This document shows, in pieces, positions 1-46,890 of a stretch of DNA of 46,890 bases (positions are counted from its first letter, which is position 1; the number at the start of each line of letters is the position of its first letter). A program made the position numbers and the translations under genes. Origin of the DNA: a virus. The notes below the pieces were generated by a model. It searched no databases. It was not told where the DNA came from and worked only from the letters and a program-made list of their open reading frames with translations. The stretch is from positions 1 to 46,890 of the IMG/VR virus record IMGVR_UViG_3300021474_000009, one strand, 5' to 3'.

Positions 1-221
1 TCGTTGGTCGTGCTGACACCGAGATTGATCGGCATCTTCGCCGTCAAAGCGACGCTTGATCCATCGAGCGCGACGATATAGCCGTAGTCAAGAGTGATGG
101 AAAAGGTTCCTGATGTCGTAGAACCGCCCGAGAAGATGCGCAGCCCCGGAGGTCCATTGGGGGTTACTCCGAATGCGTAATCTACCGCTTTGCGTGCATT
201 TGCGAATACTGACAGTGCCAT
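1..221 (-). CDS. Head-associated beta-rich protein, N-terminal part, cut by the window edge
   Basis: Reads MALSVFANARKAVDYAFG and continues for 73 codons until the left edge with no stop. A GGGAG ribosome-binding site lies just upstream of the ATG at 221. The visible part is rich in Gly, Ser and Thr and looks like beta structure; I do not recognise the family. It sits downstream of TerL and the small head genes, so a virion (decoration or minor head) role is likely. The open reading frame at the right edge (46535-46890) may be the other end of the same gene on a circular map: joining Asn-Glu here to Val-Thr-Pro-Thr-Thr there would read naturally, but needs two extra bases. Confidence 0.75.
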   Translation of the reverse strand, partial: MALSVFANARKAVDYAFGVTPNGPPGLRIFSGGSTTSGTFSITLDYGYIVALDGSSVALTAKMPINLGVSTTN

Positions 222-248
222 GATTCTCCCCTTCCGGTTAGTATTGCG

Positions 249-437
249 CTAGGTTGGTAAAGTCTCCGATGCTCCAAAGGCTTCAAAGTCAATCTGGCTG
301 AACTTGTTCTGTTTCTTACAGATAAGGCATATGCCATCAGGCGGTATCTTGAACCACATGCTGCCGCAAATCGTGCAATAGAACCAGCGAATAATGCTTG
401 CCTTCGGCTTCAAGTCCTGCGGCGGAATGCTCGGCAT
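249..437 (-). CDS. Small zinc-ribbon protein (62 aa)
   Basis: Its ATG overlaps the stop of the His-rich gene as TGATG, so translation is probably coupled. Two CxxC pairs (CTIC near residue 21 and CLIC near residue 37) separated by about 15 residues form a typical zinc ribbon. There is no other domain. Zinc ribbons of this size are common in phage head and terminase neighbourhoods, but the function is unknown. It lies in the operon between TerL and the edge gene. Confidence 0.75.
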   Translation of the reverse strand: MPSIPPQDLKPKASIIRWFYCTICGSMWFKIPPDGICLICKKQNKFSQIDFEAFGASETLPT

Positions 438-892
438 CAGTACCCACCCAGTGCCGACTCGTTCTGCTCCTGCTCTTCGCCATCCTCTTGTGGGGTTCCA
501 TCTCCACCGATATGCTCGTTCAGGTGCTCGGCGATTCCATGCTCATCTTCATGATCCCGGTGCTCGGCCTCTCCGCCAGTTTCAACCGCGTGGCTGTGAT
601 GGCTGATTCCGTCAGAATGCCCATGGAAATGCTTTTCTCCAGCAGCTCCATGAAGTTTGGATAAGTGAGCATGAAGGTGACCGATTGTTTCGTGCTCTTC
701 GCCGTCCGGCTCGGTGTGGAAGCTGCCGTCTTTGTGGTCATGGACTTCGGTGATTTCGTGCCCATCCTCGGCTCCTTTGTCATCGAGCGGCTTCGAATCC
801 TTCTTGTCGGAGAGCTTCGCATCCTTGCCCTTCGAGTGCATCGCGGCAACCTGCGTGTTGTGTCGGAACTTCCCACCTGCGTCAAGCGGCAT
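437..892 (-). CDS. Histidine-rich acidic protein (151 aa)
   Basis: A GGAGAG site six bases before the ATG supports this start. The protein has 22 histidines, many in HxH or HH pairs (HLHAH, HFHGH, SHHSH), mixed with Asp, Glu and Gly, and has almost no hydrophobic core. That composition suggests an intrinsically disordered, metal-binding (Zn, Ni or Cu) or pH-responsive protein. The N-terminal 40 residues are Lys-rich. It sits between TerL and the portal in circular order, where scaffolding or decoration proteins occur. I know no named family; the function is open. Antisense ORFs over it are shadows of its codon bias. Confidence 0.8.
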   Translation of the reverse strand: MPLDAGGKFRHNTQVAAMHSKGKDAKLSDKKDSKPLDDKGAEDGHEITEVHDHKDGSFHTEPDGEEHETIGHLHAHLSKLHGAAGEKHFHGHSDGISHHSHAVETGGEAEHRDHEDEHGIAEHLNEHIGGDGTPQEDGEEQEQNESALGGY

Positions 893-1025
893 CTTTCTCT
901 CCTTTGGTTACCTTAGCCAACTCTTCCTTGATCATGTTCCTCAAATCCTGCTCGCGGCCCTGAACAATAAGACAATCCGCCTTTGCTTTCCGAACCACTG
1001 CTTCAATAAATGCAACTATATTCAT
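882..1025 (-). CDS. Short coupled protein (47 aa)
   Basis: The ATG at 1025 overlaps the TGA of the upstream membrane-protein gene (ATGA), and the reading frame ends at TGA 882-884, eleven bases inside the start of the His-rich gene. The peptide begins MNIVAFIEAVVRKAK and looks like one or two amphipathic helices, with a Lys/Glu-rich tail ending in EKDAA. The junction overlaps on both sides and the lack of any other gene in this gap support it as real. Function unknown. Confidence 0.65.
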   Translation of the reverse strand: MNIVAFIEAVVRKAKADCLIVQGREQDLRNMIKEELAKVTKGEKDAA

Positions 1026-1342
1026 GATTGCAAAGCCCTTACGTTATTCGCTATCACTTCCTGAGAATGATGCTCCGGCTTCATTGACTCCACTTCAGCA
1101 CGATACCGCAAGGTAGCCAGCCCAGGACGCTTGCGCATAGGGTCTATGCTGCGGACAATCTCAGCTTCCCTGCGATCCAACGCTTGCGCCTTTTGCTGAT
1201 GGATCAAATCGGAGGCCGTGACTGTGTCAAGCTTGGAGATCAGCGGTAACTCTTCCTTCTTGTATGGCTTGTTCACCAGCGCAACAACAAAGGCAGCTAA
1301 CGATATCGCAAGGCTTATTGAGGCAATCCAGGTCGCGTCCAT
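1022..1342 (-). CDS. Single-span membrane protein (106 aa)
   Basis: GGAG about nine bases before the ATG at 1342. Residues 5-25 form one hydrophobic helix (WIASISLAISLAAFVVALV), followed by a basic NKPYKKEE stretch and a charged, probably helical tail to the C-terminus. It overlaps the end of TerL by 28 bases. The topology (N-terminal anchor, charged soluble tail) resembles i-spanin or small phage membrane proteins, but it is far from the holin-like genes. The function is not assigned. Confidence 0.75.
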   Translation of the reverse strand: MDATWIASISLAISLAAFVVALVNKPYKKEELPLISKLDTVTASDLIHQQKAQALDRREAEIVRSIDPMRKRPGLATLRYRAEVESMKPEHHSQEVIANNVRALQS

Positions 1343-2862
1343 CGCAATTGTCTCCTTACCGGCTTATGGCTCTTTGCCCAATCTACATCAAAACGCTTCG
1401 CCACAATAGCCTTTTGCGTGTTATTCGGCACACCTTCGAGAACTTCCGCCAATTGTACACTCCTCGGCTTTTCAGCCGGCTTGCCAAAGATTGCATACAA
1501 ACCATAGCTAGCTCCCTGTAACGGGTCGTCACCATCGAAGCTCTCAATCTTCTCTTTGTCTAGGTCATCCCGCTTCGCAATCGGTATCACCCGAATCAGC
1601 GATTCGCACTTGTTGGAAATCATCCATGCCGGGCATTCAACCGAATGCCCGTCTGCATCCTCACCAGTATGTATCCGCTTCACTAGCAGGTCGTACATCA
1701 TCTGCTCTCTGCCGATCTTGTCTCTTGTGCTCACATGGGGCGCTGGTATCCCATATTCCCTCAGAGTCGGCGTCATCCTGTTGAAAACACTATTCGTATT
1801 CGCTCCAAACGTCTTCGTTGCATTGCTAGAATTAGCGTCATGGCTGAATGCAAAGTTCTGGAAGTGCGGCATTCTCCCATCTTCCTGAGCCCATTCGCCT
1901 ATCGTCTCTGCAAGCATCTCAGGCGGTTGGTGCTGAACCATCAGCTCATCGTAGGTATAAACCACTCCATGATCGTCCATTGCGTGCTTATAGATCGCAC
2001 TCCAGTGCTCGAATCCCCAGTCACCGCTTATCCAGCGTTTCCACCACGGTTTGAGATCCAAATGCTTGTAGACATGCACCGCCTCGTCCCAGGCACCCTG
2101 AAAGTAACCGCCCGCAACACCCCACTGCCCGTACTTAAGTGCATTTCGTATCGCCTCTGGGTACGCTTCCAGGTTCTTGAGGAATGTGGGATCGTTTGCG
2201 TAAACAGGATTATCGAGGTACGTGGCAGGGAAATAGTCATAGTCATCCGGGCGATAACTCGCTTTTTGCGAGTCTTCCATGTACTGACATGGCCGATGCT
2301 TGACGAACAGATCCTCAACCCACAATGCGCCAACACCAATCGGATTGCCAGCGCCATACTTCTTTGAATACCGACTGACCGGACATCGATTCCAAGCACT
2401 TGTCGCCATCCATTGGTTGAATGTGAATTCGCACATCTCGTCATAACCGATGTGAAACCACTGGCCCTGATAGTCCCATGCGTTATGGTCGTACTGCATT
2501 GAGCCAAACTTGGTAGTCGCACCATTCAGCCAAGTTACTTCACTCTTTGTTTCGTTGAACTTGGCGTAAAGACTCTTGTCCACCGACTCACGAAAGCGTG
2601 TGATAACCGTTGCTTCCAGTTTGGGATTGGTTCTCCTTAGCAGCAGCGTATGCACTTTTGGCCCATCGTCCAGATTGAATTCATTGCAGGCCGTGAATTG
2701 CTCCATAATCATGGCCATCGTCTTACCAGGGCCAGCAGCTCCACCCATGAAGCTGTAGGGCGCTGTAGACGCATGGAAACGCCTCTGCATAGGGTAGGGA
2801 TCGTACGTCTTGCGAAGGTCCATCAGGCCGCGTTCTGGACCACTGAGGCCTACGCTAGCCAT
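1315..2862 (-). CDS. terL: Terminase large subunit (TerL), ATPase-nuclease
   Basis: Packages phage DNA into the prohead through the portal, using ATP hydrolysis and a nuclease that cuts concatemers. Visible motifs: Walker A GGAAGPGKT at residues 40-48, Walker B ending IGYDE at 138-142, a TSAWNR coupling-type motif near 154-159, then the RNase H-like nuclease with its first acidic residue in SGDWGF (D281) and later acidic candidates. The length of 515 aa is normal for the family. The start overlaps the stop of the upstream zinc-ribbon gene by eight bases. TerS lies two genes upstream, as is usual. Confidence 0.96.
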   Translation of the reverse strand: MASVGLSGPERGLMDLRKTYDPYPMQRRFHASTAPYSFMGGAAGPGKTMAMIMEQFTACNEFNLDDGPKVHTLLLRRTNPKLEATVITRFRESVDKSLYAKFNETKSEVTWLNGATTKFGSMQYDHNAWDYQGQWFHIGYDEMCEFTFNQWMATSAWNRCPVSRYSKKYGAGNPIGVGALWVEDLFVKHRPCQYMEDSQKASYRPDDYDYFPATYLDNPVYANDPTFLKNLEAYPEAIRNALKYGQWGVAGGYFQGAWDEAVHVYKHLDLKPWWKRWISGDWGFEHWSAIYKHAMDDHGVVYTYDELMVQHQPPEMLAETIGEWAQEDGRMPHFQNFAFSHDANSSNATKTFGANTNSVFNRMTPTLREYGIPAPHVSTRDKIGREQMMYDLLVKRIHTGEDADGHSVECPAWMISNKCESLIRVIPIAKRDDLDKEKIESFDGDDPLQGASYGLYAIFGKPAEKPRSVQLAEVLEGVPNNTQKAIVAKRFDVDWAKSHKPVRRQLRWTRPGLPQ

Positions 2863-3112
2863 TGCACATCCCGCACTTGTAGACGCGGCAGGTTGACTTA
2901 TCGTGGCTCTTTCTGTCTTCTACGATGGCCATGATCGCTGGAGTTTTCGGAAGACTCCTGAATTCCTTAGAGGACAACTCTGTGGGCTTTACATCCACAG
3001 CATTCCACATGACCGACTTGCACTGAGCGCAGCGCTTTGGAGTTTTCTTCCATGGCAACCAGATATGCCCGCACCTATCGCACTTGCACGCCTGCACCAT
3101 TAGTACACTCAT
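2855..3112 (-). CDS. Zinc-ribbon protein between TerS and TerL (85 aa)
   Basis: Contains CDRC and CAQC near residues 11-31, a classic zinc ribbon, plus a second Cys group at the C-terminus (CRVYKCGMC). The start is uncertain: ATG 3112 is used here, ATG 3100 is possible, and neither has a strong ribosome-binding site. The stop overlaps the TerL start. Small zinc-ribbon proteins next to terminase genes are common in phages, perhaps contacting DNA or the terminase, but no function is shown by the sequence. Confidence 0.75.
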   Translation of the reverse strand: MSVLMVQACKCDRCGHIWLPWKKTPKRCAQCKSVMWNAVDVKPTELSSKEFRSLPKTPAIMAIVEDRKSHDKSTCRVYKCGMCNG

Positions 3113-3126
3113 GCACCGATAGTACA

Positions 3127-3474
3127 CTAACGGCTGATTGTAATGGTTGTGGCTCCGGGATCGCTTGCTGGCGAGATCCTTACAAATCCTGTGCCCACAT
3201 TGAACACGCCTGCGTTGGTTGCAGCAACGGTCAAAGCATCGCCAGTATTCTCGTCTTTGAGCGCTTGATACGAAGCGTTTGTATCGGTTGTAGCGAACTG
3301 CACCGTTAGCACCACTGCCGATCCGTTGACTACAGTCAGAGTTGCGGAACTCTCACCATTCAATGGACTTACCGCTACCGCGATTGTAGGGTTTGTAGAG
3401 ATGCTGGCTGAGGATAGAACTACCACATCCCCAGGATAGATTGCGTTCGCTTTACCTGCTGCGTAGGCTGGCAT
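3127..3474 (-). CDS. Beta-rich structural-type protein (115 aa)
   Basis: Starts MPAYAAGKANAIYPGDVV; alternating Val, Thr and Ser throughout suggests an all-beta fold like capsid decoration or Ig-like proteins. It lies between TerS and the zinc-ribbon/TerL pair. The GAGGAG of the TerS end is 14 bases from the ATG, a long spacing. No named family recognised; a virion role is inferred only from context and composition. Confidence 0.7.
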   Translation of the reverse strand: MPAYAAGKANAIYPGDVVVLSSASISTNPTIAVAVSPLNGESSATLTVVNGSAVVLTVQFATTDTNASYQALKDENTGDALTVAATNAGVFNVGTGFVRISPASDPGATTITISR

Positions 3475-3486
3475 GGCGAGATTGTA

Positions 3487-3906
3487 TCACTCCTCTAATG
3501 TGCGGTCTGGACGGGGGATGCTCGACACAATCTGCAGACCTATAGGGTTATCTGCATCTCCTGAGTGCGTTACCTTCTCACCGTAAACCTTTGAGAGTAT
3601 GCGAGATACAACCCATTTGCGGGCATCGAGCCTGAGCTTAGCCAGTTCTATCGCAGCACGATTGTCTGCAGCGTCTTCTGTAAGCTCAATCGAATCAGCA
3701 ATTTCAATGAACTCCTCGGCCCAGCCGTTCGCACGATCTTCCCTCGCCTGTGCGTATTGCGCAGCGAAATCAGGGTATTTCTTGATCCAAAATCTAATGT
3801 TGGATTCTGGTATCTGCAGCAAATTGGCTACGAAGCGTATGGATTTACCGTCTGCGATGAGTTCACAGATGGATTCACCAAATTCGGCTGTAAAGTCTGA
3901 AGCCAT
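3487..3906 (-). CDS. terS: Terminase small subunit (TerS)
   Basis: Recognises packaging sites and regulates TerL. The N-terminal third forms a helix-turn-helix (ICELIADGKSIRFVANLLQ, then an IPESNIRFWIKKYPDF recognition region), followed by the Tyr-x-x-Ala-Arg-Glu type helix and a helical oligomerisation part (residues 50-110) typical of this phage TerS class. The length of 139 aa fits. There is no Shine-Dalgarno sequence, but a perfect TATAAT lies ten bases upstream, so the mRNA may be nearly leaderless. It is probably the first gene of the late transcription unit. Confidence 0.88.
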   Translation of the reverse strand: MASDFTAEFGESICELIADGKSIRFVANLLQIPESNIRFWIKKYPDFAAQYAQAREDRANGWAEEFIEIADSIELTEDAADNRAAIELAKLRLDARKWVVSRILSKVYGEKVTHSGDADNPIGLQIVSSIPRPDRTLEE

Positions 3907-3915
3907 ATGAGCAGA

Positions 3916-3921
3916 ATTATA
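3916..3921 (-). promoter_or_regulatory. -10 box upstream of TerS
   Basis: Perfect TATAAT on the minus strand inside the 17-base gap before TerS. A start about seven bases downstream would fall near 3909, only three bases before the ATG at 3906. I see no good -35 hexamer at 16-18 bases, so it may need an activator or a phage-specific sigma contact. Confidence 0.4.
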
Positions 3922-3923
3922 AC

Positions 3924-4289
3924 TTAGCGTTTGTTACGTATTGCGTAGTTGTGAGCTACATCGTGAGAATCGTAAGAGAAATCAAATACTGGTATCAGTC
4001 TCTCTACCTTGTGGTGGTTGGTTCTGTGGGCTAAATAGCTAAGACCAATCGTTGCAACAGAAACGGCGGCTGAATAGCCATAAGCACCAGCGTTTGTTTT
4101 GCTGATTGCAGGCGTGTTGCGCTCGATAAAACATTTGCACGGATTCGTGAGATTTGCTCGCGTTGATTCAGCGTCAAGCACGCGGACTAATGCTTCTGTT
4201 GAAAACAAATAGATGTTGGGCAATTCGAGGAACTTGTGCTGTGGGGGAGTCACAGCAGCGGTTGTGGCGAGAATTAGTTCGAGAAACAT
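3924..4289 (-). CDS. Possible membrane protein (121 aa)
   Basis: Preceded by AGGCACTCC immediately before the ATG, the same 12-base string (with the ATG) found before the plus-strand gene at 11317. The N-terminus (MFLELILATTAAVTPP) is mildly hydrophobic and could be a short signal; a second hydrophobic stretch near residues 72-88 (YSAAVSVATIGLSYLA) is followed by a His-rich HRTNHHK motif. Family not recognised. It lies just upstream of the TerS promoter. Confidence 0.65.
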   Translation of the reverse strand: MFLELILATTAAVTPPQHKFLELPNIYLFSTEALVRVLDAESTRANLTNPCKCFIERNTPAISKTNAGAYGYSAAVSVATIGLSYLAHRTNHHKVERLIPVFDFSYDSHDVAHNYAIRNKR

Positions 4290-4296
4290 GGAGTGC

Positions 4297-4611
4297 CTAT
4301 TTCTTTGGCTCAGGATAGGGATGCTTTGGATCGAATGCAGGGACGGTTTGCTTCACTTGAGGCTGCTGTTTTGGCGTGCTTGGCACGATGTTCACATTGA
4401 AATTCAACGCCCAGCCAGGATGCTCTTTCTGGAAGTCCTGATTGATTGGCTCTAATTCAGCACCAACGGCCTTGAGTGCTATTTGCTCTGTTGCGGTGAG
4501 GGTTGGAGCCGTTTCAGGCTTAGGGGCTTGTTGTGGGGCGTTTTGGGCACAAATAAGGCCCGCGATTGAGAGGAATGCTAAGACTAACCAGAATCTCTTG
4601 ATGTTGTTCAC
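4297..4611 (-). CDS. Exported Pro/Gln-rich protein (104 aa)
   Basis: A GTG start at 4611 with GGAG six bases upstream is preferred over the longer upstream frame because it places a Sec signal peptide at the N-terminus: NNIKRF, a hydrophobic stretch, then LICA before QNAPQQ, a typical Ala-x-Ala-like cleavage site. The mature part is rich in Pro, Gln and Thr and likely extended or disordered, as in periplasmic linkers. No catalytic motif. It could act at the envelope (spanin-like or superinfection control), but that is conjecture. Confidence 0.75.
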   Translation of the reverse strand: MNNIKRFWLVLAFLSIAGLICAQNAPQQAPKPETAPTLTATEQIALKAVGAELEPINQDFQKEHPGWALNFNVNIVPSTPKQQPQVKQTVPAFDPKHPYPEPKK

Positions 4612-4621
4612 TGTTTCTCCT

Positions 4622-4969
4622 TTATTTTTCTTCGAGTGCTGCGAGGATACGATCAGCCACTTCGCCTTGATGCTCATATGGCCACACACAATGCCGCAGA
4701 ACAGCTATGATTCGCTCCCTCCGTGGATCCACAGGCTTGGGCGCAATGTCTGCATTACGATACTCCACGAATTGCATCAGCAGATTAGCCGTATTCGGAC
4801 CCGCGTAAAACTTCAGAATTTCGTATTGTGTCGGCGGTGCCCACGGAAGCTGCAAGTACGGTGCGGCTGCTTTGAGGCGTTCATAGGGATTTATTCTTTG
4901 ATAGCTTTTTTGGCAGTTATCATACGCAATGTACGCTTGCTCCAACTGCTCCTTCGTTAGTTCAGCCAT
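4622..4969 (-). CDS. Conserved-looking hypothetical protein (115 aa)
   Basis: GAGGAGGATTT directly precedes the ATG. The protein is soluble and helical, with Tyr-rich and Pro-rich central segments (PYLQLPWAPPTQYEILKFY) and an Arg-rich C-terminal helix. No motif I can name. Its start overlaps the end of the Vsr-like nuclease gene by eight bases, so the two are probably co-translated. Confidence 0.75.
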   Translation of the reverse strand: MAELTKEQLEQAYIAYDNCQKSYQRINPYERLKAAAPYLQLPWAPPTQYEILKFYAGPNTANLLMQFVEYRNADIAPKPVDPRRERIIAVLRHCVWPYEHQGEVADRILAALEEK

Positions 4970-5297
4970 AAATCCTCCTCAAATCATTGATTGCAATACC
5001 TTTAGTTACCATATCGGTCGTATATCTCAGCACTCGCCAACCAAGTAATGCCGCTGCATTGTATTTCTCCAAGTCTTTCTCAAATCCACTGCCGCGAGTA
5101 TGCCGGCCATTGCTCCATGTCCCGCCTTCAATTTCAATTGCAATCTGCGATCCAGGAAACGCAAAGTCAAACCTCCATCGTCGGCCATGGAAAAACACAT
5201 ACTCCCGCACTGGCGTGAAACCATAAACCTTGCAATGAGCCTCAAAAGTACATTCTCCAACACTGAGGGCTCGCGGAATTGATTGCTGCTTCTTCAC
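4962..5297 (-). CDS. Vsr/DUF559-like endonuclease (111 aa)
   Basis: Compact PD-(D/E)XK-superfamily nuclease. Visible signature: RWRFDFAF (D44), then IAIEIEGG (E55, E57), GRHTRG (H66) and a C-terminal WRVLRYT strand, as in very-short-patch repair and DUF559 proteins. Starts at GTG with a weak AGTGGGT upstream. Phages use such enzymes as homing-like nickases, Holliday-junction resolvases or mismatch nickases paired with cytosine methylation; the nearby DNA methyltransferase gene (5974-6603) makes a modification-linked role possible. Confidence 0.8.
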   Translation of the reverse strand: MKKQQSIPRALSVGECTFEAHCKVYGFTPVREYVFFHGRRWRFDFAFPGSQIAIEIEGGTWSNGRHTRGSGFEKDLEKYNAAALLGWRVLRYTTDMVTKGIAINDLRRIYG

Positions 5298-5307
5298 CGA
5301 ATACCCA

Positions 5308-5505
5308 CTAAATCGTTTGAATTTTCCTTCTATTGCGTCGGCACTTCACTTTGGAGGCATTCACCCTTAGACAACAGGGAAGGCACCGGGAAAGCGTTTT
5401 ATAGCGTTTCTTCATGCAATCGATGCATACTCCTCGGGCTCTGGCAATCTCTCTGCGCTTGCGCAATGAGTCTCTTACACAGATAAGGCGTTCGGCGTCA
5501 GTCAT
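5308..5505 (-). CDS. Small basic Cys-pair protein (65 aa)
   Basis: ATG 5505 overlaps the upstream TGA as ATGA, which fixes the start. Arg and Lys make up a large share of the protein, with C27xxC30 and C41xxC44 forming a probable zinc knuckle, suggesting nucleic-acid binding. It is similar in style to HNH-associated or transcription-related phage micro-proteins, but lacks the His residues of HNH. Function unknown. Confidence 0.7.
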   Translation of the reverse strand: MTDAERLICVRDSLRKRREIARARGVCIDCMKKRYKTLSRCLPCCLRVNASKVKCRRNRRKIQTI

Positions 5506-5729
5506 TCGATTATCTTTCCGAGGCAAGCACAGTAAGAAGGAGTTCCTCCGCCAACAGGCTCATTACTCGGACGAAGAGTGCACTCTCCCCATGAAATCAG
5601 CCTGTATCCCTCCATGCAGTTGCACTCAGTGTTGAAGTCAATTTTGGATACTTCCGGTTCAACCCAAACACATTCTCCGGGGAATTCAGTCAGTTCGAAC
5701 TGCATAGCTCCTTCAGGCGGGATAAACAT
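5502..5729 (-). CDS. Cys-containing small protein (75 aa)
   Basis: Starts MFIPPEGAMQFE; AGGAG lies seven bases upstream of ATG 5729, which itself overlaps the upstream TGA. Six cysteines, including ECNC and CAC, could bind metal. Acidic N-terminal half. No family recognised. Coupled on both sides by four-base overlaps within the small-gene operon. Confidence 0.7.
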   Translation of the reverse strand: MFIPPEGAMQFELTEFPGECVWVEPEVSKIDFNTECNCMEGYRLISWGECTLRPSNEPVGGGTPSYCACLGKIIE

Positions 5730-5977
5730 CACGCAACTCCTTGATATGGATCAAGTTCTTTCGTCTCCTGCTGCTTCAATGCGCGGCTCTCTCTGAGTAC
5801 ATACCAGTCTTTTCTCAGGTGATAGCCTTCGGTTGCCTTGGTCAGGATTCCCAGCATCACTAAGTGCTCCAGATCGTGATAGTTGAACCCTGATTGCCTT
5901 AGAACCAAATACGGCACGTACTTTACCGGGTACTTCAGTTGCATGTGGACGATGTAATCAGAGAGTGGGCGGATCAC
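5729..5977 (-). CDS. Small helical protein, possible winged helix (82 aa)
   Basis: GTG start overlapping the stop of the methyltransferase (GTGA) with a strong GAGGAGG upstream. The pattern of three helices followed by a beta-hairpin-like YHLRKDWYVL and a Gln/Glu tail fits a winged helix, here possibly a DNA-binding accessory factor. Not assigned to a family. It is translated directly after the methyltransferase. Confidence 0.7.
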   Translation of the reverse strand: MIRPLSDYIVHMQLKYPVKYVPYLVLRQSGFNYHDLEHLVMLGILTKATEGYHLRKDWYVLRESRALKQQETKELDPYQGVA

Positions 5978-6603
5978 AGAACCTCCTCGAAATTGAAGAC
6001 TTCTTGCCGCAGGCGGTTGGCGGCTATCTCGCAGTACTTTTCCTCTAGTTCTATGCCAGTGGCGCTAATACCTAAGTCCTTGGCAGCAACTAGCGAGGTT
6101 CCGCTGCCCATGAAAGCGTCCACGAGGTTCCTTACACTCCCCATTTGCGCGATGCACCACTTCATCAGGGCTATTGGCTTTTGCGTCGGATGCTGTTTGC
6201 CATCCTGTAATGCCTCACCGCGCGAGTAGTCAAATATGCGCACGGCCTTGCGCTCCGACGTCCACGCAAGCTCTCCATCGGCTAGACTGAAGGCCCTTTG
6301 CCCCTTGTTCCATATAAACCATCCCATGCTCGGGGGAAGCTCAAAGTAGTTCCCGCCCCAAACGATTGCCCTTTCGCAACTCGCACGACACAGGTCCAAA
6401 TGCTCTTTGGTGATGGGAGCCTTATCCCATCCGGTTGAACCGTAGTCAACCCATCCATTCTTCTGCGAGTTGCGGTCACGGTCGGCATCCACACCGTAAG
6501 GCGGGTCAGTCAGCAGCAAATCAAACTTACCCAACTGCGGCAGAATCTCTCTGCAATCGCCATGGTAGATCGTTATGCCCTTTTCTTCGTAGTACGGTTT
6601 CAT
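5974..6603 (-). CDS. DNA N6-adenine/N4-cytosine methyltransferase
   Basis: Transfers a methyl group from S-adenosylmethionine to an exocyclic amino group in DNA. Catalytic motif IV DPPY at residues 33-36 lies before motif I FMGSGTS at 163-169, the beta-class order, with HPTQKP at 137-142 just ahead of the SAM motif. The length of 209 aa is the short phage form, with the target-recognition part between residues 45 and 130. There is no matching restriction enzyme. Likely role: protection from host restriction or a regulatory mark. Confidence 0.93.
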   Translation of the reverse strand: MKPYYEEKGITIYHGDCREILPQLGKFDLLLTDPPYGVDADRDRNSQKNGWVDYGSTGWDKAPITKEHLDLCRASCERAIVWGGNYFELPPSMGWFIWNKGQRAFSLADGELAWTSERKAVRIFDYSRGEALQDGKQHPTQKPIALMKWCIAQMGSVRNLVDAFMGSGTSLVAAKDLGISATGIELEEKYCEIAANRLRQEVFNFEEVL

Positions 6604-6659
6604 TGTTCGTATCCTGTCTTCCTTGGTTCCTGTAGTCTCAGTCTGGTAGCAGCGTTGAT

Positions 6660-6860
6660 CTAAGCGTCTTCTGCAACAAAGAATTCCGCTGAAATCCTTA
6701 CATAATCCACAACTGCTTTAAGATCAAACAATCGTCTATCCCTCACGACATCCTTTCTTGTTCCGAAAACATAGATCCTCGCAGTCGGTCCCATTGCCTT
6801 CACATACTTCTCAGCGCTTGTTCCTAATGCTCCGTATTCTTCTCTCACTGTTTGCTTCAT
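6660..6860 (-). CDS. Small protein (66 aa)
   Basis: AGAGG five bases before the ATG at 6860 supports the start. Mixed alpha/beta composition (ARIYVFGTRKDVVRDRRLFD), no recognisable motif. First clear gene downstream of the long poorly coding stretch at 6861-7253. Function unknown. Confidence 0.65.
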   Translation of the reverse strand: MKQTVREEYGALGTSAEKYVKAMGPTARIYVFGTRKDVVRDRRLFDLKAVVDYVRISAEFFVAEDA

Positions 6861-7253
6861 AAGAGCCTCTTAATACCTACATCCGGTAATGGTGGAGTGG
6901 GAGGGCGAAAGAAGACCGGGGGTCCAGCCCAGTCCCTTTCACATTGCCTATCCGTCTAAAGGAGCCAGCGGTAAGGTATGAAAGGCATACAATCCACAGT
7001 CGGCTAAAGTCCTGTATCCAGAAACTCCCCCCTCACGATGCTGTGGAAGGCGTATGCGCCTACCGGGCACCGAACGACCCTGCGGCAACAATGCCCTTTG
7101 GCTCGTCAGCGGATTACTTGATTTTCTGGGGTTCTCAGGCCTCAGACATATCATGTATAGCGTAGTCGCCAGTTGTATGCAATACTTATTTTCGAGGGTA
7201 GAGCGTTCGGTAATCTCAGGCATCGGATGTTCCCCTTGTTGGATTGGCGAGCC
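6861..7253. other. Long stretch with dyads; weak coding signal
   Basis: Nearly 400 bases between a minus-strand terminator and the 66-aa gene, with no convincing gene. It contains several short inverted repeats: GTATG/CATAC at 6976-6990, a GGCG-TATG-CGCC hairpin near 7049-7060, and a GGGCA/TGCCC pair around 7064-7094. A minus-strand promoter candidate, TTGCAT then 17 bases then TATACA, lies around 7151-7179. It may hold an untranslated leader, a structured RNA or an origin; see also the doubtful ORF at 6948-7223. Confidence 0.4.
6948..7223 (-). CDS. Doubtful 91-aa ORF
   Basis: Begins MPEITERSTLENKY after a good AAGGGGA ribosome-binding site, which is the main argument for it. The second half is Arg-, Pro- and Leu-rich without pattern, as in non-coding frames, and plus-strand ORFs of similar size cover the same bases. 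It lies directly downstream of a terminator. It may be a real small gene, a decayed gene or part of an RNA element. Confidence 0.3.
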   Translation of the reverse strand: MPEITERSTLENKYCIQLATTLYMICLRPENPRKSSNPLTSQRALLPQGRSVPGRRIRLPQHREGGVSGYRTLADCGLYAFHTLPLAPLDG

Positions 7254-7303
7254 AAAAATAAAACGAGAGCGGCCCAAACCATAACGGCGAGGGCCGTTTC
7301 TCA
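7254..7303 (-). terminator. Rho-independent terminator, minus strand
   Basis: On the minus strand CGGCCC pairs with GGGCCG across a loop of about 15 bases, extended by GAG/CTC, and is followed by TTTTATTTTT. An alternative inner hairpin AACGGC-CCTC-GCCGTT overlaps it. It lies immediately after the stop of the 110-aa gene and would end the recombination-gene transcript. Confidence 0.7.
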
Positions 7304-7307
7304 TTGC

Positions 7308-7640
7308 TCACCCCCGATAAATCCCCGGCTCTCGCGTTGCCGGCGTGCTTGGCTTCCACGGCCAGTAATCTTCGTTGAACCAGTTAGCGCCTCGGAAAAA
7401 CCTTCTGGGATCGTCAGAACCATAACTCAGAGAATTCATCCGCAGCGCGTGAATATACGATTCCCAGCTCAGAATCATGTGGTTAGTCACCTGCTCTATC
7501 GGCTGGCAAGCACTTGCAGCGTAACGCTTTATGATTTCAGTAAGTTCCGGCTCGAATAGCCAGTTGTGAATGCCGCACTTCTGACAAACAATGTGTGCAG
7601 CTACCGATGGATCTAGTCCTTCATCAGCTTGTACTCCCAT
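7308..7640 (-). CDS. Hypothetical protein (110 aa)
   Basis: ATG 7640 chosen because AAAGGAG lies upstream; a longer frame from 7667 lacks one. One CxxC pair (CQKC, residues 19-22) followed by HNW, and a C-terminal Trp/Pro-rich segment (NWFNEDYWPWKPSTP). Family not recognised. Overlaps the end of the 84-aa winged-helix-like gene and ends at the terminator, so it is the last gene of the recombination operon. Confidence 0.7.
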   Translation of the reverse strand: MGVQADEGLDPSVAAHIVCQKCGIHNWLFEPELTEIIKRYAASACQPIEQVTNHMILSWESYIHALRMNSLSYGSDDPRRFFRGANWFNEDYWPWKPSTPATREPGIYRG

Positions 7641-7867
7641 GCGCTTTTCTCCTTTCTTGGACGGCACTTGATGTGATAAGCACCGTAACGAACTTTGCGC
7701 AAATCCCTCAGTCTCGCTGTGACTGCTGCATCAGAAGTCCAGCGCCCGTAATCGCTCAAGATTGCGGATTGAATCTCCTGTGGCGTTTTCCACCCGCCTC
7801 TGCTGATGATCCTCCAAACTATGTCCCGCATTGGTGGGCTTGGCATATTGGCTAACGTTGCTTTCAA
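7613..7867 (-). CDS. Winged-helix-like small protein (84 aa)
   Basis: TTG start at 7867 with AGGAGG six bases upstream, right after the stop of the nuclease gene. The sequence reads as three helices (MRDIVWRIISRGG, TPQEIQSAILSDYG, DAAVTARLRDLRKV) and a wing (YGAYHIKCR), matching a small winged-helix DNA-binding fold. It could be a regulator or a replication/recombination accessory factor; no specific family is claimed. Confidence 0.72.
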   Translation of the reverse strand: MKATLANMPSPPMRDIVWRIISRGGWKTPQEIQSAILSDYGRWTSDAAVTARLRDLRKVRYGAYHIKCRPRKEKSAWEYKLMKD

Positions 7868-8599
7868 TCACGGCCTCCTGTCGAGCTTGTATCCTGAGCT
7901 AAGTTTCGCCTGTGCAACCCTTATGCATGAATCCCATAAGAGACTATCGTCAGTAGTGATCGGATGATACTCGAATTCTGTAGCTTCCTTTCCCCGAACC
8001 TTTCCACAATTGGGATGAAGATGGAGAATCGCCTTGCGAATCATGTCAGGCCGCTGCACTTGGTTCCAAAACTCCTCGTCGGCATCCATTGCCTCTTCGT
8101 AGCTCTGCATTTGAAGTCTCCACTTCAGAAGGCACTGCTTGGCCGCTTGTCCATATTGTTTGAATTGAGTTTTGGCGTCCAACAATGTGAACTGGCCGTT
8201 GATGTAGCAGGGAAGATCAATTGTTCCGCCAATAAGGAGATCGGTGCCTTCATGTTTATAGACACGCGTCTCTTCCATCACGCCGCAAAGCTTCAAATCG
8301 TAGCTATCACGGAATCGGAAATAACCCTTCATCCTCTCCATCACGCCATCCATAACACCGCAGCCACGCTCCTCCTCAAACTCGCGCACTGCTTGTTCCA
8401 CATCGGCCCCGGTTTCATAAGCGAGGATCGCCACGTGAACACCTTGCCCTCGGTTGGTCGCATATTCCAGATTGGCAGACGGAACCATGCTGAAATCGCA
8501 TAAGCCATTCATTGATATGACGTCGCCAGTAGCCCACACAAAATGTCCCGGAACTTCGTAGACGTGACTCTCTTCATCAAACGTGTGCGGAATGAGCAT
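7868..8599 (-). CDS. PD-(D/E)XK nuclease, recombination exonuclease candidate
   Basis: Probable 5'-3' exonuclease partner of the ERF annealing protein: it would resect double-strand ends so that ERF can anneal single strands. Visible core of the RecB/Cas4-like type: H55 in RGQGVHVAI, D128 in GGTID, D141-x-K143 in LLDAKTQ, and Q163 in the helix RLQMQSYEEA. The length of 243 aa is usual. Its start overlaps the ERF stop as TAATG, tying the two functions together in one operon. Confidence 0.85.
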   Translation of the reverse strand: MLIPHTFDEESHVYEVPGHFVWATGDVISMNGLCDFSMVPSANLEYATNRGQGVHVAILAYETGADVEQAVREFEEERGCGVMDGVMERMKGYFRFRDSYDLKLCGVMEETRVYKHEGTDLLIGGTIDLPCYINGQFTLLDAKTQFKQYGQAAKQCLLKWRLQMQSYEEAMDADEEFWNQVQRPDMIRKAILHLHPNCGKVRGKEATEFEYHPITTDDSLLWDSCIRVAQAKLSSGYKLDRRP

Positions 8600-9201
8600 T
8601 ACAATCCCTCCAGCGCATCCCGAACATCGTCGTAACGCTCAACCGTAATCTCAGCGCAACTCATGAAGCCAAACTCCTGCAAACATTTGCGCACTGCGGC
8701 AGGATCAACCTTTCGCTCAACCAACAGACTACGAAGGAGGTCAGACTTCACCTTAGGAATGTATTTAGATGACTGCTGAATCGATTTATCTGGCTGTTTC
8801 TCAGCCTTGGTCGCTGCGTCTACATCATCACCCTCAGGCGCGATACCTAATAGCGCACAAACCCCGTAGCGACGGAAGTACGTGATCGCCGCGCCTATCT
8901 CTTGCGGCCCCAGATGGAGAGGAAGAGGAAGCCCGTCGTCTCCCTTCCACTGCCCAGAGGAATGGTGGACTTGAGTTTGGAGCTTATCAGCAACAAATCC
9001 TTGCGTAATATGCATGTCGTACTTGACCAAGAGAGGAGTTGCCACCTCCATCACGTCCGCAAAATCAGCATATTTATATGTGTAGTTCCCCCCGCTCTTC
9101 GTGGGGATCTTGGCCGTCTTGCCCTTGCGGATTTTCGGCAGTTCTTTTTGAAACAATACAAGCGCAGCATCTAGCTTGTCCGTCTCTACTGACGTATGCA
9201 T
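8599..9201 (-). CDS. erf: ERF-family single-strand annealing recombinase
   Basis: Promotes annealing of complementary single strands for phage recombination and end repair, or genome circularisation. ATG 9201 preceded by TAGGAGG is preferred to the longer upstream frame. The N-terminal part has the family pattern of an ATP-independent annealase, including YKYADFADVM and the TYFRRYGVCALLGI segment followed by EGDDVDA. The C-terminal 60 residues look like a separate small helical tail (RSLLVERKVDPAAVRKCL). Upstream neighbour HNH, downstream neighbour nuclease. Confidence 0.92.
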   Translation of the reverse strand: MHTSVETDKLDAALVLFQKELPKIRKGKTAKIPTKSGGNYTYKYADFADVMEVATPLLVKYDMHITQGFVADKLQTQVHHSSGQWKGDDGLPLPLHLGPQEIGAAITYFRRYGVCALLGIAPEGDDVDAATKAEKQPDKSIQQSSKYIPKVKSDLLRSLLVERKVDPAAVRKCLQEFGFMSCAEITVERYDDVRDALEGL

Positions 9202-9209
9202 ACTTCCTC

Positions 9210-9503
9210 CTAGTGCTTTGCTGGAACTGGCTTCGTCATACTTGGCCCGTATTGGTGCTCTTTCCTGTGGCAATCTCCACATAAAGTGCGCACGTTGGCG
9301 AGGTTATCTCCGCCGATTCTCTTAGCTTTGATATGCGCCATATGATAGAGATCGGCTGAAAGCTCGTTCTCGGAATGCCAGTGGGTGAGCCTATTGCATT
9401 CTTGGCAGCGACCTTTGTCACGGTTGTAGCAGTCCCACCGAAGCTGATAGAGTTCCTTACCTTTCAGCCTTCCGGGGCGTGGCTTTGCTCTCTTGCGTAT
9501 CAT
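9210..9503 (-). CDS. HNH endonuclease (97 aa)
   Basis: Zinc-stabilised HNH nuclease: C33xxC36 and C75xxC78 frame the fold, with the His-x-Ala-His at 54-57, GGDNLANV (Asn 67, 70) and CHRKEH (H79, H83). The N-terminus is very basic for DNA contact. ATG overlaps the stop of the ribbon-helix-helix gene (ATGA). Phage HNH proteins of this size assist packaging or recombination, or are homing nucleases; proximity to ERF favours a recombination link. Confidence 0.9.
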   Translation of the reverse strand: MIRKRAKPRPGRLKGKELYQLRWDCYNRDKGRCQECNRLTHWHSENELSADLYHMAHIKAKRIGGDNLANVRTLCGDCHRKEHQYGPSMTKPVPAKH

Positions 9504-9658
9504 TTGGCTGCTGCCTTTCGGATCGCGGCTCGAATGACAGCGACGACGGAGACGCGGCCTTGCGTTGCTGCCATCTGGCGCTTGAGGGTATTGAGTACCT
9601 TCATATCCTCAGGAGTGAAATCAAAACTCATTTTGGTTGTAACCTTTGGGTCTGCCAT
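9500..9658 (-). CDS. Ribbon-helix-helix DNA-binding protein (52 aa)
   Basis: KVTTKMSFDFTPEDMKVLNTL gives the strand-helix and RVSVVAVIRAAIRKAA the second helix of an Arc/CopG-type fold, which binds DNA as a dimer through the beta strand. It is the first minus-strand gene next to the divergent promoter region, so it may regulate those promoters. The start is ATG 9658; ATG 9664 is possible. No Shine-Dalgarno sequence is seen. No other repressor candidate is visible in the window. Confidence 0.78.
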   Translation of the reverse strand: MADPKVTTKMSFDFTPEDMKVLNTLKRQMAATQGRVSVVAVIRAAIRKAAAK

Positions 9659-9676
9659 GTACATAATATAGCGCCT

Positions 9677-9706
9677 ATTATTTTTTATGTAAATACCCCT
9701 TGACAA
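9677..9706 (-). promoter_or_regulatory. Minus-strand promoter of the recombination operon
   Basis: TTGTCA (9706-9701), 18 bases, then AATAAT (9682-9677), each one mismatch from the sigma-70 consensus. Predicted start near 9670, only six bases before ATG 9664. Its -35 is the reverse complement of the plus-strand -35, so the two promoters face away from a shared centre. Confidence 0.55.
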
Positions 9707-9728
9707 ATATTATTTCCCGCGCTAATCT
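9700..9728 (+). promoter_or_regulatory. Plus-strand early promoter
   Basis: Perfect TTGACA at 9700-9705, 17 bases, then TAATCT at 9723-9728 (weak -10). CATAAT at 9729-9734 is a better -10 by sequence but at a spacing of 23. The start would be near 9735, just upstream of GGAGG and the pentapeptide gene. Confidence 0.5.
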
Positions 9729-9753
9729 CATAATTGTTTGGAGGCACCACCAA

Positions 9754-10452
9754 ATGGAAATTAAGAGTATGACCGATGTAGTCCTGTTCACTTCATCTCT
9801 GCTCACACTAAAGGCAGCAGTAGAAGAGTCCGTATCTAAAAAGGCTAATCTGTACGGGGCTAATCTGCGCGGGGCTAATCTGTACGGGGCTGATCTGCGC
9901 GCGGCTAATCTGCACGGGGCTAATCTGTACGGGGCTGATCTGCGCGGGGCTAATCTGCACGGGGCTAATCTGTACGGGGCTGATCTGCGCGGGGCTGATC
10001 TGCGCGGGGCTGATCTGCGCGGGGCTGATCTGCGCGGGGCTAATCTGTACGGGGCTGATCTGTACGCGGCTGATCTGCGCGGGGCTAATCTGTACGGGGC
10101 TGATCTGCGCGCGGATAAAAACGCAGAATTTACGGTCGCACGAATTCAGTTCATTCCTGAAACGGGATCATTCGAAGCATGGAAGCAATGCGCAAACAAG
10201 GTTATCGTAAAACTTCTGATTCCCGAAGACGCGAAGCGCAGCCACGCAACAGAGCGCAAATGCCGTGCTTCCAAGGCTGTAGTGTTGGAAGTAATCGGCG
10301 CTGAAGAGGGTATCAGCTTGCACGACTCCGAATTCATCTATCGCAAAGGGGAAACCGTTATTCCTGATTCTTTCGACGATAACCGCTGGAACACTTGCGG
10401 CAACGGTATCCACTTTTACATCACAAGATTGGAAGCGGAAAACCACAGTTAG
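9754..10452 (+). CDS. Pentapeptide-repeat protein with DUF5758-like C-terminal domain (232 aa)
   Basis: ATG 9754 is set by GGAGGCACCAC upstream. Residues 31-120 are 18 consecutive A(N/D)LXX pentapeptides (X mostly Tyr/Arg/His then Gly), which would form a right-handed quadrilateral beta-helix. Residues 121-232 are a separate domain ([41 protein letters not shown]) resembling DUF5758, often joined to such repeats in phages. Some pentapeptide proteins mimic DNA and bind gyrase; here that is only a possibility. First gene of the plus-strand operon, so probably expressed early. Confidence 0.9.
9844..10113 (+). repeat. Tandem 15-bp coding repeat, 18 units
   Basis: Eighteen head-to-tail copies of GCTRATCTGYRCGSG, nearly identical even at silent positions, encoding the pentapeptides. 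Variation is limited to a few positions (AAT/GAT, TAC/CGC/CAC, GGG/GCG). Blocks of two or three units recur in the same order, so the array probably grew recently by duplication and homogenisation. Confidence 0.95.
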
Positions 10453-10464
10453 CGGAGGCACCAC

Positions 10465-10557
10465 ATGATTCTCCTATTCGCACCTTCCCTTGCAGCTCTG
10501 GTAGTGATTACAGTCCTGTGCATCTTGCCACTGTTTCAGTTCGATAAGAAAGGATGA
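10465..10557 (+). CDS. Single-span membrane micro-protein (30 aa)
   Basis: GGAGGCACCAC directly before the ATG, identical to the leader of the pentapeptide gene. The peptide is MILLFAP followed by a continuous hydrophobic helix and a short tail FDKKG. Such micro-proteins often act as inhibitors or membrane regulators in phages; nothing specific can be said. Confidence 0.65.
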   Translation: MILLFAPSLAALVVITVLCILPLFQFDKKG

Positions 10558-10560
10558 GCG

Positions 10561-10743
10561 ATGAAAATTACTTTTGATATCGAATCAACACTAAAAGGTT
10601 ATGAACCAGAATGGGATGATTGCGGTTATAGTGACTTGGATTCAGTTGAGTCCGCCCGAAACGTCATCTCCAATCTAAAAGCATTTCCGCCATGCTCCCA
10701 CAACTACCGGATCGTCAAGGTCACGCGCCAGGTGGTGAAATGA
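10561..10743 (+). CDS. Small acidic protein (60 aa)
   Basis: Starts MKITFDIESTLKGYEPEW three bases after the micro-protein stop; AAAGGATG supplies a weak ribosome-binding site. Acidic N-terminal half, more basic C-terminus. Its TGA overlaps the next ATG (ATGA). No family recognised. Confidence 0.65.
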   Translation: MKITFDIESTLKGYEPEWDDCGYSDLDSVESARNVISNLKAFPPCSHNYRIVKVTRQVVK

Positions 10744-11336
10744 AGGTTTTGGCCGCATGTGAGTTCAGTGGAGTAGTGAGGGAGTCGTTCAGGAGACTCG
10801 GGCACGATGCGTGGTCCTGTGATTTATTACCTGCGCTGGACGGAAGTAGATTTCATTACGCTTTAGATGTTTGGTCGGTTGTCGAGCACAGCAAATGGGA
10901 TTTGATGATTGCCCATCCACCTTGCACCTATCTTGCGGTCAGCGGTGCTCGCTGGTGGAAGGATCGGCCACAGGAGCAGATGTTCGCAGTGGAGTTTTTT
11001 AGGGATCTCGCTAATGCTTGCCAAATTCCGAAAATCGCAGTCGAGAACCCTATCGGAGTGATGAGTACTCTCTATCGTAAACCAGACCAGATCATTCAAC
11101 CATGGATGTTTGGTCACGGGGAAACCAAAGCGACGTGCTTGTGGCTAAAAGGCTTACCGCGGCTGAAACCGACCGCCATTGTTGATGGCAGGACACCGCG
11201 AATACATTACGAATCACCGGGAATTAGAAATGGTCTAACCCGGCAACAAAGGCGATCTATTACCTACCAAGGCATAGCCGATGCGATGGCTGAGCAATGG
11301 GGAACGGAGGCACTCCATGCAGCAGAGCAAAAGTAG
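10740..11336 (+). CDS. Compact DNA cytosine-C5 methyltransferase-like protein (198 aa)
   Basis: Motif I-like LAACEFSGVVRESF at 4-17 followed by an acidic CDLLP; motif IV HPPC at 59-62 (catalytic Cys); motif VI VENP at 101-104; and a CLWLKGLP segment. This is a phage family often annotated as cytosine methyltransferase. It is far shorter than typical C5 enzymes (over 300 aa) and lacks an obvious target-recognition domain, so it may act on a free nucleotide or a narrow DNA target. Coupled by ATGA to the gene before. Confidence 0.75.
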   Translation: MKVLAACEFSGVVRESFRRLGHDAWSCDLLPALDGSRFHYALDVWSVVEHSKWDLMIAHPPCTYLAVSGARWWKDRPQEQMFAVEFFRDLANACQIPKIAVENPIGVMSTLYRKPDQIIQPWMFGHGETKATCLWLKGLPRLKPTAIVDGRTPRIHYESPGIRNGLTRQQRRSITYQGIADAMAEQWGTEALHAAEQK

Positions 11337-11706
11337 CACACTGATAGTCATTCCATGTAGCTGTGAAGAGCTGGTATGGGGCGACACGCTACGGGAAGCA
11401 AACGATAACTTTTCGTTTCATCGCAGTGCTGCCGGACTCCATCTAGCAAAGAGGCCGATAGCTATTGCGCAGCCCATCACCCCCGAAGTCATCAGGCAGA
11501 TCAAGGCGGAGCAGAGGGGGTTGAAGATGGTGGAGGATCGCAAGAAGAGGGTAGGGTTCGCAATGCGTCCGATTGACAATGAAGATGAGATTGAAGATGG
11601 GGACGGGCTTGGGGCCATGCGTGGACTGTTCAATGCACTGCTGATTGTTGGAGGGGTTGCGATTTGCTTCTTTATCGGCTGGGCCATGCTGCACTGGGGG
11701 CACTAA
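11317..11706 (+). CDS. C-terminally anchored membrane protein (129 aa)
   Basis: ATG 11317 preceded by GGAGGCACTCC; the longer frame upstream has no site. Residues 1-50 form a small soluble part with CSC near 14-16. A charged linker follows (EDRKKR, then IDNEDEIEDGDG), and one hydrophobic helix at 104-125 ends in HWGH. The topology suggests a cytosolic domain tethered to the inner membrane. Overlaps the methyltransferase end by 20 bases. Confidence 0.75.
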   Translation: MQQSKSSTLIVIPCSCEELVWGDTLREANDNFSFHRSAAGLHLAKRPIAIAQPITPEVIRQIKAEQRGLKMVEDRKKRVGFAMRPIDNEDEIEDGDGLGAMRGLFNALLIVGGVAICFFIGWAMLHWGH

Positions 11707-11949
11707 ATGGGATATGAGATTTTTACCAACGTAGCAATCCCAGCACGAGCAGGGGTAGGAGCGCCCAGAGGCGAAGCACTTTCCACGGCGTTCAAATGCC
11801 CGGTAGGTGGTTCGTTCTTCGTTCCCGGAGGGACGTCCAGCACAGCCTCTAACGTCCTAAACCGTATGAGACGCGAGGGGATGATTTTTATTACCCGACG
11901 CAGTGTTGAAGACGGGATAGAGGGAAGAAGATTTTGGAGGATTTCGTGA
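11707..11949 (+). CDS. Possible winged-helix protein (80 aa)
   Basis: ATG follows the preceding TAA with no gap. The C-terminal half (STASNVLNRMRREGMIFITRR, then RRFWRIS) resembles the recognition helix and wing of a small DNA-binding domain. The N-terminal part contains FKCPVGGSFFVPGG. Not assigned to a family. Confidence 0.65.
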   Translation: MGYEIFTNVAIPARAGVGAPRGEALSTAFKCPVGGSFFVPGGTSSTASNVLNRMRREGMIFITRRSVEDGIEGRRFWRIS

Positions 11950-12230
11950 CCATCGTCCGAGAAGAGGTTCAGGAGCTGCCGCGATACATTTCAGATGCGG
12001 TCAACCACACCGTCCACACCAGCAGCATCAACGGCAACGAGCGACCCGTAACGCTGGCGTTCGTAGCAGTCAAGGCTGCCTTAGAGGCGCAGAGGAAACG
12101 GGGATTGCCTGAGATCATTCGCCAGCTTGAATGGCTGCGCGTAAATATGCCCGAGTTGGCCGGTATTGATGTAGACCTGGCAATTGTTCACCTGAACCGT
12201 GCTGAGCGGTGGGTAAAGGAGGGGTTGTGA
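11946..12230 (+). CDS. Helical protein (94 aa)
   Basis: GTG start at 11946 with GGAGG six bases upstream, overlapping the stop before it as GTGA. Predominantly alpha-helical with amphipathic stretches (AFVAVKAALEAQRKRG, IIRQLEWLRVNMPEL). No motif recognised. Confidence 0.7.
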   Translation: MTIVREEVQELPRYISDAVNHTVHTSSINGNERPVTLAFVAVKAALEAQRKRGLPEIIRQLEWLRVNMPELAGIDVDLAIVHLNRAERWVKEGL

Positions 12231-12415
12231 GCGTAAGACTGTACCAGTTCTACAACTTCATCGTAGGAAAATATGGAGAGCCATTCCGCCTATGCGATGA
12301 ATGCTACAAGAAGCAACCCGTACCGGAGCCATGCTGCATTAATAGAATGGCTGACGGAGCAATAGGTTCATGCCAGGGGCATGACCATTCGGAGGCGCCC
12401 GATGACAACAAATAG
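12227..12415 (+). CDS. Cys/His-rich micro-protein (62 aa)
   Basis: GTG start overlapping the previous stop (GTGA) with AGGAGG upstream. CDEC near residues 23-26 and CC near 36-37, and later C and HxH (CQGHDH), could bind one or two zinc ions. Function unknown. Confidence 0.7.
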   Translation: MSVRLYQFYNFIVGKYGEPFRLCDECYKKQPVPEPCCINRMADGAIGSCQGHDHSEAPDDNK

Positions 12416-12692
12416 AGGCTATCCCACCCGAGAGGTATGCATGGGTCCAGACGTCAGGGAGTTTCGGTTTCAGGAGGAGCCAGCAGAAGAGGTTGAACAT
12501 TGTGAATGCGGAGCAGTGGTTGAGGTCAAGGGACGCCTGTGTGACGACTGCACTGCACTTCCGTTCTGTCGGTTCTGCTTCTCTGAATACCCAGGCTACA
12601 AGCTTGTTCCTTGCTACGATGCACCGTGCTCTAGTTGTGGTACTGGACATTTCGTTTATCGACTTGAGCTGGATGAAATGGAGAATGGATGA
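12402..12692 (+). CDS. Multi-zinc-knuckle small protein (96 aa)
   Basis: ATG after GGAGGCGCCCG. Ten cysteines in pairs: HCEC, CDDC, CRFC and CSSC, spread over residues 34-80, indicate at least two zinc sites. The Glu-rich N-terminal region and C-terminal LELDEMENG make it acidic. No catalytic motif. Stop overlaps the next start. Confidence 0.72.
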   Translation: MTTNRGYPTREVCMGPDVREFRFQEEPAEEVEHCECGAVVEVKGRLCDDCTALPFCRFCFSEYPGYKLVPCYDAPCSSCGTGHFVYRLELDEMENG

Positions 12693-12991
12693 TGGGATAT
12701 CGGATAAAGGTCTCAGGCAAGAGTGGAGCGGAGAGGGTTTCGGGATGGCCTACATCTAACCCACATATTTGGGTCACGCGCAGCTTAGATGATAAGAGCC
12801 GATTTACGGTAACACATCGCTCCTCGGGGAAGGCGCTCGCCCACAATATGGAAACGCGGGAAATGGCTGATATCGCCGCTAATGTATTTGCGCAGTTCCC
12901 GATAGACTGGTCAGCGGACAAACCCGATCCTAAGAATTTCAAGGATGTGCTCATAGATATTCGCACTGCATTTAACGGTCATCCACGATGA
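12689..12991 (+). CDS. Hypothetical protein (100 aa)
   Basis: Starts MMGYRIKVSGKSGAERVSGW through an ATGA overlap. Mixed beta strands then an amphipathic helix (MADIAANVFAQF). No recognised family. Coupled to the 55-aa gene through another ATGA. Confidence 0.7.
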   Translation: MMGYRIKVSGKSGAERVSGWPTSNPHIWVTRSLDDKSRFTVTHRSSGKALAHNMETREMADIAANVFAQFPIDWSADKPDPKNFKDVLIDIRTAFNGHPR

Positions 12992-13155
12992 TCCGCCCCG
13001 AGTGGAAAGCACAACTGGATAGGCTTTGTGGGCCTGTAGTGCGGACTTTGGTGAAGCAAGAGGGGAAACCCTTATCCGGCACCAACGAAGATCACTTGGA
13101 GACGCTGGACGCGATTGGCGAGGAGTTTTTGAAGGAGTTTGGAGAGGTGGAATGA
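12988..13155 (+). CDS. Small acidic-tailed protein (55 aa)
   Basis: ATG overlaps the previous stop (ATGA) and its own TGA overlaps the next ATG. Begins MIRPEWKAQLDRLCG and ends in a Glu-rich helix (AIGEEFLKEFGEVE). The chain of start/stop overlaps is the main evidence. Function unknown. Confidence 0.6.
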   Translation: MIRPEWKAQLDRLCGPVVRTLVKQEGKPLSGTNEDHLETLDAIGEEFLKEFGEVE

Positions 13156-13235
13156 TTGCTGTGCTTCGATGTGGGTCGCGAGACTGTCAGATACGCCCCG
13201 ATCCGTTCTGGTGGGTTGTCGCGGACTTTATGTAG
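13152..13235 (+). CDS. Micro-ORF (27 aa)
   Basis: ATG overlaps the upstream TGA (ATGA). Reads MIAVLRCGSRDCQIRP and ends FWWVVADFM. Two Cys and a Trp-rich tail. Position supports translation, but the size makes it uncertain. Confidence 0.4.
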   Translation: MIAVLRCGSRDCQIRPDPFWWVVADFM

Positions 13236-13293
13236 TTGGTATCGGGAATCGATTACGGCTCGGAGCACAGCAATGGTTTCATCGGAGGCAAGG

Positions 13294-13377
13294 ATGAGCG
13301 ACAAGAAACTAAAGCTCATGTATTTGGCTATGGCGCTCCTGATATGGATCGTCATGCTCATCTCATTCTGGACGTAA
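13294..13377 (+). CDS. Single-span membrane micro-protein (27 aa)
   Basis: GGAGGCAAGG precedes this ATG; an in-frame ATG at 13273 would give a 34-aa form. Sequence is MSDKKLK followed by one hydrophobic helix to the end. The second such micro-protein in this operon (compare 10465-10557). Confidence 0.6.
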   Translation: MSDKKLKLMYLAMALLIWIVMLISFWT

Positions 13378-13390
13378 TCGGAGGCATTGA

Positions 13391-13615
13391 ATGAAGCAGA
13401 GTAGCGAATTTGTCCACAAAGCAGGGTGCGGAAACAGTGATGAATATGACCATGTGGTTCCTTGTAGCTGCCAGCCATCCTCCGCCGATCCTGCGCCAAC
13501 AGGTTGGACGGACAGAGATGTTATCGAAGCATCAAAAGAGGCCGACGATTCCACTACGGTGTGCAAGTTAGTAGATGAGAGGTCACGTGCGCGTGTTGTA
13601 TGCAAATGCAGTTGA
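13391..13615 (+). CDS. Cys-containing small protein (74 aa)
   Basis: ATG follows GGAGGCATTGA. Cys residues in KAGCG, CSC and a terminal CKCS. Contains the peptide ADPAPTG, encoded by a 17-bp segment repeated in the next gene. Polar and charged, probably small and metal-binding. Function unknown. Confidence 0.65.
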   Translation: MKQSSEFVHKAGCGNSDEYDHVVPCSCQPSSADPAPTGWTDRDVIEASKEADDSTTVCKLVDERSRARVVCKCS

Positions 13616-13673
13616 ATAATAACCCGCTATGCAAGCTGCGAACTTCAGTAGAAGGGGCCGATCCTGCGCCAAC
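13484..13673 (+). repeat. Repeat pair GCCGATCCTGCGCCAAC
   Basis: The same 17 bases occur at 13484-13500 and 13657-13673, in frame with ADPAPTG in two successive genes. A related core, CCTGAGCCAAC, occurs twice more at 14931 and 15232. Confidence 0.85.
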
Positions 13674-14496
13674 GGGGGAATTAGATATGTGCATTTGCGG
13701 TCACGAGCGGGAAACCCATCTCGAACTGGGTTGCTGCTCAGAAGTTGCGCGCGACACCACATGCCCATGCACAGTGTTCACGAAGCAGCCTGACGCAGTA
13801 GAAGGGGAGAGAGCCGCCATGGATGCTAAACGAGATAGGGGAATAGATTTAGAGTTTGCCACGGACCACATTTGGACGATGCAGGATAGGGAAGGCTTCA
13901 TCGGACTGAGGGTGGATTGCGGAGATTCTGGAGTAATTTATTTTACCCCGGATCAAGCTCGGCAGGTCATAGATCAGTTCACACTTCAACTAGCCCCTGC
14001 GGCCCTGCCAGTGGATGCTAACCAGGGAAATACGAGCTTTTCACATTGCCCCAAGTGCGGCCAGCAGGTTATCGGCGGTCAGTTCTTGTGTGGCCATACG
14101 CCGCTTGTTGATTATCTTCCGTTAGCGGCCCTGCCTGAAGCGAAGCTGGAACCAATAGCTACAGAGTTGTGCGACATCTGCCGCGGACCTCTAGTGTTCC
14201 CTCTGGCGCTTCCCGGAGATATCTATTCGGCCCACGAAACTTGGGAAAACGCGGCAAAGTACTCTGATCCCAAAAGGATGTTCGTAACCCTCTGCTCCAA
14301 AGGACTTGCCTATGAGCGCGAAATCACCCGCCTCAAAGCCCGCGATGAGGAGATGGAACGAGCGCTAATCAGTATCGGACGAAATTCTTGCTGTGAAAGC
14401 TGTAGAGAAGCCGCCCTTGTTGCCAGAGAATGTTTGGTGCGTGTCGCCCTACTTGATTCCCGTACCGCCCAGGGAGGGGCAACCAATGCTTCCTGA
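13600..14496 (+). CDS. Multi-zinc-knuckle protein (298 aa)
   Basis: Long continuous frame overlapping the end of the gene before by 16 bases. Several candidate metal sites: CICGHERETH at 31-40 with CPC at 55-57 (a common phage CxCGH...H...CxC pattern), HCPKCG at 149-154 with CGH at 164-166, CDIC at 191-194, and CCESC at 264-268. The middle (residues 81-135) looks like an unrelated globular domain. The architecture may be a fusion of formerly separate small genes. The true start is uncertain; ATG 13688 is another option. Confidence 0.65.
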   Translation: MQMQLNNNPLCKLRTSVEGADPAPTGELDMCICGHERETHLELGCCSEVARDTTCPCTVFTKQPDAVEGERAAMDAKRDRGIDLEFATDHIWTMQDREGFIGLRVDCGDSGVIYFTPDQARQVIDQFTLQLAPAALPVDANQGNTSFSHCPKCGQQVIGGQFLCGHTPLVDYLPLAALPEAKLEPIATELCDICRGPLVFPLALPGDIYSAHETWENAAKYSDPKRMFVTLCSKGLAYEREITRLKARDEEMERALISIGRNSCCESCREAALVARECLVRVALLDSRTAQGGATNAS

Positions 14497-14669
14497 TTGG
14501 CTCAACGAAAGGGAAATTCTCTGCAAGCACTGCGGCTACCCTATCGAGTGGTTCACGGTTATCCTGCCCGATAAATCCTACTGGAAGCACAAATATCAGT
14601 ACGGAATCGACCCGCATTGCATGAATGAAGATTTTACTAAACGAGAAACTGTGGCCGCCCAGGGAGGGG
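14465..14669 (+). repeat. Repeat pair CCGCCCAGGGAGGGG (ribosome-binding leader)
   Basis: Identical 15-mers at 14465-14479 and 14655-14669, each ending seven or so bases before an ATG (14486 and 14676). A duplicated translation-initiation leader. Confidence 0.85.
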
Positions 14670-14683
14670 AACGAAATGGCTGA
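14486..14683 (+). CDS. Zinc-knuckle small protein (65 aa)
   Basis: ATG 14486 is set by GGAGGGG seven bases upstream. Begins MLPDWLNEREILCKHCGYPI; CKHC plus a later HC (DPHCMN) could hold a zinc. Trp/Tyr/Lys-rich middle. Overlaps the gene before by 11 bases and the next by 8. Confidence 0.68.
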   Translation: MLPDWLNEREILCKHCGYPIEWFTVILPDKSYWKHKYQYGIDPHCMNEDFTKRETVAAQGGERNG

Positions 14684-14954
14684 ATATTCCATGAGCGCCA
14701 GAATGAGGGAGGCTCTGGCCGTCATTGCCGATGCCAAGAGCGGAGAGATTAGCGGATGGTCTGTTGCCACTTGGCTAGGAATGCGACGACATCCAGAGGG
14801 TATACGGGAATCGCTCAGAGCGCTGACCAATCGAGGACTAGTCACCATGCGCCGCATGGAAGACAGGCAATTTCCAGACAGGCTGAAGGCTATATATTCA
14901 ATAGCCAAATTCGCCCCACCCGAATCAAATCCTGAGCCAACGGAGAAACGATGA
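14676..14954 (+). CDS. Winged-helix regulator candidate (92 aa)
   Basis: ATG follows the repeated GGGAGGGG leader. Helices MREALAVIADAKS, SGWSVATWLGM and GIRESLRALTNRGLVT, with a following wing, form a helix-turn-helix of the MarR/ArsR-like small type. The end reads SNPEPTEKR, encoded by a segment repeated at 15232. A local regulator is plausible. ATGA overlap with the next gene. Confidence 0.72.
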   Translation: MAEYSMSARMREALAVIADAKSGEISGWSVATWLGMRRHPEGIRESLRALTNRGLVTMRRMEDRQFPDRLKAIYSIAKFAPPESNPEPTEKR

Positions 14955-15246
14955 AAATTGCAGTTATGCGTGAAAGCGGCGCTTCTGAGGTAATCACCCT
15001 AACGGAGCCTATTGAAATCAGGCGAGGCGAGTTTATGAACTGCCTCAAGACGTCCACCGGTTTCGAGCACTTCTTTCTGCCTGATGGAACCTATGACGGT
15101 TGGGGGATGCCTTTTGACGGTACACAGGATGAGGCCGCCGCAGTGATTGAAGCCATAGAGAAAGACCGGGAAGCTACTTTCAGACCAGAGGAAAAAGAAT
15201 GAACCGCGCAGCTATTTACACAGCCTTACAGCCTGAGCCAACGGAG
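14931..15246 (+). repeat. Repeat pair CCTGAGCCAACGGAG
   Basis: Identical 15-mers at 14931-14945 and 15232-15246. Both encode PEPTE at a gene end and both supply the GGAG of the next start. Confidence 0.85.
14951..15202 (+). CDS. Hypothetical protein (83 aa)
   Basis: ATGA overlap with the regulator gene. Starts MKIAVMRESGASEVITL; alternating strands, then a helix with DEAAAVIEAIEKD and an acidic tail. No family recognised. Confidence 0.65.
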   Translation: MKIAVMRESGASEVITLTEPIEIRRGEFMNCLKTSTGFEHFFLPDGTYDGWGMPFDGTQDEAAAVIEAIEKDREATFRPEEKE

Positions 15247-15255
15247 GGTAAATGA
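15199..15255 (+). CDS. Chimeric micro-ORF (18 aa)
   Basis: Overlaps both neighbours by ATGA. Peptide MNRAAIYTALQPEPTEGK joins IYTAL (as in the lipoprotein at 15422) to PEPTE (as at the end of the 14676 gene), both shared at the DNA level. It may be a deletion remnant kept as a coupling leader. Confidence 0.4.
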   Translation: MNRAAIYTALQPEPTEGK

Positions 15256-15452
15256 GCAAGAAAAAGTTGACTTGGGATGATCAAGAATACCGCGCAGACC
15301 CCCGCATGTGGACGGATACAGAATTGGCTTCGGAACTGCGTTTTCACGTCAGATTCAAAGGTGAGTTCAATAGCTGGATGATCTTGTGCGAAGCAATCGC
15401 ACGCGTACTGGAGAAAATAAATTGAAATCCAAATTCATCTACACAGCCTTAC
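15217..15452 (+). repeat. Repeat pair TACACAGCCTTAC
   Basis: Thirteen identical bases at 15217-15229 and 15440-15452, in frame with YTAL in both the micro-ORF and the lipoprotein. Confidence 0.75.
15252..15425 (+). CDS. Small protein (57 aa)
   Basis: ATGA overlap with the micro-ORF, and CGGAGGG nearby. Reads MSKKKLTWDDQEYRADPRMW and continues with two amphipathic helices ending VLEKIN. No recognised family. Confidence 0.65.
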   Translation: MSKKKLTWDDQEYRADPRMWTDTELASELRFHVRFKGEFNSWMILCEAIARVLEKIN

Positions 15453-15670
15453 TACTCGGGGTGATGGGGTGCAAATCTCAGCCTGATTCATTCGATGCGC
15501 CCACCACTGTGACAGACAGCAATCTCCAGCAAGCCCTACGAGAGCGCGTGAGTGAGCGTGACATGTGGTACGCCTACGCAATGTGCCTCGAATCTAAGCC
15601 CAAAAGCAAGTGCCAAGGTGTGGCCGAGAAAGCGCGGCTGAAATCCCTGGAACAGTGGAGTGCCAAATGA
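15422..15670 (+). CDS. Lipoprotein (82 aa)
   Basis: TTG start at 15422 (GGAG eight bases upstream, overlapping the previous TGA). The signal FIYTALLLGVMGCK has a lipobox (VMGC), so it is probably lipid-modified on Cys near residue 15. The mature part is polar and helical (LQQALRERVSERDMWYAYAM) with a later Cys pair. It could be an outer-membrane or periplasmic anchor; an o-spanin role is possible, but no partner is adjacent. Confidence 0.72.
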   Translation: MKSKFIYTALLLGVMGCKSQPDSFDAPTTVTDSNLQQALRERVSERDMWYAYAMCLESKPKSKCQGVAEKARLKSLEQWSAK

Positions 15671-16431
15671 AACTAGCCATCGTAATCCTCCTCAGCGTGA
15701 GTGCGAGCGTGTGGGGGCAACAAGCAACGGGAACGGGTGCTCTCGGCAAAGGTATAACGTGGGTGTGCTGGACTACTGGGACGGGTCAGCAGTGTCCCAT
15801 TACTAACGAGACCGCGAACAGCCCACAAGCGCAGCCGCCAGCCTCTCCTGAAACAACCCACACCTGCCTCGACAAGAATGGGAATCCGTTTCAGTGCCCC
15901 ACGCCTCATTGTTACAAATTAGACTTCGGTATCGTTGAAATTCCATGCGAAGGGAAAGAGCAGGGTGATGTCATCTGCGATAGCGGGAACAACTGCTTCA
16001 ATCCGCCCACTGGGGATGGCCGAACCAACGCTCAGGTGCTTGCTGATATGCAGAAGAGGCTGGGGGAGAAGCCTATTGATTGCTCGAAGCTGCCAGCGAG
16101 TGACGAAAGATGCATTCCTGCAGACGACTGGCCAGAGGGATGCACGCACTGCTATCAGCCGCAAAAGAAGCCGCCTCAGGATTTGAGTGCATGGGCCTAT
16201 TTTAAGGGAACGAGAAGCTTCATCGTAGAAACCAAAGACTCCACCATGGTCAAGCTGTCTGACGCTGAGTATGCGCATTTGGAGGATCTTAGGCAGAGGG
16301 TCGCGGATGAAGAAAGGCGCTTAGCCCTCAAGTATGGGGCGCAAGATCATCCGTTTATGGGAGCAATCTACTACACAGACCGCTACGAATTTCACGGCCA
16401 ATTCCTGTTGATCGAACGGAGCAAGCCATGA
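15667..16431 (+). CDS. Secreted cysteine-rich protein (254 aa)
   Basis: ATGA overlap with the lipoprotein gene. Sec signal peptide MKLAIVILLSVSASVWG before QQ. The mature N-terminal 150 residues contain 12 cysteines in a Pro/Asn/Gly-rich setting, as in disulfide-linked periplasmic or secreted domains. The C-terminal part (FKGTRSFIVETKDSTMVKLS, then a charged helix) is Cys-free. A role in the host envelope during early infection, for example blocking superinfection, is a conjecture. Family not recognised. Confidence 0.78.
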   Translation: MKLAIVILLSVSASVWGQQATGTGALGKGITWVCWTTGTGQQCPITNETANSPQAQPPASPETTHTCLDKNGNPFQCPTPHCYKLDFGIVEIPCEGKEQGDVICDSGNNCFNPPTGDGRTNAQVLADMQKRLGEKPIDCSKLPASDERCIPADDWPEGCTHCYQPQKKPPQDLSAWAYFKGTRSFIVETKDSTMVKLSDAEYAHLEDLRQRVADEERRLALKYGAQDHPFMGAIYYTDRYEFHGQFLLIERSKP

Positions 16432-16580
16432 ACCCCGAGATCTTAGATGCCTCACCATCCACCCAGCTCGTGGCAGAGAATCTATTAGCCCAAATAAGCT
16501 GCGACAAAAGCAGAGAATCCCCCATGATCTTAGTCATTGTAATGGACAAAGGTGTGGGCAATGGAGTATGGACACTATGA
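16428..16580 (+). CDS. Small protein (50 aa)
   Basis: ATGA overlap with the secreted-protein gene. Begins MNPEILDASPSTQLVAEN, contains one Cys and a hydrophobic MILVIVMD stretch. No recognised family. Confidence 0.55.
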   Translation: MNPEILDASPSTQLVAENLLAQISCDKSRESPMILVIVMDKGVGNGVWTL

Positions 16581-16615
16581 TGCCTGAACCGCCAGCATCC
16601 CCTGAAACCAAGTAG
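16577..16615 (+). other. Terminal micro-ORF (12 aa) before the terminator
   Basis: ATGATG overlapping the previous stop, encoding MMPEPPASPETK. PPASPET also occurs in the secreted protein (codons near 15834-15855). Probably a fragment, possibly translated by coupling. Confidence 0.3.
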
Positions 16616-16666
16616 TACAATTACTCCAGACGCATGTAACAAGCAAGCGTCGATAAAAGGCGACTC

Positions 16667-16700
16667 GGCTAGGCGAATAGACCCGTCTAGCCATATTTTT
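16667..16700 (+). terminator. Rho-independent terminator, plus strand
   Basis: GGCTAGGCG (16667-16675) pairs with CGTCTAGCC (16684-16692), one G-T wobble, eight-base loop AATAGACC, then ATATTTTT. Ends the plus-strand operon. Confidence 0.82.
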
Positions 16701-16732
16701 GCTATGAAACGCCCGCACTCCTTTCCCAAGGC

Positions 16733-16764
16733 AAAAAATAAGGGGAAACCGTTAGGCTCCCCCT
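16733..16764 (-). terminator. Rho-independent terminator, minus strand
   Basis: Minus strand: GGGGAGCC, loop TAAC, GGTTTCCCC with one bulge, then TTATTTTTT. Lies 30 bases after the last minus-strand gene and faces the plus-strand terminator. Confidence 0.75.
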
Positions 16765-16793
16765 CTGCTGAGTTTGCATCTCCATTTCTGGAG

Positions 16794-17081
16794 TCATTCT
16801 ACTACTGTGAAGTTCCACGTGTCCGAAACAACCGAACCGCTGGGGTTACGGTATACCACTTCGATGCTCATAACGGCACCAGGAGATGCCGTTGGCCCAA
16901 TCTCCACCGTCGCCGTCATGCCCGAAGGATCGTTTTCATTCGGTACGATTGTGGAGTCCGAGGAGTCATCGCTGAATGACACCGCCCATGCTATTTGGTC
17001 GATGGACGTAACAATGCCCGCAGGCGCAGGGGTTAGCTGAAACTGCGGGCTACTGTTTGGCGCAATGGGCTGTAATGCCAT
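16794..17081 (-). CDS. Small Ig-like beta protein (95 aa)
   Basis: Starts MALQPIAPNSSPQFQL directly at the stop of the gene before. Strand-rich Val/Ser/Asp composition with the ending SDTWNFTVVE typical of one Ig-like domain, as added to phage virion surfaces. Last gene of the virion operon, followed by a terminator. Confidence 0.75.
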   Translation of the reverse strand: MALQPIAPNSSPQFQLTPAPAGIVTSIDQIAWAVSFSDDSSDSTIVPNENDPSGMTATVEIGPTASPGAVMSIEVVYRNPSGSVVSDTWNFTVVE

Positions 17082-17584
17082 CAGGCCGTTTGCGTGATCG
17101 CCGTAAAGCCAGTAATGTCAGCTGGCGGCGCGGCAACGATGGTAAACGAGTTGGTTTGTGTCGCTGTCGTTCCGTCCGAATTGGCATAGCTCACGGTCAG
17201 AGAGAATGTGGTTCCCACAACTGCCGTTGTGGGGAAGACAACGATAGTAGAGAGGCCGGTGGTATCTGCCGAGTTCGGGGAAACGGGCGCATTGGTTGTA
17301 TCAGAACTCGTCCAGACAATATTGGCTGCGACGGGAACTGATGTGGAGGGAATCGGGGTTGTTGAGAATGTAGCTGTCTGTCCAGGTGCGAGGGCAACCA
17401 TTGTAGTCTCCGTTATTTCTGTGAATCCGGTTATGTCGGTTGAGGGTGGGGGAGTGATGAGTGCAACAATCTGGCTGAGCAGAACATTGGTCATTGACAA
17501 CTGATCAACAATCAAGCCCAGATTTTTGTTGCCCTCCTCCTGAAGAGTGAATGATCTGTCGAATTCTTTGCGGCAAAGGCACAT
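17081..17584 (-). CDS. Ig-domain protein with N-terminal helix (167 aa)
   Basis: ATG 17584 is chosen because it follows the previous stop and has AAGGA upstream; ATG 17614 would overlap. Residues 1-45 are helical with CLC near the start. The rest is an Ig-like fold, Thr/Ala/Val-rich (ATIVAL-type strands, SVPVAANIVWTSSD), like Big_2-type surface domains. Likely decorates the particle or a tail part. Confidence 0.75.
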   Translation of the reverse strand: MCLCRKEFDRSFTLQEEGNKNLGLIVDQLSMTNVLLSQIVALITPPPSTDITGFTEITETTMVALAPGQTATFSTTPIPSTSVPVAANIVWTSSDTTNAPVSPNSADTTGLSTIVVFPTTAVVGTTFSLTVSYANSDGTTATQTNSFTIVAAPPADITGFTAITQTA

Positions 17585-17594
17585 GACTAGATCC

Positions 17595-18257
17595 TTAGAT
17601 GCGGTGTTCGGCAATGCAGGCAGATAGCCATGCTTCTGGTGAAAGTCCTACAGCTTGAGCACAAGCAAGTACATAGTCGTAGTCTCTCTGAGTCAGGTAA
17701 AGCGCACGTGAATCACCGTCAATGACGTTGTTCCACTGCGTCCACTGGATCTTCGCTATGCCAGAGTTCGGCGCTGCATCCACGGTAGCATTCCATTTGT
17801 TTTTGAAGGCAGACCGAGGCGATTGGAAGTGATGCCGCTCAATCGTTACCAGCCCGCGATAGGGATTCGGGGGGAAAGTGGCAATTCGAGCCTGCATCTG
17901 CTTCACGCTGGTAGGGGTGATCTCCGTCGCAGGCTGGCCGGCAGCGGGTGATGTACCCACATTGGCAATCAGGATGTCCAGAGCCGTAACCGCGATCTCT
18001 ATAAAAGGAACGAGTGCAGACGTTTGTGGGATGAGTGCCAGAACCGCCTCAACGGCCTGTGCTGCGTCGTTGAACTCCGCCACGGCACTACCTGTGGTCC
18101 AATTGTTCGTGACCGCCAGAAGGGCATTGGCTGCGTCTGATAGCTGTTTGGCGAGAGCGGTATTACCCTCTGAAGCAAGGACGGTGGCGATATTGTTTAC
18201 GGCTGCTGCAACTGCTGCGCCGTCTTGCTTGATTTCATTGGCGGTAATCTGGCACAT
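17595..18257 (-). CDS. Helical protein with C-terminal domain (220 aa)
   Basis: ATG 18257. Residues 1-110 are Ala-rich helices (DGAAVAAAVNNIATVLAS and following), resembling a coiled-coil bundle. Residues 130-220 form a second domain with RHHFQSPRSAFKNKW and WTQWNNV. No lysin or known motif. Between a membrane protein and the Ig-like genes; a lysis or late accessory role cannot be decided. Confidence 0.72.
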   Translation of the reverse strand: MCQITANEIKQDGAAVAAAVNNIATVLASEGNTALAKQLSDAANALLAVTNNWTTGSAVAEFNDAAQAVEAVLALIPQTSALVPFIEIAVTALDILIANVGTSPAAGQPATEITPTSVKQMQARIATFPPNPYRGLVTIERHHFQSPRSAFKNKWNATVDAAPNSGIAKIQWTQWNNVIDGDSRALYLTQRDYDYVLACAQAVGLSPEAWLSACIAEHRI

Positions 18258-18266
18258 GTAAAGCTC

Positions 18267-18467
18267 CTATCGAAGTAGCGGGTGAGAGCCGAATGGGAAT
18301 GCCCATGCTCCGGTGAGGAGAGATATCAACGCGATCAGGAAGATAAGCGCGAAGACGACACGAACAATCCAGACTAGTGGCTCGGGAATGGGGATCATCG
18401 ACAAAATCCACCAGAATACGGCGAAGATGATAACGAGGATGATGAGGCTGATGAGTAGACCAAGCAT
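18267..18467 (-). CDS. Two-span membrane protein, holin candidate (66 aa)
   Basis: Two hydrophobic helices: residues 1-24 (LLISLIILVIIFAVFWW) and 31-54 (VWIVRVVFALIFLIALISL), joined by a short PIPEP turn. Size and topology match small phage holin-like proteins. No adjacent endolysin, so the role is inferred. Confidence 0.72.
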   Translation of the reverse strand: MLGLLISLIILVIIFAVFWWILSMIPIPEPLVWIVRVVFALIFLIALISLLTGAWAFPFGSHPLLR

Positions 18468-18476
18468 TTGGGACTC

Positions 18477-18794
18477 CTAGACCTTGGGAGTTGGTGCAGT
18501 CACTACTTGAGATGCGGGTTTTACGACAACCGCTTTGGGATCATCAGGTATTTCGTGTGCTGGAACGCTTTGGGGTGTTGACGAACCGGGTACTATTGCT
18601 TCAACTGTGCCGGCATCCTTGGAGATCAGACCAATCCAGATCTTGCCGATGATCTGAAACGCTCCTAACCAGAGGACCACTTTAGGGGGAATATAGGCAT
18701 TCAGCGGGGGAGCAAGAAAGGCTGCTGAAGTTGCCAGCGAGGCCGTGAGAAATCCTGAAACCGTCGATTTCCAGTGAACGAGAATCAAGTTCAT
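18477..18794 (-). CDS. Holin-like membrane protein (105 aa)
   Basis: Residues 10-31 and 38-58 are hydrophobic (FLTASLATSAAFLAPPL, VVLWLGAFQIIGKIWIGLI); the tail from 60 is Pro/Val/Ala-rich with acidic and basic residues. No Shine-Dalgarno before ATG 18794; a TATATT box starts seven bases upstream. Resembles small holins with a cytoplasmic tail. Confidence 0.7.
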   Translation of the reverse strand: MNLILVHWKSTVSGFLTASLATSAAFLAPPLNAYIPPKVVLWLGAFQIIGKIWIGLISKDAGTVEAIVPGSSTPQSVPAHEIPDDPKAVVVKPASQVVTAPTPKV

Positions 18795-18799
18795 GGGGC

Positions 18800-18808
18800 T
18801 AATATATA
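18800..18808. promoter_or_regulatory. AT-rich divergent -10 element
   Basis: TAATATATA in the 23-base gap between the divergent genes 18794 and 18818: TAATAT reads as a plus-strand -10, TATATT (18806-18801) as a minus-strand -10. Neither has a clear -35. Confidence 0.3.
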
Positions 18809-18817
18809 CCCAAAACT

Positions 18818-19276
18818 ATGGAACTGATCTGGATTCTCACCGTAATCGGCAACTTTTCCCTCGCCATGATCCTGCTCTGGCGGGGTTGGTATATCAGGTA
18901 TAGCTGGCTGTTTATGGCTTGCCTCTATTCCGTAATGTGCGACGCCATCGAGTGGTACTCCCGCACTTACGATTCACCGCACTATCCAGAACTTTGGCGC
19001 GTTATCCTGTTTATCGCCCTGGGGTTCAACTTCGCCATCATCTGGGAGTCGTTCTGCAACAAGAACATGAGGGTCTGCATCCCTGTCGAATGGCAGTTGG
19101 GCATAGAACTGATCGCGTTTCTCGCAGAGAAGGCTCAATTCCTCTGGATCGCGTATTACATTCAGTGCTTCCTCCGGGTTTCGAACCTTGCTATGATTGT
19201 CTGGTTCATTTGGATATTTAGAGGAGAACCATTTTATGAGCCGCAAGCACAACGACCCGAAGAAACCATGCCCTGA
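18818..19276 (+). CDS. Trp-rich polytopic membrane protein, inserted on the opposite strand (152 aa)
   Basis: About five hydrophobic spans (residues 3-22, 27-47, 59-80, 95-115, 121-134), Trp-rich with small charged loops. Opposite in orientation to all neighbouring virion genes, with its own AT-rich -10 nearby and no Shine-Dalgarno. It resembles small membrane proteins I associate with acidobacteria. A lysogenic-conversion or superinfection-exclusion gene (moron) is the simplest reading. A shorter antisense ORF (18974-19300) is a shadow. Confidence 0.7.
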   Translation: MELIWILTVIGNFSLAMILLWRGWYIRYSWLFMACLYSVMCDAIEWYSRTYDSPHYPELWRVILFIALGFNFAIIWESFCNKNMRVCIPVEWQLGIELIAFLAEKAQFLWIAYYIQCFLRVSNLAMIVWFIWIFRGEPFYEPQAQRPEETMP

Positions 19277-19346
19277 TCCTCCCGATCCTAAGCCAACCAC
19301 TGAGCCCGGTGGTCCACCTCCGCCACCTCCTCCGCCTCAACCCTAG
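19236..19346 (+). CDS. Pro-rich micro-protein (36 aa)
   Basis: GAGGAGAACC lies upstream of the ATG. Reads MSRKHNDPKKPCPDPPD and ends with a run of eight prolines. Overlaps the membrane gene by 41 bases. It is the second gene of the plus-strand insertion and its strong ribosome-binding site supports the strand assignment. Its TAG shares a CTAG with the stop of the minus-strand gene. Confidence 0.6.
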   Translation: MSRKHNDPKKPCPDPPDPKPTTEPGGPPPPPPPPQP

Positions 19347-19537
19347 CCGATACGTTCCTTTTCATCCAACACACCAGCCGCATGGCTAGACCTGCGTGTT
19401 AGTTCCAGCAGCTCCGTTAGTCTGCCATCCACTTTCTCCTCTACCGCTCCTATCTTCGTGCGATTGAGGAAGCCGAGAATCGCTGCAATCGTTGATGGCA
19501 CGGCGGTAATGATAGCGACTTTGACGAGATCGGTCAT
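19343..19537 (-). CDS. Small membrane protein (64 aa)
   Basis: N-terminal hydrophobic segment VAIITAVPSTIAAILGFL (residues 7-24), then a charged helix (EEKVDGRLTELLELTRR). Probably anchored in the inner membrane with a cytosolic or periplasmic helix, in the style of i-spanin or antiholin proteins. Function unproven. Confidence 0.7.
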   Translation of the reverse strand: MTDLVKVAIITAVPSTIAAILGFLNRTKIGAVEEKVDGRLTELLELTRRSSHAAGVLDEKERIG

Positions 19538-19545
19538 AGCGGGAC

Positions 19546-19782
19546 TCAGTGTTTGAAAAGCATGTAAAAAACAATCGCTCCCGCAAGGGAGAATGCTGCG
19601 CCAATCAGTAAGTTTAGTCGTGTCGTGACTTTGTTATCTCGAATCGCCTGAGCCTTTTCGTAATCCATCTGCTTATCCTCCACTGTCTTTATTCGAGTAG
19701 TCAGACCCGGCAAACCGTTGCCACGATACAAATCCCGTTCGTGGCGTTCCACCATTTCTGCGATATACCGAGACTGCTCCAC
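19546..19782 (-). CDS. XhlA-like lysis-associated protein (78 aa)
   Basis: GTG 19782 with GGAGGA five bases upstream is preferred to the longer frame. Residues 1-50 form a coiled coil (MVERHERDLYRG, TTRIKTVEDKQMDYEKAQ); residues 57-76 are a hydrophobic helix (LLIGAAFSLAGAIVFYML) ending KH. This layout matches the XhlA family, small cell-lysis accessory proteins near holins. It sits next to other holin-like genes. Confidence 0.65.
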   Translation of the reverse strand: MEQSRYIAEMVERHERDLYRGNGLPGLTTRIKTVEDKQMDYEKAQAIRDNKVTTRLNLLIGAAFSLAGAIVFYMLFKH

Positions 19783-19858
19783 ATAGGCTCCTCCAACCAG
19801 AATGGCCTGCATCTTTAGATGCACCGGAACTTACACGAACCGGTCAGGCTTTTGTAAA

Positions 19859-22800
19859 TCAAGGCGTCAGTGTTACCTTACCGCTAAAATTGATCTTTCC
19901 TGAGAATTGTAGTCCAATCGAGCCCTGTTGCATCACCCCGCCAATCGGCGGAGGATTTGAGTAGACGATCCCGAAATAATCATTTGTCGGGATGCCCGTG
20001 TAAGTCGTTCCTGTGCCAACCAAAGGACTGGCCGAAGTGGGGTAGAAGCTGTTGTTTGTGGTGTGGGGGTTGAACGGGTCGAGCTGAGTCTCACTTGTCC
20101 ACGTCTGGGAGGGTTCGTTCAGCATCAGCGGGTCGGCCGTCGTCTCGCCAGGGTAAGTTGCATTTCCGCTACTTCCCGCCCTGAAACTCCAGAAGTTGTT
20201 ATTACTGCGAATCGTCCATGAGGCGTCGGAGAAAGTTCCCGGCGTGCCCTGACAGGATGAGTAGCAGAACGGAGCGATGGTCTGCCCGTTCCACGAAACA
20301 TTGCTCGGGTTAGTGTAGCCGATAAAATTGTTATTCCTGAGAATTCTAGGACCACCCTGACAGTTAGCTGCGGTGAGGCTGGAGACCGATACGGTAAGCC
20401 CTGATGCAGTAGGAGTAGTTAGGTCGTAAGTGTAGACTTCGTTGTAATTCGACGTGGTTGTAACGTTTGCACCCTGAATGAGGCTTAGGCCGGTGACGAC
20501 GCCGCCAGCACTCACAGAAGTAACCGTACCTGTGACGTTTGAGCCGATATAGATAACATCGTTGACCACATAGCCGGTGCCGCCTAGATTCGGGGCAATA
20601 GCGCCAGCGTTGCTCCAGCACGACAGGTCATAGGCTACGTTGTCGCTGGCAGACACGAAGGTGCTGTTGTCCACTTCGAACGAGCCAGCAACAGGAACGA
20701 CTCCAGAGAACGTTGCCCCATCAGCGCGGCAGTAGTCGGAGGCAGCTATCCCATTATAGAAAGTGGCAGGCATTCCGGTGAATGGCTGGGCCAGGCGCCG
20801 GCAGTTGCCATCGGTGACGACATTCTGCATGAACCACGTACCGGTCCCACCCAGGTTGAACTTCCATGTTTGGCCGCCGTTATTGGCCGCATAGGAGTTC
20901 GTTACCGTAACAGCGCCAATCGAGGTGTGCGGGCCAAAGAAAGCATCCTTGACGTTATTGGCAATCTCAAGATTGCTGCCGGTAAACGATGCAAAGTGGG
21001 TGTTCTGCCCGCTCCATGCGTCTCCGAAGCCGCCATTGATAATCGAGTAGCAGGAAACTATAGGAATGGTATCGACAACCGGATATTCTTCATTGCAACC
21101 GTTCCAATCCATCGTTACGTATGAAGCTACGATGCTGGCGAGGGGGTTATCGGGAAACCCTGTTGAGTTCGGTCCTCCAGTCCCTTCATCGAAGTCCCAC
21201 CCAGCAAAGGCGTTCATCGAGGAAGTAACCCGGGTCATCGTAATTGCGCCGCCAATGGCTCCATAAAACCCGGCAGAACTCATCCCGTGAATGTAGACAT
21301 CCTGGAATAATATGTTCGCGGTAGCGTTGCTGGTATAGAAACCATTCGCTCCGAAGTCGTCATAGGGCTGCGAACCGTGAATGCAGCCCACGGGATATGT
21401 TGGGGCGCTACCAAATGAGGTGCAATTCGGCCCGTAGTTCGAGAAAGTTACTCCACCACTGACCGTCGTAGCAATGGAGGTGTTGCTGTAGGCCGCCCAG
21501 GATGGTGTTGAACCGCCTGAAGTGCCTCCTGTCGTTACCCATTCAGTGTTAGTTCCATCAAAAATGTGCTGCCCTACGGTGTAGGCGGTTGTAGGGGCAA
21601 AGGCTGTTCCGCTGCCTACCTTGTTGTGCGTCGTAAACTCTATGCCTTGAATATCGACGTAATTAGACCCACGCAGAGAGAATCCGAAGGTTAGACCGAA
21701 TCCCGTAAAGAGCTGTGTCAGGTTGGCTATGTTCGTAACGTTCCCGGTGTTGCATGGCCCCGGCGTCGAGTCATAAGCGCAGCCGCCGAGGATTCGCGTA
21801 TGCGCCCCGGAAGTTCCCGAAGGTACTGGAGGGTTGATGCACCCGGTGTTGCCTACTGCATAGCACCATGCAGGCGGGTTGTAGCCCGTGGGCGCGTCCC
21901 AACCTAAACGACAGTCCGGGTTGCTGGGGTTGACTTGCGGCCTAGTACCTCCAACGATGGCAGCACAACCACGAATCACAACCGTATCTCCCCCGGCAGC
22001 TACCCATGAGCCAATCCCTACCGTCCCGCTGTGGTCGTCCCACATATAGCGGAAGTCGTTGTAAGCGCAGTTTTGATTTACTCCCGTTCCTCCAGTTGAA
22101 GCGTAGGAGGCATCATAGAGCCCGTTGCACTGGCCCGTAGTGACGTTTGTGGAGTACCTCGTTCCGCCATCGGTTCGAATAAACCACGTGTTATGGGTAA
22201 ACTGTGCCGCGCCTCGGTCCGTTGTGAAGGTGTTTCCGTAAAGGTCTGTCAGGGGATCGTTGGCAGTCACGACGCGACTATTCCAGTCGGCGGAATCAGA
22301 GATGAGGTTGTAGTTCCCGGCTGTCCAGTTGACGAAGGGATTTGGTGCACCGCTGGCCACGTTTACATTGCCAGTTCCCGACGAACCCGTTGTATCGAGG
22401 AAACTATTGTGGTCCTGACTGAACGCCGTGACACTGATTCCGCTTAGAGATGATCCAGTGAGATACCAGAGGTTGTTCTGTGCCACGCATCCAGAGCAAG
22501 CGTTCGTTGTGACGATGCCGGCGTTATTAGTGAAGTTGCCGATCATCGTATTCTGGGAGAGAACAATGTTCGTGCAGGTTTGGCTGGCGTTGATACAGGC
22601 AAAAATGCCATCGCTCGAACGGCAAGAATTGCCGGATGAACAAACTCCTACATTGCCGATGATCTGGAAATTGGTGTGCGTTCCAGTGACAGGATCGACG
22701 GCGACAAAGAACCAGCCGTTAGTGCCCATGTCCCTGAAGATGTTCCACGCGATAGTGGTGTTTGAATCGGTTCCTGTCTCCTGAATCGCTTCACCGTGGT

Positions 22801-23638
22801 TGGTTGATCCATCGAATACTGACCAAAGATAGTTATATTCGAAGATCCCATTGCTCCACCCACCGCTGGAGTTGGTTACGTAAGTCGTCGCTGCGTTGTG
22901 ACCGTACATGTGCTTGTAACTGTTATTGGCCGGGTTGGAACAGAAGCAGAAATATGTCTCAGAGTTGTTGTTTCCAGCCTGATTGATACCAGCGCCCTTC
23001 CATTCTGTTGAGTCCCACGTGATGTCATGCCCGGAGATGTGCATCTCCCCATTGCCGCCATCGCACCCGCCTGTAGAAGTGACAGCATGAGCCCCGGTAC
23101 ATGGGGACGCGTCGATTAGGATGCCGCAGTCGGAGGGCGTAGGAGCCGCGGCGAGTTGCGAGTTGGGGTAGGTATTGGTTGTCCACGTCGGAGGGCTGGC
23201 GAACACGCCGCCGCATCCAATGTTGGTCGTGCCTACGTTCACGCCGTTTCCGTTGATCTTCCAATAGTCTGTGGTGATGGAGACCATCGACCCTGCCGAA
23301 GCCCATGCCCACGAAGCCTGCGATGATCCCATCGTCGAGGTGTTCCAACCGGCCCCTATTCCGCATCCAGATCCAAAGTCGTAACTCTGAGCCTTGCGGA
23401 GTTCGATAACGGTTGTGCCTGAATCCGCTGTGTGTAGCGACAGCGAAGCTCCGTAGGAGCCATCTGCGAAGTAGTAGCTATCTCCCCGCACCCATCCTGC
23501 GCTGCTCGGGACAGCCATCTGGTTATTCCAATCCGCACCAGTTCCAGCACCAGTAGAGGTTGGCCCAACCGCGTGGCACGCGGCCTTGCCTGTAACCGCG
23601 AGAGAGAGCAGGATGACGAGTTGGAGGAGTTTCTTCAT
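19859..23638 (-). CDS. Giant beta-helix tail spike with a signal peptide (1259 aa)
   Basis: Begins MKKLLQLVILLSLAVTGKA, a Sec-type signal peptide, with cleavage before or within AACHAVG. The body is full of short Asn/Ser/Gly strands, as in right-handed parallel beta-helices. Two modules seem joined: one to about residue 480, the second starting near NTWFIRTDGG, each opening with a GADWNN-like or YNDFRYMWDD segment. It is the final gene of the spike cluster, coupled by ATGA. Host-receptor or polysaccharide binding or cleavage is likely; an exported form is possible. Confidence 0.85.
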   Translation of the reverse strand: MKKLLQLVILLSLAVTGKAACHAVGPTSTGAGTGADWNNQMAVPSSAGWVRGDSYYFADGSYGASLSLHTADSGTTVIELRKAQSYDFGSGCGIGAGWNTSTMGSSQASWAWASAGSMVSITTDYWKINGNGVNVGTTNIGCGGVFASPPTWTTNTYPNSQLAAAPTPSDCGILIDASPCTGAHAVTSTGGCDGGNGEMHISGHDITWDSTEWKGAGINQAGNNNSETYFCFCSNPANNSYKHMYGHNAATTYVTNSSGGWSNGIFEYNYLWSVFDGSTNHGEAIQETGTDSNTTIAWNIFRDMGTNGWFFVAVDPVTGTHTNFQIIGNVGVCSSGNSCRSSDGIFACINASQTCTNIVLSQNTMIGNFTNNAGIVTTNACSGCVAQNNLWYLTGSSLSGISVTAFSQDHNSFLDTTGSSGTGNVNVASGAPNPFVNWTAGNYNLISDSADWNSRVVTANDPLTDLYGNTFTTDRGAAQFTHNTWFIRTDGGTRYSTNVTTGQCNGLYDASYASTGGTGVNQNCAYNDFRYMWDDHSGTVGIGSWVAAGGDTVVIRGCAAIVGGTRPQVNPSNPDCRLGWDAPTGYNPPAWCYAVGNTGCINPPVPSGTSGAHTRILGGCAYDSTPGPCNTGNVTNIANLTQLFTGFGLTFGFSLRGSNYVDIQGIEFTTHNKVGSGTAFAPTTAYTVGQHIFDGTNTEWVTTGGTSGGSTPSWAAYSNTSIATTVSGGVTFSNYGPNCTSFGSAPTYPVGCIHGSQPYDDFGANGFYTSNATANILFQDVYIHGMSSAGFYGAIGGAITMTRVTSSMNAFAGWDFDEGTGGPNSTGFPDNPLASIVASYVTMDWNGCNEEYPVVDTIPIVSCYSIINGGFGDAWSGQNTHFASFTGSNLEIANNVKDAFFGPHTSIGAVTVTNSYAANNGGQTWKFNLGGTGTWFMQNVVTDGNCRRLAQPFTGMPATFYNGIAASDYCRADGATFSGVVPVAGSFEVDNSTFVSASDNVAYDLSCWSNAGAIAPNLGGTGYVVNDVIYIGSNVTGTVTSVSAGGVVTGLSLIQGANVTTTSNYNEVYTYDLTTPTASGLTVSVSSLTAANCQGGPRILRNNNFIGYTNPSNVSWNGQTIAPFCYSSCQGTPGTFSDASWTIRSNNNFWSFRAGSSGNATYPGETTADPLMLNEPSQTWTSETQLDPFNPHTTNNSFYPTSASPLVGTGTTYTGIPTNDYFGIVYSNPPPIGGVMQQGSIGLQFSGKINFSGKVTLTP

Positions 23639-24867
23639 TCATCGCCCATGACAACTGGAATCGCATGAGCACCCGCCGATGCCAAGCTAAATGCCCAACT
23701 GGAAAATAACGCGGGACCACTGGAAGTCTGCGTTGACGTGTAGGAGGGGCAGGTTCCCCCCGTATTAGAGGTTTTGTCGAACGCAGTATTTCCCGCAGTA
23801 GAATCGTTTTCACGCTCTGTGTACGGGGCTGGACTGCTACCGGTGCTCCATGTGCTGTTATATTCCGCAAGCTGCATACAGACATCGTAAGTTCCTGAAA
23901 CGGTTAATGCACCAACAGAGCATCCTGCACAATATGAACCGGAAACTGAATAAGCCACCATCTGATTAGCGTCGTAACTCGGGGTATACGTTCCACCCGA
24001 TACGGTGTAATCGAATACAAAGAAGGAAGCGTTCGTCTGGTTCGCTGTAGTCTGTCCTTTCCACTTTACCGTCAGAGAAGTTTCTCCACCGACAGCATTC
24101 AATGTGTAATAGCACTGGTTCCAGTAGTAGTGGCCAGCCTGCATAAGCTGTTGCGGATATTCGATATTCGCTGTGCCGGTTTCAGTTCCGCTGCCTGTCT
24201 GAATATTTCCAACATCGAAGGTGCTACTCGTTCTCGCTATAACGACATTGAACCCCTCTCCGTTGAAGGCCGTGGTTGTGGTGAAGTTGCTCAACTTTAG
24301 GATCTCACCGACATAATAAGAGTTCGTCCCCGTAAAGTGGACGCTGGAAAATGTCACGGTCCCTGATACGGTTCCGGTCGAGGCCGGGGAGAGAGTCACG
24401 GTCGTACCAGAAACCGCAGCAACAATGGTTCCTGCTGCAATATTCGTTCCTGTAACCACTTGTCCATATAGGATACCTGTGCCGGAACCAACGGTCATCG
24501 TGACGGAAGATCCCGAAGTGCTTCCTGTAGTGGTAATGGCGGAATTGGCTGCCCAAGCGGTGACGGAAACGGGACTGATAGTACCGCCATTGTTCAGTGC
24601 TGTCGTCGGTGGGGAAGGAGCCTCTATCCATGTCTCGCCACCGTTAAGTCCATAGCCATAGCCGAAGCCATTCGAACCTTCCGGCGTCCAGCAGGCAAAG
24701 ACAATATCGCCTGCCGTAACCGTAAAGCCGAGCGTCAACGTGCAACTCGGAATCGCCTGACAGTTGTTCGCGTCTCCCGTGAAGGCATAGCGTCCACTGA
24801 CAGACTGGCTTTGTCCGTGCATCGCACAGAAGAGGAACACTATGAAGATAAGATATTTCTTCATCAA
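23635..24867 (-). CDS. Exported beta-rich protein in the spike cluster (410 aa)
   Basis: N-terminus MMKKYLIFIVFLFCAMHGQ is a probable signal peptide. The mature part has a pair of early cysteines (NCQAIPSC), a Gly/Thr/Ser-rich repetitive region near residues 100-180 and further Cys pairs (YCAGC). Domains look like beta sandwiches. Overlaps the genes on both sides by ATGA. Function unknown; a fibre accessory or adhesin is likely. Confidence 0.8.
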   Translation of the reverse strand: MMKKYLIFIVFLFCAMHGQSQSVSGRYAFTGDANNCQAIPSCTLTLGFTVTAGDIVFACWTPEGSNGFGYGYGLNGGETWIEAPSPPTTALNNGGTISPVSVTAWAANSAITTTGSTSGSSVTMTVGSGTGILYGQVVTGTNIAAGTIVAAVSGTTVTLSPASTGTVSGTVTFSSVHFTGTNSYYVGEILKLSNFTTTTAFNGEGFNVVIARTSSTFDVGNIQTGSGTETGTANIEYPQQLMQAGHYYWNQCYYTLNAVGGETSLTVKWKGQTTANQTNASFFVFDYTVSGGTYTPSYDANQMVAYSVSGSYCAGCSVGALTVSGTYDVCMQLAEYNSTWSTGSSPAPYTERENDSTAGNTAFDKTSNTGGTCPSYTSTQTSSGPALFSSWAFSLASAGAHAIPVVMGDE

Positions 24868-27224
24868 TTGGCCTGCACCACGATCTTGCGTGGAATGGTA
24901 ATCGTTGCAGAATAGAAGTTCGCGGTAGATGCTGTGTCGGTCGCTCGTCCGATCTGAACGACCATCATCCCTCCGGCAACGCAGCCAGTAGTGTCGGTTG
25001 AGTTCATCTGCACGTTGGTCGTATAGAAACCGTTTGAGACGGCCGAAGCTCCTACCGTAATGGTGCTGAGGCTGTGAGCCGTCGCAAAGGTAGCGTCATC
25101 CGTCGTCGTGCCATTGACCGCAGTGGGGCATGACACCTGGATTTGCGGGATGATCGTGTGGCCGCTGGTTACGTCCGTAGAAGATAGATCAACCTCGATG
25201 TACGGTTCCGTCCCGGTATCCCAGTCCTTCGGAATATGAACGTTGAACTGAGCGAAGGTTGAGGACGTGTCGGTGATCGAAACATACCCGCCCTTGTTGT
25301 TCGTACCTGCACGACAAGTTACTGTACCGCCTGAGCCGATGGACCACCCTGCTCCGCCTGTTGCGTTGTTGCAATTTGCGGCGGGAACATCGAGGGTTTG
25401 TGGAAAGTCAATGAAGGATGGCGCGGAGCTAGACCCATTGCCTGTCAGAATCGTGCCCGCTGCGCCTGCTGCGGTTGAGGCGGGAGCATTGCCTGCGCCA
25501 CCACCGTAAACGACGCCATCCTGCGTTAGTGCAGCAGAGGACGCCCATGTAGACGACGAAGAGAAGTAGGGGACGCCACCGGAAGTTCCTGCCACAGTAA
25601 AGGCTGGAGTGGTCGTGGGGGATCCGACTGAGATGAGACCTCCAGTAAACCCTACGCTGGTTACTGTTCCGCTGGTGCTGCTCCCCAAAAACGTTACATA
25701 CCACTTCGATGTTCCATCGTAGGTGAGCTGGTAAGCATCACCTGTTGTAGCAGTGAAGGCTGTATTGACATTTCCTGCAGTTGTGATGTTCCATGATCCA
25801 TCAGCAATCAAAACAAATTGGCAGGCATAGCTGCTCCCGCATCCGGTTGGCGGGGTAATCGTGTTGATCGTGGCTGTGCCGGTGACGTGTTCTACAGCTC
25901 CCTGCGGAGCGATGGTGGACGCTGACGCGATAGACCCGCCATTGTAACTGGCAAAAAGGTATCCGTTTACGTCGCTATTGCTTCCAATCGGACCCGTTGC
26001 ACTTAGGCTACCCGCGAAGGACGCATTTCCCCCTGGCGTCATGGTGATGTTCGTGCCGCAGAGATTGAGCGTCCCACCTGTCGCCGCTACGGTGATGGCG
26101 CATGAGCCGCTGGTTGAGCCAAACATAGTGATCGTTGGGGTGCCAGTTCCCGCGATATCAACGGGTTCTGAAGATGTAATCGCGCCAGTATTTGAAACGC
26201 CATCGTCAAGGTGTGAATTAGCAGTGATGGTCGTCGCAGAGCCCGCCAGCGGAATATAGCCTGTCGTCAGACCGGAGATACCGGAACTACCCGAGCTATT
26301 GATCGTCTGATTTGGCCATGATCCTGTAATCGTGATGTTCGTCCCAGCGACCAAGGCCGGTGAGGATGTGCCGGTACCGCCGTTCGTTATTGGCAATAGG
26401 CCTGTTACTCCGCTGCTCAGAGGGAGTCCAGTAAGGTTCGTTGCCACACCGGATGCTGGCGTACCGAGTGCGGGAGCGGTGAAGGTTGGAGAGGTAAGCG
26501 TTAGTCCGCCGATGGTCGTTGTCGTGCTGCTGGAGGCAATGGAGGTAGAGCCGATGGTTATCGGAAACCCGCTTGCGCCACCAGAGGAATTGATGGTCTG
26601 GTTTGGCCACGTCCCGGAGATTGTTACATTTGTGCCTGCGACTAGAGCAGGGGAAGCTGTGCCTGTACCACCATCGGCGATAGGAAGCAAGCCTGTTGCT
26701 TGCGTTGCGAGATTCAGACTTCCGCCGATCTGGGAAAAGGTGTAATCGTTCATTGCAGCAACAACTGCGCCGGTTCTGCCGAAGACACTTGAAACCGCTA
26801 CGCCTCCTCCACTTCCACCAGCCGCCGTTACTGCATAAGGGCCAAAGCTTCCATAGCTTGCCGTAATCGAGTAAGAGAACTGCTGTCCCGCTGGCAACCA
26901 CGCTCCAAACGCTCCAGTAGAATCAGCCGTGGAATAGCAAACACCGCTACCGTTACGGGTAAGCGGTTGGTTTGATGGGCAAGTCGATAGTCCTGCCGCA
27001 GACGTGTAGGTGGTAACCGGAAGATTGCACAATCCGCCAGGAGTGGCCGATTGACAGAAAGTAATCGTCGCGCCGGGAATGGCAAGCAATGGAACCAGCC
27101 CGCCTGTCGGCGCACCCTGCGTTGGCGGTCCTACGGTTTCTGCTGTCCAATCCCATCGTACCTGTGCTGACGCCACTCCTGCCAGCAGCCCGAGCATAAA
27201 GAGTAGTGTCAGAATTTTCTTCAT
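24864..27224 (-). CDS. Tail fibre with signal peptide and four-Cys N-terminal domain (786 aa)
   Basis: Residues 1-20 form a signal peptide ending GVASA before QV. Residues 22-130 are a domain with cysteines 57, 66, 82 and 96 that also opens the next fibre gene. Then comes VFGRTGAVVA..NDYTFSQIGG, a motif seen in many phage fibres, and two copies of a roughly 39-residue module (177-215 and 274-312) with GGTGT-SPALVAGTN. The C-terminal part is a beta-rich receptor-binding-like region. Confidence 0.85.
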   Translation of the reverse strand: MKKILTLLFMLGLLAGVASAQVRWDWTAETVGPPTQGAPTGGLVPLLAIPGATITFCQSATPGGLCNLPVTTYTSAAGLSTCPSNQPLTRNGSGVCYSTADSTGAFGAWLPAGQQFSYSITASYGSFGPYAVTAAGGSGGGVAVSSVFGRTGAVVAAMNDYTFSQIGGSLNLATQATGLLPIADGGTGTASPALVAGTNVTISGTWPNQTINSSGGASGFPITIGSTSIASSSTTTTIGGLTLTSPTFTAPALGTPASGVATNLTGLPLSSGVTGLLPITNGGTGTSSPALVAGTNITITGSWPNQTINSSGSSGISGLTTGYIPLAGSATTITANSHLDDGVSNTGAITSSEPVDIAGTGTPTITMFGSTSGSCAITVAATGGTLNLCGTNITMTPGGNASFAGSLSATGPIGSNSDVNGYLFASYNGGSIASASTIAPQGAVEHVTGTATINTITPPTGCGSSYACQFVLIADGSWNITTAGNVNTAFTATTGDAYQLTYDGTSKWYVTFLGSSTSGTVTSVGFTGGLISVGSPTTTPAFTVAGTSGGVPYFSSSSTWASSAALTQDGVVYGGGAGNAPASTAAGAAGTILTGNGSSSAPSFIDFPQTLDVPAANCNNATGGAGWSIGSGGTVTCRAGTNNKGGYVSITDTSSTFAQFNVHIPKDWDTGTEPYIEVDLSSTDVTSGHTIIPQIQVSCPTAVNGTTTDDATFATAHSLSTITVGASAVSNGFYTTNVQMNSTDTTGCVAGGMMVVQIGRATDTASTANFYSATITIPRKIVVQAN

Positions 27225-30200
27225 CAGTTCCTCGCTATACAGCCATAACCGATTACGTCTGTTCCGGTTCCTGTAACCGTCAAAGTAGTGCTCGTCACCA
27301 CGAAGCTAGGCGTCGCTGTCGGGGTAGTGTGATCGTGGATGAAACACTCAGGGCGGTTGGTGTAGGTATTTACAAACGTGTAACTCCCAGTCCCGCCTGA
27401 AAGAGTGATCTCGCCAACCATGTCCGTATTGGTTGCTAACCCGCTCTTTAGTGTCTCGGCAATCGTCGCTGTGCCGCCAACGTAAAGAGTTCCAGAGGTA
27501 TCGGTATTCGTAGGAGAGCCTGTCGGACTTGGAGCCTGACCGGTGTCAGGGCAAGCTGGATTATTGTTCGGTACGACAGTCGTTGACGCAGAACAAATAC
27601 GTCCAGCCGTTCCTCCTGTAACCCTCCATACTTCTTGACTCACCGTGCCGGGGGCGATCTGGCAGACTACGTTGTTGTAGTTCGTTCCAGAGAGCGTGGC
27701 GTTACCCGAGCCCGTTGCCGCAGAGACGTATGTGGAGTGGCCTCCGTTCAATGTAACCGAGGCTACCAAATAGGTATAGGACGTGCTTCCTGGAGTTCCG
27801 ATGTTGTAAACCGCACAGTTTGTAGGTATTTGTGCCGCAGCCGAAATCTCACCAGCTACAAGCTGCCCAGTTCCCAGCGTTGCCGATTGATCGCCATTGA
27901 TCGGAGTCGAAAGGAATGTAGTCGTATTGGCTGCTGTACCTCTGCCGAGCGCAACGAAGTTCGCAGTTGTAAATACAGGGGCGGTGAAGAATTCTGAGTT
28001 CGGAGCAGTGGGCTGTGCTGATCCTCCACCGTTGATGCCGATGGACTGGCCGCCTTCTATGTAGCCATTCTGGACTATGAAATTATTGTCATTCGTTAGT
28101 GCCCATCCGCGAACCTCGGGCCACCACTCCGCAGCAAGCAAACCGTCCATGCCGGTTAGATAAGATTGGTGCGTGTTATCTCCGCAACCATCCAGCGGGC
28201 AGTTAATTGCGATAGTAGAGAATCCGGGCTGGGCTGGATCGGTGTGAATGACATCAGCCCATGCACCCTGAATACTTATCCCTTGTGGGGGAGGATACGA
28301 ACCTCCATTGTCGAAATATAAACCGGCATTCGGAGTTCCGAACTGATTCAGATTTTGCAGGACAATACCGATAGCTCCGCCGTTGGTCCCGTTGATGCCT
28401 CCACCTTGCATGGCGATATTGAGTGGACCAGTAGAGGTCGTCGCGTCGGGTCCATTGATCTGGTAGACATTGCGAATACCGAAACCGAAGATCGAAGGAT
28501 TAGGGCCAGTCGAGTAGGTATCGCCAGCAGTGAAGGTTACGTCATTGACATCCAGCGGACAGCTTGTAGTCGTGCTTCCTTGAGTGCAGGGTTGGGTAAT
28601 TTCAACGCCTTTGTAGAGATTCGCTGCAAACACCGAAGGCGGATAGGAGATCGTTGCAGAGGCGCAAGTGCCAGTAGCTCCGGTTTGGTTCCACGTCAAA
28701 ATGAATCGAGTTGGATCAATCGTAAATACTGTGGCGGAAGTGGTGTTGTAGGAGGAGTTACCGGGGCAGGAGAGAACCGCCGTTTTGATGAAGGAGCCGG
28801 TTGAACCGATGCCGGTATAGTAAGGCCCGCACATGTTGGTTGGCAAACCGCCTGTTACTGTGGTTCCCGTAGTCGTCAACCCAGTAAGTGTTACTCCAGC
28901 TCCGCATGTGCTCCATTGCGTATTTGGGGGGACGGGATTTGAAGCCGATACAAACTCGCAAGCTAAGTGCGAAGAATCAACCGATCCAGGGCACGAATAT
29001 TGATCGGTCCATCCGTTGGCCGTCCATAGACCAGAGGTATAGTAGCCGTTCGTGCCACCCTGCCAGATGGAACTTGAAGCATTCGTTGGCGCAACTCCGT
29101 GGAGCAGACGTGGAGTAAGGACGGCGGTCTGCAACTTTGTGCTGATCGCAGAGAAAAATGTTCCTGTATATCCCGCGATAGCAAACGTCGGAGTGCTTGT
29201 GTACCCTGTTCCGGGATTCGTAACGTACAAGTAGTAAGGAACACCTGCGGAACAAGCAATCAGAGCTTGTGCCCCAGTTCCCCCGCCACCAGTCGCATTG
29301 ACGAGATGACCGCCATCGGGACATCCCATTCCGAATGGAGGCCCGGTAGCTCCAACGCTTATCACTCCACCAGTAAATCCGCTAACGCTGGATAGTTTGA
29401 CCCGTTCGACTTCCCCGCCAGCCAACCATGATGCTGTCCCAGATGTGTCATTGGCTAGAGCCGTTCCAGCGCCGTAATTGCAATCAAAAGTAACGGTTAC
29501 GGGAGTTGGCGAAGCCGGGTTGATCGACTGCATGATGCCAGGTACAACTTGGCCGCCATACATCCATGTCACACCACCGTCTATAACCGGAACGCCCGGC
29601 ACCGGAGAAGAAAAGGCCGCTGGAACCGTACCGCCTGAAGTACCACCATGCACCACAACCCACCGCAAACTATTCGCGCTGTAGTTGATCTGCGCTCCTA
29701 GTGCGTAAGTCGTGTTGGCGGTCCACGTTCCGTAAAGCGTTCCCAGCATGGAGCACTGCGTGGATTGCGTCAGTGAGGCGTCTACGGGGAAGTAAAAAAC
29801 TCCCATGTTCGTATAGGTTGTGTTCGCCCCGGTTGCATGGAAGTTCGACAGCACTGGAGTCTGCGTATCGTAAATTACGGCATTGGTAGGCTCAAACGGT
29901 CCTGCGCCACCAGAGGTCAGGGTTACAGTCGTTGCTCCCGCCGCTCCTGTTGCTGAAACCGTACCAGAGAAGAAATAGCTAGCGGGACGTTGAACTGTAT
30001 GCAGACCAAGTGCCGCGCAACCTTCAGCAGCCGGGTCCGTATCTCCACCGGTGCAGTTTACCGTAAAGCCGCCAGCCTGATCGTCGCCACCCTTATTGCC
30101 GTTGATCGTAAAGTTGACACCCTGAAAGATTCCGGGAGTGTAACTGTTCGTCTGCCCCACGATGCCAAAGCAAGTCGCCCAGTCTGGGCCAATTGGAGAT

Positions 30201-30934
30201 AGTCCGTTGCCTCCAATGTCCCATCCGGGAGCAAGACAATTGCCCGACATCTCCAGAGCTTGGTAGGAGTTAGAGAACGAAGGCCCTTGTGCGGGATTTC
30301 CTGAAGTGTTGAGAGCGATACTCGCGACATTGGCGAAGTATCCACCACCAAGAGGATCGGTAACAGAACTGTAGGCCGGGTTGGTTTGAGATATGACTTC
30401 AGCGGCAAGACCCAATGCATGCGGTGTCGTATAGAAAGTAAATGTAGGGTCAGTCTGTGAACCTGTAGCCGCAGCATTGGCAAACTGCACCGCAAAGGCT
30501 GGAGGAGATACCCCGCCACCACCTCCAGACGAGCCTGGAGCATTGGCTGAATACGGGCCAAACGTCCCGTAAGTAGTAGTAATCATGTACTGAAACGCAG
30601 TACCAGGGGGAACCCACATCCCCCAGTTTCCGCCCGCATCTGCTGTAGAAAAACACCCCACCACATTAGGACGGGTTAGCGGTGTAGCAGTCGGGCAAGA
30701 TGCAGCTCCGGTATTGTCCGTGAATGTAGTAAGCGGTGTAATGCAAGGTGTAGGTGTAGTTACGGTGCAGACATTGATTTGAGCGTTACTGATTCCAAGG
30801 ATGGGAACAAGAGAGCCGGCAGGTGCAGGCACACCGGAAACAGGATTCCCGGTAGTGGAGGCCATGTTGTCATAGCGCACTTCCTGAGCCATGCACAAAG
30901 GAGCCAGAAAGAGGAAAAGCAGCGGCTTTTTCAT
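27224..30934 (-). CDS. Giant tail fibre/spike with signal peptide (1236 aa)
   Basis: Residues 1-16 are hydrophobic (KPLLFLFLAPLCMA) before QEV, a signal peptide. Residues 18-128 are the four-Cys domain (56, 64, 80, 94) shared with the neighbouring fibre gene, followed by a Gly-rich hinge. The rest is mostly beta structure with scattered Cys pairs and a GNATLSGTNYNN region near the end, as in spike tips. It is the first of the four exported-type genes, starting directly at the stop of an ejection-type gene. Confidence 0.85.
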   Translation of the reverse strand: MKKPLLFLFLAPLCMAQEVRYDNMASTTGNPVSGVPAPAGSLVPILGISNAQINVCTVTTPTPCITPLTTFTDNTGAASCPTATPLTRPNVVGCFSTADAGGNWGMWVPPGTAFQYMITTTYGTFGPYSANAPGSSGGGGGVSPPAFAVQFANAAATGSQTDPTFTFYTTPHALGLAAEVISQTNPAYSSVTDPLGGGYFANVASIALNTSGNPAQGPSFSNSYQALEMSGNCLAPGWDIGGNGLSPIGPDWATCFGIVGQTNSYTPGIFQGVNFTINGNKGGDDQAGGFTVNCTGGDTDPAAEGCAALGLHTVQRPASYFFSGTVSATGAAGATTVTLTSGGAGPFEPTNAVIYDTQTPVLSNFHATGANTTYTNMGVFYFPVDASLTQSTQCSMLGTLYGTWTANTTYALGAQINYSANSLRWVVVHGGTSGGTVPAAFSSPVPGVPVIDGGVTWMYGGQVVPGIMQSINPASPTPVTVTFDCNYGAGTALANDTSGTASWLAGGEVERVKLSSVSGFTGGVISVGATGPPFGMGCPDGGHLVNATGGGGTGAQALIACSAGVPYYLYVTNPGTGYTSTPTFAIAGYTGTFFSAISTKLQTAVLTPRLLHGVAPTNASSSIWQGGTNGYYTSGLWTANGWTDQYSCPGSVDSSHLACEFVSASNPVPPNTQWSTCGAGVTLTGLTTTGTTVTGGLPTNMCGPYYTGIGSTGSFIKTAVLSCPGNSSYNTTSATVFTIDPTRFILTWNQTGATGTCASATISYPPSVFAANLYKGVEITQPCTQGSTTTSCPLDVNDVTFTAGDTYSTGPNPSIFGFGIRNVYQINGPDATTSTGPLNIAMQGGGINGTNGGAIGIVLQNLNQFGTPNAGLYFDNGGSYPPPQGISIQGAWADVIHTDPAQPGFSTIAINCPLDGCGDNTHQSYLTGMDGLLAAEWWPEVRGWALTNDNNFIVQNGYIEGGQSIGINGGGSAQPTAPNSEFFTAPVFTTANFVALGRGTAANTTTFLSTPINGDQSATLGTGQLVAGEISAAAQIPTNCAVYNIGTPGSTSYTYLVASVTLNGGHSTYVSAATGSGNATLSGTNYNNVVCQIAPGTVSQEVWRVTGGTAGRICSASTTVVPNNNPACPDTGQAPSPTGSPTNTDTSGTLYVGGTATIAETLKSGLATNTDMVGEITLSGGTGSYTFVNTYTNRPECFIHDHTTPTATPSFVVTSTTLTVTGTGTDVIGYGCIARN

Positions 30935-31909
30935 TTATTCCACCAGCTTCCGAAGATAATGACCTGCTATTCCTCCACCAACTGCTGCCGGAACCGCAAT
31001 CTTGCCACCGTTTTTCGCTACGTCCTTCAGGATCGCGGCCCGGCGATACTCTTTCATTGCGTCTGCATAGTCTTGACCCATACCTTTGGTATCGGCAGCG
31101 TTTTTGATGTCCTCAAATAACCCACCTTTCAACTGCTTGATACCGCCCTTCATACTCCCACCGATCCCCTGCTTTTCCAGGACGGAGGGGTTGGAAAGGT
31201 TCTCCTGAAACAGTCGAGCTTCGGGGTAATTCATAGGAAAGGTGGCCTGCGAACGATTTAGCAGTTTATTAGCCGTCGCGGGCATAGAAGGCCCAGTAGC
31301 ATCAATCTCCGCAATTCTCTGTAGATGTGGCGTAGTGTTGGCGAGTGTCACCGGTTGATCCTTTAAAGCCGCTCCTAATGTGTCAAATTTGGCCGCAGCG
31401 CGACCAGTGCGAGGTATAGCATCAATACCCTTCACCAGACCGCCAGCGGCCTCACCTGCAAGCGTAGAAGAGAGCAAATGCCCCGCTGTATCGGTAGCTG
31501 CTTTTTCGGGTCCACCCTCCTGATATGACTGATTAGCCGATTGAATCAAACTCTTTACTGGCCTATAGGCAGGACCGCCCACTAAGTCGCCCACTGCGTC
31601 ACCGATGGACATCTTTGGCGATTGCTGCGCTGCTGCTTTGAATTGCGATGGTGCCGAGACGAAATCATTCAGCGCCGTCCTGCCGATATTCCCGACAGGA
31701 CGCAGCGCTTCCGGGTAACCTCCTTTTCCGGGACCGGGATTGTATTGTGTCGATGGTGCAGCAAAGGCTGCTGGAGGATGTGCAGGAAGTTGCGGAGGCC
31801 CACCTTCTGGAGCACCAGCAACCGATTCAGACGCACCGCCATACTTCGCCCAAGGAGGAGGAGCGGAGGAGGCGTCAGGCTGCGCGTATTTATCCCAGGG
31901 TCCAGCCAT
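30935..31909 (-). CDS. Internal virion/ejection protein candidate (324 aa)
   Basis: Proline- and Ala-rich disordered N-terminus (WDKYAQPDASSAPPPW), then helical segments and a C-terminal Gly/Ala-rich stretch (VPAAVGGGIAGHYLRKL) that could insert in a membrane. Its place after the nozzle-type gene and before the fibres matches the T7 gp14-16 region. ATG overlaps the stop before it (TAATG). Confidence 0.68.
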   Translation of the reverse strand: MAGPWDKYAQPDASSAPPPWAKYGGASESVAGAPEGGPPQLPAHPPAAFAAPSTQYNPGPGKGGYPEALRPVGNIGRTALNDFVSAPSQFKAAAQQSPKMSIGDAVGDLVGGPAYRPVKSLIQSANQSYQEGGPEKAATDTAGHLLSSTLAGEAAGGLVKGIDAIPRTGRAAAKFDTLGAALKDQPVTLANTTPHLQRIAEIDATGPSMPATANKLLNRSQATFPMNYPEARLFQENLSNPSVLEKQGIGGSMKGGIKQLKGGLFEDIKNAADTKGMGQDYADAMKEYRRAAILKDVAKNGGKIAVPAAVGGGIAGHYLRKLVE

Positions 31910-33372
31910 TACTTCACCTTCTCCCAGTTCGATTGAACTTTAGGATCGCCACCCTTGAACTTATATCCGTCTTCTACGTCACCGGCTTTAGGACCGGCCT
32001 GACCACCGCCGCCCTGATGCATTGCGTTCATGTTCTGCGTCGTCCACTGATCGATGTGCTGGATAACCGCTTTTAGGTTTTCAGGGGTTTGCTTTGGAGC
32101 GTTGATTGCGTGGTCGAACTCTTCCCGCAGATTCTCAGGTAACCGTCCTCTGGCGTGCATCAACGCAACCGCGCTGGAATACATCAACAGATCAGAGCGA
32201 AGTCCCGCCATATCAGGATTATCCATGCCAACTTTGCCCTGCATAAATTCGTTCCATCGACCGGCCACAGGACCAAGAAGAGGCGCGAGGCGATCAATCT
32301 CCTGTAGCATCATCGGAGTTTGTTCATGCACTAGAGAAGCTTGCGCCCCAACATTCCTCATTTGAGTAGTCGGGGTATTCAGCGAGTTCACGCCTGCAGC
32401 CGTCTGCGCTCCCGGAGCAACCGTCTGCCCAGCGGTGAGACGTTCTACCGTCCCGCCTCCCTGACCATTCGGCACGATCATGGTGATTCCGGGTGCCTGC
32501 GTTGGCTTCTCTCCGGTCGGACCTTGGTCGGAATCGTACTTTTTCGTTGCGGGATTCCAAGCCATGTTATGAGGCTTTCCACCAACTTCAACCTGAATCA
32601 CTTTAGGAGCGCCGGCTTCCTTGTTCTCCCCCGGTTGAATCGATGTAATAGCGTCCGCAAATCTTTGCACATTTGGATCTTGCTGTGGATCGCGGTCCTC
32701 CTGAATCGCATTCTGCACCGCATCCGCATGCATCTGGAGCAAGGAATCCTTCTTTGCCTTGGTATCCTTCTCAATTTCCGCCTGCGTGAGAGCGTGGGTA
32801 TCCGCAGATTTCTGCGGCATCTCCGCAGTCTCTTCATTCACATGGCCCGTCTGCGCCTGCGTCAATCCGGTCTGAGCCTGCTTTTCGTCTTCAGCTACAT
32901 CCTGCCCAACCTGCCGCTGATCCTGATGAATCCCCATCATGTGGTGATATTGCGTTCCAGGCAAGTTAATCGCCAGAGAAGGCGCAACTGCACTCAAGGC
33001 AGTATCACCCAACGTCGCAATTCCCTGCGCACCATAGCCTAAAATCTTTCCCAGAGTAGGATGATTCTGGCCAAAACTGGAGTTTTCAATCTTGTTGTGG
33101 ATCTGCGAAATCCCACTTCCGGTCGAAAGCTTGCGCGAAAGCTCTGCCTGATCGCCCTGCGTTGTTCCACGTGGAGCAGTGATAGCTGGCATCTGAGGCG
33201 AACCAACCGCAGGAACGGGATTCGCCATCTTCGATACCGTACCCATCGGCGGAGCATCGGGAGCAGCCTTTGGCGGGACAACTCCGGGCAACGACAGGCC
33301 GGGATGCCACGGCTGGGGCGCAGCAATCAGTTGCTTTCGGAGTTCGTCCTCATCGTCCATCGGATCAGCCAT
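31909..33372 (-). CDS. Internal virion protein candidate (487 aa)
   Basis: Long, mostly helical, Gln/Asp/Ala-rich. The middle has coiled-coil stretches (DVAEDEKQAQTGLTQAQTGH) and the C-terminal third has LAPLLGPVAGRWNEFMQGK. No enzyme motif (no transglycosylase). Neighbours on both sides look like ejection proteins. The start adjoins the stop before it. Confidence 0.68.
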   Translation of the reverse strand: MADPMDDEDELRKQLIAAPQPWHPGLSLPGVVPPKAAPDAPPMGTVSKMANPVPAVGSPQMPAITAPRGTTQGDQAELSRKLSTGSGISQIHNKIENSSFGQNHPTLGKILGYGAQGIATLGDTALSAVAPSLAINLPGTQYHHMMGIHQDQRQVGQDVAEDEKQAQTGLTQAQTGHVNEETAEMPQKSADTHALTQAEIEKDTKAKKDSLLQMHADAVQNAIQEDRDPQQDPNVQRFADAITSIQPGENKEAGAPKVIQVEVGGKPHNMAWNPATKKYDSDQGPTGEKPTQAPGITMIVPNGQGGGTVERLTAGQTVAPGAQTAAGVNSLNTPTTQMRNVGAQASLVHEQTPMMLQEIDRLAPLLGPVAGRWNEFMQGKVGMDNPDMAGLRSDLLMYSSAVALMHARGRLPENLREEFDHAINAPKQTPENLKAVIQHIDQWTTQNMNAMHQGGGGQAGPKAGDVEDGYKFKGGDPKVQSNWEKVK

Positions 33373-33930
33373 TTATTCCTTTCCTGCTGCCGCCGCCGCC
33401 ACTTGTCCACCGCTGGCCACGCCCTGCAACATCAATTGCTGCCAGAAATTGCTCAGGCTTCCCGCATCCTTCAATGCTCCGGTAGACAGCCCCAGCGCAT
33501 TTTCCCCAGCGCCTACATCCTCTCCGTACAATGCGCCTTCACCCGCCAGACCTTCCTGTTGCTGTTTCGCCTTGAGATCGGCATTCTTTACTTGCAGACC
33601 AGCGTTGATCTGGCTCAAATCCTGACTTGCCCCGCGATCAGCCGCAGCGCTGGCGGCCTGTCCTGATCCAATATTCCTTGTTCGATTAGCTCTCAGTCCA
33701 GCTTCACCTACTCCCGCCGCAGCTCCACCGCCCGCCGTCTGCTCTGCCGCAGTCGTCATTGCTCCCATAGTCGCTGGGCTATATCCTTGCGGGTTGGTCG
33801 CTTCCGCCTGCAATTGAGGCTGCAGAGAAGACTCAATCCCTAAAGCATTCGCAGAATACTGATTCGAAAGGTTATTGGCGGTGCCGCTGTTTGATAACAG
33901 ATCACCCTTGATTCCTGAGTGTCCACCCAT
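33373..33930 (-). CDS. Small internal virion protein candidate (185 aa)
   Basis: Ala/Gly/Gln-rich helical protein (AMTTAAEQTAGGGAAAG, then AGLQVKNADLKAKQQQEG), ending GQVAAAAAGKE. Composition like T7 gp14 or other DNA-ejection proteins, though not clearly homologous. Start overlaps the stop of the GNAT-like gene. Confidence 0.68.
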   Translation of the reverse strand: MGGHSGIKGDLLSNSGTANNLSNQYSANALGIESSLQPQLQAEATNPQGYSPATMGAMTTAAEQTAGGGAAAGVGEAGLRANRTRNIGSGQAASAAADRGASQDLSQINAGLQVKNADLKAKQQQEGLAGEGALYGEDVGAGENALGLSTGALKDAGSLSNFWQQLMLQGVASGGQVAAAAAGKE

Positions 33931-34319
33931 TAGATTTCACCCTTGAGAAAGTGCAAACACGTCACCACCATCTTCCGCGCCCCTAAGTTCATGAGCCTGC
34001 GGATGTAACTCTTTGGCACATCATCTGCAATGAAACAATACCCGTCATTATAGCCGAGAGCAAAAACATCCTTTTTTAGCTCTGCAATAAGTAACTCCAG
34101 CGCAATCATCCTCCATGCCGGTGTCTCAAATGTAGGATCGAACACCGCATAAATCTCTACCGTCTCCCGCGCCATCAGGCAGATCCTCGGCTTGTCATCC
34201 TCATCAATGACCGCAAAACCAGAAATCATCTTGTCCGGCAAACCATATTTGGCCGGCTGCTTGGCGTAGATCGCCTCAATAGCGTCTTTATCGGCATTCG
34301 AGATGGAGCGAATATTCAT
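33930..34319 (-). CDS. GNAT-like acyltransferase-fold protein (129 aa)
   Basis: MNIRSISNADKDAIEAIYAK, then FAVIDEDDKPRICLMAR and a following strand-helix order fit the GNAT fold. The usual RxxGxG/A acetyl-CoA loop is not visible, so it may be non-catalytic or use a variant loop. It lies within the tail/ejection cluster, coupled by overlaps on both sides. Possible role: modification or assembly of virion proteins. Confidence 0.6.
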   Translation of the reverse strand: MNIRSISNADKDAIEAIYAKQPAKYGLPDKMISGFAVIDEDDKPRICLMARETVEIYAVFDPTFETPAWRMIALELLIAELKKDVFALGYNDGYCFIADDVPKSYIRRLMNLGARKMVVTCLHFLKGEI

Positions 34320-34846
34320 TGGCGTTTGGGCGGATTCGTACCGCGAAATGGGATGATGCCGAAACCTGAAATCTGCCCCGGTGTTCCAGTACCCGATCCC
34401 TGCCCAGGTGGCACAGGAGGAGGGTTAGTCCCCGTTGAAGTGGTCATGGGGTGGTAAACCGGAGCACTTGGGGAAGACGTGGGGTAGTCGGAATAAGCTC
34501 TCCACCACAAGGGCTGTATTCCTACTGGGATTCGCGCATCTCGGGATGGCCCCATGTGATGTGTCACCGGAGCGGAAAGTCCCTGATCCGTTCCATACTG
34601 CACGTGGTAATTGATCCCACGATAAATCTGGTTGTTATCGGTGATCTGAACATGCGCAACTCCGCCATTGACAACGACTTTCAGAGCATTGATCTGCGGA
34701 GGCGGAGCCTGATCGGTTCCCGCTGGATTAAGATTTGCTTGTTGCGACACATTTCTGATGGCTTGCTGGATATCAGAAAATGCCTCAGCAACCCGCTCTC
34801 CCCAGACAGGAATCGTTCTGATATACGGGATGTTCCTGATATTCAT
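34316..34846 (-). CDS. Virion-type protein with fibronectin III-like domain (176 aa)
   Basis: ATG 34846 overlaps the nozzle-gene stop (TGATG) after GGGGAG. The N-terminus is a helix (RVAEAFSDIQQAIRNVSQQ); residues 50-125 form beta strands with the AHVQITDNNQIYRGINYHVQ pattern of a fibronectin III/Ig domain; the tail is Pro/Gly-rich. Likely a tail accessory. Confidence 0.7.
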   Translation of the reverse strand: MNIRNIPYIRTIPVWGERVAEAFSDIQQAIRNVSQQANLNPAGTDQAPPPQINALKVVVNGGVAHVQITDNNQIYRGINYHVQYGTDQGLSAPVTHHMGPSRDARIPVGIQPLWWRAYSDYPTSSPSAPVYHPMTTSTGTNPPPVPPGQGSGTGTPGQISGFGIIPFRGTNPPKRQ

Positions 34847-37800
34847 CAGAAACTCCCCGAAACGGATCCGCGAACCTTGGCCCACGGTGAAGGCATCATG
34901 TTGACAACCAGCTTTTGCAGACTGAAGTAAGCATCTGTCTGCCCCAGCAGCGGCAATACCTGAATCTTAAAGGCGCATCGGCTCGTCTCTACATTCAACC
35001 CTGATTCAAGATCGAACGGCTGATCGGCATTCAACGCCAGATTGAGCGTCGATGGAAAGAGATTTGATAACGTCGCTCCCAAAGGAGTGATGTTGAACAT
35101 CCCGCTTCCTTCAATGTAGGCCGTGATGTAAGTGTAAAGTTTTCTATGGCTTCCAACCTGTAGAGCCTGCTCCATCTCGTGCGATACAAAGAAGTAAGTC
35201 GTATAGTAGCTAAAGATTTGCCCGTAATCGTCATCCGTATATTTAGCCGAATTGAGTGTGTAGGCATTCGTTCCGCCAAAGACGATCTGCGGAGCGCCTA
35301 AAGCATCACCGGGACGGTACATTAGTGCGCCCGACTGCAATGGAACGCTCCAACGCGTCCATTTCCTTGTCAGATCGGAAGCAATCATCTTGCCGGTAAA
35401 TGAGATATGGACCGGAGGGGAGGAAGCAATACCCTCCCCGTCTAAGTTCCGGTAGTCAAGGACCAGCAGTTGCATCGAACTTCCAACAGGCAGGCCAAAG
35501 AAACAGCGTTTGCTGATCTGATCGTTAGCTGCCCAGGCAAGAGCGGCCAGCGATTCGTCGGTATTCTCCCATATCGATTCAATCTCCTGCGAAATCTTCA
35601 TGGGCTGCTGTCCTGTAAAGATCTGGGCTCCGTCCGGTCCACCCCACGCCATCCACTCTTTACCCGAAGATCCGATTCCCTGAACGTTTCTGGCAATCGA
35701 GGAAATAGACCATGCCCCACAATTATCGGCTACATGGCGGAACCCCCACTCGGAGGGTTCCGTTGTCCCGTTATCGATGGTTTCATGCAGGGAACCACCG
35801 GTAACGCAGTTCAATGTGTCGCGGATCACTCCCCAGTTGCGGATCGCGGTGTTATCGTCTTCCGGCCCGGCTATCCCTGTGAGCCCATCAACCCCTTCAG
35901 GATTATCCTCGTAGCTAAATTTCGCCTCGGTATCGTTGAAAGACTGAGCAGTGTAATAGATCGATATTTCGTCTACTGTAAACGTGCCTGAAGTGCCTTT
36001 GATCGATAGCAGAAGATCTGCTGGGATGGTTGTCGGTGTCGAAGCGCTGAAGTTCGCGGTATACCATCCTGTACCCGTAAAAGTTATGGTTGCCGTCGAA
36101 GCAAAGGCCGTGGTCGCGCTTGTCAAGGTAGCAACAAAGGTTCCCGCGCCTACAAGATAGACACGAATGGAATAGGCAGTGTTTGGAAGCGCAATCGAGT
36201 CGCTGTAGGCATCCTGCCAAAACGATTGGCTGAGTTGACCTGTACCCGTTCCGGTGTTGATCTGCCATCCCATACCGCTAAATCGGGTATTGATTAACCC
36301 TCCGCCAGTAGTGACTAAAGTCCATCCGGTAGGAGCGATAGGAAGTGACGGATCTAAATATCCGCCATCGAACCCCATATTCAGCAGATTCTCAACCTTG
36401 TTGTAATCCCCCCACGCAACCAGACGGCTTGAATATGTGAAAAATCCTGCACATGGACCCAAGACGACTTGTTCCACCAGATTGTTGCCGGGAACCGATA
36501 TTCCAATACCGGTATAAAGCGTGTTGTCAGAGATATCGAGAATTGTCGTTCGAGTCGTATTGTCGTTCAACTGAGTTGCCGTTGAAACTACTTGGCCGTT
36601 GACTTGCGCCGGAACGGGAAGATAGAAGAAATATGCTCCCCCAGCACCGGTCAAAGCGAGGATTCGCGCAATCACATTCGGCGGTCCCAGAGGGATGTTG
36701 CTGACCGTCAGATATTGACCGCCATTCGCGGTAAAAGTGACCGGAGGCGATGGTTCTGTGATTGCATTGGTCGCCGTCAGAAACAAAACCTGTAACTGAT
36801 GCACTCCGGGGGTGATCTGACCGACCGGTGTCAGCGTCCCAATATCGGTAGAGCTGGCGTTAGGACCATACTGCTGGTACTGAATCCACGTCCCGTTAGG
36901 ATCAACCGCCGTAACATAAAATGTTCCATCCCATGAAAAACTGACATCGCCACCCGACCAAGTACCATCGGGGTAACTAATGGCCACAGTAAAAGTTGTA
37001 GCAGTCGGAGCCTCAACTACCTGAAAGAAGTTGGCTGCAGGATCGGACGATGCCAGCGGCCAGTAATACTCCACAGTGCCACCGGTCAGGGTTGCGTTGG
37101 CCTTGACTTCCGCATAGGTAAAGGTGGTTGGTGAGGGCACAGTCTGAACCGTGAAGATAACAAACGGCCCTCCAGTAGATTGTACTAGCACTTCCGACCC
37201 TACCGAAAGTCCATGCGGAGTGCTAGTTGTTACGGTAGAAATATCGGATATCGTAACAATGTTGACGATGGAGGTTCCAACCACGGTATTTGGGACATTG
37301 TTGATGGTTACGTTATTGAGCGGCAACAGACCATGCGCGGTGTTGGTCGTTACCGTGGCAATACCCGGATTATCTTCATTGTCGATAACGATAGAGGCAA
37401 TTCCACCGCCAACCTGTGTTGCCGTGATGCCGGAAATCTGCGCCTGATAGCCAACCTGAAAGTTAGCCGCAGCGGTGGAATAAGCCGTTACCGTGTTGCT
37501 TGCCCGAATGATCGACACTCCGGGCTGGACAGCAGTTCCACCTGTTCCCGTATCGCTCGATGTCTGATAGTAAGAGACTTTAAACTGCGTTGGAGAAATG
37601 ATCGTCTCAATTGTCCATGTGCCATTGAAAAACCCGGTATTTCCCGAGATGACCACACTCACAGCCGGGTTATACGTTACCGGTGCTGACAAAGTGACCG
37701 TAAAGCTCAGCCAGACCACACCGCCGTGAAACGGCAGCAGATGAGAGTCTGTGGAAGTGATCGAAACAATTGATCCAGTGACTCCAGAACTAACGAATAG

Positions 37801-38298
37801 CGGACCTGAAGGGATAATAGTGCTGGAAACCGTGGGAGGCGTTCCTGGGCCATCCTGGGTCACTCTGTAGACGTTTGTGCCGTCGTATTGCAGCGGGATA
37901 TCGTAACCATGAACCCCGTTCGAGAGAGCTATGTATTCCCGGCCAAACGCTGTCACTGATTCCGCCCGAGTCGCCAGAGTCGTAAACAACAAAGTCGCCG
38001 TTCCCGGGGATACGGTTAGATCCTCGACGTACATGTTGCCCGCAGAGGTGAGGTAGAGGTTCTTTATGTTTCCGTTAGGCGTCTGAAAGCTTTTCTCATA
38101 GACGACCTGCCCCGCATCGAGCGCAGAGGTAAAGATCTTCTGCAGCGCCGGCCTTGTCGATACGGTTCCTGGAGTGAAAACGACATCTTGATTGTCGGGG
38201 GAAATGCCCTCGGGAATGTCAGACGGCGATAGCTCCGTATCCAGTGAAGAAAACAGAGACAAAGGCACATCGACAGACCCGAGAGCATTGATCGCCAT
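34846..38298 (-). CDS. Large tail nozzle-type protein (1150 aa)
   Basis: The N-terminal SPDNQDVVFTPGTVSTRPAL segment is typical of T7 gp12-like tubular (nozzle) proteins. The middle has two or more repeated modules of about 70 residues, such as ISTVTTSTPHGLSVGSEV, alike to E1-type FCCH beta modules often inserted in phage tails. The C-terminal end QKLVVNMMPSPWAKVRG is well formed. Forms the distal tail tube in podoviruses. It follows the adaptor gene, as expected. Confidence 0.8.
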   Translation of the reverse strand: MAINALGSVDVPLSLFSSLDTELSPSDIPEGISPDNQDVVFTPGTVSTRPALQKIFTSALDAGQVVYEKSFQTPNGNIKNLYLTSAGNMYVEDLTVSPGTATLLFTTLATRAESVTAFGREYIALSNGVHGYDIPLQYDGTNVYRVTQDGPGTPPTVSSTIIPSGPLFVSSGVTGSIVSITSTDSHLLPFHGGVVWLSFTVTLSAPVTYNPAVSVVISGNTGFFNGTWTIETIISPTQFKVSYYQTSSDTGTGGTAVQPGVSIIRASNTVTAYSTAAANFQVGYQAQISGITATQVGGGIASIVIDNEDNPGIATVTTNTAHGLLPLNNVTINNVPNTVVGTSIVNIVTISDISTVTTSTPHGLSVGSEVLVQSTGGPFVIFTVQTVPSPTTFTYAEVKANATLTGGTVEYYWPLASSDPAANFFQVVEAPTATTFTVAISYPDGTWSGGDVSFSWDGTFYVTAVDPNGTWIQYQQYGPNASSTDIGTLTPVGQITPGVHQLQVLFLTATNAITEPSPPVTFTANGGQYLTVSNIPLGPPNVIARILALTGAGGAYFFYLPVPAQVNGQVVSTATQLNDNTTRTTILDISDNTLYTGIGISVPGNNLVEQVVLGPCAGFFTYSSRLVAWGDYNKVENLLNMGFDGGYLDPSLPIAPTGWTLVTTGGGLINTRFSGMGWQINTGTGTGQLSQSFWQDAYSDSIALPNTAYSIRVYLVGAGTFVATLTSATTAFASTATITFTGTGWYTANFSASTPTTIPADLLLSIKGTSGTFTVDEISIYYTAQSFNDTEAKFSYEDNPEGVDGLTGIAGPEDDNTAIRNWGVIRDTLNCVTGGSLHETIDNGTTEPSEWGFRHVADNCGAWSISSIARNVQGIGSSGKEWMAWGGPDGAQIFTGQQPMKISQEIESIWENTDESLAALAWAANDQISKRCFFGLPVGSSMQLLVLDYRNLDGEGIASSPPVHISFTGKMIASDLTRKWTRWSVPLQSGALMYRPGDALGAPQIVFGGTNAYTLNSAKYTDDDYGQIFSYYTTYFFVSHEMEQALQVGSHRKLYTYITAYIEGSGMFNITPLGATLSNLFPSTLNLALNADQPFDLESGLNVETSRCAFKIQVLPLLGQTDAYFSLQKLVVNMMPSPWAKVRGSVSGSF

Positions 38299-38682
38299 TT
38301 AGATGAACTTGTTGAACGTTGCCCGGAATACAAGGTTAGCCGCATTGACTGAGGCATAGGTGACGTTGCCAAGCTGCTGAAGACCATCGCCCGCCGCCGC
38401 ACCTGTGGTCATAGCCAGCAATTTACCGTTGGCTTGTGTCGTTCCGGGAGCGAACTGCCACACAATCCCGGAAGGTGCTGTTGCTGAAGGCGTCGCCGGC
38501 TGTTCCACAACATCCACCCACAAAGGCGGCGAGCTGGACTTGATCTGATCGAATCCCTTGAACGAAAGGGTATCGCCAGTCGAAGATGCGGGATAGCTTC
38601 CGGTGAGAGTGATGGTTCCATAGACAACGAAGGTATCTCGTGTCGAGTCAACGTTTGTGACGGTTGCGACTACTGCTGCCAT
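38299..38682 (-). CDS. Beta-rich structural protein (127 aa)
   Basis: AAGGAG six bases before the ATG, a strong site. Ser/Thr/Val-rich strands (FVVYGTITLTGSYPAS) and a Gly/Ala-rich loop. Lies between the adaptor and the nozzle gene, so a decoration or tail accessory is likely. No family named. Confidence 0.72.
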   Translation of the reverse strand: MAAVVATVTNVDSTRDTFVVYGTITLTGSYPASSTGDTLSFKGFDQIKSSSPPLWVDVVEQPATPSATAPSGIVWQFAPGTTQANGKLLAMTTGAAAGDGLQQLGNVTYASVNAANLVFRATFNKFI

Positions 38683-38706
38683 GGTGATCTCCTTAGATAG
38701 CGCACG

Positions 38707-39504
38707 CTACCAATTACCCCATCCCCAGTGTCGGCCCTTGGAATATCCGATCTTGCGATGGTTTCCTCTTTGCTGCTGTCGAGCCTCACGGTTCAACATT
38801 CGCTTCATGGCTGCTTGTCCCATGCCCATAAAGCTATTGCCTACCCCAACTGCCTCCGGTGAACCTCGGGAGTAAGCAAACTCCGCACAGACATAATGCG
38901 CTAAAGCATCGGAACAGCGAAGAATGGGCACTTGCGCTGTCCCGTTTGCAGCGATATCAGGAAGATAGGAGGCGTATCTGATCCTGAAATCGACAACGAT
39001 ATTTGCTCCAGGCATGTAAATCGAGTTATTCCGCCACTCGTACACCCGGTTTCGGTTCGTCTTCACCAGATCCGGCAATCCGTCATTGGTTGGTGAGACT
39101 TGAGTAAAAATCTGGTTCGTCTGCGTCTGCCTTTCCCAGATCCGTAGCGGAAGAATCAAGTCTTGTGGCAACAACCCAACATCGGGAGGGATCCAGTAGT
39201 TTTGCCCATCGAAGTAATATTGCTGATTCAGAAACGCTTGCGAAGATGGATCGGTGGAACCGACTACCGGAAACCCCTGCAATACCACTTCCTGAATCAG
39301 TGCGCAAGTTCCTGCATTCGCCAGATCTTCCTGCAGATGCCTCCATGCTCCGTTGAGGAGCGTAAAGGTGTAGTTCTGCGTATCGGCCAGCAGATTACCC
39401 GCCGCTGAGAGAATCGTGTCATTGAGACGCGCTCTCGCAAGATTCAGAATCGTGTCCGCTGTATCAAACGGTACAGTCGGAGTCGGCGGCGGAATAATCG
39501 GCAT
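38707..39504 (-). CDS. Head-tail adaptor (T7 gp11-like) candidate (265 aa)
   Basis: Helical N-terminal half (ILNLARARLNDTIL, NGAWRHLQEDLANAG) followed by a beta-rich middle (NSIYMPGANIVVDFRIRY) and a C-terminal helix rich in Arg/Gln. This is the pattern of podovirus adaptor/tail tubular A proteins, which close the portal and seat the nozzle. Direct neighbour of the nozzle gene. Start at TAAATG. Confidence 0.72.
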   Translation of the reverse strand: MPIIPPPTPTVPFDTADTILNLARARLNDTILSAAGNLLADTQNYTFTLLNGAWRHLQEDLANAGTCALIQEVVLQGFPVVGSTDPSSQAFLNQQYYFDGQNYWIPPDVGLLPQDLILPLRIWERQTQTNQIFTQVSPTNDGLPDLVKTNRNRVYEWRNNSIYMPGANIVVDFRIRYASYLPDIAANGTAQVPILRCSDALAHYVCAEFAYSRGSPEAVGVGNSFMGMGQAAMKRMLNREARQQQRGNHRKIGYSKGRHWGWGNW

Positions 39505-40236
39505 TTAGCTTCCTACTGGACGACCGGGACCACGCTTATCTTCCTGAAACCGCTTGGGAAAGTACTTCCGCGCCTTCTCTTCATCGAGCGTCGCATCGCA
39601 ATGACGGCAGATCGCGGAGCCTTGATTGATACTCTCTCCGCACGAAGGGCATTCGGCCATTTGCTTCGACTCAGAGCACCATGGACGAGTAATGCCCAAC
39701 TCCGCAGCCGCCAGCGCAAAGATCGGGTTATTCGAGATCTCTTCCCGCTTATTCGACTTTTCAAGGTTGTCGGCCTTAGCAATCAAGTCGCTCAGATGCT
39801 TGTGCCACTTTTTCTCAGCCTTGGCGATCTTGTCGGGCGGCGCTACCGGACCATCATGAATAAACAGGCCGTAGTTCTCACGGTTGAGGTCCGGGGTATA
39901 GCCACGTCCGATAAACATCACATCGTGGGCAACCTGCAAACCTTCCTCAAACCGATTATCCATCTTGTTCATATCGTTGGTGATCGTCTCGCGCACCATA
40001 CCATCGATGATGCAAGGTTCACCAACCCGCTGACCTTCGCTCCGGGGAGGAACATAGTAGTTCCCCAGACTGCCAAGATTCCGTGAGTGCGGCACGGAGC
40101 CAACGTTGAAGATGTAGATTCGGTGCTCCGCTGCCAATTTGTTAATCAGAGCTGGAACCTGATCGACAATCTTGGAATTGCGCTTTTGCGCCTCGGCGTT
40201 AACTGCTTTGGCTGCGTCCTGTACGTTCAGTGGCAT
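39505..40236 (-). CDS. Head-region protein with C-terminal zinc ribbon and AT-hook (243 aa)
   Basis: Residues 1-120 form an alpha/beta domain (AEHRIYIFNVGSVPHSRN, and MFIGRGYTPDL). C196xxC199 and C210xxC213 make a zinc ribbon, and the tail ends RGPGRPVGS, an AT-hook-like DNA-binding peptide. Overlaps the gene before by 38 bases. It may link DNA to the connector or act after packaging; the function is not known. Confidence 0.72.
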   Translation of the reverse strand: MPLNVQDAAKAVNAEAQKRNSKIVDQVPALINKLAAEHRIYIFNVGSVPHSRNLGSLGNYYVPPRSEGQRVGEPCIIDGMVRETITNDMNKMDNRFEEGLQVAHDVMFIGRGYTPDLNRENYGLFIHDGPVAPPDKIAKAEKKWHKHLSDLIAKADNLEKSNKREEISNNPIFALAAAELGITRPWCSESKQMAECPSCGESINQGSAICRHCDATLDEEKARKYFPKRFQEDKRGPGRPVGS

Positions 40237-40840
40237 TTCGTCCTCCGGTAAAGAAACTGTTGTCGTCTAAGGGCATTCCCAAATCTTCCGCAGAGAGTTT
40301 CAGCTTCATGTCATCTCTGCGTTTCGTGCGTTTCAAATGAATCGGTTCATGCCCCGGTCCCACCAGTCGGCTGCGGCCATTCCTGAACCCATGCATTGCT
40401 TCATCAAATACATCGTCCACCCGCTTGTGATTACGCGCTTTCCTGTCCAACATCGGCTGCATAATCGAATCTTTTCTCTGCTGCGGAGTCAAAGCGATAC
40501 TTGCTCCATTTGCTCTAACCCACACATCAATCATCGAATCCGTAGGAGTGAAGGGAAACTGATAGCAAAACTCCCATTCCCCCTGGGATGGGTAAGGACC
40601 AAGCCTCGCGCCGCCCATTTCCTTCAAATCCCACGATTTCTTGCTTCCCGCAAACTCCTCAGCCGTTAGGTACTTTTCGAGAACCCACGCATGGAAGTCG
40701 TAGAGCGGCAATTCCTTGAATCCTTCATCGTTGCCTACCAGATAGGTCCGTGAATCGGACCACACAACCCGAAAGGCGGCATGGCCATTTTTCAGGCCAT
40801 ACCGTTCCATCGGGAGAGGCAAGTGCTGCGGTGTCTTCAT
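40199..40840 (-). CDS. Head-associated protein (213 aa)
   Basis: Starts MKTPQHLPLPMERYGLKNGH at a TGATG overlap with the capsid gene stop. Mixed alpha/beta, then a very basic C-terminal segment (MLDRKARNHKRVDD and HLKRTKRRDDM). Position right after the capsid protein suggests a minor head, completion or connector protein. No family named. Confidence 0.7.
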   Translation of the reverse strand: MKTPQHLPLPMERYGLKNGHAAFRVVWSDSRTYLVGNDEGFKELPLYDFHAWVLEKYLTAEEFAGSKKSWDLKEMGGARLGPYPSQGEWEFCYQFPFTPTDSMIDVWVRANGASIALTPQQRKDSIMQPMLDRKARNHKRVDDVFDEAMHGFRNGRSRLVGPGHEPIHLKRTKRRDDMKLKLSAEDLGMPLDDNSFFTGGRNATERTGRSQSS

Positions 40841-42105
40841 CAGTATCCAGTCGGAATTGCAACGGTGTCGATGTACACGCCGGCGCGGACATTCTCCATG
40901 CCGATCTGCACACCAGTCCAGAGATAGAAGAAGCTCGATGCAGCCAAACCTCCCGAAGCACCATAAGCCGGGAAGATTGTTTGTCCCCCAACTTCGTAGT
41001 AGTCAATCGGCTGGTTTTCGCAGCGGAACCACTCCTTGAGGCAGATTCCATCAATACGGCCCTGCTTCGCGTGGATGTTGCCCTCACCTTCGCCAATAAT
41101 GGGATAGCCCATAAAGGTTTTAGGTGTATGCTTTTTCAGCATGTCCTCGGAAGCATCGCCCTTCAACTGGTTCTGAATGACGGTTGAAACCACCAGCCCG
41201 ACATTCTCCCATGCGGCCATCATGTCCGGCCCCATGTTGAACTGCAGATCAAGCTCGTTTGGCTTCAATGCACCAATCGCAATTTGAATCTGCGCCCGCA
41301 TCCGGCGAGCCTCGGAAGGTGTCAGCGAAAACCCGCCACCGTTGACATAAGGAGTTGTCAGCTTTCCAGGGTAGGCAGACCGGCTCAACCCGGCAACTGT
41401 CCCCGAATTCGAGGAGAGCTGATAGGTAAACAGGCCGAACAACCCAGAGTTAGCAACGCCGGCAGAGCCGCGAACCAGCAGCAAGTCACCCGCAGTCGTG
41501 CCGGTCGGGATTGCTCCGGTTCCCCACAGTGTCTTGTTTGCCGCATCGACTGACTGCACGACGAACGTGCCACGAAACGTCCCAGAGAGCGCCGACCAGA
41601 CATCGATTGGCTGAGAATCCTGAAACTGGTTGGCGTTGTTGACGACAATGGCGTTGGTGGAAGTGGAAACAACGGTATCGAGCGTGTTCGAACCGTCACC
41701 TTGAGTGAATACCGCCTCCATGTAGGTATTGAAGTTCTCCATTGCCCGCTTCATCAGCAGCTTGGAGTAATCTTCAATCGCCTTTTCATCGGAGTTGGTG
41801 CTGATTTCAGCCTGCTTCGTCCACTGCGAGCACTGGAAAAAGTAGGTCGGAACCAGTTGCATGAAATCGGTGGTCGGAGCAGATCCGGTGCCGAGATCGT
41901 TTCCATCAGGAGAGTTTGAGGTAAAGGTTCCACCAGCCAGCAGCTCAAGGGGAACGCGGGTGGGACGCGAAGAAACTACTTCAATGTCGGTGCGGGACTT
42001 GATTTCGTTCCACAGCGTCGCGTCAAGCTGATAGAGAAGGGAAAGCTGGGGACGAACCTTCTCATGCTGAAGTGCAAGAGTTTGTGCCACGTTGCCAGAG
42101 GCCAC
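40840..42105 (-). CDS. Major capsid protein (HK97-fold likely)
   Basis: GTG start at 42105 with GTGAGG upstream. The 421-aa protein has the size and layout of an HK97-fold capsid protein: a helical N-terminal arm, a long spine helix (EKAIEDYSKLLMKRAMENF), a central beta part, and P/A-domain helices later (SEARRMRAQIQIAIGAL), with a C-terminal segment VQIGMENVRAGVYIDTV. It follows the scaffold gene, as expected. No separate protease is apparent. Confidence 0.83.
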   Translation of the reverse strand: MASGNVAQTLALQHEKVRPQLSLLYQLDATLWNEIKSRTDIEVVSSRPTRVPLELLAGGTFTSNSPDGNDLGTGSAPTTDFMQLVPTYFFQCSQWTKQAEISTNSDEKAIEDYSKLLMKRAMENFNTYMEAVFTQGDGSNTLDTVVSTSTNAIVVNNANQFQDSQPIDVWSALSGTFRGTFVVQSVDAANKTLWGTGAIPTGTTAGDLLLVRGSAGVANSGLFGLFTYQLSSNSGTVAGLSRSAYPGKLTTPYVNGGGFSLTPSEARRMRAQIQIAIGALKPNELDLQFNMGPDMMAAWENVGLVVSTVIQNQLKGDASEDMLKKHTPKTFMGYPIIGEGEGNIHAKQGRIDGICLKEWFRCENQPIDYYEVGGQTIFPAYGASGGLAASSFFYLWTGVQIGMENVRAGVYIDTVAIPTGY

Positions 42106-42271
42106 GGTGATACCTCACTAATGAGATTTCATCTCGTGTCGCCTTTGGGTCAGCATGGTAGTGCCGCGTGAAAGACACATCGATGTTTACAACACAACGG
42201 TTTTCGTCTCTTCGTCCTCAGCTATGTCCGGTTGCTACCCGTATGGATTCAGAGATTTGAAACATACTCTA
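42106..42271 (-). other. Untranslated gap and leader before the capsid gene
   Basis: The longest intergenic gap inside the structural operon. Near the capsid start the dyad GAGAT-TTC-ATCTC (42123-42135) lies just ahead of the GTGAGG site. I see no strong -35/-10 pair. It may tune capsid expression by processing or local structure. Confidence 0.4.
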
Positions 42272-43546
42272 TCATGCCCACTGAACTTTACGGCCATCAT
42301 TAAGAATGGCTTGGTTCGCCATGAGCATATCTCGGGTCGTTCCGCCAACGCCACGGCGAATTTCATTCGGCCCCGGCATCGACTTTACAAACTGAAACCC
42401 TTTGGGTGTAGCCGGCTTACCGTTTCCATTTGGCTGTGGCTGATCGTTCTTAGGAGCAGGCTTGCTGGGATTCGACCAAAACAGCTTTGCGACGCGGGGA
42501 ATGATCTGCGGCCCATGCTGGTCAAGGAATTGCCGCTCAAGTTTGGCTAAACCTTCCTCATCTCCGTTTTGGAGGTAACGCAACCGTGTGGACTTGAACG
42601 ATTCATCGGCGTTGGCGATCTTTCCCGACCGCGCCTTGAATTCACGGATTACCGCCGATTTGCGATCATCGTCCAGTTCTTCCCACTTCGCAAAAGGCTT
42701 CAACTCCTTTGCAATCATGGAATCACGGTACTGAGTTGACTGGCGGTTGACGCTAGATTCGATTTGCTTGGTTTTCTGCTCCGCCCAAGCCTGCTTTTCC
42801 TGCTCAAGCTTCTGAAACTCTGGATTGATCTTCTTTTCGGGAATCTTCGATGCCAGTTCCTTATATCCCTCGATGGAGTTGTACATCTCCTCCAAAGCGG
42901 CTTTTGCGGCAGGATCTTGCGTTGCCGCATAAACGGCCCGCAGTTTATCGGAGAACTTGGCTCCATCGAGCGTAGCCACCAGCACCTTGGACATCACATG
43001 CTGATACGCTTCCGGGCTTTGCTTAGAAAACTGCTCAATCGCCAGCGGAACCATGCGCTCAAAAGCCTCGGGATCGCCTTGCGCAATCTGTTGCACAAAC
43101 TCAGGCTTTCCCTCGGTGTAGAGCTGATCCAAATTGTCGTAATTGTCGAGATACTGCTTCGTCTCCTGAATCCCCTGCACACCGCCCATCTGCTTTACGG
43201 TGTCGCGGTACTCGATAGCCTCTTTCAGCCCCCCAGCAGGAAATTCCTTCCTCACCTGCTGCGCACCAAAAGCAGCATCGCGAATCAACCCCGGCAACGA
43301 TGGATCAATCGCCTTCAAAGCCTCACGCTTAGCGGCATCCTTGATGAATGTCCCGAGATCAGCTTTGCCGCCAACCTTTGGTTGCTGATCGCCTTCGGTC
43401 TGTGTCTCAACTCCCGGGTCAACGCCAGTATCTACCGCAGATGTACCTTCCGTGGTACTACCGTGCGAAGATATGTCGCTTGACACGCTCTCAGATGTTG
43501 CTGCCGGGGCTGCTACAGGTGCGTCCATGACTGCGCCTTCAGGCAT
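42272..43546 (-). CDS. Scaffolding protein (424 aa)
   Basis: Located between portal and capsid genes. The N-terminus is Pro/Ala/Ser/Thr-rich and acidic, and the rest is long, charged helices with coiled-coil stretches (NPEFQKLEQEKQAWAEQKTK), as in podovirus scaffolds that guide capsid assembly. The C-terminal part is basic (NEIRRGVGGTTRDML). There is no Ser protease motif. AAAGGA precedes the ATG. Large antisense ORFs here are shadows. Confidence 0.8.
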   Translation of the reverse strand: MPEGAVMDAPVAAPAATSESVSSDISSHGSTTEGTSAVDTGVDPGVETQTEGDQQPKVGGKADLGTFIKDAAKREALKAIDPSLPGLIRDAAFGAQQVRKEFPAGGLKEAIEYRDTVKQMGGVQGIQETKQYLDNYDNLDQLYTEGKPEFVQQIAQGDPEAFERMVPLAIEQFSKQSPEAYQHVMSKVLVATLDGAKFSDKLRAVYAATQDPAAKAALEEMYNSIEGYKELASKIPEKKINPEFQKLEQEKQAWAEQKTKQIESSVNRQSTQYRDSMIAKELKPFAKWEELDDDRKSAVIREFKARSGKIANADESFKSTRLRYLQNGDEEGLAKLERQFLDQHGPQIIPRVAKLFWSNPSKPAPKNDQPQPNGNGKPATPKGFQFVKSMPGPNEIRRGVGGTTRDMLMANQAILNDGRKVQWA

Positions 43547-45890
43547 TGGATGGTCCTTTCGGTTTCAAAGCTTGCTCTGCTTGTTTCTTCAAGTCTGCGG
43601 CCTGTATGTCTTGTGGGCTTAGTGTAATACCACCCTTGGCCGCTAACTGAATTTTTCCTGCATCCGGCAGATCCGCGAAGTTGATGCTCTCACTCGGAGG
43701 CTTTTGCTGTGGCGGAGGTGTCTGGGCTGCAATAGCTTTCTTGTGCAAATCGCCATGTAGCTTCACATTCTGCACACCAGCCTGATTACCTTTCTGCAGT
43801 TCTTCATAGCATTCGTTACTCGCCAGCCAATCCTTGATTTCCTCAAGATGCAGTTCGTTGAAGTCCCATTCCGCGTCGATCGGAACCGAAGGCTGCGTCA
43901 AAGACTGGGTAATCTGCATCATTACCTGCGGCGGCGGGGGAGGAGGCGGCGGCTGGCCCGGCTGCATACTCGCCAAGGCCTTTTGCGCCAATCCCTGTAC
44001 CGCTTGCTGGATCTGTTGTGGACTGGGAGGGATAGGAGCCGATTTCAAGAGTTGGTCAATCTCGCGCTTCTGTTGTAACCGCGCATCAGCCCCAGGAATC
44101 TCAAGATCAGGGTCAACCATCTCTTTGAAGAGTGCCTGATTCTCAGGTAACGCAAGAATTGCCTGCAAAGTGGGAGATTTCTCACTCATCGCCAAAAGCG
44201 AGTTGAATACCGCTCTCCGCATCGCCCGGGTATCGGGGAACGAGTCGTCTACCTCATAACAGAAGTCCCCAGCATTCAATTCGGAGATTTCAATGTCTTT
44301 GACCGAATCTGGAGCGGTATTTCCACCAGGAATCGTGATTGCCAGCTTGGTATCACCCGGCTGCTCCCTGCCGGCCATTCTGACCGCTAATTCTTCGAGT
44401 TTTCCAAGCAAATTCTGCGATGCGCCCCACGCAATGCCCATCTGACCAAGGGCTTGCTCGCGCATCATCGCGATTCCGCCTTTTGTCTCGTTATGCTCGT
44501 CTGCCGTACCCATCAGCGATGGCAAAGCTGCCGTAATGAGCTGGGCGAGCGCTCCAGAGAGCTGATCCATCGCATTAATCATCGTTGCGGGTACTTCAAT
44601 GTTCCCTTCAACGAAAATCTTCGTGCGAATGTCTTCTCCGGGCTGCAAAACGACCGGATTCGAGTTTCCCGGCTCCGATCTATGCTCTTGCTGCGCTACA
44701 AGATCGTAAGTTTCCTTGTCCAGCCACTTTTCCGGGATGCAATACTCGAAAATCTCTTTCTGAAGGTTCCACAGATCGTTGAATGCATCCTGAATCGGTA
44801 CCATCGCCTTCAAAAGTGATGTGCGGTTCTGTCCATCGCCCGGCTTGCAGTGGCCAACGTCCAGATAATCGTCCATCTTGCAGTCCCAGGCACCGCAATA
44901 GGCATTTCCGGTAACTACAAGCTTCAATCCATTGGGAAAAGTCTCTTTCAGCCAGTCCCGGTTCTCTTTTGCGGCAGCCCGGTAGAAACTGGGCCGAAAG
45001 AATCCGATATGTTCGGTGACAAGGTGCTCCCAAGTCTCTCCTGTAGCAGTGAGTAGTTTAGTCCCCTGCAAAACACCGAGTCGTGCCATTCGTTCGTAGG
45101 CCGACTCACCAGCGGACGCTGAGCCAGTGATAATCTTTGAGTCGCCTTCATCATCAACGCACTCCGGGTACTTATCCTGAGCAAATTCCAGTTCCAATTC
45201 CTTGCTTCTGACCGCATATGGCCAATGTTCCATGCAACTCTGCGTAATCGGAACCTTCCACTCAAGGATTCCGTCCAGTTCAATGATCTCTGCGCCAACC
45301 GGATCGCCATTGGCATCCATGCCGTACCTGGGATCTGGATCTTTCTTGACCACCATCCCCACAACACGGCCATCCGTGCAGAAAAAGCGTGCCAAATCTA
45401 CCTGTAACTGCTTTACTTCGTTGATTTGCTCGATTCGATTTCGGTAGTATTCAGCAGCCTCAGCTGCAGCAATATCAACAGTACGCTTAGGAGTACGGGG
45501 AACCATGTGTGCTGCCAGAGGATTCTGGCTGAGTGCAGCAACCAGTGTGCGAAGGAAAGCAGAGTAGATGTCATAAACTTCGCAATACCTTTCCTGATCG
45601 GCGGAATTGTTCGCTCCACCCTGCATCAATGGCGCAAACATGCCGGTAGACCAGTTCCAGTAGATATATTGCACCGAACGCGAATAAAACCGCTGCAACC
45701 GGGCATCGATCACCTCGGTTCTGCGGCTGTAAATCTCTCTTTGCAGCGCTTTCTTAAGCAGATCCTTTAGGATTACCTGCTTGTCTTCAGGAAGTTTCGG
45801 CATCCCATCGCCGCCAAAGTCATCATCCGGTAACTGTTCATCTTCCGGGTTCTCGATGCCTAGATCTTCCAGTGGGCTAGTTGTCGCCAT
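43539..45890 (-). CDS. Portal protein (783 aa)
   Basis: The dodecameric channel for DNA entry and exit. Long mixed protein with a helical crown region, the middle segment PIQDAFNDLWNLQKEIFEYC and a C-terminal part with a run of eight prolines (Gln-Pro8-Gln-Val) before coiled helices, then a Gln/Ala/Lys tail. The size fits podovirus portals of the 700-800 aa class. ATG 45890 is used; a TTG at 45908 in the same frame is possible. Overlaps the neighbouring genes. Confidence 0.85.
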   Translation of the reverse strand: MATTSPLEDLGIENPEDEQLPDDDFGGDGMPKLPEDKQVILKDLLKKALQREIYSRRTEVIDARLQRFYSRSVQYIYWNWSTGMFAPLMQGGANNSADQERYCEVYDIYSAFLRTLVAALSQNPLAAHMVPRTPKRTVDIAAAEAAEYYRNRIEQINEVKQLQVDLARFFCTDGRVVGMVVKKDPDPRYGMDANGDPVGAEIIELDGILEWKVPITQSCMEHWPYAVRSKELELEFAQDKYPECVDDEGDSKIITGSASAGESAYERMARLGVLQGTKLLTATGETWEHLVTEHIGFFRPSFYRAAAKENRDWLKETFPNGLKLVVTGNAYCGAWDCKMDDYLDVGHCKPGDGQNRTSLLKAMVPIQDAFNDLWNLQKEIFEYCIPEKWLDKETYDLVAQQEHRSEPGNSNPVVLQPGEDIRTKIFVEGNIEVPATMINAMDQLSGALAQLITAALPSLMGTADEHNETKGGIAMMREQALGQMGIAWGASQNLLGKLEELAVRMAGREQPGDTKLAITIPGGNTAPDSVKDIEISELNAGDFCYEVDDSFPDTRAMRRAVFNSLLAMSEKSPTLQAILALPENQALFKEMVDPDLEIPGADARLQQKREIDQLLKSAPIPPSPQQIQQAVQGLAQKALASMQPGQPPPPPPPPQVMMQITQSLTQPSVPIDAEWDFNELHLEEIKDWLASNECYEELQKGNQAGVQNVKLHGDLHKKAIAAQTPPPQQKPPSESINFADLPDAGKIQLAAKGGITLSPQDIQAADLKKQAEQALKPKGPSNA

Positions 45891-46113
45891 ATTTACCCGC
45901 AGCCTCAATCATGCCCTGCCTGCGTCCCATCAGAATCGTAATCACAGCCTTGCGCAGCAGATCGCAGCAAAACTCTTTGCCCGGTGTGTTGAACGCCTGA
46001 CAGTACGGGCAGGCAATATCGAACTTGCCCGCATGCGCGGAATCGATTTGCTCTTTCACCATAAAAAGACGCTGGCGAGCTTCCCAATCCTCATCCGAGA
46101 TATCTTCAATCAT
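45877..46113 (-). CDS. Small zinc-binding protein (78 aa)
   Basis: ATG overlaps the previous stop (ATGA). Acidic N-terminal helix (MIEDISDEDWEARQRLFMVK) and CPYC with later CC near residues 35-50. The end overlaps the portal start. Function unknown. Confidence 0.72.
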   Translation of the reverse strand: MIEDISDEDWEARQRLFMVKEQIDSAHAGKFDIACPYCQAFNTPGKEFCCDLLRKAVITILMGRRQGMIEAAGKYGDN

Positions 46114-46328
46114 CCCAGCATACCCCGCTTTTTCTTCTTGCCGATATCGGGATACTTCGCATGAACCTTTGCGCGAACCTCAGCCTTGAGCGAAGGCGAT
46201 CCAAACTGGGAGACTCTAGAAAGCGCATTGCGAGCATGATTCGGATCATTGATCGGGTAGCTGCGGGCGGGACCAGCGAAGGTGCTGGACGGCAATGCAT
46301 TACGTTTCTTTGCGGTGAGTAGTCCCAT
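46110..46328 (-). CDS. Small basic protein (72 aa)
   Basis: Reads MGLLTAKKRNALPSSTFAG and ends in a Lys/Arg-rich tail (IGKKKKRGMLG). This family occurs repeatedly near phage head genes (similar in type to DUF6582). The start overlaps the previous stop as TAATG. Confidence 0.75.
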   Translation of the reverse strand: MGLLTAKKRNALPSSTFAGPARSYPINDPNHARNALSRVSQFGSPSLKAEVRAKVHAKYPDIGKKKKRGMLG

Positions 46329-46525
46329 TATCGCCTCATCGATCCCGCCAACCGGCGTAGAACTCCCGTCTTCTTTTGCGGCAAGTCTTTGGTGTCAGTC
46401 GCCGCAAAATCATGCAATTGCTGGTGGTTCATGCCAAGCAATCCCCGGTTCCGCTTGTACAGCTTCCCCGGGTCATGCTCTGCTATGGCCATAGCCTTCT
46501 GCTGCGCCTTCGATACGCTCGGCAT
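46328..46525 (-). CDS. Small conserved phage protein (65 aa)
   Basis: MPSVSKAQQKAMAIAEHDPG is a common phage signature (short proteins in head-gene neighbourhoods); the tail is basic (GVLRRLAGSMRR). AGGTG upstream. Function unknown. Confidence 0.75.
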   Translation of the reverse strand: MPSVSKAQQKAMAIAEHDPGKLYKRNRGLLGMNHQQLHDFAATDTKDLPQKKTGVLRRLAGSMRR

Positions 46526-46534
46526 CGCGGCACC

Positions 46535-46890
46535 TTAGTAGAGGACGTGCGTTGTCGATGCGTAAGCACTCCCGCTGGCTGCGTTGTAACTCAGCGCTCC
46601 GGTAAATCCGCTCCAGTCGAGCAACGTTACATTCGCGCTGACCGAGTTGTAACCGGTAATCGCTGTGTTCATGCCGGCATGAGACAGTGTTGCTCCTACC
46701 AGCGAACCCCATGCAGCATCGACAATCACCAGACCGGCACCAGGACCAGCCGCAGCCGTCGCTGCAACCGAAAGTCCACCATCGCCAGATGTAATCAACT
46801 CGCCCACTCCATGCGCATGGCTGAATGTAGCCGTAATCACGCAGGTTCCGAGAATGTAGGGCGTTGGGTTGCTTACCGTGGTTGGAGTGA
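46535..46890 (-). CDS. Beta-rich head-associated protein, C-terminal part, cut by the window edge
   Basis: The frame is open from the right edge (TPTTVSNPTPYILG) to TAA at 46535-46537; 118 residues seen. Gly/Ala/Ser/Thr-rich strands as in decoration or minor head proteins. A GTG at 46840 could be read as a start, but the frame runs on past it to the edge. It may be the C-terminal half of the gene at 1-221 on a circular map. Confidence 0.7.
   Translation of the reverse strand, partial: TPTTVSNPTPYILGTCVITATFSHAHGVGELITSGDGGLSVAATAAAGPGAGLVIVDAAWGSLVGATLSHAGMNTAITGYNSVSANVTLLDWSGFTGALSYNAASGSAYASTTHVLY

Follow-up and report, generated by a model that had tools for sequence, protein, structure and literature searches.

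Predicted Sec signal peptides on four consecutive spike-size genes in the tail block of a podovirus-like Acidobacteriota phage, and the possible export of its tailspikes

The window, by which we mean the whole stretch of DNA that was analysed, comprises the 46,890 bases of one IMG/VR virus record and encodes a large terminase, a major head protein and an adaptor of the SU10 type (PF24175), and this adaptor marks the predicted tail as podovirus-type. Four genes of fibre or spike size (P0001 to P0004) lie directly after the nozzle and internal-protein genes of the tail block (Table 1). An initial annotation had described them as a consecutive run, each encoding a Sec signal peptide and coupled by stop-start overlaps, and this was borne out: all four open reading frames are on the minus strand, a cleavable signal peptide is predicted for each and adjoining genes overlap from stop to start. 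Its coordinates held for three of the genes, while the third, which had been started from a TTG at 24867, most likely starts from the ATG at 24864.

Table 1. Predicted features of the tail block and of the four genes with signal peptides; positions are those of the window.
Feature	Position	Strand	Description
P0001	27224..30934	-	1236 aa spike/fibre gene; predicted signal peptide and virion-binding-like N-domain; 29 Cys
P0001 Sec signal peptide MKKPLLFLFLAPLCMA	30887..30934	-	Predicted cleavage before Gln17; mature start QEVRYD
P0001 N-domain, residues 17-128	30551..30886	-	4 Cys, being two co-varying pairs
P0002	24864..27224	-	786 aa spike/fibre gene; predicted signal peptide and same N-domain as P0001
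P0002 Sec signal peptide MKKILTLLFMLGLLAGVASA	27165..27224	-	Predicted cleavage before Gln21; mature start QVRWDW
P0002 N-domain, residues 21-130	26835..27164	-	AlphaFold2 model, pLDDT 87
P0003	23635..24864	-	409 aa; predicted signal peptide; composition like that of a fibre; searches found no relatives; starts from the ATG at 24864
P0003 Sec signal peptide MKKYLIFIVFLFCAMHGQS	24808..24864	-	Predicted mature start QSVSGR
P0004	19859..23638	-	1259 aa; predicted signal peptide; 32 Cys
P0004 Sec signal peptide MKKLLQLVILLSLAVTGKA	23582..23638	-	Predicted mature start ACHAVG
Internal/tail-block protein, 324 aa	30935..31909	-	No signal peptide; 0 Cys; in relatives its homologue usually lies next to the first spike gene with a signal peptide, on the left
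Internal/tail-block protein, 487 aa	31909..33372	-	No signal peptide; 0 Cys; used to find relatives
Nozzle-like tail protein, 1150 aa	34846..38298	-	Named by position; lineage marker for the tree
SU10-type adaptor protein	38707..39504	-	PF24175

All four N-termini open with two lysines, which are followed by a hydrophobic core and a cleavage motif of the small-x-small type, and Gln is found at +1 of the predicted cleavage site in three of them (P0001, P0002 and P0003), much as they had been read at first (a lysine start, a hydrophobic core and an Ala-x-Ala-like site, mostly followed by Gln). Each gene is predicted to start with a cleavable Sec signal peptide of the textbook type. Signal peptides were called with a home-made detector which looks for a positive n-region, a hydrophobic core and a small-x-small cleavage motif; its errors include false positives for SU10 gp17 and for the nozzle of locus L012, and long leaders escape it, so that these were judged by eye or under relaxed rules. 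At the same loci the detector was positive for 6 of 432 upstream non-fibre genes (1.4%), and it was positive for 1 of 76 nozzle genes and 14 of 891 shuffled N-termini (1.6%), while a relaxed version was positive for 4 of 220 head genes (1.8%). At control rates of 1.4-1.8%, a run of four genes with signal peptides is far from chance.

Searches of P0001 to P0004 against PHROGs and Pfam gave almost no matches and no useful family, and no Pfam beta-helix, receptor-binding or peptidoglycan-degrading/lytic domain was matched. A direct scan of IMG/VR found no relatives of P0001 or P0003, and P0003 modelled alone with AlphaFold2 gave no usable fold (pLDDT 35). The C-terminal part of P0004 (about residues 476-1255) is conserved in two related loci (L125 and L126) and has weak matches in two cultured phages, Tunturi_1 and Tunturi_4, to proteins annotated as “virion structural proteins”.

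We collected relatives from IMG/VR by means of the 1150-aa nozzle-like gene and its 487-aa neighbour, which gave 83 loci, and we counted the trait in the 45 non-duplicate loci which reach 6.5 kb or more beyond the nozzle. The initial annotation had suggested looking for the same trait in related phage genomes, and a fibre-like gene with a signal peptide was present in 39 of the 45 loci, and downstream of the nozzle in 35 of the 45. Signal peptides were carried by 56 of the 70 downstream fibre-like genes. Where the contig extends beyond it, these genes usually follow a homologue of the gene at 30935-31909, and their position is nearly always constant. Several occur in a row in L008, L040, L035, L045, L063, L125 and L126, with the runs of L125 and L126 ending in a P0004 homologue that is followed by lysis-type genes. 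Six of the 45 loci were free of genes with signal peptides and four of these (L069, L070, L071 and L073) fall in a clade with spikes that lack them. As predicted across these loci, the signal peptide on tail-block fibre genes is a trait of the lineage, not chance. The run had at first been called unusual, which is true against ordinary phages, as the P22 tailspike (gp9), the epsilon15 tailspike (gp20) and the SU10 tail fibre are without a signal peptide, but it is the norm in this soil-phage lineage.

A domain of ~110 residues (the N-domain) stands directly behind the cleavage site in both P0001 and P0002 and is absent from P0003 and P0004. An N-domain profile finds about 40 genes, each time with the domain directly behind a signal peptide; in five of these genes the leader is longer and includes an additional membrane segment and a loop resembling ERDWPRSTWRG. 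A scan with a closer N-domain alignment mostly returned contigs that had been collected before and added four new loci, two of which (L115 and L116) are poor matches without a clear signal-peptide gene. In L016, a signal peptide, the N-domain and a pectate-lyase-type beta-helix (PF12708) form a complete tailspike layout. In all 37 aligned cases the domain starts immediately after the signal peptide, usually with Gln at +1. The signal sequences vary widely, while the signal-peptide features and the cleavage junction are kept in 37/37, so the signal looks maintained by selection. The start of the mature protein, Q-x-x-R-x-D, is conserved as well.

The number of cysteines is even in each of the 37 N-domains (four in 33, two in 3 and six in 1), and the pairs at alignment columns 74-92, 41/43-55 and 17-28 are gained and lost together. 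P0001 to P0004 contain 1.5-2.5% Cys, compared to 0-0.5% in the neighbouring tail and internal proteins (30935-38298), and fibres with signal peptides have a median of 1.88% Cys vs 0.73% for the nozzle from their own locus, with the fibres being higher in 38 of 40 loci. It should be noted that the P22 tailspike, which is made in the cytoplasm, has 1.2% Cys, so that Cys content by itself does not decide the matter. Disulfide bonding outside the cytoplasm would be the simplest cause of cysteines which are even in number and co-vary, and the disulfides that had been proposed from Cys pairs in these Cys-rich proteins are predicted on this ground.

The N-domain was also found on spikes without a signal peptide, in five deep-branching loci of one clade (L067, L069, L070, L071 and L073) and in L056 and L059. 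These spikes are about 400-450 aa long, start with M-A/S-x-x-R-x-D or similar and contain 0-1 Cys where counted. The N-domains with and without signal peptides matched in a profile comparison (E 2.2e-8, probability 95%), and a profile made from the members without signal peptides alone recovers members which have them (L011 at 3e-10, L049 and L082); judged by these matches, the two forms are homologous. On the nozzle tree, which is unrooted and does not give the direction of change, the spikes without signal peptides need two changes.

A scan of one genome each from 84,980 species, using the closer nozzle-model subset, gave a contig of an Acidobacteriaceae MAG as its sole match. Among 396 Acidobacteriota genomes, one (G274) contains a prophage-like region with terminase, nozzle, fibres with signal peptides and a phage lysozyme, on a contig which continues into the bacterial genes for acetate kinase, phosphoketolase and PfkB; this match was kept, and most nozzle-model matches in Acidobacteriota genomes, which were short stretches (E 1e-6 to 1e-10), were set aside. 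Because this prophage lies in a bacterial contig, the predicted hosts are Acidobacteriota. Another Acidobacteriota genome (G282) carries an orphan gene with a signal peptide and N-domain, and because of this gene traffic with host chromosomes does, on sequence evidence, exist. Such exchange is in keeping with the idea, also raised by the initial annotation, that secreted host genes were captured with their signals kept, in which case the signals would be relics. They might also act only as hydrophobic N-terminal plugs, and on either view the proteins would stay in the cytoplasm. We consider this highly improbable, since the signal-peptide features and junction are kept while the signal sequences diverge, the Cys pairs co-vary and the homologues without signal peptides are also without these cysteines. 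The first of these points, seen in 37/37 cases, speaks against capture as a full account, and the first two led us to reject vestigial signals.

The trait is also found in cultured phages of Tunturiibacter, a genus of the Acidobacteriaceae (Tunturi_1, Tunturi_2 and Tunturi_4; PP887698, PP885685 and PP885687; PMC11924767). The podophages Tunturi_1 and Tunturi_2 have five genes with signal peptides in the spike block, with 1.3-2.7% Cys, which the depositors labelled tail spike, tail fiber, pectin lyase and virion structural protein among others, and the siphovirus Tunturi_4 has two such spike/tail genes, so that the trait, as predicted, spans different tail types. Tunturi_3, which was isolated on Tunturiibacter psychrotolerans X5P2 as were Tunturi_1 and Tunturi_2, has fibres without signal peptides and with <0.9% Cys, and a host-wide need for fibres with signal peptides was rejected for this reason. 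The lineage N-domain profiles did not find proteins of Tunturi_1, Tunturi_3 or Tunturi_4, and Tunturi_1 was also missed by the nozzle profile. The paper describing these phages does not mention signal peptides and reports no virion proteomics (PMC11924767).

We used the 37-sequence N-domain alignment as input for AlphaFold2, which gave a model with a pLDDT of 87. The best PDB matches to this model by Foldseek were tail complexes of the cyanopodophages Pan3 and Pam1, with the head-binding domains of the Sf6 and P22 tailspikes also listed; the best E was 6e-3 and none was below 1e-3. For these matches VIA-align gave Z values of 7.5, 7.2, 6.8 and 5.8 (rmsd 2.5-4.1 over 80-89 residues), where a Z of 7.5 is reachable by unrelated domains, and CnaB and carboxypeptidase-D (prealbumin-like) follow at Z 6-6.6. 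In searches of PDB sequences the profile of members without signal peptides had Pan3 tail spike chains as its best match (E 0.04) and the N-domain with signal peptides found nothing, while P22 gp9 was not matched significantly by either profile. The predicted fold of the N-domain thus best resembles the virion-binding domains of podophage tailspikes, with moderate scores.

On balance we favour, with modest confidence, the reading that the four proteins are Sec-exported, disulfide-bonded tailspikes or fibres of a podovirus-like Acidobacteriota phage which dock on virions at lysis. They would be made with cleavable Sec signal peptides and exported across the inner membrane, the signal peptides would be trimmed by signal peptidase I, and folding and disulfide bonding would take place in the periplasm. 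P0001 and P0002 would dock via the N-domain on the tails of virions already filled with DNA, once the compartments have been mixed by lysis, and P0003 and P0004, which are without it, may bind other spikes or be co-exported enzymes or adhesins. The sequences point strongly to export and oxidative folding. We infer virion membership, docking at lysis and binding of a receptor or polysaccharide, with docking resting on the tailspike-like N-domain, the tail-block position and the fact that no other spike-like genes are seen there. P22 tailspikes join finished heads last, and their addition works in vitro, which helps the case for docking at lysis. The sequence gives no route from a periplasmic spike to a tail built in the cytoplasm. 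Among the three readings that the initial annotation offered, spike assembly outside the cytoplasm fits best, given a tailspike-like domain after the signal peptide, co-varying Cys pairs and Cys-poor sister homologues without signal peptides; captured host genes are the weakest and a secreted adhesin or decoy is the main rival.

According to this main rival the proteins are truly exported through Sec but are not virion parts, being secreted or surface adhesins, decoys or polysaccharide-degrading enzymes of late infection. There are bacterial precedents in the Bdellovibrio mosaic adhesive trimer (MAT) proteins (PMC10769870) and WceF (PMC7949094), some of the genes with signal peptides encode ordinary enzymes, such as the GDSL hydrolase of L008, no anchor domain is present in P0003 or P0004 and the orphan gene in G282 lies in an Acidobacteriota chromosome. 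However, in most relatives the tail block shows no spike- or fibre-like genes other than those with signal peptides, which would leave a virion without receptor-binding proteins, and the N-domain is homologous to that of the spikes without signal peptides of sister phages and resembles the virion-binding domains of tailspikes. We regard secretion without a virion role as rather unlikely. Roles may also be split, with the N-domain proteins being virion spikes and the others secreted helpers, or with one product having free and virion-bound pools. The restriction of the N-domain to P0001 and P0002 would agree with this, as would L080, L081 and the G274 prophage, where a separate N-domain protein of 171-173 aa without a signal peptide stands beside fibres which have one, but the tight packing of the genes in one block suggests joint use and we judge such a division improbable.

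Beyond this phage, the chances appear evenly balanced that a large group of Acidobacteriota tailed phages sends its spikes through Sec, has them folded and cross-linked in the periplasm and does not finish the virion until lysis, with the receptor-binding part assembled outside the cytoplasm. Tailed phages are taught to be completed in the cytoplasm; if spikes are exported first, completion would occur at or after lysis. Spikes made in this way could gain disulfides which survive acid soil, and could be shared among the virions of one lysis or act on the surface of their own cell before release. The question is directly testable in one strain, with Tunturi_1 (spikes with signal peptides) and Tunturi_3 (fibres without). 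Signal peptides may also help annotators to recognise spike genes in soil viromes, where most such genes have no match in the family libraries used here. Sec export by tailed phages is already known for endolysins, and in the literature searched, which was open-access with few subscription papers covered, tailspikes of tailed phages bearing signal peptides were not found reported.

Podophage tailspikes of the P22/Sf6/Pam1/Pan3 type start with a beta-rich virion-binding domain of ~110 aa and continue into a large beta-structured part for a receptor or polysaccharide. P0001 and P0002 may share this layout, with the predicted fold of their N-domain matching best here, and the genes of both kinds lie in the tail region. 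Known tailspikes (P22 gp9, epsilon15 gp20), however, are without a signal peptide and are assumed to fold in the cytoplasm, whereas here signal peptides are predicted and Cys pairs co-vary. The MAT fibres of Bdellovibrio have a layout similar to that of P0001 and P0002, with a signal peptide, a conserved beta-rich domain of ~130 aa, a phage-fibre-like shaft and diverse tips, but these are bacterial genes whose products are deployed on the predator surface, while the genes here are in the tail block of a phage contig; many MAT proteins also end in an S74 domain, which none of the scanned proteins with signal peptides matched (PMC10769870). Pantoea stewartii WceF is an exported protein with a tailspike-like trimeric beta-helix fold, but is a bacterial enzyme of an exopolysaccharide cluster which is exported by Tat (PMC7949094). 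With the endolysin Lys44 of fOg44 a tailed phage does place its own protein outside the cytoplasm via host Sec before lysis, although Lys44 is a lysis enzyme and not a spike, and P0001 to P0004 are without a lytic domain (PMC6116005). Tunturi_1, Tunturi_2 and Tunturi_4 (PMC11924767) are alike in being phages of Acidobacteriota whose spike, fibre and virion-structural genes carry predicted signal peptides.

Beside the spikes in which the N-domain (a domain of ~110 aa) directly follows a predicted cleavable Sec signal peptide (SP), related loci encode the N-domain on its own small protein (~171 aa) lacking an SP, with adjoining SP fibres that lack the N-domain, and such pairs possibly represent a split anchor and fibre. 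An SP and N-domain fibre gene was also found in a bacterial chromosome (Acidobacteriota genome G282, contig 28), with no obvious prophage around it in this region; nearby, on the opposite strand, there is a second fibre-like gene with an SP. In five spikes the SP is preceded by an extended leader, in which an additional membrane segment is accompanied by a loop of conserved, ERDWPRSTWRGL-like sequence.

Beyond the tail block, export signals are also predicted from sequence for two window genes. Close to the portal gene, upstream, are genes of ~270–430 aa, grouped by size and position, in which an SP is present or absent depending on the phage.

Positions of features in the window and related loci (L-numbers)
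Locus	Position	Feature
L003	14415	Extended leader
L012	11432	Extended leader
L024	18245	Extended leader
L028	18219	Extended leader
L039	18392	Extended leader
L101	6322-6837	Separate N-domain, no SP
L080	from 17616	Separate N-domain, no SP
L081	from 16974	Separate N-domain, no SP
L119	1266-4682	G282 fibre, 1138 aa
L046	98-1390	Near-portal, SP
L062	595-1437	Near-portal, SP
L066	336-1151	Near-portal, SP
L023	375-1295	Near-portal, no SP
L041	143-1063	Near-portal, no SP
L065	72-992	Near-portal, no SP
Window	15610-16431 (+)	Predicted signal MKLAIVILLSVSASVWG, then QQ; product 5% Cys
Window	15386-15670 (+)	Predicted signal MKSKFIYTALLLGVMG, then CKS; lipobox-like
Window	33930-34319	Small gene

The small gene, which comes after the pair formed by the nozzle-like tail protein gene and a 189-aa gene, was found again in nearly all relatives. 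Tunturi_1, a cultured Acidobacteriota podophage, and phage epsilon15 have an annotated acetyltransferase at the comparable place. No Pfam family was found for the window copy.
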